A stretch of 64,000 bases of DNA from Papaver somniferum. Taxonomy: Eukaryota; Streptophyta; Magnoliopsida; Ranunculales; Papaveraceae. Shown piece after piece: positions 1 through 64,000 of this stretch. The position numbers and the translations under genes are program-made. Location of the stretch: positions 19,083,116-19,147,115 of the forward strand of contig NW_020621603.1 in the NCBI RefSeq assembly GCF_003573695.1, read 5' to 3'. A model generated the notes under the pieces. The model did no database searches, was not told the origin of the DNA, and saw only the letters and a program-made list of their open reading frames with translations. Each line of letters opens with the position of its first letter. Within the stretch, counting starts at the first letter, position 1.

Positions 1-873
1 GGGAGTGATCGGCCAAGGGATGGCCCGCCCATGCGGCCTTCGAATGATCCCTTGAAGATGTTTGAACATGTTTCTATTTTAAGACGCTTAATCCGCGACT
101 TACACCATTAAGATTTAAAACAACGATGCTTCATACATATTGATTGTTTTCAATGCATTACATGCATCGAGCATACACGATATTTCATGAATATCAATTT
201 CTTAAATAACTTAGTTATTTAACTTAGCACCTATGCTATTTCCTGTGGGTCCCACGATCCACTCATTCGAGACATCAAGCATGTCACAAACTGGGGTGTT
301 GGTCTGGCGGTTTACAGCGTGCGGCCTGCAACACGCCCATTTACAAGAACGTGTCAGGTGGCATGGACGGTTAAGGTGATGAGGGAAGTGGGCCAAGAAG
401 TGATCATGTAATCACCTACACTACCCCATTACTACATCATTCAACTTCCTCCACTTCCTACGAGATGAGGGTTTGCGCTAAATGACTTGTATAAATAGGT
501 CCTTCACCAATTTCCAAACAACACAAACACAGAAAAATCAAGTGTTGTCACAGTATCCAGAAAACACCCATAATTGATAGCTTACATCGTGCAATCCAGT
601 TCAATAGTCTGATGCAAGTCATAAACATCCAACACCATCACAATCTCAACACCTTCTTCGCTTCCCTCCCTAATTTCAACCCCATCTCCTTCACTTTGTG
701 GCCGAAGCAAGTTTGGAACGACCATTTCTTGGTTTAGGACAGAATTGTATAGATTGATCTCTCGAATCAAAAGCACTCCCATGCAGTGCATTTGTTTAGG
801 GTTTAGATTCGTTTCTTATCCACACACACCCAAATTTACCAAAACCAGTAGAAACAGTTTTCACCCATAAACA
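1..873 (+). mobile_element. 3' part of an A-type (Tat/Ogre-like) LTR
   Basis: The stretch resembles the downstream part of the LTRs at 7951-10967 and 40923-44023. Shared landmarks in the same order are the block starting CGAGACATCAA near 269 and the following GGTCTGGCGGTTTAC, a TATAAATA box at 490-497, a GTGGCCGAAGCAAG stretch near 698, and an LTR terminus TTTTCACCCATAAACA ending at 873. It stops abruptly there and antisense E-family LTR sequence follows, so this LTR was inserted into an E copy. Its left end lies outside the window, so it may be a solo LTR or the 3' LTR of a full element. Positions 1-200 are GC-rich, diverge from the two A copies, and hold no recognisable gene. Short reading frames here are not credible genes. 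Confidence 0.7.
490..497 (+). promoter_or_regulatory. LTR TATA box
   Basis: TATAAATA followed by AGG, at the same relative place as in the A LTR copy at 43647-43654. It would position the start of the R region of this LTR. Confidence 0.55.
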
Positions 874-1781
874 AGAAGTATACAAGACACAGTCGAAGAA
901 AAAACGATTTGATTCACTCGAATCGATTCATGAACTTTATATCCACGGTTTGCAAACTTGCATTCCTTAGTTAATATAAGTATAAGTTCACGAATAATCG
1001 TTTTTCAGATATAACCAACCTAAGTACGCGGATTTGGTACGCGGACTTAAGTACCCGGAATAAACTTGTAACAAGTTTACAAACTCCAACAGATTTTCTC
1101 GGGAAGAGAACCTCCGACAGTACGCGGACTGGGTTCGCGGATTCTTGTTCCGGTTTTCCTGAGCAACAAAGTAAGCATACTTTGGTTCAAGGAATAAGGA
1201 CTTATACATGTATGCGTTTCCACACAATGCTTATATCCAACAATGGTTATATAATCTAAACTCTCATTTCAATCATTGAAACATTCTTAGAGGACGTTAT
1301 ATAGTTGTTATTCACAAACCGTTTTTCGTCAAAGCCATTTTCAAGTGATTGAAACATAACACGACTTTCGTCACTAGGTAAAGATGAACTTGGCCAAAGC
1401 GAAAGCTTATTAACACATATTTCGAGAAATAAATAAGCGAGATAAACTCGGATCGAAATAACAAATGTGTATAATCAAAGTCTATATAGCAAAACGACTT
1501 TTGTCACAAGATAGAAGATAGAGTAGATAGACTTTTGAGTGATAGATAAGTTCAAGTCTCCACATACCTTTTAGTCGACGAAGTTCCACCAGTTCCTTGA
1601 GTATCTCTTCGTCTTTTATGATGATCGCCATGGAATTCTTGAGCTCAACTACACTTTATATCCTAGTCCGAGACTTAGCTATAGTAGACTAGAAATCAAG
1701 ACTTATAGTTTTGATCGCTAACATTGACGAACATGCTTGAGATAGCACCGCATGCGAGTTCGAGCGAGCAGTGTTCTAACA
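874..1781 (-). mobile_element. Antisense E-family LTR, 5' portion
   Basis: Read on the minus strand, this begins TGTTAGAACACTGCTCG at 1781 and continues colinear with the E LTRs that start at 7414 and 50481. It contains the same GCATGCG, CTCAAGCATG, GACTTGAACTTATCT and GTCCGCGAACC-like words. The TG end at 1781 abuts the interrupted 5' LTR of F, which resumes at 1782. The distal end is cut by the A-type LTR ending at 873. The rest of this E copy, if present, is left of the window. Confidence 0.75.
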
Positions 1782-3742
1782 CTATCACAAATGGAAATTG
1801 ATCCTTGTATGAGGTGCAGCAAGTTTTTAGCATAAAGGGGAACCTAACCTATGGACATGTGCAACACATTTTAGGCAAAGGGGAACCGATACTATGGACA
1901 TGTGAAATAAGTACAAGTTAGATACCATATATATGTGGGGAACCGATTCTAGTACCTAGTCAACTGAATTTTTGGAAAGATAGTGTGACTATGCACAGTA
2001 CTCACATGGAGGTAGAACCGAAACTTGTTTTGGTAGAACCGCGAAACCCATGATTGGTGTTGAGTGTTCTTGATCAATCACGTAGTTCTTGAAAGTCAGG
2101 TGAACCAATCTAAACTTGTTTGGATGTGTGGCAAATCGGTTTCAATATTGTAAGTATGAAAGAGGACTTATAAAGTAAGGATGTCGACATACTTTGAACA
2201 TGTGCAGTAACGCTTAATTGTTCAAAGTTATTCCTTAATAGCTAAATGAAGAAATCCTGAATCGAATAAAATAAATTGAGAATCTTTTATTTAAGGTTTT
2301 TAATTTTATTTTTGAAAATGAAAATTAGTAATGTGCATTTACTAGTTGGAGATTTTCTAAGAGATTTTCGGTCATTATTTTGGACAAAGCATTTCCAGGA
2401 ATTATGGAACCAAATCTGGAATATATTGCATATCTTGAGAATATTTTCGGTTTTGGAAATTCCTTGGTGTCCAAACTTCCTTGGTCTATAAATATGAAAG
2501 TTTGCATTTCGAGCAAGCTAATCCTCGTGCAACAAGAATTATCTCAGTTGTGCTGCTACTGGTGAAGCCGCCTATTCGGAGAGGAGAGTAACCTAATTAG
2601 GCGAAATCTCTTACGGTCTCTCAGTTTAAAGATTTCTTTGGGATTGAGAATCTCTATTAGTATCGTTGGTGGGAAACTAGATAATTGCGGTTTATCTTTT
2701 GTTTTCGATTGATTTGATTGAATAACAGTGTTTGAACTTTAATTGCACCTAGTTTGTTTATGATTGAGAATCTTCTCTTCTGATATAAGATTCACTCAAA
2801 CTAGATCAAAGTTTCGACGGGGATCTTTGGACTGTTTGTAGATCTAAAGGCTTCTTGTAATAATCCATTGTTAACAGACTCCGTTATGTGCGTGATTGAT
2901 CACAAGAGATTCAAGTTGATTGTGTGCAGGTGTTTATTGAAGATCTAAGAAGATATGAAGACAAAGAAGACTTTGAAGATTTCTGATTTGGGTTCATAAT
3001 CTTTGGTGTGCACAATATTTGTTTCGGTAGTTGATAATAAGATAGATCTAAGAACCTGACGAGGGAGTTTATTGAGATAAACAGAAGAGACTTTGTCGAA
3101 CTCATATCACTTGGTTGAAAAGAGTTGATACCAAACAGATTTGTTGTTCCTTTACTTTTTGGAATACGAGCCAAAGGAATTGTTCCAAGTACGTGACTTA
3201 TTACAGGTCGGAGGCGTGGGAATACAGACGGAACTAGGTGAGCTATACGTTTAGTTGTTTGGTCTCAACTATACGAAGTTGGTTTGATTTTGTATAGTGG
3301 CTTAATCCTGAGAGTATTCAATTTTGGACAAGGTCCCAGGGTTTTTCTGCATTTGCGGTTTCCTCGTTAACAAAATCTTGCTGTGTCATTTACTTTTATT
3401 TTCCGCAATTATAATTCTTGTTATTATGATTTAAAATAAATTACACAAACGTTAATTCCTATTTACTTGATAGTAATCCTATTTGTGTTTGGTTAAGTCC
3501 GAACCATTTATCAAGTAAACATATTTCGTTATTGCATTGTCTCGATCTTGTATCCATAGTCAATCACACAAGTTATCTAGTTGTCGTATTGTCTCGATCT
3601 CGTATCCATAGACGATCACACGAAGTGTGAACCGATTTGTTGTATTGTCTCGACTCAGTCCATAGACAATCACTTTCGGAGAAAAGACTTACAGGTTGAA
3701 AAGTTTAAGATTGAGGTATATTTGGGTACCCTCGTCTTTTCA
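1782..3742 (+). repeat. F 5' LTR (5'-truncated)
   Basis: Segments 1782-2245 and about 2300-3742 match 46840-47250 and 59104-60676 of the 3' LTR. The LTR ends GGTACCCTCGTCTTTTCA directly before the primer site. It carries a TATAAATA box at 2487-2494. Relative to the 3' LTR it lacks roughly 120 bp that the other copy has at 59838-59960. No gene is present. Confidence 0.75.
2487..2494 (+). promoter_or_regulatory. F LTR TATA box
   Basis: TATAAATATG within the F 5' LTR. The same box is kept in the 3' LTR copy near 59297, which supports function as the LTR promoter. Confidence 0.5.
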
Positions 3743-3744
3743 AT

Positions 3745-3755
3745 TGGTATCAGAG
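3745..3755 (+). other. Primer binding site, initiator tRNA-Met type
   Basis: TGGTATCAGAG begins two bases after the LTR end at 3742. It is the usual Ty1/copia primer site complementary to the 3' end of plant initiator tRNA-Met. It fixes the 5' LTR boundary of F. Confidence 0.85.
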
Positions 3756-3811
3756 TAGGAAAACACGAAAAGATCTAACAATTTGTGTTTGGTGAGATCC
3801 AACCTATAAGA

Positions 3812-5214
3812 ATGAACTCGAATTCTCATGAATCGACTTCAGTTAACATAGCGCCAAGATTTAATGGGACAAATTACCCATTATGGAAGTCTGTTATGAA
3901 AGATTTTCTTCAATCCCGAGATTTTAATACTTGGCTATTAAGCAAAGACGAATATCAACAACCGATAGATTATTCAGAAACAGAGGTCACATTTTTAGCG
4001 TGTTATACTCATGAAGAAAGGATTCTTGCAGAGCAGAATTCTGATGGTTTGATGCCATTATACATGCAGTTAGTCATGATCTTTTACACCATGTGCTGAC
4101 TTGTAGGACTTCTAAAGAAGCATGGGATATTCTTGAGATTGTATTCGAGGGAGATGATTCTGAAAAAGAAGCTCGACCTTTTTCCCTTTCATCTGAATGG
4201 GAACACCTTAAAATGGATGATAACGATACTTTCGAGGAGTTTAACTCTAAAATTTCTGAGATTGTTAATGCATCTTTCTTTCTTGGAAAGGTTATACCTG
4301 AAAAGGAAATAGTATGCAAAATTCTCAGATCGTTACTATCCAGATACGAGTCTAAGAAACATTCCATAATAGAAGGAAATGATCTTTCTATACTTTCCCG
4401 AAGCTCTCTTGTAGGGAAGTTAAAGATCTTTGATATAGAAATTCTGCCGAAGAATCAAACTGAGAAACGTTGCCAAGAGGACAAGGTACTTGTTGAAAAA
4501 GAGCTTGACTCAACTATTGTGCTTCTAGCGCAACGAATTAAGGACATCTTATCTTTTGATAAACATGTTCATGATACATTATCGCTTTGCCATAAAAAGG
4601 GTAATGATGAAGTACAATGCTTCAAGTGTCGTAGATTCGGACATATGGCAAAACATTATCCCAGCAGAAGAACTCAAAAGTGAAACAAGGCGTATGTATC
4701 CACTCTTGATGGTATTTCGGAGGAAGAATCCAATGAAGAAATATCTGATTGTAATGCACTTCTTGCCAACTCTAACAATGACGAATCCTGTGAGTCTAAT
4801 CAACTCCTAGAGAAGCTTGAGTTGGAAATTAAGGAAAATAAAAGGTTAAGACTGGTTCTTGAAAACCTTTTGAAATTCCTTTCAGATAAAACCCGTATGG
4901 TAAAATCTGATCAAGAAAAATTGGGTGAAAACCCAAGAGAATCAGAAACTAGTTTTTCTGATAACTTGATAAGTTCTTCATGTGAAATAAATAATCATAC
5001 TACAATCTTCCTTGGAAATAAACTTATCAAAGCACTTCGCAAGGGGATAAAGAAGACTGGTAAGTTTATGAGATCAAAAAAGGAAATTGCAAACTCTTGC
5101 AATTACAAGAGAAAGAAAGAACAAAAGGAAACACAGCCTATTGTGTTTATAAGCCACCCTAAGGATGTCTTTGTTAACTATGGTGAGAATATTTCTCACC
5201 TCCACAGACACTGA
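3812..5214 (+). pseudogene. gag: Copia (SIRE-like) gag of element F
   Basis: This is the structural capsid polyprotein of a copia retrotransposon. The start is taken at the ATG at 3812, about 60 bp after the primer site. The N-terminus has the family motif for target proteins (PRFNGTNYPLW). A UBN2-type gag core follows (SKEAWDILEIVFEG ... IPEKEIVCKILRSL), then a CCHC-like knuckle (CFKCRRFGHMAKHY) and a lysine-rich tail. Three lesions are visible: a frameshift near 4050-4090, an in-frame TGA at 4681-4683, and replacement of the last knuckle cysteine by tyrosine. After the TGA the frame stays open to 5214 with an acidic, coiled-coil-like stretch. Assignment to gag is firm; the SIRE-like lineage is inferred from gag style and primer site. 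Confidence 0.75.
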
Positions 5215-5426
5215 TTGTGTTGAAGTATGCATCCGTTTCCCAAAATTCTGATTGTGAGGAAGCATAAATCTGGGCAAGTTGTTCATGACTGTTTCTTTAG
5301 TGAAAAATAATAAAAATCTTTTATTTTTGGGAAAGGTATTTTCAGTTTACATAAACAAAATTATTCCTTAATTTTCTCCCATCTTATATACCTTCTTCCT
5401 GTCCGATAGAAGACTATTTTATTTCA

Positions 5427-5699
5427 ATGGATAAATCGGTAAAAGAAGGATCATCTCTTGATGATTTAGCACTTTGTGCATCAGTTATGACTGAAACTCA
5501 TGATGTCTCTCTTCATGATAACTCTCAAGATTCTCTAAGGAAACAAATTCTTACTATTAAAGGTTGCATTAGATATCATGAGCTGATGATAAAGGATTCA
5601 AAATAAGTACTAGCTAATCTTCATTCTCAACTGTTTGAAATGAACAAATTATCTACTGAAAAAGGAAGTGCTCAGAAAATTTTGAATCCATTTTATTGA
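5427..5699 (+). pseudogene. Small F-encoded reading frame, function unknown
   Basis: A frame from the ATG at 5427 encodes 59 residues (begins MDKSVKEGSSLDDLALC), then a TAA at 5604-5606, then about 30 further open codons ending near 5699. The residues are polar and helix-prone (for example LRKQILTIKGCIRYHELM). It lies just downstream of gag in F. I do not recognise a domain; it may be a remnant of an extra reading frame or of a pol-proximal spacer. It could also be chance coding. Confidence 0.3.
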
Positions 5700-7413
5700 A
5701 AGCAACCTTCACAAGAACTGAGAAGAGAATGATACACTACAATTTTTGATTTCTTTCAATGATTGTATTAAGTCTATTATAAATAAAACTATTTTATTAT
5801 GAATAAAATTATTTGATTTATAATTTTTCTTGTGATAGTTTTTGATTTACATAGCCTGTGCTTGAATGCTTTATATTATTGCTATGTATGTTTATGGGAT
5901 GTTTGATTTCGGTTTTCTAACCTTAATACTCGATCTCATAATGTTGTGAACCCCTATGGTTTGGGTGACTTTTTGGTTTAGCAGGATTAAGTTCTAGCCC
6001 ATGTTGGTAGGCTTTATCAAAGGATCATGACGGGTTCTGATAGAAACAATATGTGAAAAAGTCACAATATGTTGGATCGTTTGGTTTAGCATAAAAGCAT
6101 ATGTGTTTGGGGGTTTTCAACTTTTGCTTGCAATAGTTAAACGGCTTTTCAACCTTTCACTGGTAAAGGTTGGTTGTTGTTATTCTTTTGTTTTCATAAG
6201 GATGACAACATAACGATATTTCGATATCAATTCTCCCTGGAAGAAGATGCAAACATATTGGAGAAGTGGATGCAAAATTTTAGGTAACTTGTTTGTTAGT
6301 TAACCGTTTTCCTGTTTAAGAAAAGCCTGATTTTATTTCATGTATTTATTGCTTTTGCTTAACAAAATTTCAATACAATTGATGTTTTATTCCATTATTT
6401 TTCTATGGGTGTGTGTATGATTCAATTTGTTCCGTTTAAGAAAAACTATTGTTATCTTGCTTTATTGTGTGGTACCAATTGTTTATTCTTACAAAATTTC
6501 GGTGCAATTGCGGTACTTTAATGTCTATGTTGTTTCAATTGCTTCCGGTTGAGGTGAATAATTATGCAAGTTGATTTATTTGGTTTGTATGAATTGTTTA
6601 TGGCTTAACGAAAGAAAATGTTTACGGGATGAAGTGTTTAGTCCAATTCGATTCCGGATAAGAGAAACTAAGTTAATTCTGATCTTAGTTAGACTTATCA
6701 AAGTAGAGGTTTCGGTTATTCAAGTCTAATCGAATGCCTTAACAAGAAATGCTAGTTAACTAACCTAGTACTTGTCTTGTTTAAAATTTAAAGGTCTAAA
6801 TTATATGGATAATTAGAACCTGATGAGAAAATAGAGTTATCTTTATTTTGGTCTTATCGAACAAGCGATTGTATTTGTACAATCGGTTTAGCAAAGGAAT
6901 TAAGGTGCTTAGTTGATTTTTGGTTTGCTAAACTATTAGGGAAAATTGATTCGGGCAATTGTTTCCTTGGTAACATATCAAAACAAATTACTTTATTGTT
7001 TCGGTTTTGATATTGGTTATCAAAAATGGTGTATGGAACCCTCGTGCTTAACTTTATAGGTTGCAAGTCTAATAAGATTTGTAAGATCCTTTCGGTTTGT
7101 CCTTTATTTTTTCGTTTCTTTGTCATTTTGTGACAAAAAAGCGAGAGAAATATATGGAGTAAACAAGTGATACTGGTATTGATTTATATTGATTGGTATC
7201 ACTAAGGGAAAGGACATTGGTGCTTAAACGTTTATCTAACGAAATAGTAAAAGCATAGACTAAGGGGGAGTAACATATCATATACTTGTAGTTATATGGA
7301 CTACAAAGGAAATAACAAAGACGTGCAGATTGATAAAATCTACCTATCTTACCTTTAGGGGGAGTATTAGCTTTGTTATTATAATGTCAACAACGACATT
7401 TATGGATTGAATG
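5700..7413 (+). other. F internal non-coding DNA
   Basis: AT-rich sequence with no credible gene on either strand. It contains several purine-rich GGGGGAG words (near 7265 and 7357) like those preceding copia 3' LTRs. It ends at the GAATG target site (7409-7413) used by the E LTR insertion. Confidence 0.5.
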
Positions 7414-7950
7414 TGTTAGAGCACTGCTCGGTCGAACTCGCATGCGTTGCTATCTCAAGCATGTTTGTCAAGTTTAGGTGTCAAAACTATATGTCTTGAT
7501 TTCTAGACTACTTATAGCTTAGTCTCGGTTTAGGACAGATTAGTGTAGTTGAGCTCCAGACTCCATGGCGATTATATTACGAAGACGAAGAACTACTCGA
7601 GGAACTAGTGGAACTTCATCCGACTAAAAGGCATGTGGAGACTTGAACTTATCTATCACTCAAAAGTCTATCTCTCTATATCCTACTCTTGAGGCAAGGT
7701 CATATAAGTATGATAGTTTTCATACATACACATTTGCTATTTCGAGCCGAGTTTACTCGCCTATCTTTTTCTCGAAATACGTGTTGGTAAGATTTCGCTT
7801 TAACCACTTTTCATCTTTATCCGTGACGAAAGTCATGATGACATTTCAATCTTGAAAATAGTTTTGATGACGATAGTCATGAATAACGATTGTTATAACA
7901 CTATAGAAGAATGTTTCGATGATTGAAATGTAGAGTTGAGATTATGTAAC

Positions 7951-10900
7951 TGTTGATGGTGGTTTTTAGCTTAGGGTTAAAATTGTAAAACCTTGCATCT
8001 GATGTGACGTCACTCTGTAAGGAAACAGAGCCAGGAGTGTTAACCTCTCCACTGGCATATTTATTAATCCGTTCAATATATTTACATGAAATTTATCCAG
8101 ATTGGCGCATGTAGCAGCCATCCCAGATGTTTTGTAAATTTTGACGCCTTGCCTATATTACTTATTAATATAAGACTCACTGAGTACTTTTCATGTGCTA
8201 TGTTCCCCGGCAGAACCCTTAATATCGGTATGGCATGACGGATTTGTGTTCACTCGCAGCAGAGTAGCACGGACCTCCAAGTACCAAGGTTAAGGCCCTT
8301 GCGCAAAATACTCAGTCAGAAAACAAAGAATAAACAGAGTCACGGAGTAGGAGCATCAATAAGGGAAGAGTGGCCATGCCATAGGCTAGCCGGTGCCACT
8401 TGGCCACGCCCCATGCTACCCAAAAGGCCCTTATTCCTTTGTAGACCAATCAGATCGCTTTAACCCGCCACGGTTCACTGGAAGTGTGGCCACGCCCTTG
8501 CTTGCCGCCCCCTTTCCATCGACCAATCAGGTCGCTCTAAATGTGCCACATGCATTTAGAATGAGGCCGGCCCCATGCTTCTTGTCGGCCCCCCTTTCCA
8601 TCGACCAATCGGGTCGCTTTAAATCCACCACAGTGCACTGGAAGTGTGGCCACACCCTTGCCTGCCATCCCCCTTTCCAACGATCAATCAGGTCGCTCTA
8701 AATGCGCCACATGCATTTAAAATGAGGCCGACCCATGCTGCTTTCCGACCCCCTTTCCATCGACCAATCAGGTCGCTTTGAATCCGCCATGGTGCACTGG
8801 AAGTGTGGCCACGCCCTTGCTTGCCGTCCCCCCTTTCCATCGAACAATCAGGTCTCTCTATATGTGCCACACGCATTTAGAATGAGGTCGGACCCATGTT
8901 GCTTGCCGACCCCCTTCCCATCGACCAATCAGGTCGCTCTAAACCTGACACAGTATTAAAAGAGGCAAAGTTGCGCCAGATGGTCACAATGAAAATTGAC
9001 TTTCCAAAAGTCGCGCTAATATGCTAATTGGCATGCCAAACATGCCGAACGCGCCACTTTGCCACAGAAACATGCCGAACGTGGCAACTTACCATAAATA
9101 GCGCGCCAATGTGCTAACCCATTCCTTGTTTATGGCCAAACGCCTTAACATATTCAATTAGGGTATTCCAAACACGGCTCTTCTTTAGTGGAGTTAGTCC
9201 TAACCCTAATTTCCAGTCGTGGTGCAAATCATGCCACTTCGGTCCCCACAACATGCCACGAACCGTACAGGACCCAGGAAACCCTAATAATGGCGCCATG
9301 ACATGGACACCTGTGGGAATCCTGCTCTTTTGGTCATTTCCACATGATGGCTTGGCTACGGTTCCTTTGGCGTGGCTATGGCACCATTTGCACAAAACAT
9401 CGATGTGCAATGACCACATGCCGCACGCGCGTTTGCGGGTTTTGACGCACCAAACCCTAATTTAGGAAAAGTTGATACACCAACCAAGCCAAGTAATGTT
9501 TCCCAGAGAATTGGGATTGATGTGGAAACAGGGCCAATGTTTCCACGCCAATGTGCCAAAATCTAGCGTCCATGGCTACGCCAGACGCTACTTCGTGCCA
9601 CTGGCATGTGCTAACTATGCCAGCCACGCCACCATCATGCCGCACGTGCTGAATAGGGTTGCGATACGCCAAACCCTAATTTAGCCAAAAGTTTCCTTGC
9701 CAACTGAGTTCAGTAACTCTCCTAAGTCCTTAAGATTAACTTAGTAACATGGCCAATGTTACCGAAGTCATATTTGGGTCTAACACCAATATGCCACAAC
9801 AATTGCCACGGCTATGCCACTAGCATGCCGCCTCGCCATGGCTATGCCAGACGCTACTATGCCAATGGCGCCACTTTGTTATACAACAAGATATGGCCAT
9901 AATCAATGGCCATCCTTCCTTTTGAGATGCAATCTCAGCCATCCAAGTTCGCCACCAAACTGACGGACTTGTGGCAAGTTTTAGGCGACCAGCAGTTTAA
10001 ATCTCGTGGCCATGGCTACGCCAGGCGCCACTTATACCTCCGTGCCACTGGCATGCACGAGCTATACCAGTCATGCCGCAGTGCAAACGCCACCGTGCTA
10101 TTACTAGGCGCCAACATAAGGTAGCCATAATCAACGGCTACCCTTCCTCATGAGATGCAATCTCAACCATCCAAGCTCGCCACCGAACTGACGGACTTGT
10201 GGAAAGTTTTAAGCGATCATCCAAGACGTTCCTAATAGCATCACATGTTATTTTCCTGCGGCAAGACTCTTGACTTTGACTTTCCACACATAGCAACCTG
10301 CTACACGTTTTCCACAAAAACACTCGAGACATCAAACATGTCACAAACTGGGGGATACTCATCAGGGTATTGGTCTGGCGGTTTACAGCGTGCGGCATGC
10401 AATGCGCCCGTTATAAGAAAGTGTCATGAAGCGGGACAATTAGTGGAGGCAATAAGTAACGGGTGTAAACGGATCCACTTCCTTCATCATGGAAGCATGG
10501 GTTTCTGACGGTTATACGTTACTCCATTATTCCACCAGTCAATCGTTCTCACTTCCTACGAGACCAGGGTACGTTTCAATATGACTTGAATAAATAGGCT
10601 TCACCTATTTCCACCAAAAAAACAAGTTTTGGTCAGAGAACAACACAATATCCAGAAATCACCTGATAGCTTTGCATTTTGCTAGCCAGTTCTACTTTAT
10701 GATACAAGTCATAAACAACCACACCTTCAGAATCAACGATTCTGGTCTCAACACTTTCTACGATTCCCTCCCTAAGACTAACCCTTCTCCTTCACTTTGT
10801 GACCGAAGCAAGCCTGGAACGACCATTTCTTGGTTTAGGCCAGGATTGAACAGATTGATCTCTCGAATCAAAAGTACTCTCGTGCAGTGCATTGTTTAGG

Positions 10901-10967
10901 TTTTAGACTCGTTTCTCATCCACACAAAATTACCAAAACCGGCAGAAGCAGTTTTCACCCACAAACA
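7951..10967 (+). repeat. A 5' LTR
   Basis: A 3.0-kb LTR beginning TGTTGATGGTGG and ending CACCCACAAACA. It contains the CCAAT dyad array (8447-8935), a 1-kb stretch rich in short ATGCCA and GCCACG words (about 9020-10120), the conserved GAGACATCAA block (10325-10385), and a TATA-like TGAATAAATAGG near 10588. Reading frames seen here are by-products of the repeats; no gene. Confidence 0.88.
8447..8935 (+). repeat. CCAAT-dyad tandem array, A 5' LTR
   Basis: Seven copies of the 15-bp dyad CGACCAATCAGGTCG or near variants at about 80-bp spacing (near 8447, 8519, 8600, 8682, 8761, 8840, 8920). The arms CGACC and GGTCG are exact inverted repeats around AATCA, and each unit holds a CCAAT box. The intervening DNA alternates two versions, giving a higher-order unit of about 160 bp. 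The 3' LTR has eight copies. Confidence 0.8.
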
Positions 10968-10969
10968 AT

Positions 10970-10987
10970 TGGCGACCACAGTGGGAG
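10970..10987 (+). other. Primer binding site, tRNA-Arg
   Basis: TGGCGACCACAGTGGGAG lies two bases after the LTR end. From memory it is fully complementary to the 3' end (with CCA) of a plant tRNA-Arg(UCG). tRNA-Arg priming is a hallmark of the Tat/Ogre lineage of Ty3/gypsy. Confidence 0.75.
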
Positions 10988-11048
10988 ATTAATCTCTCGG
11001 TTGCGAATCCAATTTCTCGATTTTCATTCCAATCTTCCCAAACTCAAG

Positions 11049-12383
11049 ATGGTGGGTCTTAGGTATAAATTCAATCATTAACCAGAATTCATCTCAATCA
11101 CCAATCCCAACCTTCCGCTTCAGGAGTTACCCCGGCCATCTGAAGCATTTCCAAAGCCGCGATGTTCGAAATCCAATCACCATAGAAGGCATGGCAAAAA
11201 TATTAGAAGATGTTGTCGCAAATCGAGCTGATATTGCCAAGCCACAAAATGAGATGTTTTGTCTTTTAAAGAGTATGGCGAGTCGGTTGTAGCAAGATCC
11301 AACAAACATTCGCTCGGAGAACACCACCAATTTCAGAGATGGCACAAAATGTTGAATCCTTGTCTGAGGTCTGTGCCCCCGCCAACGACGTTGCAGACAT
11401 AGTATCTGGACGTATCCAACGAGAGTAAGAGGAAATGACCGACACCAATGTGTCCTATGCAAGCGCAGTCAACACATCCCATGGCGTTACACCCTCTAGC
11501 GCCAACACCAGCAACACCGGAAGCATCCCCTCTGGCGTAACACCTCCTATAACCAGCGCCAGAGCCGCCTCTACCCCCAATATTTCTTTAAGCGTGACAC
11601 CGCCAGTTGTCACCAAAGCCGCCGCCACTCCATCACCTGGAAAAGAGACTGGAGGATCTAGAGGAAGCCAACCTCCTCTTACCACTGTTGATTTGATGGA
11701 AAGACAAAAGGTTCACGTAAGTCTCAAACAGACATGGCTACAATTCAGAAAGAGATACCTATCTTCCTCAAGACACTAACGGAGCGGCTACCACAAGAGT
11801 CACGTCAACCCCAAATGGAGTTGACAAGGAATACTTTAACATCTGACGCAAGCACTTCAGTAGGACGCGCCTCTATAGATGAAGAGGCTCGTGTTTCTCC
11901 TGAACTCCCAGTAGAAAAGAATCTGCAATCCAATTTCATCACACGTGAAGATCAAGAACGACTTCTCCAAAATCGAGGCAAAAAAATCAGCAACCCTCCT
12001 GAGTTCACAGAGACCCTCTTCCCGTCAGGAGCTGCATGATTTCTTGGGACTCCGTCCACAAAATCGTGCAGTCTATGATGAAACATTTATGTGAGATTCT
12101 GTATTTCTCCAAGGTGCAGCGTCAAGACATATCTGCAGCCCTCAACCGCATTGTATCAGGAAAGCAATTATTTCCAGCCAGCGAAGCCGTTCCCAAACCC
12201 CAACCTCTCCTGGAAAGCACGATTGATAGATGGAACCGGAGACTCCTAACCACTGTTCACTTGAAATATGTCGAGTTTGACAGCACGCTGATTGACGCGG
12301 TCTCCAACTTCAACATTGTAACCGTCAAGCCTCTGAGAGTTGCAAGGAAAAATCAAACAAAAGAAGTGTATTCTTTCCCATGA
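11049..12383 (+). pseudogene. gag: Degenerate gag-protease remnant of element A
   Basis: The start ATG at 11049 matches the position and context of the gag starts of B (17548) and D (47287), but TAA follows after ten codons. Later pieces in shifting frames align with B: NFITREDQERLLQNRG near 11935 against NFITPEDLERLLENHG, and LLTTVH at about 12241 against the protease entry of B. The middle of gag (the capsid core) is missing, because the reading jumps from the NFITRED region to the protease approach near 12040. Where B has DVGTAIN at the protease active site, A reads DAVSNFN, so the catalytic motif is destroyed. The frame also contains an internal near-repeat of the AKNQTDMA-type helix (11215-11280 and about 11735). 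No product is expected. Confidence 0.65.
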
Positions 12384-12399
12384 GGAGAAAAACACGACT

Positions 12400-13060
12400 T
12401 TCCGACCATCACTATTTGTGTGTCGTCTTCGCATATGCCATATCATATCAACTCGTTTTTCGAAATCAAGGGTTAATGGCAATTTCACTGGAATTCTTTC
12501 CAGGAGCCGCTTCAACGTTCTCTCCATAAGTCGCTCCGCTTCAACCGTCTCTCCAGAAGTCACTCCGCTTCAACGTTCGCTCCAGCATCCGCTCCGCTTA
12601 AACATTATCTCCATAAGCTTCTCCAGGATCCATAGCCGAAGCCGAAACCTCAACATCCTCTCCCAGATCCGAAGCCGAAGCTTCGGCGTTCTGCTCCATA
12701 AGCTTCAACGTCCTCTACAGGAGCCGAAACCGCTTCAACACTCCTTCCTTCCAAGGTTCGTGCCCGTAGCCACCACACTCCTCCCTGTCAAGGATCGTGA
12801 TCACAACCATCCAAGGTTCATAGTTGTGGCCACCTTTTGTTTCATCCCATCAAAGACCTGGGACTTTTGTCCGTCTACCAACCCGTCATCATCCTGATGT
12901 CATCACTAACGTCTGATGTTGCTCACTCATGGGGGAGCCTAAAATACCCAAAGCCCAATCATGCGCGAAGGACTTTCCAAGCGGAGACAGAGCTAAGTAA
13001 CTATCCTTAAACTAAATGTTTTATATCTATTAGGTATATTCAATAAATTTTAAATATCTT
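12400..13060 (+). repeat. Short imperfect repeats in A internal DNA, then spacer
   Basis: From about 12480 to 12760 there are loosely repeated units of roughly 27-30 bp built on CTCCGCTTCAACGTTCTCTCC and CCAGAAGTC-like words, giving a serine/arginine-rich chance frame. From 12760 to 13060 there is unique-looking non-coding sequence. No gene is seen. Confidence 0.5.
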
Positions 13061-14112
13061 AGTGTTGTTATGTGCAAATTCCTAACACTCACCACTGTGT
13101 TGCTAGGCATGCTTCCTCAACACACCCCTCTTCTTGGTGTTGAGACGTGCAAATTACTCAACACCACCACTGTGTTGCCAGACATGCTTTCTCTCAGTGT
13201 TGAGACTTGAAAATTCCTCAACACTCACCACTGCGTTGCTAGGCATGTCTCCTCAACACACCCTCTTCTTGGTGTTGAGACGTGAAAATTCCTCAACACC
13301 ACTATTGTGTTGCCATGCATGCTGCCTCAACACATCCTTTCTCTCAGTGTTGAGACGTGAAAATTCCTCAACACTCACCACTCTGTTTCTAAGCATGCTT
13401 CCTCAACACACTCTCTTCTTGGTGTTGAGGCATGAAAATTCCTCAACACCATTATTGTGTTGCCAGGCATGCTTCCTCAACACATCCTTTCTCTTAGTGT
13501 TGAGACGTGCAAATTCCTCAACACTCACCACTGTGTTTCCAGGCATGCTGCCTCAACACATCCTTTCTCTCAGTGTTGAGACGTGCAAATTCCTCAACAC
13601 TCACCACTGTGTTGCTAGGCATGCTTCCTCAACACACCCTCTTCTTGGTGTTGAGACGTGCAAATTCCTCAAGACCATTATTATGTTGCCAGGCATGCTG
13701 CCTCAACACATCATTTCTCTTAGTGTTGAGACGTGCAAATTCCTTAACACTCACCACTGTGTTTCTAGGCATGCTTCCTCAACACACCCTCTTCTTGGTG
13801 TTGAGACGTGCAAATTCCTCAACACCACTATTGTGTTGCCAGGCATGCTGCCACAACACATCCTTTCTCTTAGTTTTGAGACGTGCAAATTCATCAACAC
13901 TCACCGCTGTGTTGCTAGGCATGATTCCTCAACACACTCTCTTCTTGGTGTTGAGACGTGCAAATTCCCCAACACTCACCACCATGTTGCCAGGCATGCT
14001 GCCTCAACACATCCTTTCTCTTAGTGTTGAGACGTGCAAATTCCAAAACACTCACTACCGTGTTTTCAGATATCACTGTCTCAACACATCTTTATCTTAG
14101 TGTTGAAATGCG
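13061..14112 (+). repeat. 75-bp satellite-like tandem array
   Basis: About 14 head-to-tail units of close to 75 bp, marked by GTTGAGACGTGCAAATTCC recurring near 13138, 13198, 13273, 13350, 13424, 13500, 13575, 13649, 13724, 13799, 13874, 13950 and 14025. Two unit types (with CCTCTTCTTGG or CCTTTCTCTTAG) tend to alternate, making a dimer of about 150 bp. Each unit contains CTCAACAC and GTGTTGAG, so the array can fold into many short hairpins. The period is a multiple of three, which creates long but spurious open frames. It belongs to the internal region of element A. Confidence 0.92.
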
Positions 14113-14186
14113 CCATATCCGCTTGCTCCTAGCCATCCAAAGCAGCACAATTCACCATTCCGTAGCCAGCAGCGTCATTGACCTAG

Positions 14187-14191
14187 CCAGC
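14187..14191 (+). other. Target site duplication of B, left copy
   Basis: CCAGC, repeated at 40615-40619 immediately after the 3' LTR of B. Confidence 0.9.
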
Positions 14192-14910
14192 TGTAGATGG
14201 TGGATTTTCGACAAGGGCAAAATCGTAAAACCATAATTATGCATACTCCAGATACGGCAATCAGATGAGTATTGAGACTCATTTCTCTCAACAAAGCATG
14301 AAAGCTCATGCCATAAAATCTCTGACTGAGAAGGTTGTCTCTCAGAGTATATGTAGATGTGTAGTCTCCCAGCTGAGGCCACGACACATATCATGAATAC
14401 TGAGCAATTTCAGTAATTATTTCTATATATAATCGAAAGATTGGACGGCTCCTAGACAGCATGCCTGCTAGTATAGAGCGACAACGTCTTCAGGATGCAA
14501 CCAGGTTTTCCCTGACTACATAGGAGAAATATGATACTCCAGCAAGTTCATATTGCTCAACTCTCAGATAATTAATGCTCCTAGATAGGAAGCCCTGCTA
14601 GTATAGAGCCATCAGTTAATTATCTCTCATCGCCTGAATATCCAGCAATATTCTGCGATTCTTCGTTATATTTCGTCATTTCAATTCGTGGTTCTTCCCA
14701 GCAGAATTCCACTGGTTAGTGATAAGTATTAAAAGAAATAGGCATCTGAGCATCGAATAAGCCCTAACTAAAATGGTGCAAGTGTACTTAGGAATAATGC
14801 ACAAACCAACATTTGAATGCGCAAACGAGCATTTCAAAAATACGAATGAACGATGAACCTATGAAAAATAGCAAGGAAAATAATAATAATAAAATATTAG
14901 CAAATGCGCC

Positions 14911-15755
14911 AGGGACTGGGCTCACCAGCCGGCCGGTCATGCCGTGACCAGTCCCACACCCAATTTTATATTTTATCATATTTTATTATTTTTCCCTGAT
15001 CTCATGAAAATTCTCTCGTTCGAGCAAATCTCCTTCGATTCAAGGAAATTCTTTAATCTCATGATATTTCTTTATGTCAAGATAATAATAAAATTAGGGA
15101 AAGGTGTCACGGGACCGAGCACCAGTCGGCGGGCCATGCCCTAGTCGTGGTCGGTCTTACACCTCACGTCCCCATTATTTTATTATTTCTCTCAATCCAT
15201 GAAAATTCCCTGATTTCATGAATTTTCCCTAAAACCATGAAAATTCCCGATTTCATGAATTTTCCCTAAACCCATGAAAAATATTATAAAATTAAGAAAA
15301 CTCGTGGGACCGGGCCCTAGCCGGCCGGTCATGCCCTAGCCGTTCCCACACGCCTCTTATTCTATTATTGTTATTTGTTTTGTTTTCCTCATTCCATGAA
15401 AACTCCCTTATTTCAACAAAATACCTTGGTTTCAACAAATCTCTCTGATTTTATGAAAATTCTCTAAAATCATGAAAATTTCATAAAATTGGGAAGAGTG
15501 CCCTGGGACTGTGCCCGTTGGCCAGCCGGCCATGCCTTGGCCATTGCCGGTCCCACACTCTATCATTCCCTATTTTATTATTATTATTTTATTTCTCTCA
15601 TGTCATGGAAGTTCCCTAATTTTATAAAACTCTCCAGTTTCATGGAATTTCCCTCAATTCATAGAAAATACTTAAAATTACATAAAACTAGGAAAGTGTG
15701 GGACCATGCTTGTCAGCCGGCCGGCCATTCCCTAGACGTGGCCGGTCCCACACCT
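14911..15755 (+). repeat. Five GC-rich dyad modules, B 5' LTR
   Basis: A block of 50-60 bp recurs about every 200 bp (near 14911, 15109, 15301, 15500, 15697). Each has GGGACYGGGC on the left, a CCAGCCGGCCGGYCATGCC centre and GGCCGGTCCCACACC on the right, so the outer arms (GTGGGACC and GGTCCCAC) pair. AT-rich filler with repeated CATGAAAATTCCC words separates them. The 3' LTR of B repeats the set (38028-38855) and D has two (56733-56790, 56945-57010). Confidence 0.85.
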
Positions 15756-16507
15756 TGCAATTCCATGTTTTATTTATTATTTTTCATCATCTCATGTATT
15801 TTTCCTAGTTTCAGCAAAACCCTAGATTCTGCATATTTTCTCAAAATGATGCTGGAACGCACACCAGAAAATATTGAAACCCTCAGGACTAAGACACGAA
15901 CATCATGGTGACACGGGCACATCCCCTTGACCGACCAAGGGTGAGCCTAAGGCTTGCAAATGGCCTGTCCCACGTATTTTAGTTATTTTAACCTAATTTG
16001 CTCAATTGCTCGTATTAGGTTCGAACTCTTTTCAAACAATCATGGGTTCGCTCAAAAGACCATCAATTGGTCCCATGACCACCAAGTGACGGTCTCATGA
16101 TCTCTTGGTCGGTCCCTCATCTTTTCATGGCTAGGTTTTGTTATCTGCCGCTCACACGAGCATTATTTTAATAAATGATTAAACCAGCATTTAATCATTC
16201 TTTCACCAACTGGTCCTCAAGAGACTTTGGTATTTTTCTCATTCGAGCATCTGGGCGTTACATGGTGGACTCATCATCCCATGTGTCAGGTTCCTGCTTC
16301 ACTCTGCAGTTGATTTTCAATAAATCATCAATTCATTAAAATTAGGATTTTGAATCCAGAACTCTGCAAAAACATGATTCTGAGTAGATTCGAATACTGA
16401 TAATTTTATGTTGATTCCATGATCAACACTTTTATTTATTATTCTCGACCCAGCAATCGGTATCTTAAATTAATATTTTATTTGGTCTTACCAACAATTC
16501 ATCAAAC

Positions 16508-16620
16508 GAGCAATACTTGCTCAAACCGGCAATATTTGATCAAACTAGCAATATTCGCTCAGACTAGCAATATTTGCTCAAACCAGCAATATTTGCTCAG
16601 ATTAAAGAATATTTGTTCAA
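16508..16620 (+). repeat. Short GCAATATTTGCTC repeats in B LTR
   Basis: About six imperfect direct repeats of 19-20 bp with the core AGCAATATTTGCTCAAAC. The corresponding place in the D LTR holds an expanded 75-bp repeat (57961-58262), so this spot is prone to repeat growth. Confidence 0.75.
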
Positions 16621-17052
16621 CTATCAATATTCAACAATTCAGCAACACAGTTTGCTCGCCTTAGGTTATCAACATGATAATACCTCGTCTCAGCAGACGT
16701 ATTTAACTCATGAGTTTCAAAACATTTGCAAATCATGTTCAACTCGGAATACATGGACTCATCGTCCCATAAAGTCAGCAACTGACTCCATAATCACGAG
16801 ACATCAATCGTGTCACATGAGGGGATATTAACTAGGGTTTTGGTCTGGCGGTCTACGGCATGTGTGTTCACCCACGACGAGAATGTGAGCAAGTCGTGCA
16901 ATCAGTTGGAAGAGTCAACAAAGTAGTGGGTGGAAAATTAACCAAGTCTCCGCACGATGAGCAACTGGTTTTAACACGATTTCCCACTTCCCCACTCTCT
17001 GATTCCAGCAACTGTCACACTTCATGGGATCATGGTGTTTTTAATTTAGTAA

Positions 17053-17060
17053 TATAAAAA
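17053..17060 (+). promoter_or_regulatory. B LTR TATA box
   Basis: TATAAAAA, kept in the 3' LTR at 40156-40163. It lies some 430 bp from the LTR end and would direct the sense transcript of B. Confidence 0.5.
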
Positions 17061-17492
17061 GACCTCTGAATCATGATTGAAAGGACAAGATTCAAACACT
17101 CGAACATTCGTCTAAACAAGCAATTTCTAGGAAAGTTCATACAGACAATCCTTCGTCTACACGAACTCATCATCTGAGCAATCACTCTCAATTGAGTAAA
17201 ATTTAATCATTCAGAGCGTTCGTACGCTGAAATCGCAACACACCTACAATCTCAAATCACCAGTGATCCCACACATTTTTCAGCTTCCTTTCTTGTGACC
17301 GAATTGACTCTGGAACGGCCATTGTTCTTAGTTTAGGCCGGAGTCCTACAGATTCATCTCTCGAACTTAAAGAACTCCCTTCTTGCAGTGCATCTGTGTG
17401 CGGTTCAACAATTTTCTCGGTACAAGGAGTCTCCACACGGACGTCTCCTCAATTCCGTAAAAACCAGCAAATCGTTTTTCCCCATCTACAGA

Positions 17493-17510
17493 TTGGCGAC
17501 CGCAGTGGGG
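17493..17510 (+). other. Primer binding site of B, tRNA-Arg type
   Basis: TGGCGACCGCAGTGGGGG starts three bases after the LTR. It differs at two positions from the site in A at 10970, so it is the same tRNA type, either drifted or matched to a different isoacceptor. Confidence 0.7.
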
Positions 17511-17547
17511 GTTTAATCTCTCGGCTGCAATCTCATAATTTCACAAT

Positions 17548-19090
17548 ATGGCTGGTCTTAGGTCTGGGTTAGTTACAGGTTCCAACACAAACGACGCTAG
17601 CACTAGCAACAACAACAATGAGGATATCCCGGAAACAATTCTGGCCTCTAACACTGGCGGTGATGATGTTACTCCTCCTCACGCTAACACGGAAGGTCAT
17701 CCTCTGTTCGGCCGACACCCTGAGGAAGTCAGAGGAGACCCACCACCTACTATTGCTGATCTCATCAAAGTGCAAGAGACTCTTGCAAAGAATCAAACCG
17801 ATATGGCTAATACACAGAAAGAGTTGTTTAATTATCTGAAGACTCTCACTGACAAGATGTCAGAGAGAACTCAAGAAAAAGGAAAGGAAAAAGATAAATC
17901 CTCAAATGCTGATCCTTAGGTGGTTCCAATTCATACGATGGATGACAATGAAGTCCGCAAAGGCGCAGACGATCCATCATTAAAGGAGCCATCAAATTTC
18001 ATTACTCCGGAAGATTTGGAGCGCCTTTTGGAGAATCATGGAAAGGATAAGACATCACATGTCCATCGTCACCAGCCTCCATATCCTGCTGCTACGCAAA
18101 GGATCCCTCTTCCGAAAGGTTACACTTCTCCAACTTTCACTCTGTATGATGGAACTGGAAATGCTCGAGAAAACGTCTCTCGTTTCCTGGAAGCCTTTGG
18201 AGAACATGAACACAACCGTGTCGTTCGCCTCAGGGAGTTTTCATAATCTTTGAAAGGTAGGGCATACACCTGGTACAACAACATCGCACCAGGGACTATC
18301 AACAATTGGGGAAAAATGATTAACGCCTTCTACAGGAAGTACTTCTTTGTGTCAGAACAAGTCACTCTCTCTGATCTTGGGAGAATGTTTCAGAGGGTTA
18401 GCGAAAATACCAATTACTAGTGAAAAGATTAAGAGTCCAGGCCCTGGACTTCCATGATCCAAATGTCACGAAGCAGCAACTAGTATATTTATGCACCAAT
18501 GGCATGATCCCGGTCTACAGAGCTTTACTGGAAAATCTTCGTTTTAAGACTTTCTCAGAGCTTCACGAAGCTGCGAAGCGATCGGCGACTGCTGCACCTG
18601 CTCTGTTGGAAAGAGCAAAACCTACAAAGACAGAAGAATCACGAGACACTCGAGGAAGCAGACGTTTGATCAACAAGCAGTACAACCTGCATCCCTCCAT
18701 AAACGTTATTGCAGAAGGGAGCAAACGCAAGGCCGAACCTCCAAGTAAGCATACCTCATCTCCTCCAAAGACACAAAAGAAGGACAAACCAGAGGCACAG
18801 GCCCCTGTCCAACGTACAAAGACTCCTGATCAAGAGGCACCTGACTTTCCTCTCCCCATTGGAGAAGTGCTCGAAATACTGGATGCCTGGATCCAAGATG
18901 GTGCAATCAAATTGCCATATGTCAGGAGAGAACCAACTGAGGAGGACATGGAAAATCCTCGTTACTGTCGCTTCCAAAGGTTCGTCAATCACCCCACAAG
19001 TAACTGCAAAGTTTTGAAACGCATATTCAGGGAAAAGGTTGAGTCAGAACTTTCTCCATCTCTGAAGAACCAGTCAAGGAAGCAGTCCAA
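17548..19090 (+). pseudogene. gag: Gag of element B
   Basis: This is the Tat/Ogre-type capsid polyprotein, starting at the ATG at 17548, 38 bp past the primer site. In order it has an asparagine/threonine-rich N-terminus, a helical segment (ETLAKNQTDMANTQKEL), a PPYPAATQRIPLPKGY linker, a retrotransposon gag core (AYTWYNNIAPGTINNW, then NAFYRKYF), a second helical part (FSELHEAAKRSATAAPAL), a lysine-rich region, and a C-terminal knuckle-like CRFQRFVNHPTSNC typical of Tat gags. Breaks are TAG at 17917-17919, TAA at 18244-18246, a frameshift near 18415, and another near 19085. D carries a colinear copy at 47287. The gene is dead as sequenced, though domain order is intact. Confidence 0.8.
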
Positions 19091-19434
19091 TCATTAATAG
19101 AGCATGTCTGCGAATTACTCTATCTTTCAAAGGAGCAAAGGGGAGACATGTTCACGGCTTTGAACTACATAGTATCTGGAAAACGCCTGCTGATTTCAGA
19201 AGTACCTCCCGAACCTTCAGCCATTGACAAAGAAATGTATGACTGAGGACTGCTCACCACAGTGCATATTAAAGGAAACAAATTCAAGAGAGAATTTGTT
19301 GATGTCGGCACTGCCATTAACATCATTCCTTTGAAAACTCTCAGAGCCGCTGGCATTACTCGACAAGAGGCTACTCATGATCCCATGGAAACCAGAGATC
19401 ACGAAGGGGTTTTCAGAGACGCGTATGGCTATAT
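19091..19434 (+). pseudogene. Protease of element B, N-terminal half
   Basis: The frame continues from gag (VCELLYLSKEQRGDM near 19110) into a retroviral-type aspartic protease with the active-site motif FVDVGTAINIIP at about 19295-19330. A TGA at 19244-19246 interrupts it; D has tryptophan at this place. The reading stops at 19434 because element C is inserted in the gene. The second half, with the ILGR motif, lies at 31149-31270. Confidence 0.75.
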
Positions 19435-21410
19435 TGATGAGTGACAAATATTGTATAATTTTATCCCTTTTTGTTGGCATTTAACTCATCTTTTACGCAG
19501 TAATTCTGCATTTTATCCCATATTCTGTATTTTCATTGTTTTTCAAGAATAAATATTTTTCTTACTTAATTTTGCATTTTTAGGTAATAAATAAAGTTTG
19601 GATGAATTGCGGAGCGAAAAGAGAAGAAAAGTAGTGAAAAGCCGGGAGGAATTACACAAGGAAGCCGCGAAGAATGTCGTGCACAAGACCAAAAGGCTAG
19701 GAATGGGCTCAAGAAGGAAGAATTGTTCTTAAAGAAGATATGGGCTTGGCATACCCAAGGCCCAAAACCCTCACCCAAACCCATTTTCTATATCCAAGCC
19801 CGTCTCGGATTTCAGCCGTCAGATCGAAGCATTTCAGCATCCTACGGTCGCTCCTATGCCTGTGCATCAAATCCCGATGATTCCCCTAAACACTACAACA
19901 CCTAACCTAATCTCGCACCGTATACTTCGTTGTATTTTACATCCTACGGTCGCTACAAGCTGCTTCTTTCTTAGCCGTCCGATCCACCTACCATCTCCAT
20001 ATCCAGCGGCTTCAGCTCGTGGTACACACATCTTGATACACCCGCCTAACACACTAATACTCGAACCCTATGACCTAGCCAAACAGCTCCCTACCCTAAC
20101 CCATATCGACCTCCACCTTCTTCTTCCTCTCCCCCTCTCTGCAACAGAACCACCATACCCTGCCGTACCACCACCTATTCTACTTCCATCATCCATCGCT
20201 CCTGTCACCACCATTTCTACCACCAACTCCACCATCTCCATCATTACCCGACACGACCCATCCCCCTAATTCGAAGCGCTTTAACCTCTCTCACCAACTG
20301 ACCTAGGTGAGGGTTGATAAAACACCTCAAATTAGGGAGCAATTGTAGCGATTGGGAGCAGGAGAAGAACCGAGAGAGGCAGAGAAGACATGGGGCGACG
20401 CCAATTCAAAGTTTTGGTGAGTAAATTTCGGAAATTGAAAACCCTAATTTCAATTATAGAATTTCGGAAAAATTGGGTATTTGGTGATATAAATAGGGGG
20501 TGATGTAGAGGGGTAGAGGGGGATGATCTCTGGACTAGCCAGAAAAACATTTTGTTCTGTTTGTTTGCAATTTAAATTTCAGTTATTGCATGACAGTTGA
20601 TAGTGAATGTTATATGATGTTTTGATTTTTATCTTCAATGTTGAGAATGTTGTTTCAATTAGCATATGTGATGAATGTTGATGCTGTTAACATGTTTTTC
20701 ATGAGCTAAGTTACTGCAGCTAAGGCTCAGATGAAGCCTTAGTGCATTGTTGGATGATGAATTGCTAGGTTAGAGCCTTAATGCTTGTTTTTCTTGAGCA
20801 ATGGGAGTGATTAGTGCTCATCTGTGTGCTTGTGATTGATTGTACTGTCAAAAGACAGTCAATGCTAGGAGCACATTAGTTGAGCAAGCTGATTTTCTTT
20901 CCATTCCAATTGTATGCTTAGGGTATTAATTTCAACCTAGAACTACATTGTTTGGCTAGGACACCAAGGTGGATTCTAAGCCTTTAGCTTAGCCACAATT
21001 CCTTTCTTCAGTCACTTGCAATTCCAGCTCTGCTTTTATTCACTGCTCAGTTACTTTCCTTTACTGTTTTGCTTAGTTCTTGCATTTTGAAGCCTATTGT
21101 GCACTGAAGTCAGTGCACAAACTCACTCCTGCCCTTGGCTTACAGCCTTGGTTCCCTGCCATTGTTATTTTATATCATCTGCCATCTAATCCTTGCTGTG
21201 CTGCCATCTTGTGTTAACTGTTTTAGTTCTTTGTATCTGCCTTCATCCATCACTGCTCACTGCCATATTGTTTGCTTCCTTCATTGACAGCTTAGGTTAA
21301 ACTTTTAAGCACTCCTACTCCCTGTGGACTGATCCCTTTCTTATCCCTATATTATAAAACTTGACCTTGTATACTTGCAAGAGTTTTTGTGTGTTTTCCA
21401 TTCCACACCA
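19435..21410 (+). repeat. C 5' LTR
   Basis: A 1976-bp LTR beginning TGATGAGTGACAAATATTG and ending CCATTCCACACCA. It has a TATAAATAGGGGG box at 20488. It differs from the 3' LTR by scattered substitutions and small indels. Proline- and leucine-rich short frames in it are duplicated in the 3' LTR only because the LTRs are copies. Confidence 0.93.
20488..20495 (+). promoter_or_regulatory. C LTR TATA box
   Basis: TATAAATA followed by a G-run. In the 3' LTR a 2-bp deletion changes it to GATAAATAGGG (about 30221-30231). If this box is the promoter, the 5' LTR is the active version. Confidence 0.6.
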
Positions 21411-21416
21411 AGTTTT

Positions 21417-21434
21417 TGGCGCCGCTGCCGGGGA
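21417..21434 (+). other. Primer binding site of C, tRNA-Asp
   Basis: TGGCGCCGCTGCCGGGGA, six bases after the 5' LTR. It is complementary to the 3' end of plant tRNA-Asp apart from one C for T, the standard Athila primer. Confidence 0.88.
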
Positions 21435-21539
21435 GTGGTGCTGTGTGTTGAATTTCTTATCCTTGCTGTCTTTCATCTACCATTGCATCTCTGTCAAGAT
21501 CATTGCGGAGTTGTCTAAGTTGCTGCAGAGCTGTGTTGC

Positions 21540-21625
21540 TAGGCCACCTGAGCTGCTGCTGCTGCTGAAACCTGAGTTGCTGCTGCTGCTGCTGCTGTTG
21601 CTGCTGCCAAGCCAAAGCCTGCTGC
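21540..21625 (+). repeat. CTG-rich microsatellite in C leader
   Basis: Runs of CTG triplets broken by short interruptions, between the primer site and gag. It gives leucine runs on the plus strand and glutamine runs on the minus strand, neither likely to be a protein. A following stretch (21660-21870) repeats CTGGGCT words. Confidence 0.85.
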
Positions 21626-21699
21626 TGCCAAGCCAAAGCAACTGGGATGCTACCTGCTGCTGCTGGGCTCTGCCTTCTACTGGTGGGCTTGTACTTCTC

Positions 21700-22429
21700 T
21701 GAACTGGGCTTCACCAACTGAACTGGGCTCGCCAAGTGTTACTGGGCTCGTCCAACTGAGGTGGGCTTCGTTGATGTTGCTTCTGCCGGGCTGCTAAACC
21801 CAACTGCTGTTGCTGGGCTTGAGCGTGAGCTGCTTAGGACGATCCTAAAGCCCAACTGGGCTGTTCAACTAAAAAGGGGACTAAAAGCCTATTTTTGGGC
21901 TTCCCTCCAAAAACCAAGTAAGCCTAACCCATGAGTTAACCCACTTGGGCCTCATTTAAATTCAAATTCGGGCTTGTAATAATTAATTTAATTATTTTTT
22001 TGGGATTGTAATAATTTTTATTTATTTTCTTTTTTTTTTTTTTTTTTTTTTTTTGGGACTGTAATTATTTTTTTTTTTTAATTTTTCTTTTATTTTTCTT
22101 TTCTTTTATGGGCTTGTCTAATTATATTATTGTTTTTATTTTCTTTATGGGTTGTGCTAATTTATGCTAGGTTTAGTTCAAAAAATTTTTTCCAAAGCCC
22201 ACCTTTAACCAAAAAACAAAAATCCCTTATTAAAACCAAAACCAAATCTTCGTAACCCTTGTGGTCCAAAATTGTTTCGATTGCTCTGTCTGACCACATG
22301 TTAGTTGAGGTACCTACAAGGACATGATTGTGACCTAGAGACCAAACAAACAGACTTGTTAGAATTAATCAAGAAGAACCTATCGAAATTCTGAGTTCTG
22401 AGGTAGACAGCCCAGATCAATCCGAAACA
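21700..22429 (+). other. C untranslated leader with poly-T tract
   Basis: Non-coding leader of C. A T-rich tract at about 22015-22110 includes an uninterrupted run of more than 20 T. No gene or conserved RNA structure is recognised. Confidence 0.6.
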
Positions 22430-23861
22430 ATGGGCGAACCCGTACCCCAAGGATTATATGTACCCAACTAGAGCCCAGTCAACCTCTTGTATTGTGCTAC
22501 CCGAGCTAATGGCCATTTATGAGCTGAAATCAAGCCATACAGATGCTTCCTATTTTAGAGGTGTTGAGAATGAAAACCCGTACCACCACGTGAGAGAATT
22601 CGAGGAAATTTGTGGAACTCTGCGTTTCACTCAAATGTCCGACGAAACCCTAAAGTTAAGGCTTTTTCCTTCTCCCTGAAAGATAAGGCAAAGGCCTGGC
22701 TCTTGCTTTACAGCCTCAATCCATCATGACATGGGATGACCTCATAAAGGAGTTTTTCAAAAAGTTTTTCCCGAACCACAAGACTGCGACAATTCGTCAA
22801 AGTCTGAATAGCTTTGTGCAATTAGAAGGTGAGACCTTAGCTAGATACCTGGAGAGATTCAATGAATTATTGCTCCAATGTCCCCATCATGGTTTTGAAA
22901 AATGGAGACTTGTGCAAATTTTGTATGAAGGTCTAGATGTGTCCACCCGAACAACGGTTGAGTCGATGTGTAATGGTCTATTCGTAGACAAAACTGCTGA
23001 TGCGTCTTGGGACTTCTTGATTGAAGTAGCTGAAAAGACGCAACAGTGGGAATCCATCCGTGAACCAGAAAGACTACATCCGAAGCAAAGGCTTTTAGGA
23101 TTGAAGCGGATTTCGAGGGAAGAGCAAACATGGCATCAATAGTTAGGAGATTAGAAGAGTTAGAACTACATAAAAATTCAAAACCTTCCACCACTACTCT
23201 CCGAGAACATGTCGCTTCGTGTTGTGCCGCTTGTAACGATCCCAACCATCAATTCCAAAATTGTCCCGATTTGCTTGCAGTCCAGGAATCTAGGCTTGAA
23301 CAGGCACATGCCATGTTTCAAAAACCAGAGCATAACCCTTATTCACAGACCTACAATCCAGGATGGAGAAACCACCCTAACTTTTCATGGTCAAAAGGAC
23401 CCACTCAGGGAGGACCATCTCAACCCAATCAGAGCTATCAAAACAATCAGGGATATCAGAACAATCAAGGTTATCAACACCCGAGAAACCCTCAACAACA
23501 ATCAAACTCTCAACAACAATCATATCCTCAACACAATACCGACAAGAGATTATCCACCCTAGAGGAAATGTTCCAGAGTTTGATGCAAAGTCAGAAAAAT
23601 CTAGATCAAAAGATGGATCAAATGTGTGGAGAGAAAAGGGTAAACTTCCTAGCCAACCCCAACAAAATCCAAAGAGGATATTTCAAACAGGCACAACATC
23701 CTGCACTGAAACCTCACCCGATCAAGTCCATGCCATTACCACCCTCCGAAGTGGTAAAGTCATCGAGAACAACGTGGGCGAACCTAATGAATCTGATACA
23801 AATTCCACGCTGTCTCCACAACCCCAGAAAACCAAAGAATCTGAGCAAGTTGGAAAGCTGA
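22430..23861 (+). pseudogene. gag: Athila-type gag of element C
   Basis: Capsid polyprotein. The likely start is the ATG at 22430 (MGEPVPQGLY), with a TAG and a frameshift soon after. The frame from 22458 carries the Athila gag signature ENENPYHHVREFEEICGTLR. Two further frameshifts near 22670 and 22715 lead into TWDDLIKEFFKKFFPNHKTA and a long helical core to 23142. The last frame (23130-23861) has a perfect CCHC knuckle CAACNDPNHQFQNC near 23215, followed by a glutamine/asparagine-rich tail. The coding breaks make it non-functional, but they are few, as expected for a fairly recent copy. Confidence 0.85.
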
Positions 23862-24492
23862 CAATTCTACTGCTGTGAATGTCCCTTTGCCAACTCATTC
23901 TCCTGTTGCCCCATTTCCTCAAAGATTGATCTATCAACAGAAAAGTACCCATTACAATGAGATGTTAGATCTGTTCAAGAGAGTCAACATCAACATTCCT
24001 TTTCTTGAAGCAATCAAGCAAATCCCTGCTTATGCCAAATTCCTCAAAGACTTGTGTACTCAAAAGCGCAAGCTCAATGTGCACAAACGTGCTTTCTTAG
24101 CTGAGCAGGTGAGTTCCATCATTCTGAACAAAACTCCACCCAAGTTTAGGGATCCAGGATGTCCAACAATTTCTTGCACTATAGGAGAACACACGGTCAA
24201 TAAAGCGTTATTAGACCTAGGTGCAAGTGTTAACCTACTGCCATATTCTGTTTATGAGCAGTTAGGTCTTGGGGAGTTGAAACCAACATCTATCACTCTA
24301 CAACTGGCAGACCGATCTGTCAAGATTCCTCGTGGAGTGGTCGAAGACGTTTTGATCAAGGTTGACAAATTCTATTTTCCCGTAGACTTCATTGTCTTAG
24401 ACACTCAACCTGTACAAAACCCAGACTGTCACATTCCTGTCATCTTAGGACGTCCTTTCTTGGCTACGTCCAACGCGATCATTAATTCGTAA
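23690..24492 (+). pseudogene. Athila-type aspartic protease of C
   Basis: The gag-pol junction motif QVHAITTLRSGKVI occurs near 23720 in the frame ending 23878. The protease frame then runs 23875-24492. It has the catalytic region LLDLGASVNLLPYSVYEQLG and the downstream VILGRPFLATSNA motif. Athila proteases normally use DLGAS, so the active-site aspartate is present. The frame ends in a short deletion at about 24486-24492 that shifts it out of the following NGVLKLSFGNMTV-type segment. Confidence 0.85.
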
Positions 24493-24496
24493 TGGA

Positions 24497-26999
24497 GTGT
24501 TGAAACTGTCTTTTGGTAACATGACGGTAGAATTGAATGTGTTCGATATTAGTCAACAACCTGTGAATCTTGATGATGATGATGTGCATGAAGTTAATAT
24601 GATTGAAGGATTAATGCAAGATTCGTTGACTAACATTCTATCCGTCGACCCCTTTCAAGCATGTATGGAGAACTTTAACCAGATTCCTATGATGATGCAT
24701 ACTGTAGTGACGTCCTATCTCTGCTCGAATCTGTACCTCAAATGGACGTCACTGAAAGGAAATATGAAGTGGAACCACCCTTACTCTCTGATTCCAAGCT
24801 TTTCCATCCATTGTTGAGCCACCCAAGCTTGAATTGAAAACATTGCCTAGTACGTTGAAGTACGCATTCCTAGGTTCTTCTGATACTTTACCCGTCATTA
24901 TTTCATCATGTTTAGACACGGAACAGGAAAGTAAGCTTTTAGAAGTACTTAAGGAACACAAAGAGGCCTTAGGATGGACCATCTCAGATCTCAAAGGAAT
25001 TAGTCCCACCATTTGCATGCACCACATTAACCTTGAAGAGAATGCCAAACCATCGAGGGAAATGCAAAGGAGACTTAATCCTAACATGAGAGATGTAGTC
25101 AAAGGAGAGATCCTGAAACTACTTGATGCGGGTATCATATACCCAATTCCCGATAGCAAATGGGTTAGTCCCATTCAAGTTGTGCCTAAGAAGTCAGGCA
25201 TTACTGTAGTTCAGAACGACAAGAATGAATTAGTCCCTACTCGTACAACCACAGGATGGCGAGTATGCATCGACTACAGGAAGTTGAACACAGTAACAAG
25301 GAAGGATCACTTCCCGCTCCCTTTCATTGACCAAATGCTAGAACGTGTGTCTGGACACAGTCACTACTGTTTTCTAGATGGCTTTTCCGGTTATAACCAA
25401 ATTCACATTGCTCCAGATCAGGAAAAAACTACATTCACGTGTCCATTTGGGACGTTTGCTTATAGACGTATGCCCTTCGGGTTGTGTAATGCACCTGCTA
25501 CTTTTCAGCGTTGCATGATGAGCATTTTTTCTGACATGATAGATAGTTTTCTCGAGATCTTTATGGATGATTTCTCTGTTTTTGGTTCCTCGTTTGACGA
25601 ATGTTTGAAGCATCTTGCCCTCGTGATATCCAGATGTAAAGAAAAGAACCTTGTTCTAAATTGGGAAAAATGCCATTTTATGGTGAATTCAGGAATAGTT
25701 CTAGGACACATCATCTCAGAAAAAGGAATTGAAGTGGATAAAGCTAAAGTTGACCTCATTCAACATCTACCACAACCTTGCTCTGTGAAGGAGATCAGAT
25801 CATTTCTAGGTCATGCTGGTTTTTACCGGCGATTCATCAAAGATTTCAGCAAAATCTCCAGACCTCTGTGCAGTCTTCTCTCCAAAGATGTTGCCTTCAA
25901 TTTCGATGCTGCTTGTGTGAAGGCATGGGAGGAATTAAAAACCCTTCTCACCACCGCTCCTATAGTCCGACCACCCGATTGGAAGCTTCCGTTCGAACTT
26001 ATGTGTGATGCCTCTGATTATGCTGTTGGTGCTGTTTTAGGACAGCGAGTTGATAGACTACCATATGTGATATACTATGCTAGCAAAACCCTTAATGATG
26101 CCCAACTCAATTATTCAACTACCGAGAAGGAATTGCTTGCCGTCGTTTTCGCATTAGACAAGTTTAGATCTTATCTGATAGGGTCTAAGATCATCATATA
26201 CACAGACCATGCGGCTTTGAAGTATCTTCTTTCCAAGAAGGATGCTAAAGCTCGCCTTATTCGATGGATACTCTTATTACAGGAATTCGATCTCGAAATC
26301 CGTGATAAGAAAGGTTGTGAGAATGTGGTTGCTGATCATTTGTCTAGATTAACTTTAGAGTCTATTGATGAATTTGAGCTGATTAGAGAATCATTCCCAG
26401 ATGAACAGCTGATGTCTATCTCAGACCTTCCTTGGTTTGCTGATATTGTTAACTACCTCGCTACAGGTAGGATGCCCTCACGTTGGTCGAGACAAGACCG
26501 CTCTAAATTCCTGGCTGAAGTTAAACATTTCCTTTGGGATGACCCATATTTGTTTAAGTACTGCCCAGACCAAATCATTAGGAGATGTGTCCCCAACACT
26601 GAACAGAAAGATGTGATATCTTTCTGTCATGACCAAGCATGTGGAGGCCATTTCAGTGCCAAGAAAACCGCTGCAAAGATCTTGCAGTGTGGATTCTATT
26701 GGCCATCATTGTTCAAGGATTGCCATGATTATTGTGTTGCTTGTGAACGCTGTCAAAAGCTAGGAAGCATTTCGAGGAGAAACATGATGCCATTGAACCC
26801 CATTTTGATTGTGGAGATTTTTGATGTTTGGGGGATAGACTTCATGGGTCCATTTCCCATGTCTGACAGCAAGTTGTACATCCTAGTCGCAGTTGATTAC
26901 GTTTCTAAGTGGGTAGAAGCCATAGCAACCAGAACAAATGACCACAAGGTGGTACTTTCATTTCTAAAGGAAAATATTTGCACGTTTTGGTACCCCTAG
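24497..26999 (+). pseudogene. pol: Athila-type reverse transcriptase, RNase H and integrase N-terminus of C
   Basis: 24497-24817 is the linker after protease, then a frameshift into a 721-codon open frame (24834-26999). Reverse transcriptase spans about residues 80-260, with the substrate motif [12 protein letters not shown], the [11 protein letters not shown] block holding the first catalytic aspartate, and the active site EIFMDDFSV holding the other two. RNase H spans about 375-500 ([15 protein letters not shown], then [21 protein letters not shown] and [11 protein letters not shown]). The integrase zinc-binding part ([16 protein letters not shown] ... CVACERCQ) and the start of its core with the first aspartate (VWGIDFMG) follow. 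The frame breaks at 26990 just before the second catalytic aspartate. This is the only long intact pol frame in the window. Confidence 0.92.
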
Positions 27000-27700
27000 A
27001 GCTATCATCAGTGACGGCGGTTCACATTTTCGTAACAAGTACTTTGAGTCTTTAGTACGCAAGTATGGCATAACTCACAAGGTTGCTACTCCGTACCACC
27101 CTCAGACTAGTGGACAAGTGGAAGTTCTAATAGGGAAATTAAGCACATTCTAGAAGACGGTTAACCCGTCCAGGAAAGATTGGTCATTGAGATTGAATGA
27201 TGCTTTGTGGGCCTATAGAACAGCTTATAAGACACCAATTGGCATGTCCCCCTATCGTCTAGTGTATGGAAAGCCGTGCCATCTACCTGTGGAATTAGAA
27301 CATCGTGCCTACTGGGCAATCAAAGAGCTGAACTTTCTCTGGACGAAGCTGGAATTCAAAGGAAACTTCAACTCAACGAGTTGGAAGAATTGAGAAATGA
27401 GGCTTATGATAGTGCCAAGTTATAAGCAGAAGATGAAGATGTTTCATGACAAGCGTATTCTACGCAAATCCTTCACTCCTGGTCAGAAAGTCTTGCTGTA
27501 TGACTCCCGATTACATCTTTTTCCAGGAAAACTGCGTTCCAGATGGAAGGGTCCGTACCTAGTACGCACAGTTTTTCCTCATGGAGCTGTAGAGCTGGAG
27601 GATGTTCCAACAAGAACGTTTTCAAAGTCAACGGGCAGAGATTAAAGCCATTCCTTGAGCCATTTCCACCCGACATTGAAACAACCAACCTGGAGGACCC
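27000..27700 (+). pseudogene. Integrase core end and C-terminal domain of C
   Basis: The integrase continues after the frameshift at about 26990. ISDGGSHF (second catalytic aspartate) is near 27005, and the QTSGQVE motif with the catalytic glutamate is near 27105. A further break and a TAG follow near 27150. 27187-27393 reads [26 protein letters not shown], a typical core end, and 27397-27645 is the C-terminal DNA-binding part (PGQKVLLYDSRLHLFPGKLRSRW). At least three frame changes separate the pieces. Confidence 0.85.
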
Positions 27701-27720
27701 AGTCTATGTGGACTAAACTG

Positions 27721-29189
27721 GTCCACTCTTTCCCTAAATAACCAAAAAGTTTTCCAAATCTTTCCCTAAAAACCAAAATTTTCTTTTTCCCAACAAAACC
27801 AAATTTTTTCCAAAAAGTCCAATCCCATTAAAAACCAAATTTTCTTGTAGATAATGTGTTAGTTAAATTTCCTTTTGTATATATTTGTGCTCATCCATTG
27901 TGACTCCTAATATGATGGATTTTTGCCTTGAATAACGGAGTTTTAATCGAGCTTTCGCCGTACAATCGGGTATTCTCTCTCCTTTTACTCTACTCAGCAT
28001 GTTCCTCTTCATATATTGTTTTATAATTCTTTCCATATTTTGAAACATTGAGGACAATGTTTAGTTTAGGTTTGGGGGTATAGAGTAGATACCATATAAT
28101 GCTATAATTGAAAACGAACTCCTTCTTAAAAAATCGAAAAATTAAAAAAAAATTAAAAAAAAAAAAAACATAAAAATGGAGCTCATTTACCTTGAAATGT
28201 TGACTCTTGTGCAAATATGTAATTATTAGGAGTCTTAGTCTAGATATTTAGGCACCCTGATTCTAGCACAATTCACATAGTGATAAGAAATTTGCACGCG
28301 CACGATCTACCAATACATGTATGGCCTCGATCTTCAAGGTGTTTGATAGGAAGTTACGATTGCCAATCACTTTAGAATACTGAACGAAACTTGACTAGCT
28401 TGTTCTTTGGTTGGTTGGGATAGAAGGTGGAGGTTACATTAAGAAAGACAACCATCGAATTTAACTGGGTGCATCAAAAAGGGCTACCTCTTGCAAAGTG
28501 TCATGTAATTTTTGTTTCCTTTTGTATATGTATCAAAAGTGTTTCCTTTCAAAAAAAAAAAAAAAAAAAAAATCAAGTATTTTCAATTCCATCTCTCTTG
28601 TTCCAAAAATAAAAGAGTAGTCAATGTAAATAAGAGTCATGTAAATAGTCATTTTGTTGTTTCATTGTAATAAGCAAGGAGGGTGTATGCCATTGATGTA
28701 CAACGCGAGTAATTGTGAAATACCTCCAACTCATTCACAATTCTCGTAAAGTCCGGACAGCTAGCTAGATTTCGACCTTGGTTCTTAGCCTGAGAAACTA
28801 TCTCTTGGTGATTAGTAGTCATAACTTCAGATCTTTCTTTACACATGTGTAGATACACTTTACACTCTTATCACATGTCTTTTTTGTTATCAGTGCTAGG
28901 ATTGTGCCTTCGATAGCTAGATTGACATCTCCATTTTGCTGTGAGCTTAAACTGTTTTGCACATGTCACATTTGATGGAATCTGAGCTTATATTTTGACC
29001 TAGAACTTTGTAGGTACGTTCTAAGCAAACCTTCACGAGACTTCAACTCGTCCACTAGGGACACTTAGTGGTTTAAAAGGCTTAGTGCATACGCTAAATG
29101 CATTCGAGAGACCAGCGACAGTGGTATAGTTAGGATTTCCTTAGTTTTGTTTTACTTGAGGACAAGTAAAATTCAGGTTTGGGGGTATT
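27721..29189 (+). other. C 3' non-coding region with two polypurine-tract-like motifs
   Basis: No envelope-like frame is seen between pol and the 3' LTR. AGGTTTGGGGGTAT occurs twice: at about 28067-28080, preceded by GAGGACAATG, and at about 29175-29188 directly before the 3' LTR, preceded by GAGGACAAG. The second is the functional PPT by position. Two A-rich runs lie near 28140-28170 and 28550-28573. Short frames here are not credible. Confidence 0.75.
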
Positions 29190-31143
29190 TGATGAGTGCC
29201 AAATATGTATAATTTATCCCTTTTTGTTGGCATTTAACTCATCTTTTGCGCATAATTCTACATTTTATCCCATATTCTGTATTTTCATTGTTTTCAAGAA
29301 TAAATATTTTTCTTACTTAATTTTGCATTTTTAGGTAATAAATAAAGTTTGGATGAATTGCGGAGCGAAAAGAGAAAAAATAGTGAAAAGCCGGGAGGAA
29401 TTACACAAGAAGCCGCGAAGAATTCGTGCACAATACCAAAAGGCTAGGAATGGGCTTGAAGGACGAATTGTTCTTAAGAAGATATGGTTGGCATACCCAA
29501 GGCCCACAACCTCACCCAAACCCATTTTCTATATCCAGCCCGTTCTCTCGGATTTCGCCGTCAGATCGAAGCATTTCAGCATCCTACGGTCGCTCCTATG
29601 CCTGTGCATCAAATCCCGATGATTCCGCTAAACACTACAACACCTAACCTAATCTCGCACCGTAGACTTCGTTGTATTTTACATCCTACGGTCGCTACAA
29701 GCTGCTTCTTTCTTAGCCGTCCGATCCACCTACCATCTCCATATCCAGCGGCTTCAGCTCGTGGTACACACATCTTGATACACCCGCCTAACACACTAAT
29801 ACTCGAACCCTATGACCTAGCCAAACAGCTCCCTACCCTAACCCATATCGACCTCCACCTTCTTCTTCCTCTCCCCCTCTCTGCAACAGAACCACCATAC
29901 CCTGCCGTACCACCACCTATTCCACTTCCACAACCACCTACCTACACCAACTACCACCAACTCCACCATCTCCATCATTACCCGACACGACCCATCCCCC
30001 TAATTCGAAGCGCTTTAACCTCTCTCACCAACTGACCTAGGTGAGGGTTGATAAAACACCTCAAATTAGGGAGCAATTGTAGCGATTGGGAGCAGGAGAA
30101 GAACCGAGAGAGGCAGAGAAGACATGGGGCGACGTCAATTCAAAGTTTTGGTGAGTAAATTTCGGAGATTGAAAACCCTAATTTCAATTCTAGGGTTTCG
30201 GAAAAATTGGGTATTTGGTGATAAATAGGGGGTGATGTAGGGGGTAGAGGGGGATGATCTCTGGACTAGCCAGAAAAACATTTTGTTCTGTTTTATTTCA
30301 CAATTTCAATTTCAGTTATTGCATGACAGTTGATAGTGAATGTTATATGATGTTTTGATTTTTATCTTCAATGTTGAGAATGTTGTTTCAATTAGCATAT
30401 GTGATGAATGTTGATGCTGTTAACATGTTTTTCATGAACTAAGTTACTGCAGCTAAGGCTCAGATGAAGCCTTAGTGCATTGTTGGATGATGAATTGCTA
30501 GGTTAGAGCCTTAATGCTTGTTTTTCTTGAGCAATGGGAGTGATTAGTGCTCATCTGTGTGCTTGTGATTGATTGTACTGTCAAAAGACAGTCAATGCTA
30601 GGAGCACATTAGTTGAGCAAGCTGATTTTCTTTCCATTCCAATTGTATGCTTAGGGTCTTAATTTCAACCTAGAACTACATTGTTTGGCTAGGACACCAA
30701 GGTGGATTCTAAGCCTTTAGCTTAGCCACAATTCCTTTCTTCAGTCACTTGCAATTCCAGCTCTGCTTTTATTCACTGCTCAGTTACTTTCCTTTACTGT
30801 TTTGCTTAGTTCTTGAATTTTGAAGCCTATTGTGCACTGAAGTCAGTGCACAAACTCACTCCTGCCCTTGGCTTACAGCCTTGGTTCCCTGCCATTGTTA
30901 TTTTATATCATCTGCCATCTAATCCTTGTTGTGCTGCCATCTTGTGTTAACTGTTTTAGTTCTTTGTATCTGCCTTCATCCATCACTGCTCACTGCCATA
31001 TTGTTTGCTTCCTTCATTGACAGCTTAGGTTAAACTTTTAAGCACTCCTACTCCCTGTGGACTGATCCCTTTCTTATCCCTATATTATAAAACTTGCCCT
31101 TGTATACTTGCAAGAGTTTTTGTGTGTTTTCCATTCCACACCA
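29190..31143 (+). repeat. C 3' LTR
   Basis: 1954 bp, colinear with 19435-21410. It ends CCATTCCACACCA and is followed at once by the TATAT duplication and the resumed protease gene of B. Confidence 0.93.
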
Positions 31144-31148
31144 TATAT

Positions 31149-31480
31149 CATCCTCAAAGTCAAAGAAAATTTGGCCTACACTGAGACCAAGTTTTACATA
31201 ATCCGAGAAGACCCAGGATATGACATGATCCTTGGACGAGCTTGGATTCACGCTGGAAAGAGGGATCCAATGCCTTCAATACGTCCTGCTGTTGAAGCGG
31301 GATCTGACTTAGAAAAAATGGAGGATACTTCCCCGTTCGAGCATCTGGAGGAAGTTAAAGCCTTGACAGAACTCACACATAAACCTGGAGAGAGTGCCTA
31401 TTCTTTTGTCAAGAGGTTCCGTACTCAGGAAAGTCTTATTCCTCTTCATGCGGCAATAATACCAATGTTGTAATATACTA
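31149..31480 (+). pseudogene. Protease of element B, C-terminal half, and downstream stretch
   Basis: The protease reading resumes after C: ETKFYIIREDPGYDMILGRAWIH holds the ILGR flap-side motif typical of retroviral aspartic proteases. It continues with an acidic EKMEDTSPFEHLEEVKAL and then KRFRTQESLIPLHAA before a stop near 31472. D keeps the same FIKRFRTQESLIP word at 49320. In an autonomous Tat element reverse transcriptase would follow; here it is absent. Confidence 0.7.
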
Positions 31481-31594
31481 CTCTGGTACGGGGACTTCTC
31501 CCTACTAACAACTTAGCGATTACCAAAAGCTACGAATGGATAGTCTCACCTCAGCAATATTACACCAAATGGTTACGCTCAGAGCCTCTCCATA

Positions 31595-31929
31595 TTGATC
31601 ATTCTATCAAGAGGTTTATTGTTGAAGATATGGATAAGCATGACCGACAGTATGCCGAATACTCCCCTTTGCGTGAGTGTCCATATGTACCACATCCATG
31701 GAATCAGCAGAAAATATTCAAGGCGCGAACTACTAAACCGAACAAATTCGAGGAAGGAGATTTGGTTCTCAAGGCGACTAAACATGATCTCTATTCTGCA
31801 AGGAGATCCAATTGGGAAGGACCATTTATGGTTGCTAAATCCGTAACCGGAGGATACTACAAATTGATCAACACAAATGGCAGAACCCTGCCAGTAATTC
31901 ATGAGAATTGGCTTAAGGTATTTGGCTGA
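31595..31929 (+). pseudogene. Integrase C-terminal end of element B
   Basis: The frame 31630-31929 contains FEEGDLVLKATKHDL, then SNWEGPFMVAKSVTGGYYKL and LPVIHENWLKVF, the SH3-like C-terminal domain of Ty3/gypsy integrases. The catalytic core and all of reverse transcriptase/RNase H are missing upstream. The joint, from a protease-proximal stretch to an integrase tail, is also found in D near 49400-49750. Confidence 0.75.
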
Positions 31930-32315
31930 AATCATTGGGCATTCGAGGTACTGGATGTTTGAGCATTCATGAGGTCCGGATTTGGCATTTAGGATTTTCT
32001 TTTATTGTATTTCAATTCCTCCAAAACTGCTTTTATCGACAACAACAACTAAAGGTTCCAGCGACGAAAAAAAGGGGAATCAAAGAGGGAGGCTGATTGA
32101 GGTTCCCATCAAAGCAGGCGAGCGAGGTTGCAATACTTGCAATCAGTATTTGAATTCAGAAATTTATTAAAATTCAGTTCATATTTCTTAAAAGAAAATC
32201 TCTATCAAATCCAAAAGAAAATCCTCAATCATCTACCAATCCAAAACCAGCTAATACCAAAACCCAAATAAAAACCTCAAATCTCTCAGAAATTCAAGAG
32301 ATTATGAAAAGGAAA
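31930..32315. other. Spacer between B pol remnant and antisense gene
   Basis: Non-coding, A-rich towards 32315. It would contain the 3' end of the antisense PMD transcript. No clear poly(A) signal can be chosen with confidence. Confidence 0.4.
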
Positions 32316-33062
32316 TCAAAGAAAATCAGCAAAAAAGGATTTTTTCTCCTCTGCATCCTTCAAGACCTGCAAAGCCGCCATCTCCTTGTACAACTCTTCA
32401 GTCAGCCTGGCAATCTTGTCTTCTTTCTCTATCACAGCATCATTGGGAAAGGGTATGTTGTTCTCACATGAGTCCTTGATAGCGTTCATTTGCTTACGAA
32501 GCCACTTTACATTGAAGCCAAGTCTTTCTGAATTCTCCAAGTTAAACTCCCAATCAAAGAGTACATCTGGAGTCATAGTATTTCTGGCTCTAGTGCATAT
32601 ATCACTTACAACACGTAAGATAACACTTACTTGCATTTTTAAAGCATAAGCACGTCCAGGATTCCTGTCAACAATTATGTGGCTAAATTTCTTCCATATT
32701 TTCTCATACAAGCCTGCATATCCAATGGGAACGCTGAACCCACCAACTAGTTCATGATACGGGAGTGATGCATCAAATGGAGGATCAAAAGCAACTCCTG
32801 CACTTGGATATTCATGCACCACTATACGGTTCTCAGTTACTGGGGAAGCTTCTATAATCAGGACAACAGTTTCTTCAGTATTCTCTACTGGTAACTCAGT
32901 TTCTTCTATCACTAAACCAGCAACAATCGGGGTTTCCATAACTTCAGTGACAACCTTCTTATGGCCTTGAAGTGCAGGGATGGTTGTCTCTTCATCAATA
33001 ACTCCAGGGCAGTTCGAGTTATCCTTATTGGTTTCAGTATCCTCAACTTCGGTATTTGAGAC
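32316..33062 (-). pseudogene. PMD gene exon 5 (C-terminal region)
   Basis: Opens after a TATTAG acceptor at 33063-33064 and runs to a stop at 32316-32318, 248 codons. It has an acidic stretch (VEDTETNKDNSN, IEETELPVENTEETV), then a globular-looking part (PPFDASLPYHELVGGFSVPIG, WKKFSHIIVDRNPGRAYALK), and a terminal helix with heptad character (EKEDKIARLTEELYKEM). A degraded copy of this exon occurs in D near 49750-49830. The fold is not recognised. Confidence 0.65.
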
Positions 33063-33714
33063 CTAATACGAAGATTACATGAGGTTAGAGCAATCTAAAC
33101 ATGAAACGAAATGAGATCATAATATACAATATACATGCAGTATAACATCATCAATGTTCATCATTATACGCTCAAGGAACGAGCAAATATCATGAAAGTC
33201 ATGAAAATACGTTTTGCGGCAAGCTCGTCTGAAGAGACTGTACTCATCCCTGTACTATATGAAGAACTGGGAGAAATCTAAAACTAATTTGAGGATGGGT
33301 TATATACAAATCTCTTCATATGGATGTCCCCTACCACATATAAAAATTTCATGACAATCCGATGAACGAGCAAGGAGATGTAGTCAAAACATTGAGCAAC
33401 ATACCGTCTGAAAAAGTTCTGAAAGTCTCCTGGAAGTTTACTATTTCGCCTTTTCAGGCCCTGAACGTGCTCAAAACTTAAAAAGCTTCTTTGTTAAATC
33501 TTTTAAATTTTCCGGGCTTAAAGATTCATCTGCAGATCATGAAAATCCGACTCCAGATGAAGGTTTTACGGTGTTTTTGCTAAAAACTGGGTTCTGAATT
33601 TTCTGACGACGAATTTTGACATAGTTTTTCGTATATGCACATGGATTCTCATTCATTCATTCACAAATAAACAATTTCATACTTCTATGAAGAGTTTACA
33701 ATATATGTGCTTAC

Positions 33715-34249
33715 TTGGGTAGTCTCCGAAGTGTTCAAAGAGTTGGGGTTGTCCGTGTCAACATCAAGAGGCTCATTGCTTTCATTCGGTTCCAAGCCTT
33801 TGGAACTTCCTCCATCTCTATTCTCAGAGGATGACCGATTATCATCACTCTCCACCTCCATGGAGACATCCTCCTGGACACATTCTCAAACAATTAGCAT
33901 TTTACATATGAAGCATTATATTTGGCTACGAGGAAGAGTACTCGCAACATTTTCTTCTTCAATGCTTGAATCAGAAATTGTATGCCCAGCTGTAGAGAAT
34001 TGAAGGCCATAAATACTAGACGGAGCAAAATTCTGTAACCAAATAACAAATACTGGTTTTACGATCCTATTAATACGGATAGAAGAAGTCACGGCGGAAA
34101 AGGTGCCAACAACTCACCAAAGAAACAACCGGGGACTTTATGGTGTTAGGCAGCAGCTTACAATTCTTGTTCCTACCTTCTCCACCATGAATGACTGTTT
34201 CAGCTTCTGAGAAATTCACTTCAAGACGAGGTCTCACAGCACGACCGTC
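33715..34249 (-). pseudogene. PMD gene exons 2-4
   Basis: Exon 2 (34249-34118, 44 codons) reads DGRAVRPRLEVNFSEAE and on. Exon 3 (34032-33949, 28 codons) reads NFAPSSIYGLQFSTAG and on. Exon 4 (33873-33715, 53 codons) is rich in Glu, Asp, Ser and Asn (EDVSMEVESDDNRSSSEN). Each has AG before and GT after and a length divisible by three. The donor after exon 3 is the weakest call. Such a low-complexity acidic linker after a PMD has no assigned role. Confidence 0.6.
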
Positions 34250-34322
34250 CTGCAAAAGAAATTGAGGTGATAATCAAAGGCAATTATTTCAATTATACGA
34301 AGAATATGCAAAAGATACATAC

Positions 34323-36005
34323 TGGTGAACATCCTGGAGATGTCTTTCGCTTATCGCCGCCGGAGATGTGTTTCAATCTGGGTCGAGAAGCAATCATATC
34401 AGCGGAAGGAGGCTCTTTCACCAGAGGTTGACTAACCCTTACGAAATCATGTAAGCATTCAAATTGCTGGTTCCAGAAATCCATATAACCTGGAGTTACA
34501 TACGTAACTCGGTCAGCACAAGGGAACCAATAAGAGCTTCCTTCGACATGTGTACGGTCTAAACAAGTCTTAATCTGTTTTACCGACGGTTTTCTCCTCC
34601 GAAAAGTTGGAACACACTGATCCATACCTATCTGACGGGATGCTATGTCAATGTTGTATTCCTCCACCGAAAAGTCTCCATATGTTGCTGCTATTAAATA
34701 ACCTGGAGTGCAACTCAACATGAAGGATCTTTCACCATTGCTCAAGTGAGCACCAGATTTCAAAGCCATGCTTTCTCCAGCATTGAAAGTTGTCAATTGG
34801 GAAACATACGGAGGAATCAACACCCAGGGACGGAAGTTAAACTCAGACTCATCGTCTACAATATCAATGAAACGCGTCTTGGATTGAGGTTGTTTTGTTG
34901 ACCAGCGCATAATCCTAGCGTTATCCTTCTCGGGGAAAATACGTCGAGAATTAGCAGCATTCAACCCTTGCAAAATATTACGGGGAATAGGTGCATACTT
35001 CGCAAAGCGTTCCCATATCAAGGCCTGGAGAAACATCGTATTGGCGTAGCATTCAATCTTCATAAAGCCGTTCGAAACACTGGAGTCTATAACCAAGGAG
35101 TCCATGTTAGAGTACAAAGAACCCAAGAATAAGATACCTATGGGAAGTTGTTCACCTTGAGCCATCTTAATGGAAAAAGGGATTACAAATGACTTTAGCG
35201 AAGTTCCGGCGTCTTCGAACACGTCCCTAGACAGCCATAAACACAAGAAAGCAGCAATAGACAACATACCGTCAGGTTCGTCGAGAGGGACATCTCGTGG
35301 CCACCAATGCGTTAACCAGTGAGCATAACAGCCTTTGCCAGCAGCCTTGTTAATTCTCTCCATCTCAACTGTTAAGGTGTTAGAAATTTCTTTCTCCTCC
35401 GTCGAAAGCTCTTCAGGAAAGTTACCTGTGATTGGAAGATGCAATAAAGCAACTACATCTTCCAAGGTAATAGTAAACTCTCCCCAGCTTCATATAAAGG
35501 TATGAGTTGGAATGCACCAGCGAGCTAGAAGGGCCACAATACCTCGTGCATCATGCAAAATATACAAATCTCCGGATGATTGAATAGCTCTGGTAACCTG
35601 TGCTCTATCCAGCATAACTCTAACATGAGGAAAACCCAGCATGTGTCTTGCCCATACAGAAAATTTCTCTAAAGGTCGTCGAGAGAGTTTGAATTCTATA
35701 ATTGAGGCAAGGAAAAGTCCTCGTTCAAGGAAAAACTGAATAGCTTCTCGAGGAGTCACCAAATTTTTTTGAATAACCGTTCTGGGATTTATCAAAAGGC
35801 GGAATGCTGGAGTTCTGAGACGTCTTTCAGTGTCTTGCTGAACCGCGAAAAATGCACCATCTATATTGGGAACATTTTTGATTCCAGGTGCTTCTTCTTC
35901 TTCATCACCAATAATAGAAGTCTCGTCCATATACGTATCACTGGAAGTGTCATTTTCCTGAGAATCGGACATCCTTGCGAAGTAGCTGTAATGTGCACAA
36001 AGCAT
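34323..36005 (-). pseudogene. PMD gene exon 1 (plant mobile domain core)
   Basis: Two open stretches, 36005-35493 and 35489-34323, are in the same frame, separated only by TGA at 35490-35492. The first Met could be at 36005 or 35972; the second begins an acidic N-terminus (MSDSQENDTSSDTYMDE) and is preferred. Family-typical words lie on both sides of the TGA, THTF before and WGEFTITLEDV after, so the stop replaced a sense codon rather than ending one gene. Readthrough, an undetected splice or a sequencing error are alternatives. The exon ends CCA with a GTATGT donor. Confidence 0.75.
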
Positions 36006-37305
36006 TCTACTTCAGTATATCGTCATACCAGGTGCAAACTTCGATAATATGATGGGGTCATATAATCTGACAACGGGATACTTATGGAGACATCTACAAA
36101 AATGGTAATTCTTAACTTTTACCTCTTTACAATTCCACTAACAAATAGTGATTGTGCCGCAAGGGTTAACACTCCAAAATTAGTTCGCTTCTTGAAACCT
36201 ACAATAACGGTCGAAGCTTTATTAATTTTTGAAACCGATTTTTCATAAAATCATAAGCACAATTTTCATAGTATAAACATCCATAACTGAACTATGAAAT
36301 TTACACCAAGACAATATTTCATCATAAATAAGTTGTCTAATTTCGAGGGTTACTCAAAACCCACGTTTTGATTTTGCAAAGCAATAATTAATGAGAATTA
36401 CTCACGTAAATTTTCAAAAAAAAATTTTAATGAGAACAAACTCATGTGAATAAAATATGTCATCATATTTTGCATAATATGTCACGGTTACATATGAAAA
36501 AAATCTATTTTCCTTCGTACGAGTGTTTTTCTTTAAAACGAAGGTTTATTTTGGTTTTGTGAAAGCTCACATCTTTTAGGATAAAGTTTTGGTTTCCATG
36601 AAAGCTCGTAAACAAAATTTTATCACTGGATACAGGTCTATTTCAAAATAAAAATCTCTCTCAAGTTAGGGAGTATTGCTAGTTTCTTGAACTAATGATC
36701 GAACGAACATACGTTTAAATAAAATCAGGGTTTTTCAACAAAACTCACACTCATATATACACATGTATAAAATTTTATGATGAACAACTCATGAAAAAAC
36801 AACAAAAGAAAAAAAAATTGACGTACCTGGTCGGCGCCGAAGTTGGCCGAAATTCGGCAGGCGATGGGCAATGACGGTTGGCTCCGACGAAATTTTTTTT
36901 TCTTCTCCTACTGAGACGTGAGGGAGATGGTGAATTGATGAAGATGGTGGTCGGACAAGGTGAGAGGAAATAAAAAAAAGAGAGGATTAATTCCCTTTTA
37001 TATCAAATTTCATTTCCAAAACCTAATTTCATAAGGATTTCCTCGTCGGGCCCGGCCCGTGAATCCTAAAACGACCAAAGACCCGTCATCAAATCAGCGG
37101 TTCTACACAAATTTGTGCTCACCGAATGACGCTTTATTATGCCACTGGGGTTTTCGCTCAAACCATGGTTTGCTCATTCGGTCAAAATCCGGTAACATCT
37201 TATCTTATGACTAAGTTCAATTACTTATTTTTGTATGTACCTGGAAAATCACCGTTCAATGCTGACTGAGGAACATGACTGTTCCTCACGAAGCAGGGGA
37301 CTTAA
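36006..37305 (-). promoter_or_regulatory. Upstream region of the antisense PMD gene, with TATA box and leader exon
   Basis: On the minus strand a TATAAAAGG box lies at 36993-37003. About 30-170 bp downstream is a GC-richer leader (about 36965 to 36836) that ends in a GTACGT splice donor near 36830-36835. The rest down to 36006 is AT-rich and looks like a 5' UTR intron; its acceptor is not fixed. D keeps the matching AT-rich region at about 54415-55550. The promoter role is inferred from position and motif. The plus-strand PPT of B lies at the right end. Confidence 0.5.
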
Positions 37306-40300
37306 TATAGATGGTGGATTTTAGACAAGGGCAAAATCATAAAACCATAATTATGCATACTCCGGATCAGGCAATTGGATGAGTATTGAGACTCATGCCT
37401 CTCAACAAAGCGTGAAAGCTCATGCCATAAAATCTCAGACTGAGAAGGCTGTCCCTCAGAGTATCTATAAATGTGTAGTCTCCCAGCTGAGGCCACGGCA
37501 CATCTCATGAATACTGAGCAATTTCAGTAATTATTTTTATATAGAATCGAAAGAGTGGACGGATCCTAGACAGCATGCCTGCTAGTATAGAGCGACAACG
37601 TCTTCAGGATACAACCAGGTTTTCCCTGACTATATAGGAGAAATATGATACTCCAGCAAGTTCATATTGCTCAACTCTCAGATAATTAATGCTCCTAGAT
37701 AGGAAGCCCTGCTAGTATAGAGCCATCAGTTAATTATCTCTAATCGCTTGAATATCCAGCAATATTCTACGATTCTTCGTTATATTTCGTCATTTCAATT
37801 CGTGGTTCTTCCCAGCAGAATTCCACGGGTTAGTGATAAATATTCAACGAAATAGGCATCTGAGCATCGAATAAGCCCTGACTAAAATGGTGCAAGTGTA
37901 CTTAGCAATAATGCACAGAACAACATTTGAATGCGCAAACGAGCATTTCAAAAATACGAATGAATGATGAACCTATGCAAAATAGGAAGGAAAAATAATA
38001 ATAATAAAATATTAGCAAAGGCGCCAGGAACTGGGCTCACCAGCCGTCCGGTCATGTCGTGACCAGTCCCACGCCCAATTTTATATTTTATCATATTTTA
38101 TTATTTTTCCCTGATCTCATGAAAATTCTCTCGTTCGAGCAAATCTCCTTCGATTCAAGGAAATTCTTTAATCTCATGATATTTCTTTATGTCAAGAAAA
38201 TAATAAAATTAGGGAAAAGTGTCACGGGACCGAGCACCAGCCGGCCAACCATGCCCTAGCCGTGGCCGGTCCCACACCTCATGTCCCCATTATTTTATTA
38301 TTTCTCTCAATCCATGAAAATTTCCTGATTTCATGAATTTTCCCTAAAACCATGAAAATTCCCTGATTTCATGAATTTTCCCTAAACCCATGAAAAATAT
38401 TATAAAATTAAGAAAACTCGTGGGACCGGGCCCTAGCCGGCCGGTCATGCCCTAACCGATCCCACACGCCTCTTAGTCTGTTATTGTTATTTGTTTTGTT
38501 TTCCTCATTCCATGAAAACTCCCTGATTTCAACAAAATACCTTGGTTTCAACAAATCTATCTGATTTTATGAAAATTCTCTAAAATCATGAAAATTACAT
38601 AAAATTAGGAAGAGTGCCCTGGGACCGTGCCCGTTGACCGGCCGGCCATGCCTTGGCCATTGCCGGTCCCACACTCCATCATTCCCTATTTTATTATTAT
38701 TTTATTTCTCCCATATCATGGAAGTTCCATAATTTTATAAAACTCTCCAGTTTCATGGAATTTCCCTCAATTCAGAGTACATAAAATTACATAAAACTGG
38801 GACAGTGCTTGTCATCCGGCCGGCCATGCCCTAGCTGTGGCCGGTCCCGCACCTTGCAATTCCCTATTTTATTTATTATTTTTCATCATCTCATGTATTT
38901 TTCCTAGTTTCAGCAAAACCCTGGATTCTTCATATTTTCTCAAAATGATGCTCAAACGCACACCAGAAAATATCGAAACCCTCAGGACTAAGACATGAAC
39001 ATCATGGTGACACGGGCACAACCCCTTGACCGACCAAGGGTGACCCTAAGGCTTGCAAATGTCCGGTCCCACGTATTTTAGTTATTTTAACCTAATTTGC
39101 TCAATTGCTCGTATTAGGTTCAAACTCTTTTCAAACAATCAGGGGTTCTCTCAAACGACCATCAATTGGTCCCATGACCACCAAGTGCCGGTCTCATGAT
39201 CTCTTGGTCGGTCCCTCATCTTTTCATGGCTAGGTTTTGTTATCTTCCGCTCACACGAGCATTATTTTAATAAATGATTAAACCAGCATTTAATCATTCT
39301 TTCACCAACTGGTCCTCAAGAGACTTTGGTATTTTGCTCATTCGAGCATCTGTGCGTTACATGGTGGACTCATCATCCCATGTGGCCGGTTCTTGCTTCA
39401 CTCTGCAGTTGATTTTCAATAAATCATCAATTCATTAAAATTAGGATTTTGAATCCAAAACTCTGCAAAAAACATGATTCTGAGTAGATTCGAATACTGA
39501 TAATTTTATGTTGATTCCATGATCAACACTTTTATTTATTATGCTCGACCCAGTAGTCAGTATCATAAATTAAATTTTATTTGGTCCTTCTACCAACAAT
39601 TCATCAAAGGAGCAATATTTGCTCAAACCGGCAATATTTGATCAAACTAGCAATATTCGCTCAGACTAGCAATATTTTCTCAAACCAGCAATATTTGCTC
39701 AGATTAAAGAATATTGGTTCAACTATCAATATTCAACAATTCAGCAATACAGTTTGATCGCCTTAGGTTATCAACATGATAATACCTCGTCTCAGCAGAC
39801 ATATTTAACTCATGAATTTCAGAACATTTGCAAATCATGTTCAACTCAGCAATACATGGACTCATCATCCCATAAAGTCAAAAAATGACTCCACAATCAC
39901 GAGCCATCAATCGTGTCACATGGGGGGATATTAACTAGGGTTTTGGTATGGCGGTCTACGACACGTGTGTTCACCCACGACGAGAATGTGAGTAAGTCGT
40001 GCAATCAATTGGAAGAGTCAGCAAAGTAGTGGGTGTAAAATTAACCAAGTCTCTGCACGATGAGAAACTGGTTTTAACACGATTTCCCACTTCCCTACTC
40101 TCTGATTCCAGCAAGTGTCACACTTCATGGGATCATGGTGTTTTTAATTTAGTAATATAAAAAGACCTTTGGATCATGATTGAAAGGACAAGATTCGAAC
40201 ACTCGAACATTCGTCTAAACAAGCAATTTCTCGGCAAGTTCATACAGGCAATCCTTCGTCTACACGAACTCATCGTTTGAGCAATCACTCTCAATTGAGT

Positions 40301-40614
40301 AAAATTCAATCATTCAGAGCGTTCTTACGCTGAAATCACAGTAGACCTACAATCTCAGATCACCATTGATCCCACACATTTCTCAGCTTCCCTCCTACAA
40401 ATCAACCTATCCTCTCTTGTGACCGAATTGACTCTGGAATGACCATTGTTCTTGGTTTAGGCCGGAGTCCTACAGATTGATCTCTTGAACTTAAAGCACT
40501 CCCTTCTTGCAGTGCATCTGTGTGAGGTTCAACATTTCGCTCAGTTCAAGGAGTCTCCACACGGACGTCTCCTCAATTCCGTAAAAACCAGCAAATCGTT
40601 TTTCCCCATCTACA
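37306..40614 (+). repeat. B 3' LTR
   Basis: 3309 bp, colinear with 14192-17489. It starts TATAGATGG where the 5' LTR has TGTAGATGG, so the terminal TG is mutated to TA at its internal edge. Five GC-rich dyad modules (38028-38855), GCAATATTTGCTC repeats (39610-39725) and TATAAAAA (40156-40163) are kept. It is followed by CCAGC at 40615-40619. Confidence 0.9.
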
Positions 40615-40619
40615 CCAGC

Positions 40620-40922
40620 CAAAGCAGCGACATCTACCTTTCCTAACCAGCCAGCGCCCGTTCCGCGGACCAAGTTGTAGTGCCACCTCTGCCAATCAGT
40701 AGCCAAAGTTGCAGCGCTGATGCCAACACCCCGTGTCCAAGCCGAATTTATGCAAAGACGCCAATGCAAGGATCACAGATTCTTCATGCCTCCTGACAAA
40801 GGTTAGCCAAATCTTACTGACAATTTTTTCATGACTTTCCGTTTAGATTCTATCCTTGTCTGTCACCATCTCATGCTTACCCCGCAACAATGCCGTTGTT
40901 CCGAGCTAAGCAAGGGACTTAA
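40620..40922 (+). other. A internal DNA, 3' end
   Basis: The remaining right part of A after the B insertion. It is non-coding and ends GCAAGGGACTTAA, the PPT of A, matching the PPTs of B and D. Confidence 0.7.
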
Positions 40923-41415
40923 AGTTGATGGTGGTTTTTATCTTAGGGTTAAAATTGTAAAACCTTGCATCGGATGTGACGTCACTCTGTAAGGAAATGG
41001 AGCCATGAGTGTTAATATCTCCACTGGCATATTTATTGAGTCGTTCAATATATTTACATGAAATTTATCCAGACTGGCGCATGTAGCAACCATCCCAGAT
41101 GTTATGTAAATTTCGGCGCCTTGCATATATTACTTATTAATATAAGATAAACTGAGTATTGTTCTTGTGCTATGTTCCCCAGCAGAACCCTTAATATCGA
41201 TATGGCATGACGGATTTGTGTTCACTCGCAGCAGAGTAGCACAGACCTCCAAGTACCGAGGTTAAGGCCCTTACGCAAAATACTCATTCAGAAAACAAAG
41301 AATAAACATAGCCGCGGAGTATGAGCAACAATGAGGGAAGCGTGGCCATGCCATAAGCTAGCGGGTGCCACTTGGACACGCCCCATGCTACCCAAACGAC
41401 CCTTATTCCTTTGTC

Positions 41416-41992
41416 GACCAATCAGATCGCTTTAAACCCGCCACGGTGCACTGGAAGTGTGGTCACGCCCTTGCTTTCCGACCCCTTTCCATCGACCAAT
41501 CAGGTCGCTCTAAACGGGCCACATGCATTTAGAATGAGGCCGTCCCCATGCTGCTTGCCGGCCCCCCTTTCCATCGACCAATCAGGTCGCATTAAATCCG
41601 CCACGGTGCACTAGAAGTGTGGCCACGCCCTTGCTTACCGTCCCCCTTTCCATCGACCAATCAGGTCGCTCTAAATGCGCTGCATGTATTTAAAATGAGG
41701 AAGGCCCCATGCAGCTTTCCGGCCCCCTTTCCATCGACCAATCAGGTCGCTTTAAATCCGCCACGGTGCACTGGAAGTGTGGCCACGCCCTTGCTTGTCG
41801 TCCCCCCTTTCCGTCGACCAATCAGGTCGCCCTAAATGTGCCACACGCATTTAGAATGAGGTCGGACCCATGTTGCTTGCCGTCCCCCTTCCCATCGACC
41901 AATCAGGTCACTCTAAACTTTCCACGCGCACACCAGAAGTGTGGACACGCCCGCGTTTGGCCGGCCCTTCTTTTAATCGACCAATCAGGTCG
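41416..41992 (+). repeat. CCAAT-dyad tandem array, A 3' LTR
   Basis: Eight copies of CGACCAATCAGGTCG or close variants near 41416, 41492, 41576, 41659, 41737, 41815, 41898 and 41977. The arms pair across AATCA. The last unit, absent from the 5' LTR, carries an extra CACACCAGAAGTGTGG stretch. Confidence 0.8.
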
Positions 41993-43646
41993 CTCTAAAC
42001 ATGCCGCGGTATTAAAAGAGGAAAAGTTGCGCCAGATGGTCGCAATGCCAAATTGACTTTCCAAAAGTCGCGCTAATACGCTAATTGGCATGCCAAACAT
42101 GCCGAACGCGCCACTTTTCCACAGAAACATGCCGAACGTGGCAACTTACCATAAATAGCGCGCCAATGTGCTAACCCACTCCTTGTTCATGGCCAAACGC
42201 CTTTACATATTCAATTAGGGTATTCCAAACACGGCTCTACCTTAGTGGCGTTAGTCCTAACCCTAATTTCCAGTCGTGGTGCAAATCATGCCACTTCGGT
42301 CCCCACAACAAGCCACAAAACCTACAGGACCTAGGAAACCCTAATAATGGCGCCATGACATGGCCACCCGTGGGAATCCTGCTCTTGTGGTCATTTCCAC
42401 ATGATGGCATGTCTAAGGTTCCTTTAGCGTGGCTATGGCACCATTTGCACAAAACATCGATGTGCAATGGCCACATGCCACATGCGCGTTTGCGCTAATT
42501 AGGGTTTTGACGCACCAAACCCTAATTTAGGCAAAGTTGTTACGCCAACCAAGCCAAGTAATGTTTCCCAGAGCATTGGGATTGATATGGCAACAGGGCC
42601 AATGTTGCCACGCCAATGTGCCAAAATCTAGCGGCCATGGCTACGCCAGACGCTACTTCGTGTCACTAGCATGTGCTAACTATGCCAGCCACGCCACCAT
42701 GATGCCGCACGTGCTGAATAGGGTTGCGATACGCCAAACCCTAATTTAGCCGAAAGTTGCCTTGCCAACTGAGTTCAGTAACTCTCCTAAGTCCTTAAGA
42801 TTAACTTAGTAACAGGGCCAATGTTATTGAAGTCATATTTGGGTCTAACACCAATATGCCACAACAATTGCCACGACTATGCCACTGGCATGCCGCCTCG
42901 CCATGGCTACGCCAGACGCCACTATGCCAATGGCTCCACTTTGTTATACAACAAGATATGGCCATAATCAATGGACATCTTTCCTCTTGATATGCAATCT
43001 CAGCCATCCAAGTTCGCCACCGAACTGACGGACTTGTGGAAAGTTTTAGGGGACCAGCCGCTTAAATCTCGTGGTCATGGCTACGCCAGGCGCCACTTAT
43101 AACACCATTCCACTGGCATGCATGAGTTATACCAGTCATGCCGCAGTGCCACTGGCATACACCAAAAACTCCACCGTGCCATTACTAGGCGCCAACAGAA
43201 GGTAGCCATAATCAACGGCTACCCTTCTTCATGAGATGCAATCTCAGCCATCCAAGTTCGCCACCGAACTGACGGACTTGTGGAAAGTTTTAGGCGATCA
43301 TCCAAGACGTGCCTAACAGCATCACATGCTATTTTCTTGTGGAAAGACTCTTGACTTTGACTTTCCACACATAGCAACCTGCTACACGTTTTCGACGAAA
43401 ACACTCGAGACATCAAACATGTCACAAACTTGGGGATACTCATCAGGGTATTGGTCTTGCGATTTACAGCATGCGGCGTGCAATGCGCCCGTTATAAGTA
43501 GTGGCGGCAAGAAGTAATGGGTGTAAACGGATCCACTTCCTTCATCATGGAAGCATGGGTTTCTGACGGTTATACGTTACTCCATTCTTCCACCACTCAA
43601 TCGTTCTCACTTCCTACGAGACCAGGGTACGTTTCAATATGACTTG

Positions 43647-43654
43647 TATAAATA
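43647..43654 (+). promoter_or_regulatory. A LTR TATA box
   Basis: TATAAATA in the A 3' LTR. The 5' LTR copy reads GAATAAATA at this place, a T to A type change that may weaken it. The A-type LTR at 490 also has TATAAATA. Confidence 0.55.
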
Positions 43655-44028
43655 GGCTTCGCCTATTTCCACCAAAAAACAAGTTTTGGTCAGAGAACAA
43701 CACAGTATCCAGAATCACCTGATAGCTTTCCATTCTGCTAGCCAGTTCTACTTTCTGATACAAGTCGTGAACAACCACACCTTCAGAATCAACAATTCTG
43801 GTCTCAACACTTTCTTCGCTTCCCTCCCTAAGACCAACCATTCTCCTTCACTTTGTGACCGAAGCAAGCCTGGAATGGCCATTTCTTGGTTTATGCCAGG
43901 ATTGTACAGATTGATCTCTCAAATCAAAAGTACTCCCGTGCAGTGCATTGTCTAGGGTTTAGACTCGTTTCTCATCCACACAAAATTACCAAAACCGGCA
44001 GAAGAAGTTTTCACCCACAAACAGTAAC

Positions 44029-45955
44029 CAACTATGGATATAAGCATATATAGTGTGTTCGCACATTAGTGTATAAATTCATGTGCCGGAAACCAATTGT
44101 GTGCAGTTGTGCATGCGACATTGGTAAAGGAGACAGGTTGGGTACGCGTACCCGTACGTGTACTGGCGGAAGTTTTCTGACCAAAAACTTCTGTTGGAGT
44201 TTGTAGTTTACAAACTGAAAAACCAGTCACCTTAGGTACGCGTACCCGTACGCGTACTCACGGAAGTTTTCGAACTGAAAATTTCTGCTGAGTTTCCAAA
44301 CTCAAATCTGGTAGCTAAGGTACACGTACCCTTACGCGTACCCAAGCTGGTTATTTCTCAAATCGGAATTCATGAACTTAAAACAATAAATCAATAAGGA
44401 ATGCAATCTTTGCAAACCATGGCTATATTGTTCGTGAATTGATTCAAGTGAATCAAACCGATTTTGTTTCAATTGTGTCTATGAATAAAGACCTAAGCAA
44501 TTGAGAAACTCTATTAACTAGTTATTGTGAGTCATTTGAACTAGTTATGAGAAAGATGAATATGGTTGATATGAAAGTACTCATATGGCTAACCTCGATT
44601 AACTATTTGTCAACCAAACAAGTGTACACGTTTAGGTACGGTTACTCAAACCTAAATGAAACACATTTCATTTGTGTAAGACAATCTAAGTTTCGATCTA
44701 ACGGTTGAAAGATATTAGCTTGGAGAAATCAGATTTTTCCTCTAACGGTGAATATTGAATGCTTTGTTACCAAGGTAACTTGGATTGCAAACCATGATTT
44801 GAAAACTTTATAAAGGAGACATCTAGAAACTGGAAAAACTAATCCCCACACCTCTTGTGTGATAATAGTTAGTTTGCTAGAGTCGATTCTCCTTTAACCT
44901 TAGGTTTCTTCCCGAGACCCTGTAGGTTAACGACTGAAAGACTTCATTGGGATTGTGAAGCCAGACGAAACTACTTCTCTTGTAGTTGAGCGATCTGATC
45001 TTGTCATTTTCTATCGTACGAGTTTAATTGAATAATTGGCTTGAGATTATATCTCTGATAGGGCAAGATAAAAAGAAATCACAAACATCTTCGTCACATC
45101 GCTTGTGATTCCGCAACATCTTGTTTCGCTACCATACGATTAAGATTGTTGTGAGGTGATTGATAATACTAGGTTGTTCTTCGGGAATATAAGTCCGGAT
45201 TATCAATTAGTTCATGTTCACCTTGATTTATCAAAAGACGGAACAAAAACTCTTAGGTCTATCTGTGGGAGATAGATTTACCTATCATAGCCTTTTCTGT
45301 GTGATACAGATTTGTTTATTAAAGTCTTCGACTTTGGGTCGTAGAAACTCTTGGTTGTGGGTGAGATCAGCTAAGGGAATCAAGTGCGTAGTATCCTGCT
45401 GGGATCAGAGACGTAAGGAGCGCAATTGTACCTTTAATCAGCGTGAGATTGATTAGGGTTAAACTACAGTCCATACCGAAGTTAGTTTGTAGTAGGCTAG
45501 TGTCTGTAGCGGCTTAATACAGTGTGGTGTTCAATCTGGACCAGGTCCCGGGGTTTTTACGCATTTGCGGTATCCACGTTAACAAAATTTCTGGTGTCTG
45601 TGTTATTTCTTTTCCTCATTATATTTCGTTATATAATTGAAATATCACAGGTCGTGTGTTAAGATCAATCAATTAGAATATCCAACCTTTGGTTGTTGAT
45701 TTAAATTGATTGACACTTGGATATTGGTCTTTGGTACCACCAAAGTTATTATCCTTTTATTTGATAAAGACTCGCAGATTTCTATTTGCTTGAGTAAATA
45801 TCAAATCAAGTGAGAGAGATATTAACTCCTCAATATACTTTTCTCTACATTTAGTCTGGATGTCTAGTTGATTCTCTAGAAAGTATATTGGAGTTAGTCC
45901 ATACAGATTGCTAATCGAAATATTGGGTGTGGTTGTTATACCCCCACTTTTTCAG
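44029..45955 (+). repeat. Right portion of the solo E LTR in F
   Basis: Continues 7414-7950 after element A. It carries the CTTTATAAAGGAGAC TATA region near 44806, the GATTGTGAAGCCAGAC and TATCGTACGAGT words shared with 50481-52718, and the terminus CACTTTTTCA. Repeated GGTACGCGTACCCGTACGCG words at 44140-44345 are a short local repeat. No gene. Confidence 0.82.
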
Positions 45956-46076
45956 AATGTATACAGGTTATTGTGTTGCTGAATTCGGGAATCAAGCGTA
46001 TGTGTAATGAATTCTTGTAATTTGTATATCCATATGATATAAGAGTTTTGTCACTAAAATTGACAAAGGGGGAGAT
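45956..46076 (+). other. F internal 3' end with polypurine tract
   Basis: Resumes F after the GAATG duplication. AAAGGGGGAGA at 46065-46075 is the PPT, directly followed by the 3' LTR start TGTCTCGG at 46077, the usual copia arrangement. Confidence 0.75.
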
Positions 46077-47252
46077 TGTCTCGGTTGAACTCACCAATCG
46101 TTGGTATGTCAAGTTTGGTTGTCATATTTTAGTGAGCCAAAACTGATTTAAGAGTTGCTTGATTATGTACTAGAGTCAACTTCGTAAAGGTTAGCTTGAA
46201 AGTATTAGGATATGAGATATTACAAGTATTACGAAGAAGTGAAGAAGTAAGGAGCTACAATGACAACATCATCCTTCCACTTGAGGTTAGTGATATTTGA
46301 CTTGAACTGTTTCATTCCCTAACTATCTTTCAAGTCGTGCATATTGAAAAAAAAACTGCGAAGCATAAATGATTATACTTTAGTTAGACATAGTATTAAG
46401 GAATACATACGAGGTTTATTGCTTAACCATTAAACTTTGTAGATAAGACATCGACATAATCGTTTGAATGCTATTGTGATTATGTATGGGTATAAGGTGA
46501 ATATTTCATCCTAGGAAACAATGTTTTATATTTATTTTAAGGAAGTAAATTCATGAACTTGTTTTGTGAATCGAAAGAGAAATCGCCAGGCATTATTGGT
46601 ATTGTTATTCATTGCATATCTTTTGAACTACCAATATGTGTGATTAGTATAACCGCTCATGACTTGTTTATGTTCTTGGTAAAACTATTCACAAAGGCCT
46701 GACTTTTGTATTGGTATGACTTTTATTAGTGAAACCGATCTTAAGTAATCACATGAGATGGTATGATCGATTTAGTGTTATTGGTATGACCGACTCCGGG
46801 TAAAGGGAAACCGATCCTAGTAAGAGGTGCAACCTATCACAAAGGGGAATCGATCCTTGTATGAGGTGCAACAAGTTTTTAGCATAAAGGGGAACCGATC
46901 CTATGGACATGTGCAACAAGTACAAGTTAGATACCATATATATGTGGGGAACCGATCCTAGTACCTAGTCAACCGAATTTTCGGAAAGCTAGTGTGACTA
47001 TGCATAGTACTCACATGGAGGTAGAACCGAAACTTGTTTTGGTAGAACCGCGAAACACATGATTGGTGATTGAGTGTTCTTGATCAATCACGTAGTTCTT
47101 GAAAGTCAAATGAACCAATTCTAAACTTGTTTGGAAGTGTGGCAAATCGGTTTCAAGATTGTACGTGTGAAAGAGGACTTACAAAGTAAGGATGTCGACA
47201 TACTTTGAACATGTGCAGTAACGCTTATCTTTAATTATTCAAAGTTATTCCT
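46077..47252 (+). repeat. F 3' LTR, left portion
   Basis: Begins TGTCTCGGTTGAACTC. The section from about 46840 matches 1782-2245 of the 5' LTR, including repeated GGGGAACCGATCC words. It is broken at 47252 by element D and resumes at 59104. Confidence 0.78.
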
Positions 47253-47286
47253 TAGTCTCTCGGTTGTAATCTCAAACTTTCACAAA

Positions 47287-48390
47287 ATGGTTGATCTTAG
47301 GTCAGGCTCAGTTACAAATCCTAACACAAACAACGCTAGCCCTAGCAACAACGGTGGTACTCCAGAAACTATTCCTGCTTCCAACAACGGTGCTGGTGAT
47401 AACACTCCCCCTCAAGCCAACGTTGGCAACCATCCCCTGTTCGTCCACTTTCTCTAAGAAATCAGAAAAAATCCGCCTATCATAGATGATCTTATGAAGG
47501 TGCAAGAGACTCTCGCCAAAAATCATATTGATATGGCTGCAACACAGAAAGATCTATGCAATTATCTCAAAACTCTCACTGACAAGATGTCAGAGAAAGT
47601 TCAAGAGAAAGGAAAAGCTAAAGAAACATCTTCGGTTGATGATCCTGAAGTCACTCCAATCCATGTAGTAGATGATGATGAAGTCCACAAGGCTGCAAAT
47701 AACCCACCAATAAAGGAACCTGCAAGCTTCATCACTCGTGAGGACCTGAAACGCTTCATGGAGGATCGAAGAAAAGACAAGACACCATCTTTCCATCGTC
47801 ATCAACCTCCATATCCTGCTGCTACACAAAGGATCCCTCTCCCAAAAGGGTACTCTTCTCCAACGTTCACACTGTACAACGGAACAAGAAACGCTCGAGA
47901 ACACGTTTCTCGATTCTTGGAGGCACTAGGAGAGCACGAACACAACCATGTCGTCCATCTGAAAGAACTCTCTAAATCTATGACCAGTCAAGCATACACA
48001 TGGTATAAAAACATTGCACCAGGGAGCATCGCTAGTTAGGGAGAGATGGTTAAAGCTTTCTACAGGAAATAATTCTTCTTCTCAGAGCAGATTACTCTCT
48101 CTGACTTAGAAAAAATATCTCAGAAGAATAATGAACATCCGAATGACTATGTGAAGAGGTTCAGAGTCCAAGATTTGGATTGTCATGACCCGAATATCAC
48201 TGAACAACAACTGGTGGACTTGTGCATCTACGGAATGATCCCGGTCTACAGAGCCTTGCTGGAAAATCTTCGGTTCCATACTTTCTCAGAACTTCATGAA
48301 GCAGCCAAACGATCAGCGACTACTGCACCTGCTTTACTGAAAAGAGAAAAGTCTGCAAGGTCGGGGAACCTCGAAGCACCCGACGCCTAG
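47287..48390 (+). pseudogene. gag: Gag of element D
   Basis: ATG at 47287, same context as B. It has an N-terminal Asn/Pro-rich part, then TAA at 47455-47457, then the long frame 47494-48039 with VQETLAKNHIDMAATQKDL, PPYPAATQRIPLPKGYSSPTFTLYNG and AYTWYKNIAPGS, ending in TAG. The reading continues past a second stop (near 48070) into DYVKRFRVQDLD and LHEAAKRSATTAPALL to 48390. It is colinear with B gag at 17548 with independent stops, so both descend from an intact ancestor. Confidence 0.8.
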
Positions 48391-49157
48391 TCAAAAATCA
48401 GTACCATCTCCAGCCTTCAGCAAACGTTTTTGTTGAAGGGAGCAAGAGAAAAGCCGAAGCACAGCCACATAAGAACGCTTCTCCAACATCCCAAGCTCCT
48501 CCGAAAGTGCAAAGAAAGGATAACCAATCTTGCACAAACCTCGACCCGGCATCAACGAACGGGGAAATGATCAAACGGGGACTTAAACTTCCCTCTTCCC
48601 ACTGAAAAAGTGATCGATTTACTGGAAGTATGGGTTCAAGATGATGCAATCAAATTGTTGTTCATCATAGAGAGCCAACTGAAGAAAAATGGAGAATCCT
48701 AGTCAAAGAAGCAGTTCAATCGTTGATCGAGCATATCTGTGAAATTGCTCTATCTATCTAAGGCATAAAGGAAGGACATGTTCACAACACGGAATTACAT
48801 TGTGTCAGATGTCTTTCTATCCCAAAAATACTCCTTGAACCTTCATCCACAGATAAGGAGATGTTCGACTGGGGACTGCTTACCACAGTCCATCTCAGAG
48901 GAAATGAATTCGAAAGGATTTTGATCGATGCTGACACCACCATCAACATCATTCCACTGAAAACCTTCAGAGCCGCATGCATCACTCGACAAGAAGATAC
49001 TCTTGATCCCATATCAATCAGAGACCTCGAAGGAATGCTCAGAAATACTTATGGCTACATCGCTCCCAAAGTTAACATAAGTTCAACCTGGACAAAAACC
49101 AAGTTTCACATAATCAGGAAGATCCAGGATATGACATGTTACTCAGATGAGCGTTGA
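48391..49157 (+). pseudogene. Protease region of element D
   Basis: Fragments align with 18600-19434 of B. The frame 48861-49157 reads MFDWGLLTTVHLRGNEF and reaches LIDADTTINIIP where B has FVDVGTAINIIP, so the DxG protease motif is altered to DAD. It then continues without interruption through GYIAPKVNISS, showing what B looked like before C inserted. The ILGR segment is degraded. Confidence 0.7.
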
Positions 49158-49750
49158 TCCACGCTGAAAATATGGGTACTGACAGAGCGCCTTTGGTTGC
49201 ACATCTCTCCAACGAAGAAAATTCTGATCCAGAAGATTTGGCGGACGTTCCATCATCAGAGCACTTGGAGGAAGTTCGAACTTTGACGAGGTTGAAACAA
49301 GAACCTGCAAAAGATGTATAGACATTCATCAAGAGGTTTCGCACTCAGGAAAGTCTCATTCCTTCCATGTATATGTCATTTACTTCCTCACATGCTATCC
49401 TAGTATGAGGACTCAATTCTTCTAGCAACTCCGCTATTGCAAGACGAATGGTAGCTTCACCGCATTAGTATTTTACTAAGTGGTTGAATCTGACATTTCT
49501 CGGAATCGAGCACTGAGACGTTCATTACTGAGATAATGTCCAAGCATGGCAAAGAACACTTTGGGCGCTTCTCCATAACTTTGCAGGAGTGTCCATGTGT
49601 ACCACAAAATCAGAAAGCTCTGATGACTGCACAAGTGTTGAATACCACCGCAACGAAAAGGATGCTTAATCAACAGAAGATACTCGAGACAATCAAAGCG
49701 AAGACATTCGATGCTTAAGGGATATGACGCTTCAACGCTCAAGCATCTAA
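49158..49750 (+). pseudogene. Post-protease and integrase-tail remnants of element D
   Basis: EHLEEVRTLTRLKQEPAKD and FIKRFRTQESLIPS match 31340-31450 of B. The frame 49536-49718 (MSKHGKEHFGRFS ... CPCVP) matches the region just before the integrase C-terminal domain of B at 31630. Reverse transcriptase and the integrase core are missing at the same place as in B. Many stops. Confidence 0.6.
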
Positions 49751-50475
49751 GAATCCTTCAAATTGTACTCCCAATCAAAGAGTACACCTTTTATAATGAC
49801 GCATCTAGCTTCAACATAAATATCTCGACGATGACACACTGATTCAACACCAGCGCAATCAAAGTGTAACTAAACTGCAATCGATAAGTCTTCACTATCC
49901 CATGATAAGACTTCTTAATATATAACATCATTCATACATGAATGACACTAAATCCTTCAATATACACTGGGCAACCTAAGGTGATTCCGTGAGACTTCAT
50001 CAACGGGACTTCTCTACATCACGATCCCTTGAACGAATGAGGAACTTCTTCTCTTCACTGATCACATAAATCATGGTTCTAGCCTTTTCGTTCTTTGGAG
50101 CAACCTTGAACCAGCATCAACAACGATATTTGGAGGAAATCTTTGCATGGTCTCAGCATCAACAAGAATGTATGGAGAAAATTCAATCGTGATCTCAACA
50201 TCAACAACGGTCTCAGGAGCAACATCCTCATGACAGGGCTTCATCAACTAACCATTCTCTGAAGCATCGCTCGATGAAGCGAACTTCTCCAAGCATTAAT
50301 GATTCGTATATCAAGATGTGTAGACATTAAAATATGTTCACATGAAAGTCTTCCCAAATCTTGCACGACTGGCGGGCACAAGCCAAAGACTTCTACAAGA
50401 TGTTCTCATCACCTATACAAATGAGTACAATACACTTCAGGCCATGGGTTTCGAAGAACGTACCAATGGGTGAGT
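49751..50475 (-). pseudogene. Degraded antisense-gene remnant in D (exon 5 side)
   Basis: Short matches to the PMD exon 5 region of B, such as ACTCCCAATCAAAGAGTACA near 49771 against 32545. The rest, with repeated CATCAACAAC words, is not alignable by eye. There is no open frame of note. Confidence 0.45.
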
Positions 50476-50480
50476 AATGG

Positions 50481-52718
50481 TGTTAGAGCATTGCTCGGTC
50501 GAACTCGCATGCGTTTCTATCTCAAGCATGTTTGTCAATGTTAGTGATCAAAGCTATAAGTCTTGATTTCTAGTCTATTATAGCTAAGTCTCGGACTAGG
50601 ATAGAAAGTGTAGTTGAGCTCTAGGACTTCATGGAGATTCATCATACAAGTAAAAGAACTACTCAAGGAACCGGTGGAACTTCTCGACTAAAAGGTATGT
50701 GAAGACTTGAACTTATCTTGAAAATTGCTTTGACGAGAAATGGTGTAACAACTATATAACGTCCTCTAAGAATGTTTCAATGATTGAAATGAAAGTTTAG
50801 ATTACATAACCAATGACGTACATAAGCATTATTGTGGAAACACATTTATGTATAAGTCCTATTCCTTGAACCAAAGTTTTCGAACTTTGTTGATCAAGAG
50901 AACCGGAAGAATGGCAAGTGCCAAGTCCGCGAACTCAGTCCGCGAACTGCCGAAGTTCTCAAACCCGAGAATTTCTGCTGGAGTTGACAACCTAGTTGTG
51001 TGAGTACCAGTCCGCGAACCCAGTTCGCGAACCGGCGGAAGGTCTCTTGCCGATATTTTCTGCTGGAGTTTGTAAACTCTGCCCAGTTGCTTAAGTCCGC
51101 GAACCTAGTGTGCGAACTTAAGAAGGTTATATATCTGAAGATGATTTCTGAATTTAAACTTTAAAAAGACTAAGGAATGCAGTTTGAAAACCGTGGCTAT
51201 AAAAGTTCATGAACCGATTCAAGTGAATAAAATCATCTTTGCTTCAATTGTGTCTTGTGTAGTTACACAAGATTTCCTTGCAATTGAACAACTCTCTAAC
51301 TAGTTCATTTGAGTCATTTGAACTATTTATGGTGAAGAAGAACATGGTTGATATGAAATGCTCATATGGCTAACCTTTTGGTTAACTATTGTTGAACCAA
51401 CAATGTACACATTTGGGTACGGTTAGCAAACCTAGAAGCGTGCAGTTCATTTTTGTATAACAAGCTAAGTTTTCGATCTAATGGTTGAAAAATATTAGCT
51501 TGAATCTAAATCAGGTTTTCATCTAACGATGAATATTGATTGCTTTTCTACCAAGGCAAAGCCCTAATTTGAAAGACTATATAAAGGAGACATCTAGTAT
51601 TGTGCAAAACTAATCCCCACACCTTACGTTTGATACTAGTTTGCGTACTAGAGTCGGTTCTCCTTTAACCTTTGGTTTTCTTCTTCTAAAACCAGGTTAA
51701 CGACTTAAAGACTTCATTGGGATTGTGAAGCCAGACCGATACTACCTTTATCGTGGTTGTGTGATCTGATCTTGCATCTTCTATCGTACGAGTACAATCA
51801 GATTGATTGGCTTGAGATTTGATATCTCCGATAGGCAAGATATAAAAAGTAATCACAAACATCTTCGTCTCATTGTTTGTGATTCCACAACATCTTGTTT
51901 CGCTACCATACGATTAAGATTGTTGTGAGGTGATTGATTAATCTAGGCTGTTCTTCGGGAATATGATACCGGATTATCAATTGGTTCTTGTTCACCTTGA
52001 TTATTATCAAAACACGGAACAAAAAATTTAGGGTTTTTCTGTGGGAGACATATTGATCCTTTGATAGACTTGTCTGTGTGAGACAGATTGGTTTATTGTC
52101 AAAGCCTGCGATTTTGGGTCGTAGAAACTCTTAGTTGTGGGTGAGATCATCTAAGGGAATCAAGTGCGCAGTATCCTGCTGGGATCAGAGGCGTAGGGAG
52201 TACAACTGTACCTTAGATCAATGGGAGGATGATTGGGTTTCAACTACAGTCCAGTACGAAGTTAGCTTGGAGTAGGCTAGTGTCTGTAGCGGCTTAATAC
52301 AGTGTGTGTTCAATCTGGACTAGGTCCCGTGGTTTTTATGCATTTGCGGTTTCCTCGTTAACAAAATTTCTGGTGTATGTGTTATTTCAATTTCCGCATT
52401 ATATTGTTTTATCTTTATAATTGAAATAATACAGGTTGTGCGTTAGATCAATCAATTGGAGAATCCGACCTAACGGTTGTTGATTGATATTGATTGACAC
52501 TTGGATATTGGTCTTTGGTACCATCCAAGTTATTCCTTATATTTGATTAGTACTCGCAGTTTCTGTTTGAGGAAATCAAATCAAGAGAGATATATAAACT
52601 CTTTGATATACTTTTAATTGATTGAGTCGTGTTGATTCTCTTAAAAGTATATTCGAGTTTGTCCATACAGATTGCTAAGCGAAATATTGGGTGGTGTTGT
52701 TAGACCCTCGATTTTTCA
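50481..52718 (+). mobile_element. Solo E-family LTR in element D
   Basis: Begins TGTTAGAGCATTGCTCGG and ends CCCTCGATTTTTCA, flanked by a perfect 5-bp duplication AATGG (50476-50480, 52719-52723). Without an internal region or second LTR it is a solo LTR. TATATAAAGG at 51578 is the likely TATA box. It lacks about 200 bp near its left end that the E copies at 7414 and 874-1781 have. No gene. Confidence 0.9.
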
Positions 52719-52723
52719 AATGG

Positions 52724-54000
52724 GACAATTCTTCCCGAGCGAAATATGTTTTTTTATGTCTCTTCTACAACATACCAAAAGGGCGCATCAATCGGACATA
52801 CGAGCTGAAAGATATGGCCTTTACCGTCAGGTCTACGAAATCTGAAAAATTTGTACGGGATTACAAATTACAAATGTGCACGCTTCGTTGGATGACCTCT
52901 ACAACTCCAAATTGATTTATTCTTGTCTCATGAGATAACTCAGTCTCTTAGCTTCAAAAGTTGGGGTCAAGCATCAAATTCCGACATCGTATGAGGTTCC
53001 TACATCTTCCAGAGCATACAACATGCAAGCAGCAATTCTTAGATGGGATTCATAACTTCCACAGTCGATCGGTGTCCACCAGGTATTTCCACTAAGTCAT
53101 TCATCAAGGTACCTTCAACTTAGTTCACCTAGGTCTTTACATCAATTTTTCTACCTGGGTCCTCTATCCAAGTCTTGCCAGAAGAAGAGAAAACGAAAAG
53201 GAGAGAATTAACAAAATACTAGGGACTAACGGTCCACTGATCATGATGATCAGTTTCACAGTCCAAGACCCATGGCACCAGACTCTCATGTGTTAATAAT
53301 TCATCATAAAAGGAATGCTACCACCAGTAAATGCAACCATGGTCATTACATCATCCGCTCTTGAGAGCAACCTCAGTTACGGTCCCATGACCAGGGTTTC
53401 AGAAGTGATGTTTCTACGGCTGACAGAAACAAGATGGCACTGCAAGCACCATGCTCATGTATCAATCGAGGGGTCCTGATCTCAAATGAATCAATGACAT
53501 TGAAATCCTTCACCAACCGTTCAAGACACAAGCGAATGGTATAAAGACACAACATGAGTGTTTTACAACAAGCTCGTCTGAGATGATTTTACACTGTCCC
53601 GCACAAAGCAGCGATCTTTGAGAAATTGGTGAAGAATCTAGGGATGCGTCATATACCATTCTCTTTGTATGGATGTCATCTACAAATCCATAGTTCACAT
53701 CAATTGGAGAAACGAGCAAAGATATGTGGCCAAAACATTGGACTACATGCCAGCTGAAATTTTTTTGGAAGTCTCTTAGAAGTTTACCGTTTCACCTATT
53801 TAGGCCCCTAAACATGCTCTAAACCCAAAAATCTTCTTTGAGAAAGCTTGGAAATTTCCTGGGCATGAAAAAACATGCATAAATCGCGAAAATCCAACAT
53901 CGGACGAAGATTCTACAACATTTTCAATGAAGACCTGACTTCTGAATTTTCTGATGACGAATTCTGAAGAAATTCTTCATTCTTCTACATCTGAATAAGA
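52724..54000 (-). other. D internal DNA with antisense-gene intron remnants
   Basis: 53500-53900 matches the fourth intron of the PMD gene in B (33200-33600), sharing CAAGCTCGTCTGA, TATGGATGTC and GCCCCTAAACATGCTC-like words. The part 52724-53500 is not recognised; one plus-strand frame (52691-52915) overlaps the E LTR end and is not credible. Confidence 0.5.
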
Positions 54001-54410
54001 AGCTATGACTTCCGCGCGATATCGGACTTCATCTTCAGCCGCTAGTCTCATTTGCTGAAGCCGGCGGCGGTTTGCTGATAAGCTGCAAGCCTTTATCTTC
54101 AGCTTTCCTTTTCAGTAATAACTCATCTCGTCCCTGCTTCTCTTATGCATCCGCTAAAGCTAAGAAAGTGTTGATTCCACCATGGACGAATCCCAGATGA
54201 TGATCGAGAGACATATAATGTATCAGCTTTCCAGCGTCTCTGAAAGATTGATTCACCTCGGCATGAATATCTGCAGAAGTCTTCATCTTTGACTTGATAT
54301 TTCTGGAGCGTTCCCCGGAAGAACCAGAAGGGTGGTTGTAACTGGAAGTCACCATTATCTGAGGCTAAAGGCATGGAGTCATGGATATACCAACAACAAA
54401 CATGCAACAA
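54001..54410 (-). pseudogene. Different first coding exon of the antisense gene in D
   Basis: Where B has PMD exon 1, D has a minus-strand frame from the ATG at 54355. It starts MVTSSYNHPSGSSGERSRN and includes KTSADIHAEVNQSFRDAGKL and HYMSLDHHLGFVHGGINTF, a TAG-type stop near 54143, then an open Lys/Glu-rich stretch to about 54050. It lies directly downstream of DNA (54415-54800) that matches the upstream region of the PMD gene (36100-36400). No PMD motif is visible. It may be another cargo exon, or what is left after a large deletion. Function unknown. Confidence 0.4.
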
Positions 54411-55551
54411 AACTGGTAACCATCCAACTCTTACCTATTTACAATTTCACTAGCTGTAGTGATTATAATCTCGAGAATTTGTTCGCTCCTTCAAACTTGC
54501 AAAGGTGAACAAAATTCGTTATTCAAAACCATAACGTGATTTTCATAAAACCGTGAACAATTCACGAAACTTCCATCATCGAACAATTCACACAATTTTC
54601 ACCGTGTGAGCGACTCCCACTGAGTGAACACTCATTGCTTTTGTGCATATACTATCAGATCAATATTTTATCAAAAATTGTTTACTTCTAGCAATTGCTG
54701 AAAATCAAAATTTGATTTCACATAAATTTTCACTGTGTGAACATTCACTGGTTTTTCAAAAATTGGACAGACATCCATTCTACAATTATGAAAACTCACA
54801 TACAAGCATTATTTCATCGTGAATAATTGTCTACTTTCAACAGTTGTTCAAAATCAAAATATGGATTTTACAAAACATATATATTTTAACGTGAAACTCA
54901 CGTAACTTTGAAAATATATGTATATATTTTTGCTCCCTCTCGCGAGCATCCGTCTTTGAAACGAGAGCATATTTTCAAAAAAATTATGAAATCTCACATA
55001 TCGAAAATAAAAAATTTCATGAAAGCTCATAGACAAAAAATTTATTACTAACAGACACATGTCTATTAAAAAAAAACTTTTTTCTCTCGTCCGAGCATCC
55101 AACTTTGAAACGAGAGTTTATTCCCTTTTGTGAAATCTCACATATTTAAAAATAAAATTTTGGCTTCCGTGAAAGCGCATAGACAAATTTTTTATCATTA
55201 GACTCAAGTCTATTTTGTTTGTTTCTTAAACTAACGAACGAATGAACGTTTGTTCCTAAAACAAGGATTTCTTTTTTGGGCTCGGGCCCGTAAACGCTAA
55301 ACCGACCAAAACTGAATGTCTGACCGTCCAAATCAGTAATCCCTCGTTTCTCTGTAACCACGAGACGACACTCTATCACACGTCAGGGTCCTCACATATG
55401 GTTTGCTCGTACATGACACCGTTGGAGCAAACCGGGGATTCTGAAATGCCTTTGTACGACTAAGTTCGACTGCTTATCTCGTTTAACTAGAAAATCACTA
55501 TCTAATGCTTACTGCGGAACATGACTGTCCCTCACTAAGCAGGGGACTTAA
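54411..55551 (-). other. D region matching the PMD upstream DNA, ending in the PPT
   Basis: AT-rich. 54415-54600 matches 36110-36300 and 55380-55551 matches 37150-37305 of B. The right end is GCAGGGGACTTAA, the PPT of D. No gene. Confidence 0.55.
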
Positions 55552-55778
55552 TGTTGATGGTGTATTTTCAGCAAGGGCTAAAATTGTAAAATTATGATAA
55601 TGCATGTTTCTAGCCCGGCTTTAGGAACGCATGTGACGATTCGTGTTTCTACGATCCGTGAATCGTTTTCACAATCTCTGATCGAGTACCTCTCAGAGCC
55701 ATGATGAATATGTTTCTAGAAAGGCCTCCCACTTTCTGAGCGTTCGATGTTACGCATTTCATCGTGCCTCTCTATGTA

Positions 55779-56091
55779 GAAGAAATATTGAGCGGTCCTC
55801 CATACATAATTGTTTGTTGATATGGCAAAATGCCTTCAGGACGTCGGAGACACTCGTTGTTCCCTGATTACATAGAGAGACCTACCTTTACATAGAAGAA
55901 TGATTGGGCGGTCCTCCATACATAATTGTTTGTTGAGAGAGAAAAATGCCTTCAGGACGTCGGTGACACTCACTGTTCCCTGACTATGTAGAGATACCGT
56001 GTGTAGATTCAGGCGGTTCTCCATACATAACTGTTGAGAGGGAAAAACGCCTTCAGGACATCGGCAACACTTGTTGTTCCCTGACTATACA
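55779..56091 (+). repeat. Three tandem units of about 105-115 bp in D LTR
   Basis: Units near 55779, 55894 and 56002 share GCGGTCCTCCATACATAA, TGCCTTCAGGACGTCGG and TTGTTCCCTGA. B has a single related unit (about 14440-14520), so the expansion is specific to the D branch. Confidence 0.8.
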
Positions 56092-56204
56092 CCTTTCAGT
56101 ACGGGTATGACGCTTTACTATCTAATATCCCCTTCTGCAATAGATTAATTATACCGTGACATTCACCACTGAATTCCTAGCAGATAATCTATTTTATCTC
56201 ATTA

Positions 56205-56485
56205 CTCCGATTCCATGGTCGAATCCACGACCGATCCCATGGAATGGTAGTAGATAATTATTTTATGTCATTACTCTGATTTCATGATCGAATCCACGGC
56301 TGATCTCATGGAATGGTAATAGATAATTTTACTACTCCGATTATATGGTCGAATCCACGATCCCATGGGATGGTAATATAACCACTCATTTTATTACTAT
56401 GATTCTATGGTCGAATCCACGATCCCATGGAATGGTAATACTCATTTTATTATTCTGAATTCATGGTCGAATCCGTAGGATCATA
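56205..56485 (+). repeat. Five dyad repeats ATTCCATGGTCGAATCC in D LTR
   Basis: Units near 56209, 56277, 56337, 56401 and 56457. Most have CCATGGTCGAATCCACGA followed by TCCCATGGAATGG, so ATTCCATGG and CCATGGAAT arms can pair. AT-rich spacers separate them. Confidence 0.75.
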
Positions 56486-57960
56486 ATAGATAACCACTTA
56501 CCTTTATTACTCAGTTTCATGAATCATTATCCACTGAATTTCATAAATTATTAATAAATACTCAACAACCGGGCATCTAGACTATCACCGACCGAGTAAG
56601 CCTCAATAAAATTGTGCAAGTGTACTCAACAATGATGCACGAACAAGCACCCAAATGCACGAACGAGCATTCGAAAATATGGACAAATGAGGAATCCTAC
56701 ACAAAACAGGAGACAGAAAATAATAATAATGAAGCGCCCAGGGACCGGGCCCACCGGCCGACCGACCATGCCCTAACTGTGGCCGGTCCCCATGCCTCTT
56801 CCTTCATTCTTCCTTATTTTATTATTATTATTATTTTCATGAACTCATGAAAACTCCTTCATTCTAGCAACTTTCCTTGTTTGAGCAAATTAAACTCATG
56901 GTTTCTCCATATTTTCACCGTTAAAAAATAATAAAAATAGGGAAAGGTGTTGCTGGACCGGGCAACCTGGTCGGCCAGCCATGCCCTAGACGTGGCCGGT
57001 CCCACACCTTACAATCCCTAGTCTTTCATAATTATTATTTCCCTCATCTCATGAAACTCCTCCGATTGAGCAAAGATCATGGTTTCTTCATATTTTCTCA
57101 AATATTGCTCAAACCATGAAAAAGCCAAAAAGTCAAATGGTCACATGACCGACTAGACTATTCACGAAAATATTAAAATATTATTATTATTTTAATATTC
57201 TCAAAATACTAATCAAAGGAGCAAAGTTCTACTTGCTCATTCGAGCAAAATCAAGAATTTCAGTCAAAGATCAAACTCTTCTGAAAATGCATAATATTGC
57301 TCAATCGCACACCAGAAAATATCAAAACTCTCAGGGTTGAGACATGGACGTTATGATGACACGGGCATGCCTCCTTGACCAACCAAGGCCGGCCCTAAGG
57401 CTTGCAAAGAGTCGGTCCCACACGTTTGACCTAATTTGCGCAATTGTTCATATTGGGTCCAAACTCTTTCCAACCGACTTGGAATTTGCTCAAACGACCA
57501 TCATCTGGTCCCACGACCACCAAGGGCCGGTCTCATGCCCTCTTGTTCGGTCCCTCACTTTTCCATAATTAGATTTTATCACCTAATGCTCAATCGAGCA
57601 CTATTTCAATAAATGATGAAACCGGCATTTAATCATCATTCTTTCACCAACCGGTCAACAAAGGATCCTGGTGCAACGCTCACTCGAGCAATCAATCACC
57701 ACATGGACGTCCATCATCCCATGTGGTCGGTCCCTCCCTCACTCATGACCTATTTTCAGCAATTCATCAATTAACGAACAATTGATCAAAAATTAGGGTT
57801 TCAAACCAACGCTCTATAAATCATCATTCTGAGCAAGTTCAAACACTAATAAATTTATGTTGATTCAGCAATCAACATCTAGATTAATCATATACTATTT
57901 GGTAGTCTACCAGTATTTCAATTAATATTTTATTGGGTCACGTTACCAATAAATAATTCT

Positions 57961-58262
57961 TCGAATTGAGCAATACTTGCTCAGTTGCTCGAATATTGAT
58001 CCAACTATCAATATTCAGTAACTTATCAGTAATTCGTCGAATTGAGCAATACTTGATCAGTTGCTCGAATATTGATCCAACTATCAATATTCAGTAATTT
58101 ATCAGTAATTCGTCGAATTGAGCAATACTTGCTCAGTTGCTCGAATATTGATCCAACTATCAATATTCAGTAACTTATCAGTAATTCGTCGAACTGAGCA
58201 ATACTTGCTCAGTTGATCAACTATTGATCCAACTATCAATATTCAGTCAGTTGCTCGAATTT
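57961..58262 (+). repeat. 75-bp tandem repeat, four units, in D LTR
   Basis: Units start near 57961, 58036, 58112 and 58188 with CGAATTGAGCAATACTTGCT and include TATTGATCCAACTATCAATA, a near-perfect dyad. They sit where the B LTR has only short GCAATATTTGCTC repeats. Confidence 0.85.
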
Positions 58263-58686
58263 ACAATATTTGCTCAAACGAGCAATATCTAAGAACGTCT
58301 AACATGTTCAATCCATGAATCATTGAGCATTCGATCACTCATGCTCGATTCAACAAAACTTAGACTTACTGTCTAATAGTCAACGACTGACTAAACAAAT
58401 ACACGTCTTCCTTGCAGACTTCACAAATCATGAGACATCAATCACGTCACATAGGGGATATCAATTAGGGTTTTGGTCTAGCGGCCTACGGCACGTGGAT
58501 TCATCCATGATGATAAATGTGAGTAAGTCGTGAAAACGGTTGAAGGAGTTAGAAAATTAGTGGGTGAATGGTTAACCACGTCTCCGCACGACCTGGAACT
58601 GGTTTCACCACGATTTCCAACTCCCCACTCTTTCACTCAAGAAACTGTCACACTTACAGGGATCAAGGTGTTTACTATTCTGACAA

Positions 58687-58694
58687 TATAAATA
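58687..58694 (+). promoter_or_regulatory. D LTR TATA box
   Basis: TATAAATA at the position matching TATAAAAA of the B LTR, 417 bp before the LTR end. Confidence 0.5.
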
Positions 58695-59103
58695 AGTCTC
58701 TAAATCCATGATTGATAAGACAACATTCGTATACACAGAATTTCTCGAGCAATTACTCTCAAGAATTCATCAATCTACCAGAACTTATTCGAACTCATCA
58801 GTTCACAGAAAACTTGCAGAAACCTTCAACATATCCACAATCCTTGATCATCATTGATCCCACACAATTCTCAGCTTCCCTCCTACAGATCAACCCATCT
58901 CCCTCTTTGTGACCGAATTGACACTGGAATGGCCATTGACTAGGTTTAGGATGGAGTCCTATAGATTGATCTCTCGAATCTAAGCACTCCCTTTGCAGTG
59001 CATCTGTGTGAGGTTAAGCAGTTTGCTCGGTTGAGGAGTCTCGTTCGCACGCTCGTCTCTTCAATTCCCTGAAAAACCAGCGAACCGTTTTTCCCCATCT
59101 ACA

Positions 59104-60676
59104 TGTTTTTAATTTTATTTTTGGAAAATGAAAGTTAATAATGTGCATTTACTAGTTGGAGATTTTCTAAGAGATTTTCGGTCATTATTTTGGACAAAGC
59201 ATTTCCAGGAATTATGGAAACCGAATCTGGAATATATTGCATATCTTGAGAATATTTTCGGTTTTGGAAATTCCTTGGTGTCCAAACTTTCTTGGTTTAT
59301 AAATATGAAAGTTTGCATTTCGAGCAAACTAATCCTCGTACAACAAGAACTATCTCAGTTGTGCTGCTACTGGTGAAGCCGCCTATTCGGAAAGGAGAGT
59401 AACCTAATTAGGCGAAATCTCTTACGGCCGCTTAGTTTAAAGACTTCTTTGGGATTGAGAAGCTCTATTAGTACCTTTGGTGGGAAACTAGATAATTGCG
59501 GTTTATCCTTTGTTTTCGATTGATTTGATTGACTAACGATGGTTGAACTTTGATTGCACCTAGTTTGTTTATGCTTGAGAATCTTCTCTTCTGATATAAG
59601 ATTCACTCAAACTAGATCGAAGTTTCGACGGGGAACTTTAGACTGTTTGTAGTAAAGACGTATTGTGATAATCCATTGTTAACAGACTCCGTTCAGTGCG
59701 TGATTGATCACAAAATATTCAAGTTGATTGTGTGCAGGTGTTTATTGAAGATCTAAGAAGATTTGAAGACAAAGAAGACTTTGAAGATTTCTGATTTGGG
59801 TTCATAATCTTTGGTGTACACAATACTTGTTTCGGTAAAAGAGGATCCAACTATATTCGGTTTATCCTTGTGGTAGATTAGATTGATTAGTTGTGTAAAT
59901 CGGCATCAATACAATTCTTTGTGATTAAAAGTATTGATTGCAAAATCTTAACAATTACTTAGGTAGTTGATAATAAAATAGATCTAAGAACCTGACGAAG
60001 GAGTTTATTGAGATAAACAGAAGAGTCTTTGTCGAACTCACATCACTTGGTTGAAAAGAGTTGATACCAAACAGATTTGTTGTTCTTTTACTTTTTGGAA
60101 TACGAACCAAAGGAATTGTTCCAAGTACGTGACTTATTACAAGTTGGAGGCGTGGGAATACAGACAGAACTAGGTGAACTATAGGTTTAGTTGCTTGGTC
60201 TCAACTATACGAAGTTGGTTTGATTTTTTATAGCGGCTTAATCCTGAGAGTATTAAATTCTGGACAAGGTCCCGGGGTTTTTCTGCATTTGCGGTTTCCT
60301 CGTTAACAAAATCTTATTGTGTCGTTTATTTTTATTTTCCGCAATTATAATTCTTGTTATTATAATTTAAAGTAAATTACGCAAACGTTAATTCCTATTT
60401 ACTTGATAGTAATCCTATTTGTGTTTGGTTAAGACCGAACCATTTATCAAGTAAAAATACTTCGTTGTTGCATTGTCTCAATCTTGTATCCATAGTCAAT
60501 CACACAAGTTATCTTGTTGTCGTATTGTCTCGATCTCGTATCCATATATGATCACACGAAGTGAACCGATTTGTTGTATTGTCTCGACTCAGTCCATAGA
60601 CAATCACTTTCGGAGAAAGGACTTATAGGTTGAAAATTTTTAGATTGAGGTATATTTGGGTACCCTCGTCTTTTCA
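59104..60676 (+). repeat. F 3' LTR, right portion
   Basis: Matches about 2296-3742 of the 5' LTR from GTTTTTAATTTTATTTTTG through to GGTACCCTCGTCTTTTCA. It has about 120 bp (59838-59960) missing from the 5' copy. The outer end at 60676 abuts chromovirus integrase sequence. Confidence 0.8.
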
Positions 60677-60946
60677 TGGCTTGTCAACGAAGTAAGGGCC
60701 ATGCATAAAATACAGGGTTATATATTCCTCTCCCAGTTTCGGATGCTCCTTGGGAAGATATATCAATGGACTTTGTTCTAGGTTTACCAAGAACTCAAAG
60801 AGCTTGTGATTCATTTTTTGTGGTTGTCAATCCGTTTTCCAAGATGGCACACTTTATTCCGTGTAAGCAGGCTACGGACGTCGTGACTACCGCAAATCAT
60901 TTCTTCCGTGAGATTGTTCATCTACATGGAATTCCCAAAACTAATT
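60677..60946 (+). pseudogene. Chromovirus-type integrase fragment
   Basis: An open reading of about 88 codons with one TAA at 60708. ACQRSKG is the tail of the zinc-binding HHCC part, [17 protein letters not shown] the linker, and [20 protein letters not shown] the start of the core with its first catalytic aspartate. [14 protein letters not shown] leads towards the second aspartate, which is cut off at 60946. The usual VVDRFSKM reads VVNPFSKM. The fragment lies between a plus-oriented F LTR end and an inverted F LTR end, so it is the DNA into which F inserted. Chromovirus (Tekay/Reina/CRM group) is the best lineage guess. Confidence 0.8.
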
Positions 60947-61275
60947 TGAAAAGACGAGGGTACCCAAATATACCACAATCTTAAACTTTTCCACCTATAA
61001 GCCCTCTTACCGAAAGTGATTGTCTATGGACTAAGTCGAGACAATACAACAAACCGGTATTCACACTTTATGTGATCGTCTATTGATACGAGATCGAGAC
61101 AATACAACATCAAAGTGTGATTACTTAATAATATGTTCGGACTTAACCAAACTATATATGATCACTATCAAGTAATATGGAATTAACGTTTGTGTAATTT
61201 ACTTTAAATTATAATAACAACAATTATAATTTCGGAAAACAAAAGTAAATGATACAACAAGATTTTGGTTCGTAA
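60947..61275 (-). mobile_element. Inverted F-type LTR end
   Basis: The reverse complement matches 60302-60676 and 3366-3742: TGAAAAGACGAGGGTACCC at its left edge is the exact LTR terminus. With the preceding F LTR end it forms arms of about 330 bp around the 270-bp integrase fragment. Homology fades near 61275, just before a CACTA-like end. Confidence 0.82.
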
Positions 61276-61281
61276 GAATTA

Positions 61282-62560
61282 CACTACAAACTACATAATC
61301 AGAAGTCATAATTAAAACATAAACCTCCAATTATGAACAATCGGAAGCAAGGGTAACAACTTTTCTTCCGATTACACACAATCGAAAGTCATATTCTAAT
61401 TTTATCTCCCGAATATGCACCAATTTTGGTTCAGAAATTGGTAATTTCATGAGACATATATAATTGGAACAAAACAATCTAACATATCCACCGATTGCAC
61501 ATACCTGGAAGTAAAAAGAATAGCCTTTGGCTTCCGATTAAAACGTAGCCCCAAAATTGGATTTTGCGAAAATCACAAAATTTTCAAATTTTACAACTTA
61601 CATAATCGGTAGTGGGTTGAATTCATCTAACCTACGATTACACACAATTGAAAGACAAATACTATACGGTATCTTCCGATTCTAGGTACCAATTGTGTGT
61701 CCCTACATGTTCTAATTCTCTCTTAAAATCGTAAGGCAACATATACCCTAGCTACTGAATATGTCAATTTTAGGGTTCAGTGGCAAACAACTATGTATAA
61801 TCGGAAGTAATCTATAAAAAATAATTCTCGATTCTGGTCGATGTAACCGAAAACCCTAGAAAATGGTCACAATCGGGAGATAAAATGAAGATCTAACTTC
61901 CGATTCCGGGAAAAAACCGAAAACCCTAGATCTTATTTTCATGGATTCGTCAAATTGAAGCAACATAAACACATAAAACGATAGAAACTTACCTAATTGG
62001 GGTCATTTGCTGGAGAGTTTGATTATCGGAATCACCACCACCACCTACATGAGCGGCTTCATCTTCTTCATGTTCTTCGTGTTCGTCGTCTTCTTCGTCA
62101 TTTGCAGCAATTATACTCGAGCTCTCGTGGGTTCATTAGTTTTAGTCATCGTTTTATAGAAGAATCGACGATATTTTTGATTCGGTGATGAACGACGACG
62201 ATGAATTGAAGTTTGAGAACAAGGGAATATGGTTTTTACTCTCCACAATCAGAATGGAAGAAGAAGAGGAGAAGAAGAGTTGAAAAGAAAAGAAAAGAAA
62301 ATGAAATGAAAGGTTAGGTTTTGGGTGGTTTTCATCGTCGAAAGGTTGTGTCGGCAATTATACAATCGGTAGTAATATGATTATAGACGGTTGCCCCAAA
62401 TTCATTTTTTTGCAAAACCGATAAAAATTGAGTTTTCTACTTTAACAATCGGTAGATATGATATGTTATTATTCTATCGATACACAAAAACTCTATACTA
62501 AAGTACCGATTATTGAAGGGCACTTAGGTATTCTCCGGAAATTTGAACATCCCATAACCG
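61282..62560. mobile_element. CACTA-like DNA transposon remnant with subterminal repeats
   Basis: CACTACAAACT at 61282 resembles a CACTA (En/Spm) terminus. From there about a dozen short motifs of the form AATCGGAAG, ATCGGTAG or the reverse CTTCCGATT recur in both orientations, densely at 61300-61920 and again at 62355-62510. Such two-sided arrays are typical of CACTA subterminal regions. A minus-strand exon-like segment lies between them (62000-62155). No matching inverted terminus or 3-bp duplication was found on the right, so the boundary is approximate and another DNA-transposon class is possible. Confidence 0.5.
61995..62180 (-). pseudogene. Acidic first-exon remnant inside the CACTA-like element
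   Basis: On the minus strand one frame reads ANDEEDDEHEEHEEDEAA, then GGGGDSDNQTLQQMTPI, ending at a good splice donor (AG then GTAAGT, near 61990). The nearest upstream ATG (MTKTNEPTRARV, near 62140) is in a different frame, so either a 1-nt shift occurred or the start is elsewhere. Acidic N-termini of this type occur in plant transposon proteins. No domain is recognised. Confidence 0.35.
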
Positions 62561-63155
62561 TGTCTATGGATTGGGAATACAAAAGTCGCCCCTAATTCTT
62601 TCAGGGTCGCCCCTAATGACGCCAGGTTTATTATTTCATTAAAGCACCACATAAAAATTAAAATGTTGTCACCAGATTTGCATCCCTAAATGCAAAATCA
62701 ATGCCTCAGTATTTCCCCCCAGACATATACAAGTTTCTTAGAATTGGTCGACTTGAGCAGCAACCCTTGTAGGTTGATGCGGCAAATAAACGCACATATT
62801 TTTTTTCAAGCACCACCAACAAGTTGTTTAGAAGATGTTGTCAGCAAATTTAAGAAATCACCGTCTCAGTTTTCTTATAGAGACATACAATTTGCTTAAA
62901 TTTCCCCTAGACATACAAGTCGCTTAACAATGGTTGTGAGCTTAAATAATTGACTGCAGTTTCGAATACATTGATGTTCTGGACTCAGGGAAACATACAG
63001 GCAAAGTTGCCACATCTTAGAAATCTTGCAACTGCAAGTCTGCTAGCTAAACTACATTACTGGAAATTAGAAATTACATTTAATTAATTAAGACAAGAGG
63101 CTTAAGGTCCTTCATGATCTTCAACTGATCGATATCTGCATCTTGCATATGACAG
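62561..63155. other. Spacer and probable 3' UTR of the membrane-protein gene
   Basis: Unique-looking sequence with no supported gene. GTCGCCCCTAAT occurs twice near 62586 and 62608. The part nearest 63155 should be the 3' UTR of the minus-strand gene; no poly(A) site can be fixed. Confidence 0.45.
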
Positions 63156-64000
63156 TCAGACGTCAGTAGTAGCATTCAGTGCAACAGGCTGATAACCTAC
63201 TTTGTCATGACCTTTGACCAAGCTCTGCACCTCCACACTGTCACTACTTGGAGCATTCGATGCTTCAGATTTATCACGGAAATCATACCCACAAAGATGA
63301 TCATTCAAAACCTTCTTATCAACCACTTGATTGTGGTCAGCTTTACAGGCAAAGAAGAATACACTCTGAACTAGTAGCGCCGTGAGATTAACGGACACCT
63401 ACAAGAACAAACACGTCAATCCCAAGAAAAGCTTAACCATGAAATGGTCAGGACTCTGCATCACATACCCAAACACCTTTCCTATAAACCATGTAGCCGC
63501 GAAGTATAAATTTGCTAGTTCGATAGCAATTTTAATTCTCCCTTGTAAGAGTTTCTTACTCTTCTTCATGGCTGCCAATCCATAAACATTTGGTTCAACA
63601 ACAGATATTACACTGGCCAAATGCCATAACGCCATAACATAGAAATGAACAACAAAGTATAGGATACAAGATATGATAAGAAAACCCAACGCTCCCCACC
63701 ACAGAGCTCCTTCATTATTATTTAACGAATCAAAGACATATATAGGAGTGAAGATGATCAAGTAGTAGGTCGTGGCCTTGAGAAGTAAGGCGTATAAGAA
63801 GGTGATCAGAAGATGTTCAAATATGCGAGGAATCACAAAGAGAGTGGAGATTAAGGAAACGGACTTGGATGCATAAAGAGAAGCTACCGTGAAGACAATA
63901 ACGGATGTCGAGAGAAGAGACATGAGGAAAAGGGAAAGGTTGTAGGAGAACTCATGGATTGATTCGGGATAGCGGGTAAGCAAAAGTCGGAGAATGAAAT
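63156..64000 (-). pseudogene. Plant-specific multi-pass membrane protein, partial, with in-frame TAG
   Basis: The frame is open from the window edge (64000) down to TAG at 63399-63401, and continues in the same frame to a stop at 63156. It resembles the plant uncharacterised transmembrane family containing the words ALWHLASVISVVEP, YGLAAMKKSKKLLQG and LVQSVFFFACKADHN...DHLCGYD. Hydrophobic segments lie around NLSLFLMSLLSTSVIVFTV, LLITFLYALLLKATTYYL, FLIISCILYFVVHFYVM, LANLYFAATWFIG and a last one (FLGLTCLFL, TAG, VSVNLTALLVQS) split by the stop. The family continues without a gap across this point, so the TAG looks like a nonsense change. A pyrimidine-rich CTTGTAG resembling a 3' splice site offers an alternative. 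The 5' end is outside the window. Role unknown; the only host-like gene here. Confidence 0.75.

Follow-up and report, generated by a model that had tools for sequence, protein, structure and literature searches.

The window analysed here is the whole 64,000-nucleotide stretch of opium poppy DNA (Papaver somniferum, contig NW_020621603.1, positions 19,083,116 to 19,147,115). It contains an LTR retrotransposon, called B in this study, with a gene for a plant mobile domain (PMD) protein on the opposite strand. The features of B, in window positions, are as follows.

14192..17490, plus strand: 5' LTR, found by self-comparison and TSD search, with the TSD CCAGC in front
17494..17510, plus strand: primer-binding-site-like stretch TGGCGACCGCAGTGGGG, after the 5' LTR
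17539..19100, plus strand: gag-like stretch, with open pieces at 17539-17919 and 18402-19097
19435..31143, plus strand: younger gypsy element nested in B, with its own LTRs and the TSD TATAT
31144..32027, plus strand: protease-like and integrase-end-like remnant, colinear in scored copies
33062-32316, minus strand: PMD gene exon 5, 248 codons and stop; relatives P0015-P0019
33873-33715, minus strand: PMD gene exon 4, 53 codons
34032-33946, minus strand: PMD gene exon 3, 29 codons, donor unusual in the B copy
34249-34118, minus strand: PMD gene exon 2, 44 codons
35985-34323, minus strand: PMD gene exon 1, 550 codons, ATG at 35972, carrying the PMD domain
35986..36826, minus strand: leader intron, 841 bases, GTACGT donor at 36826-36821
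36827..36970, minus strand: leader exon, approximate start set from the TATA box; CAG at its 3' end (36827), then GTACGT
37002-36993, minus strand: TATA box of the PMD gene, TATAAAAGGG, read in the sequence
37290..37300, plus strand: PPT-like purine-rich stretch, not clean, before the 3' LTR
37306..40614, plus strand: 3' LTR, with the TSD CCAGC behind

B is identified as an LTR retrotransposon by its two LTRs and the TSD CCAGC; the K2P distance between the LTRs is 0.0535. A Pfam search gave no match for the stretch at 17539..19100, which we take to be gag from its motifs, or for the remnant at 31144..32027, presumably protease-like and integrase-end-like on the same kind of grounds. RVT_1, RNase H, and integrase domains were found within 24792-26999, inside the nested gypsy element, and the reverse transcriptase (RT) there does not belong to B.

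The antisense gene occupies the minus strand in the interval from the pol remnant to the 3' LTR and has five coding exons. An earlier note, made from the letters of this DNA, had proposed such a gene, and its PMD nature is confirmed by a PF10536 profile match at 34293-35489(-) (94.9 bits, E 7.1e-27; curated cut-off 34.9 bits). Upstream of a stop, a piece in the same frame (35490-36011(-)) gave a sub-threshold 13.7 bits at the adjoining PF10536 profile positions 10-35. A search of solved structures returned 0 matches. The proposed phase-0 joints hold throughout, the coding total being 550+44+29+53+248 = 924 codons; among the exon ends, the exon-3 donor of B at 33945 departs from the usual form. 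A candidate exon-3 end near 33921 was dropped because other copies and the protein P0018 put the donor at 33945. In poppy protein models produced by others, the joint of exons 1 and 2 is present in P0002, P0006, and P0018, and all four joints are present in P0018. The gene's own TATA box and a leader ending before GTACGT, both claimed previously, were also found. As a correction to that note, exon 1 has an in-frame TGA at 35492-35490, and this copy of the gene is therefore dead.

B belongs to a high-copy family in the opium poppy genome, with 4,368 exon-1 candidates. As the earlier note expected, the frame recurs in other copies: in the 40 candidates that were scored, the 39 other than B match nearly the whole exon-1 query at 93-96%. 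A TATA-like box (one mismatch allowed) was found in 27 of 30 compared copies, and a GTRAG donor at the exon-3 end (33945 in B) in 26 of 30. All introns of the gene, including the leader intron, are kept in 30/30 copies, which fits copying via sense RNA, as had been argued. At the intron ends, GT and AG survive in 23-28 of the 30 copies, just slightly more than the intron background of 83%. The majority of B copies are broken. In three of 44 copies, the examined part of exon 1 has neither a stop nor a frame-shifting gap (this set unites 30 copies picked by exon-1 similarity and 14 of the 23 picked by leader-intron similarity, with duplicates removed).

The pol remnant, noticed earlier in this one copy, is present, and all copies measured share this condition. 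It is colinear in 40/40 scored copies at 92% or more, and the gag-like stretch was likewise found in 40 scored copies. In the 16 copies where both were listed, the gap from gag to the remnant is 394-438 bases (16/16), leaving no room for an RT. A second family has a gap of 2,794-2,862 bases in 16 of 18 copies, likewise too small for an RT. Thus, key pol domains are absent from the measured copies of both families, which are non-autonomous. The two families have a common layout, and their LTRs, gag regions (70-72% DNA identity), and PMD genes have all diverged, with a PMD dS of about 1.7-1.9 from B to the second family. No polymerase-bearing PMD element was found beside the one further PMD copy examined. 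The genome's best PF10536 matches, L001-L008, were rejected as relatives of B: none was found by the PMD piece of B (tblastn, 1e-3), and the 5 kb beside L001 are without an open frame of 100 codons. In a literature search that covered few subscription journals, no report of polymerase-less families carrying PMD and nothing joining PMD with Papaver was found, and a review was the single match for PMD, non-autonomous, and retrotransposon together.

To gauge selection on the PMD gene, divergence was compared in 23 copies, obtained from 30 picked by leader-intron similarity after omission of five with another gene and of L046 and L056 (partial alignment). A verdict from 30 copies picked by exon-1 similarity was dropped in favor of these, since picking by exon 1 itself lowers exon-1 divergence. 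Across the 23 copies, divergence is 0.059 in exon 1 versus 0.085 in the intron and 0.081 in the LTR, with separate bootstrap intervals; divergence from promoter to leader is high and was left uninterpreted because this stretch aligns badly. The ratio of amino-acid to silent variants in the PMD exon is 3.02 for singletons and 1.47 for shared variants (p 3e-5), versus 3.20 and 2.75 in the intron control (p 0.39). In exons 3 and 4, as in the opening 80 codons of exon 5, no selection signal was found (p 0.40), and stops showed no significant depletion in the shared class of variants (p 0.30). The 21 pairs compared within B have a dN/dS of 0.40-1.25. Between the families, dN/dS is 0.13-0.21 in 28/28 pairs, from four copies picked as stop-free and with dS above 1, i.e., near saturation. 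The between-family dN/dS agrees with purifying selection, and the comparison of copies shows that the PMD part is under such selection both within the B family and between families. Gag is constrained too (pN 0.19, pS 0.79 over 137 codons), as is the protease-like stretch (dN/dS 0.30 over 117 codons), which suggests that the element keeps a particle. A PMD gene preserved by selection while the elements multiply probably does something for them.

A sub-family with the same LTR type as B encodes a different, acidic protein in place of PMD. The promoter, leader, and leader intron of its gene are common with the PMD gene, and this other gene is the one carried by the five omitted copies of the 30 picked by leader-intron similarity. 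In the poppy gene set, relatives of both antisense proteins are entered either as ordinary genes or under a wrong name. No report of a sub-family with an acidic protein behind the promoter, leader, and intron of a PMD gene was found in the literature. It is possible, though on balance doubtful, that the promoter, leader, and leader intron form a modular antisense unit for expression in poppy LTR elements, one that takes different effectors, PMD or, with the same LTR, the conserved acidic protein. The PMD unit would then have outlived polymerase loss, and the elements would live as parasites without a polymerase, their lasting investment being gag and a host-directed effector maintained by purifying selection.

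Neither the occurrence of PMD genes in Tat/Ogre elements nor the notion that they oppose silencing is new. PMD genes were reported in 57% of Ogre elements (Neumann 2019, PMC6317226), and in these elements, as in the PMD-A clades (Ikeda 2017, PMC5418596), PMD adds a gene to a Gypsy element, as in B. These surveys start from polymerase domains or annotated Gypsy elements, whereas the poppy families are without RT and show introns, a promoter, and selection in many copies. The Tat clade (Ogre or Retand) is defined by an additional RNase H domain and RT phylogeny (PMC6317226). The antisense genes of Grande and Retand (PMC7264820, PMC11963269) have the position and orientation seen in B, and that of Grande also has its own promoter; however, they encode another domain than PMD, and for Retand this is TRP28 in 97% of the clusters. 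PMC11963269 makes no mention of introns, nor does PMC7264820 under that word. Non-autonomous Papaver Retand Group I, with GAG and PROT only (PMC12582370), occurs in the same species group as B and misses the same domains; B may be one of its sublineages. Neither PMD nor antisense genes come up in the main text of that paper. The earlier label of Ogre, a group marked by a tRNA-Arg primer-binding site, is not supported: B has neither RT nor RNase H by which to classify it, and it could equally well belong to a non-autonomous family of the Retand type. MAIN and MAIL1, which silence transposons, and their partners are host proteins that have the PMD domain in common with the B protein (PMC7156037, PMC5418596). 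That a transposon-borne PMD may counter silencing has been proposed in print (PMC8616336). VANC21 of VANDAL21, named in the same paper, is a model of an element protein opposing silencing of its own family; unlike B, VANDAL21 is a DNA transposon with an unrelated protein.

We tentatively favor the explanation that B, itself dead, comes from a high-copy, non-autonomous Tat-type poppy family with a selected, self-promoted antisense PMD gene, the protein of which would most likely counter silencing. The family would have lost RT, RNase H, and the integrase core and kept gag, the protease-like stretch, and the PMD gene. The gene's own promoter would drive its transcription, followed by splicing, and the unspliced sense RNA would be copied by polymerase from other elements. 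The PMD protein may act in the nucleus on the chromatin or transcripts of its own family, and the likeliest way would be to disturb or redirect silencing of the MAIN/MAIL1-PP7L type; silencing as the target is inferred by analogy. Elements with a working PMD gene would thereby leave more copies. Lasting selection in an element that borrows its polymerase would require the benefit to fall mainly on the producing copy or family, as with VANC21 on VANDAL21. Against this explanation are the missing selection signal in exons 3 and 4 and the start of exon 5, the lack of a significant shortage of stops among shared variants, the many broken B copies, the sub-family of the same LTR type that manages without PMD, and the help that a trans-acting PMD protein would also give to non-carriers.

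The constraint on gag and the protease-like stretch, with the particle it suggests, would also suit a PMD protein that is a replication accessory, exporting unspliced RNA, bringing DNA into the nucleus, or attracting a partner polymerase, with silencing not its target. In Grande, the antisense protein localizes to the nucleus, and a role of this kind has been put forward in a review (PMC7264820). This reading is rather unlikely, as PMD proteins studied so far work in silencing and gene control, and the acidic sub-family has no PMD. Less probable still is that PMD is a passenger, selected in polymerase-bearing relatives from which polymerase-less families arose repeatedly. Autonomous Retand families exist in poppy (PMC12582370) and the within-B dN/dS range is compatible with this, but shared variants inside B are constrained, and the two families keep the same layout while LTR, gag region, and PMD have all diverged. 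An RNA role, by double-stranded RNA or interference with sense RNA, has been proposed for antisense genes of plant LTR elements (PMC7264820); the reading frame would then be a relic, which the coding-type constraint in exon 1 and the low between-family dN/dS make very improbable. Finally, although the PMD domain also occurs in host genes (PMC5418596), recent capture of a host gene, or chance insertion in one copy, is hardly credible and already contradicted, since every one of the 40 scored copies carries PMD, as do diverged element families.

PMD proteins of Arabidopsis silence transposons, yet throughout the flowering plants Gypsy elements themselves bear PMD genes. Polymerase-less families with a selected PMD gene and thousands of candidate copies in one genome offer a clear-cut setting for studying how the element profits. 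RT-based surveys would miss such families. The same poppy families also allow the question of direction to be asked: from element to host silencing protein, or from host to element.

The LTR retrotransposon B, probably of Tat type, carries an antisense gene for a plant mobile domain (PMD) protein. The elements and gene parts concerned are as follows (window coordinates).

7951 to 44023: older LTR pair enclosing B; TSD GTAAC; K2P 0.0676
14192-40614: element B; LTRs 14192-17490 and 37306-40614; CCAGC on both flanks
19435-31143: younger gypsy element nested in B; TSD TATAT; K2P 0.0256
31144-32027: remnant of B, protease-like and integrase-end-like
37002-36993, minus strand: TATA box TATAAAAGGG, between B's pol remnant and 3' LTR
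36827, minus strand: CAG end of the leader of the antisense gene
Minus strand: leader intron of the antisense gene, 841 bases
35985-34323, 34249-34118, 34032-33946, 33873-33715, and 33062-32316, minus strand: PMD exons E1-E5

The antisense gene has five coding exons with a total of 924 codons, and all joints are in phase 0, in agreement with the gene of about 920 residues proposed in the earlier note; the assignment to PMD is borne out by a PF10536 match at 94.9 bits. A pyrimidine-rich stretch lies between the TATA box and the leader. In the window copy, E1 is interrupted by a single in-frame stop at 35492-35490, and exon 3 has a donor of unusual form; thus, this copy of the gene is dead. The five introns are present in all 30 genomic copies, the window counted among them, the result to be expected when copies are made from the sense RNA instead of the antisense mRNA. 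The earlier description of GT-AG introns needs correcting at the exon-3 donor, which deviates in the window copy. GTRAG was found at the exon-3 donor in 26 of the 30 copies, while the codon before it varies; the remaining splice dinucleotides are kept in 23-28 copies, only a slight excess over the 83% intron background. A TATA-like box, with one mismatch allowed, was found in 27 of 30 copies; pooling both copy sets, in which some copies occur twice, gives 54 of 60 loci. Among independent poppy protein models, with joints read by eye, the E1|E2 joint occurs in P0002, P0006, and P0018, and P0018 reproduces all four exon joints; exon 3 is shortened in P0002, and in P0005 the splice into exon 2 starts from a more upstream site in E1.

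A genome search with the E1 probe gave 4,368 first-look candidates; among the best 40, which were scored, the 39 outside the window match at 93-96%. Further probes gave similar numbers (4,362, 4,733, and 4,252) of candidates unconfirmed as copies. A search for PMD relatives with the protein model P0003 gave 14,656 candidates, and 30 of the 95 scored were stop-free inside the match. As to the unbroken PMD copies that the earlier note had advised looking for, most B copies are broken: over the 493 E1 codons covered, 7 of 44 are stop-free and 3 of 44 also lack frame-shifting gaps. A large PMD group in G000 has matches split in two (about profile positions 13-183 and 179-347), the pieces being separated by at least a few hundred bases, unlike B; it looks as if the domain were interrupted by an intron.

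Copies chosen by E1 show low E1 divergence, but this value is biased by that very choice; divergence was therefore measured in 23 copies picked by leader-intron similarity. In these, E1 divergence is 0.059, versus 0.085 for the leader intron, 0.081 for an LTR part, and 0.086 for the pre-LTR stretch, with separate bootstrap intervals for E1 and the non-coding parts. Codon position 3 of E1 (0.073) is more divergent than positions 1 and 2 (0.050 and 0.054). In 44 copies (30 picked by exon 1 and 14 non-duplicates of the 23), the ratio of amino-acid to silent variants in E1 is 3.02 (480/159) for singletons, 2.57 (131/51) for variants in two copies, and 1.47 (119/81) for those in three or more (shared versus singleton, p 3e-5). 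The control, the leader intron cut into codons, gave 3.20, 2.94, and 2.75 across the same classes (p 0.39). The E1 end and exon 2 agree (shared 7/11 versus singletons 116/39, p 0.004). Exons 3 and 4, together with the initial 80 codons of exon 5, gave no selection signal (95/25 versus 347/115, p 0.40), and shared variants had no significant shortage of stops (p 0.30).

The proposed dN/dS comparison pointed the same way between families. The window and six B copies, set against L071-L074 (PMD relatives outside the B family, selected for their lack of stops), gave dN/dS of 0.13-0.21 in all 28 pairs, with dS of 1.1-2.1, values above 1 being near saturation. Among L071-L074, dN/dS is 0.15-0.30 (6 pairs), and within B 0.40-1.25 (21 pairs), in line with decay once the copies have inserted.

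All 40 scored copies align colinearly with the remnant (31144-32027) at no less than 92%. Gag and remnant were paired from 35 gag matches (40 minus self and four partial) and 39 remnant matches. The gap between them is 394-438 bases in 16 of 16 same-copy pairs, and about 390 in the window with the nested element, which holds its own reverse transcriptase, RNase H, and integrase, discounted. From remnant to E1, the gap is 2,133-2,208 in 11 of 12 pairs, 10,351 in one, and 2,295 in the window. About 100 bases of the window (32028-32127) between remnant and PMD gene are absent or unmatched in the other scored copies. There is no space for reverse transcriptase, RNase H, and the integrase core in the measured B copies. 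The gag, protease, and integrase-end labels are putative, assigned by motif; a Pfam search of B gave no gag, protease, or integrase-end match.

A second family, at locus L070, has an LTR end, gag, and protease-like stretch ordered as in B, with DNA identities to B of 72.5% for the LTR and 70.2% for the LTR-plus-gag stretch. In 18 co-listed copies, the gap from protease-like stretch to PMD measures 2,794-2,862 (16 copies), 2,347 (one), and 7,039 (one); judged by its length, the usual gap would about accommodate the rest of the PMD gene. PMD of this family (L071) compared with that of B gives dS 1.7-1.9 and dN/dS 0.13-0.15. Its gag is constrained (pN 0.19, pS 0.79 over 137 codons), and its protease stretch has dN/dS 0.30 over 117 codons, some poorly aligned.

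At the rate given in PMC12582370, 8.1e-9 per site and year, the K2P distance of 0.0535 between the two LTRs of B corresponds to an age of about 3.3 million years. Directly upstream of B (13057-14106), a 75-76 base unit is repeated in tandem, with long plus-strand open frames. Three to four tandem 76-base units occur within an LTR of an outer element (57949-58252), and B's LTRs have a single weak copy of this unit. The outer element is related to B, its LTR matching B's at 71-74% and that of L070 at 82%. At 52700-56600, only stretches of leader and intron 4, without a PMD exon, are left in it, and its ancestor may have carried a different type of payload.

Five of 30 leader-intron loci (L052, L053, L058, L064, and L068) track B to about 36091 (36159 in L068) and then switch to a common tail, 94-95% to that of L068. 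B's LTR (90-95%) and a TATA box are present in four of them; L053 matches only from 36979 on. In all five, a CAG acceptor precedes an ATG, and PMD is replaced by an acidic frame of about 167 codons; this frame is open along its whole length in L064 and L068, disrupted in L052, and shortened in L053. The tail gave 1,936 genome candidates, of which 40 were scored at 85% or more. All 59 relatives of the acidic protein bear the species name Papaver somniferum, with a wide range of unconnected annotations such as nucleolin-like, glutamic acid-rich protein-like, and starmaker-like. The protein model P0019 fuses the PMD C-terminal part to the acidic protein.

PMD has been reported in 57% of Ogre elements (PMC6317226) and as the commonest extra domain of Gypsy elements in a reverse-transcriptase-based survey of 121 genomes (PMC9289625); PMD-A clades are described as carried by Gypsy elements only (PMC5418596). 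Retand elements are reported to carry, as a rule, an antisense gene ahead of the 3' LTR, mostly TRP28 (PMC11963269), and Grande's antisense gene to have its own promoter (PMC7264820). Non-autonomous Papaver Retand groups with GAG and PROT only have already been described in PMC12582370, in whose main text the words PMD and antisense do not occur.

The target of selection is most likely the PMD protein, not the RNA. Because a polymerase-less element gains little from a protein aiding all elements alike, the protein would be expected to act family-specifically, on the element's own family, for which VANC21 acting on VANDAL21 is a model. A possible use of PMD by elements against silencing has already been proposed (PMC8616336). 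A role as replication accessory is our second choice. Since the PMD proteins that have been studied function in silencing and gene control, we prefer the reading that the PMD protein would interfere with a MAIN/MAIL1-PP7L-like pathway at the element's own LTRs.
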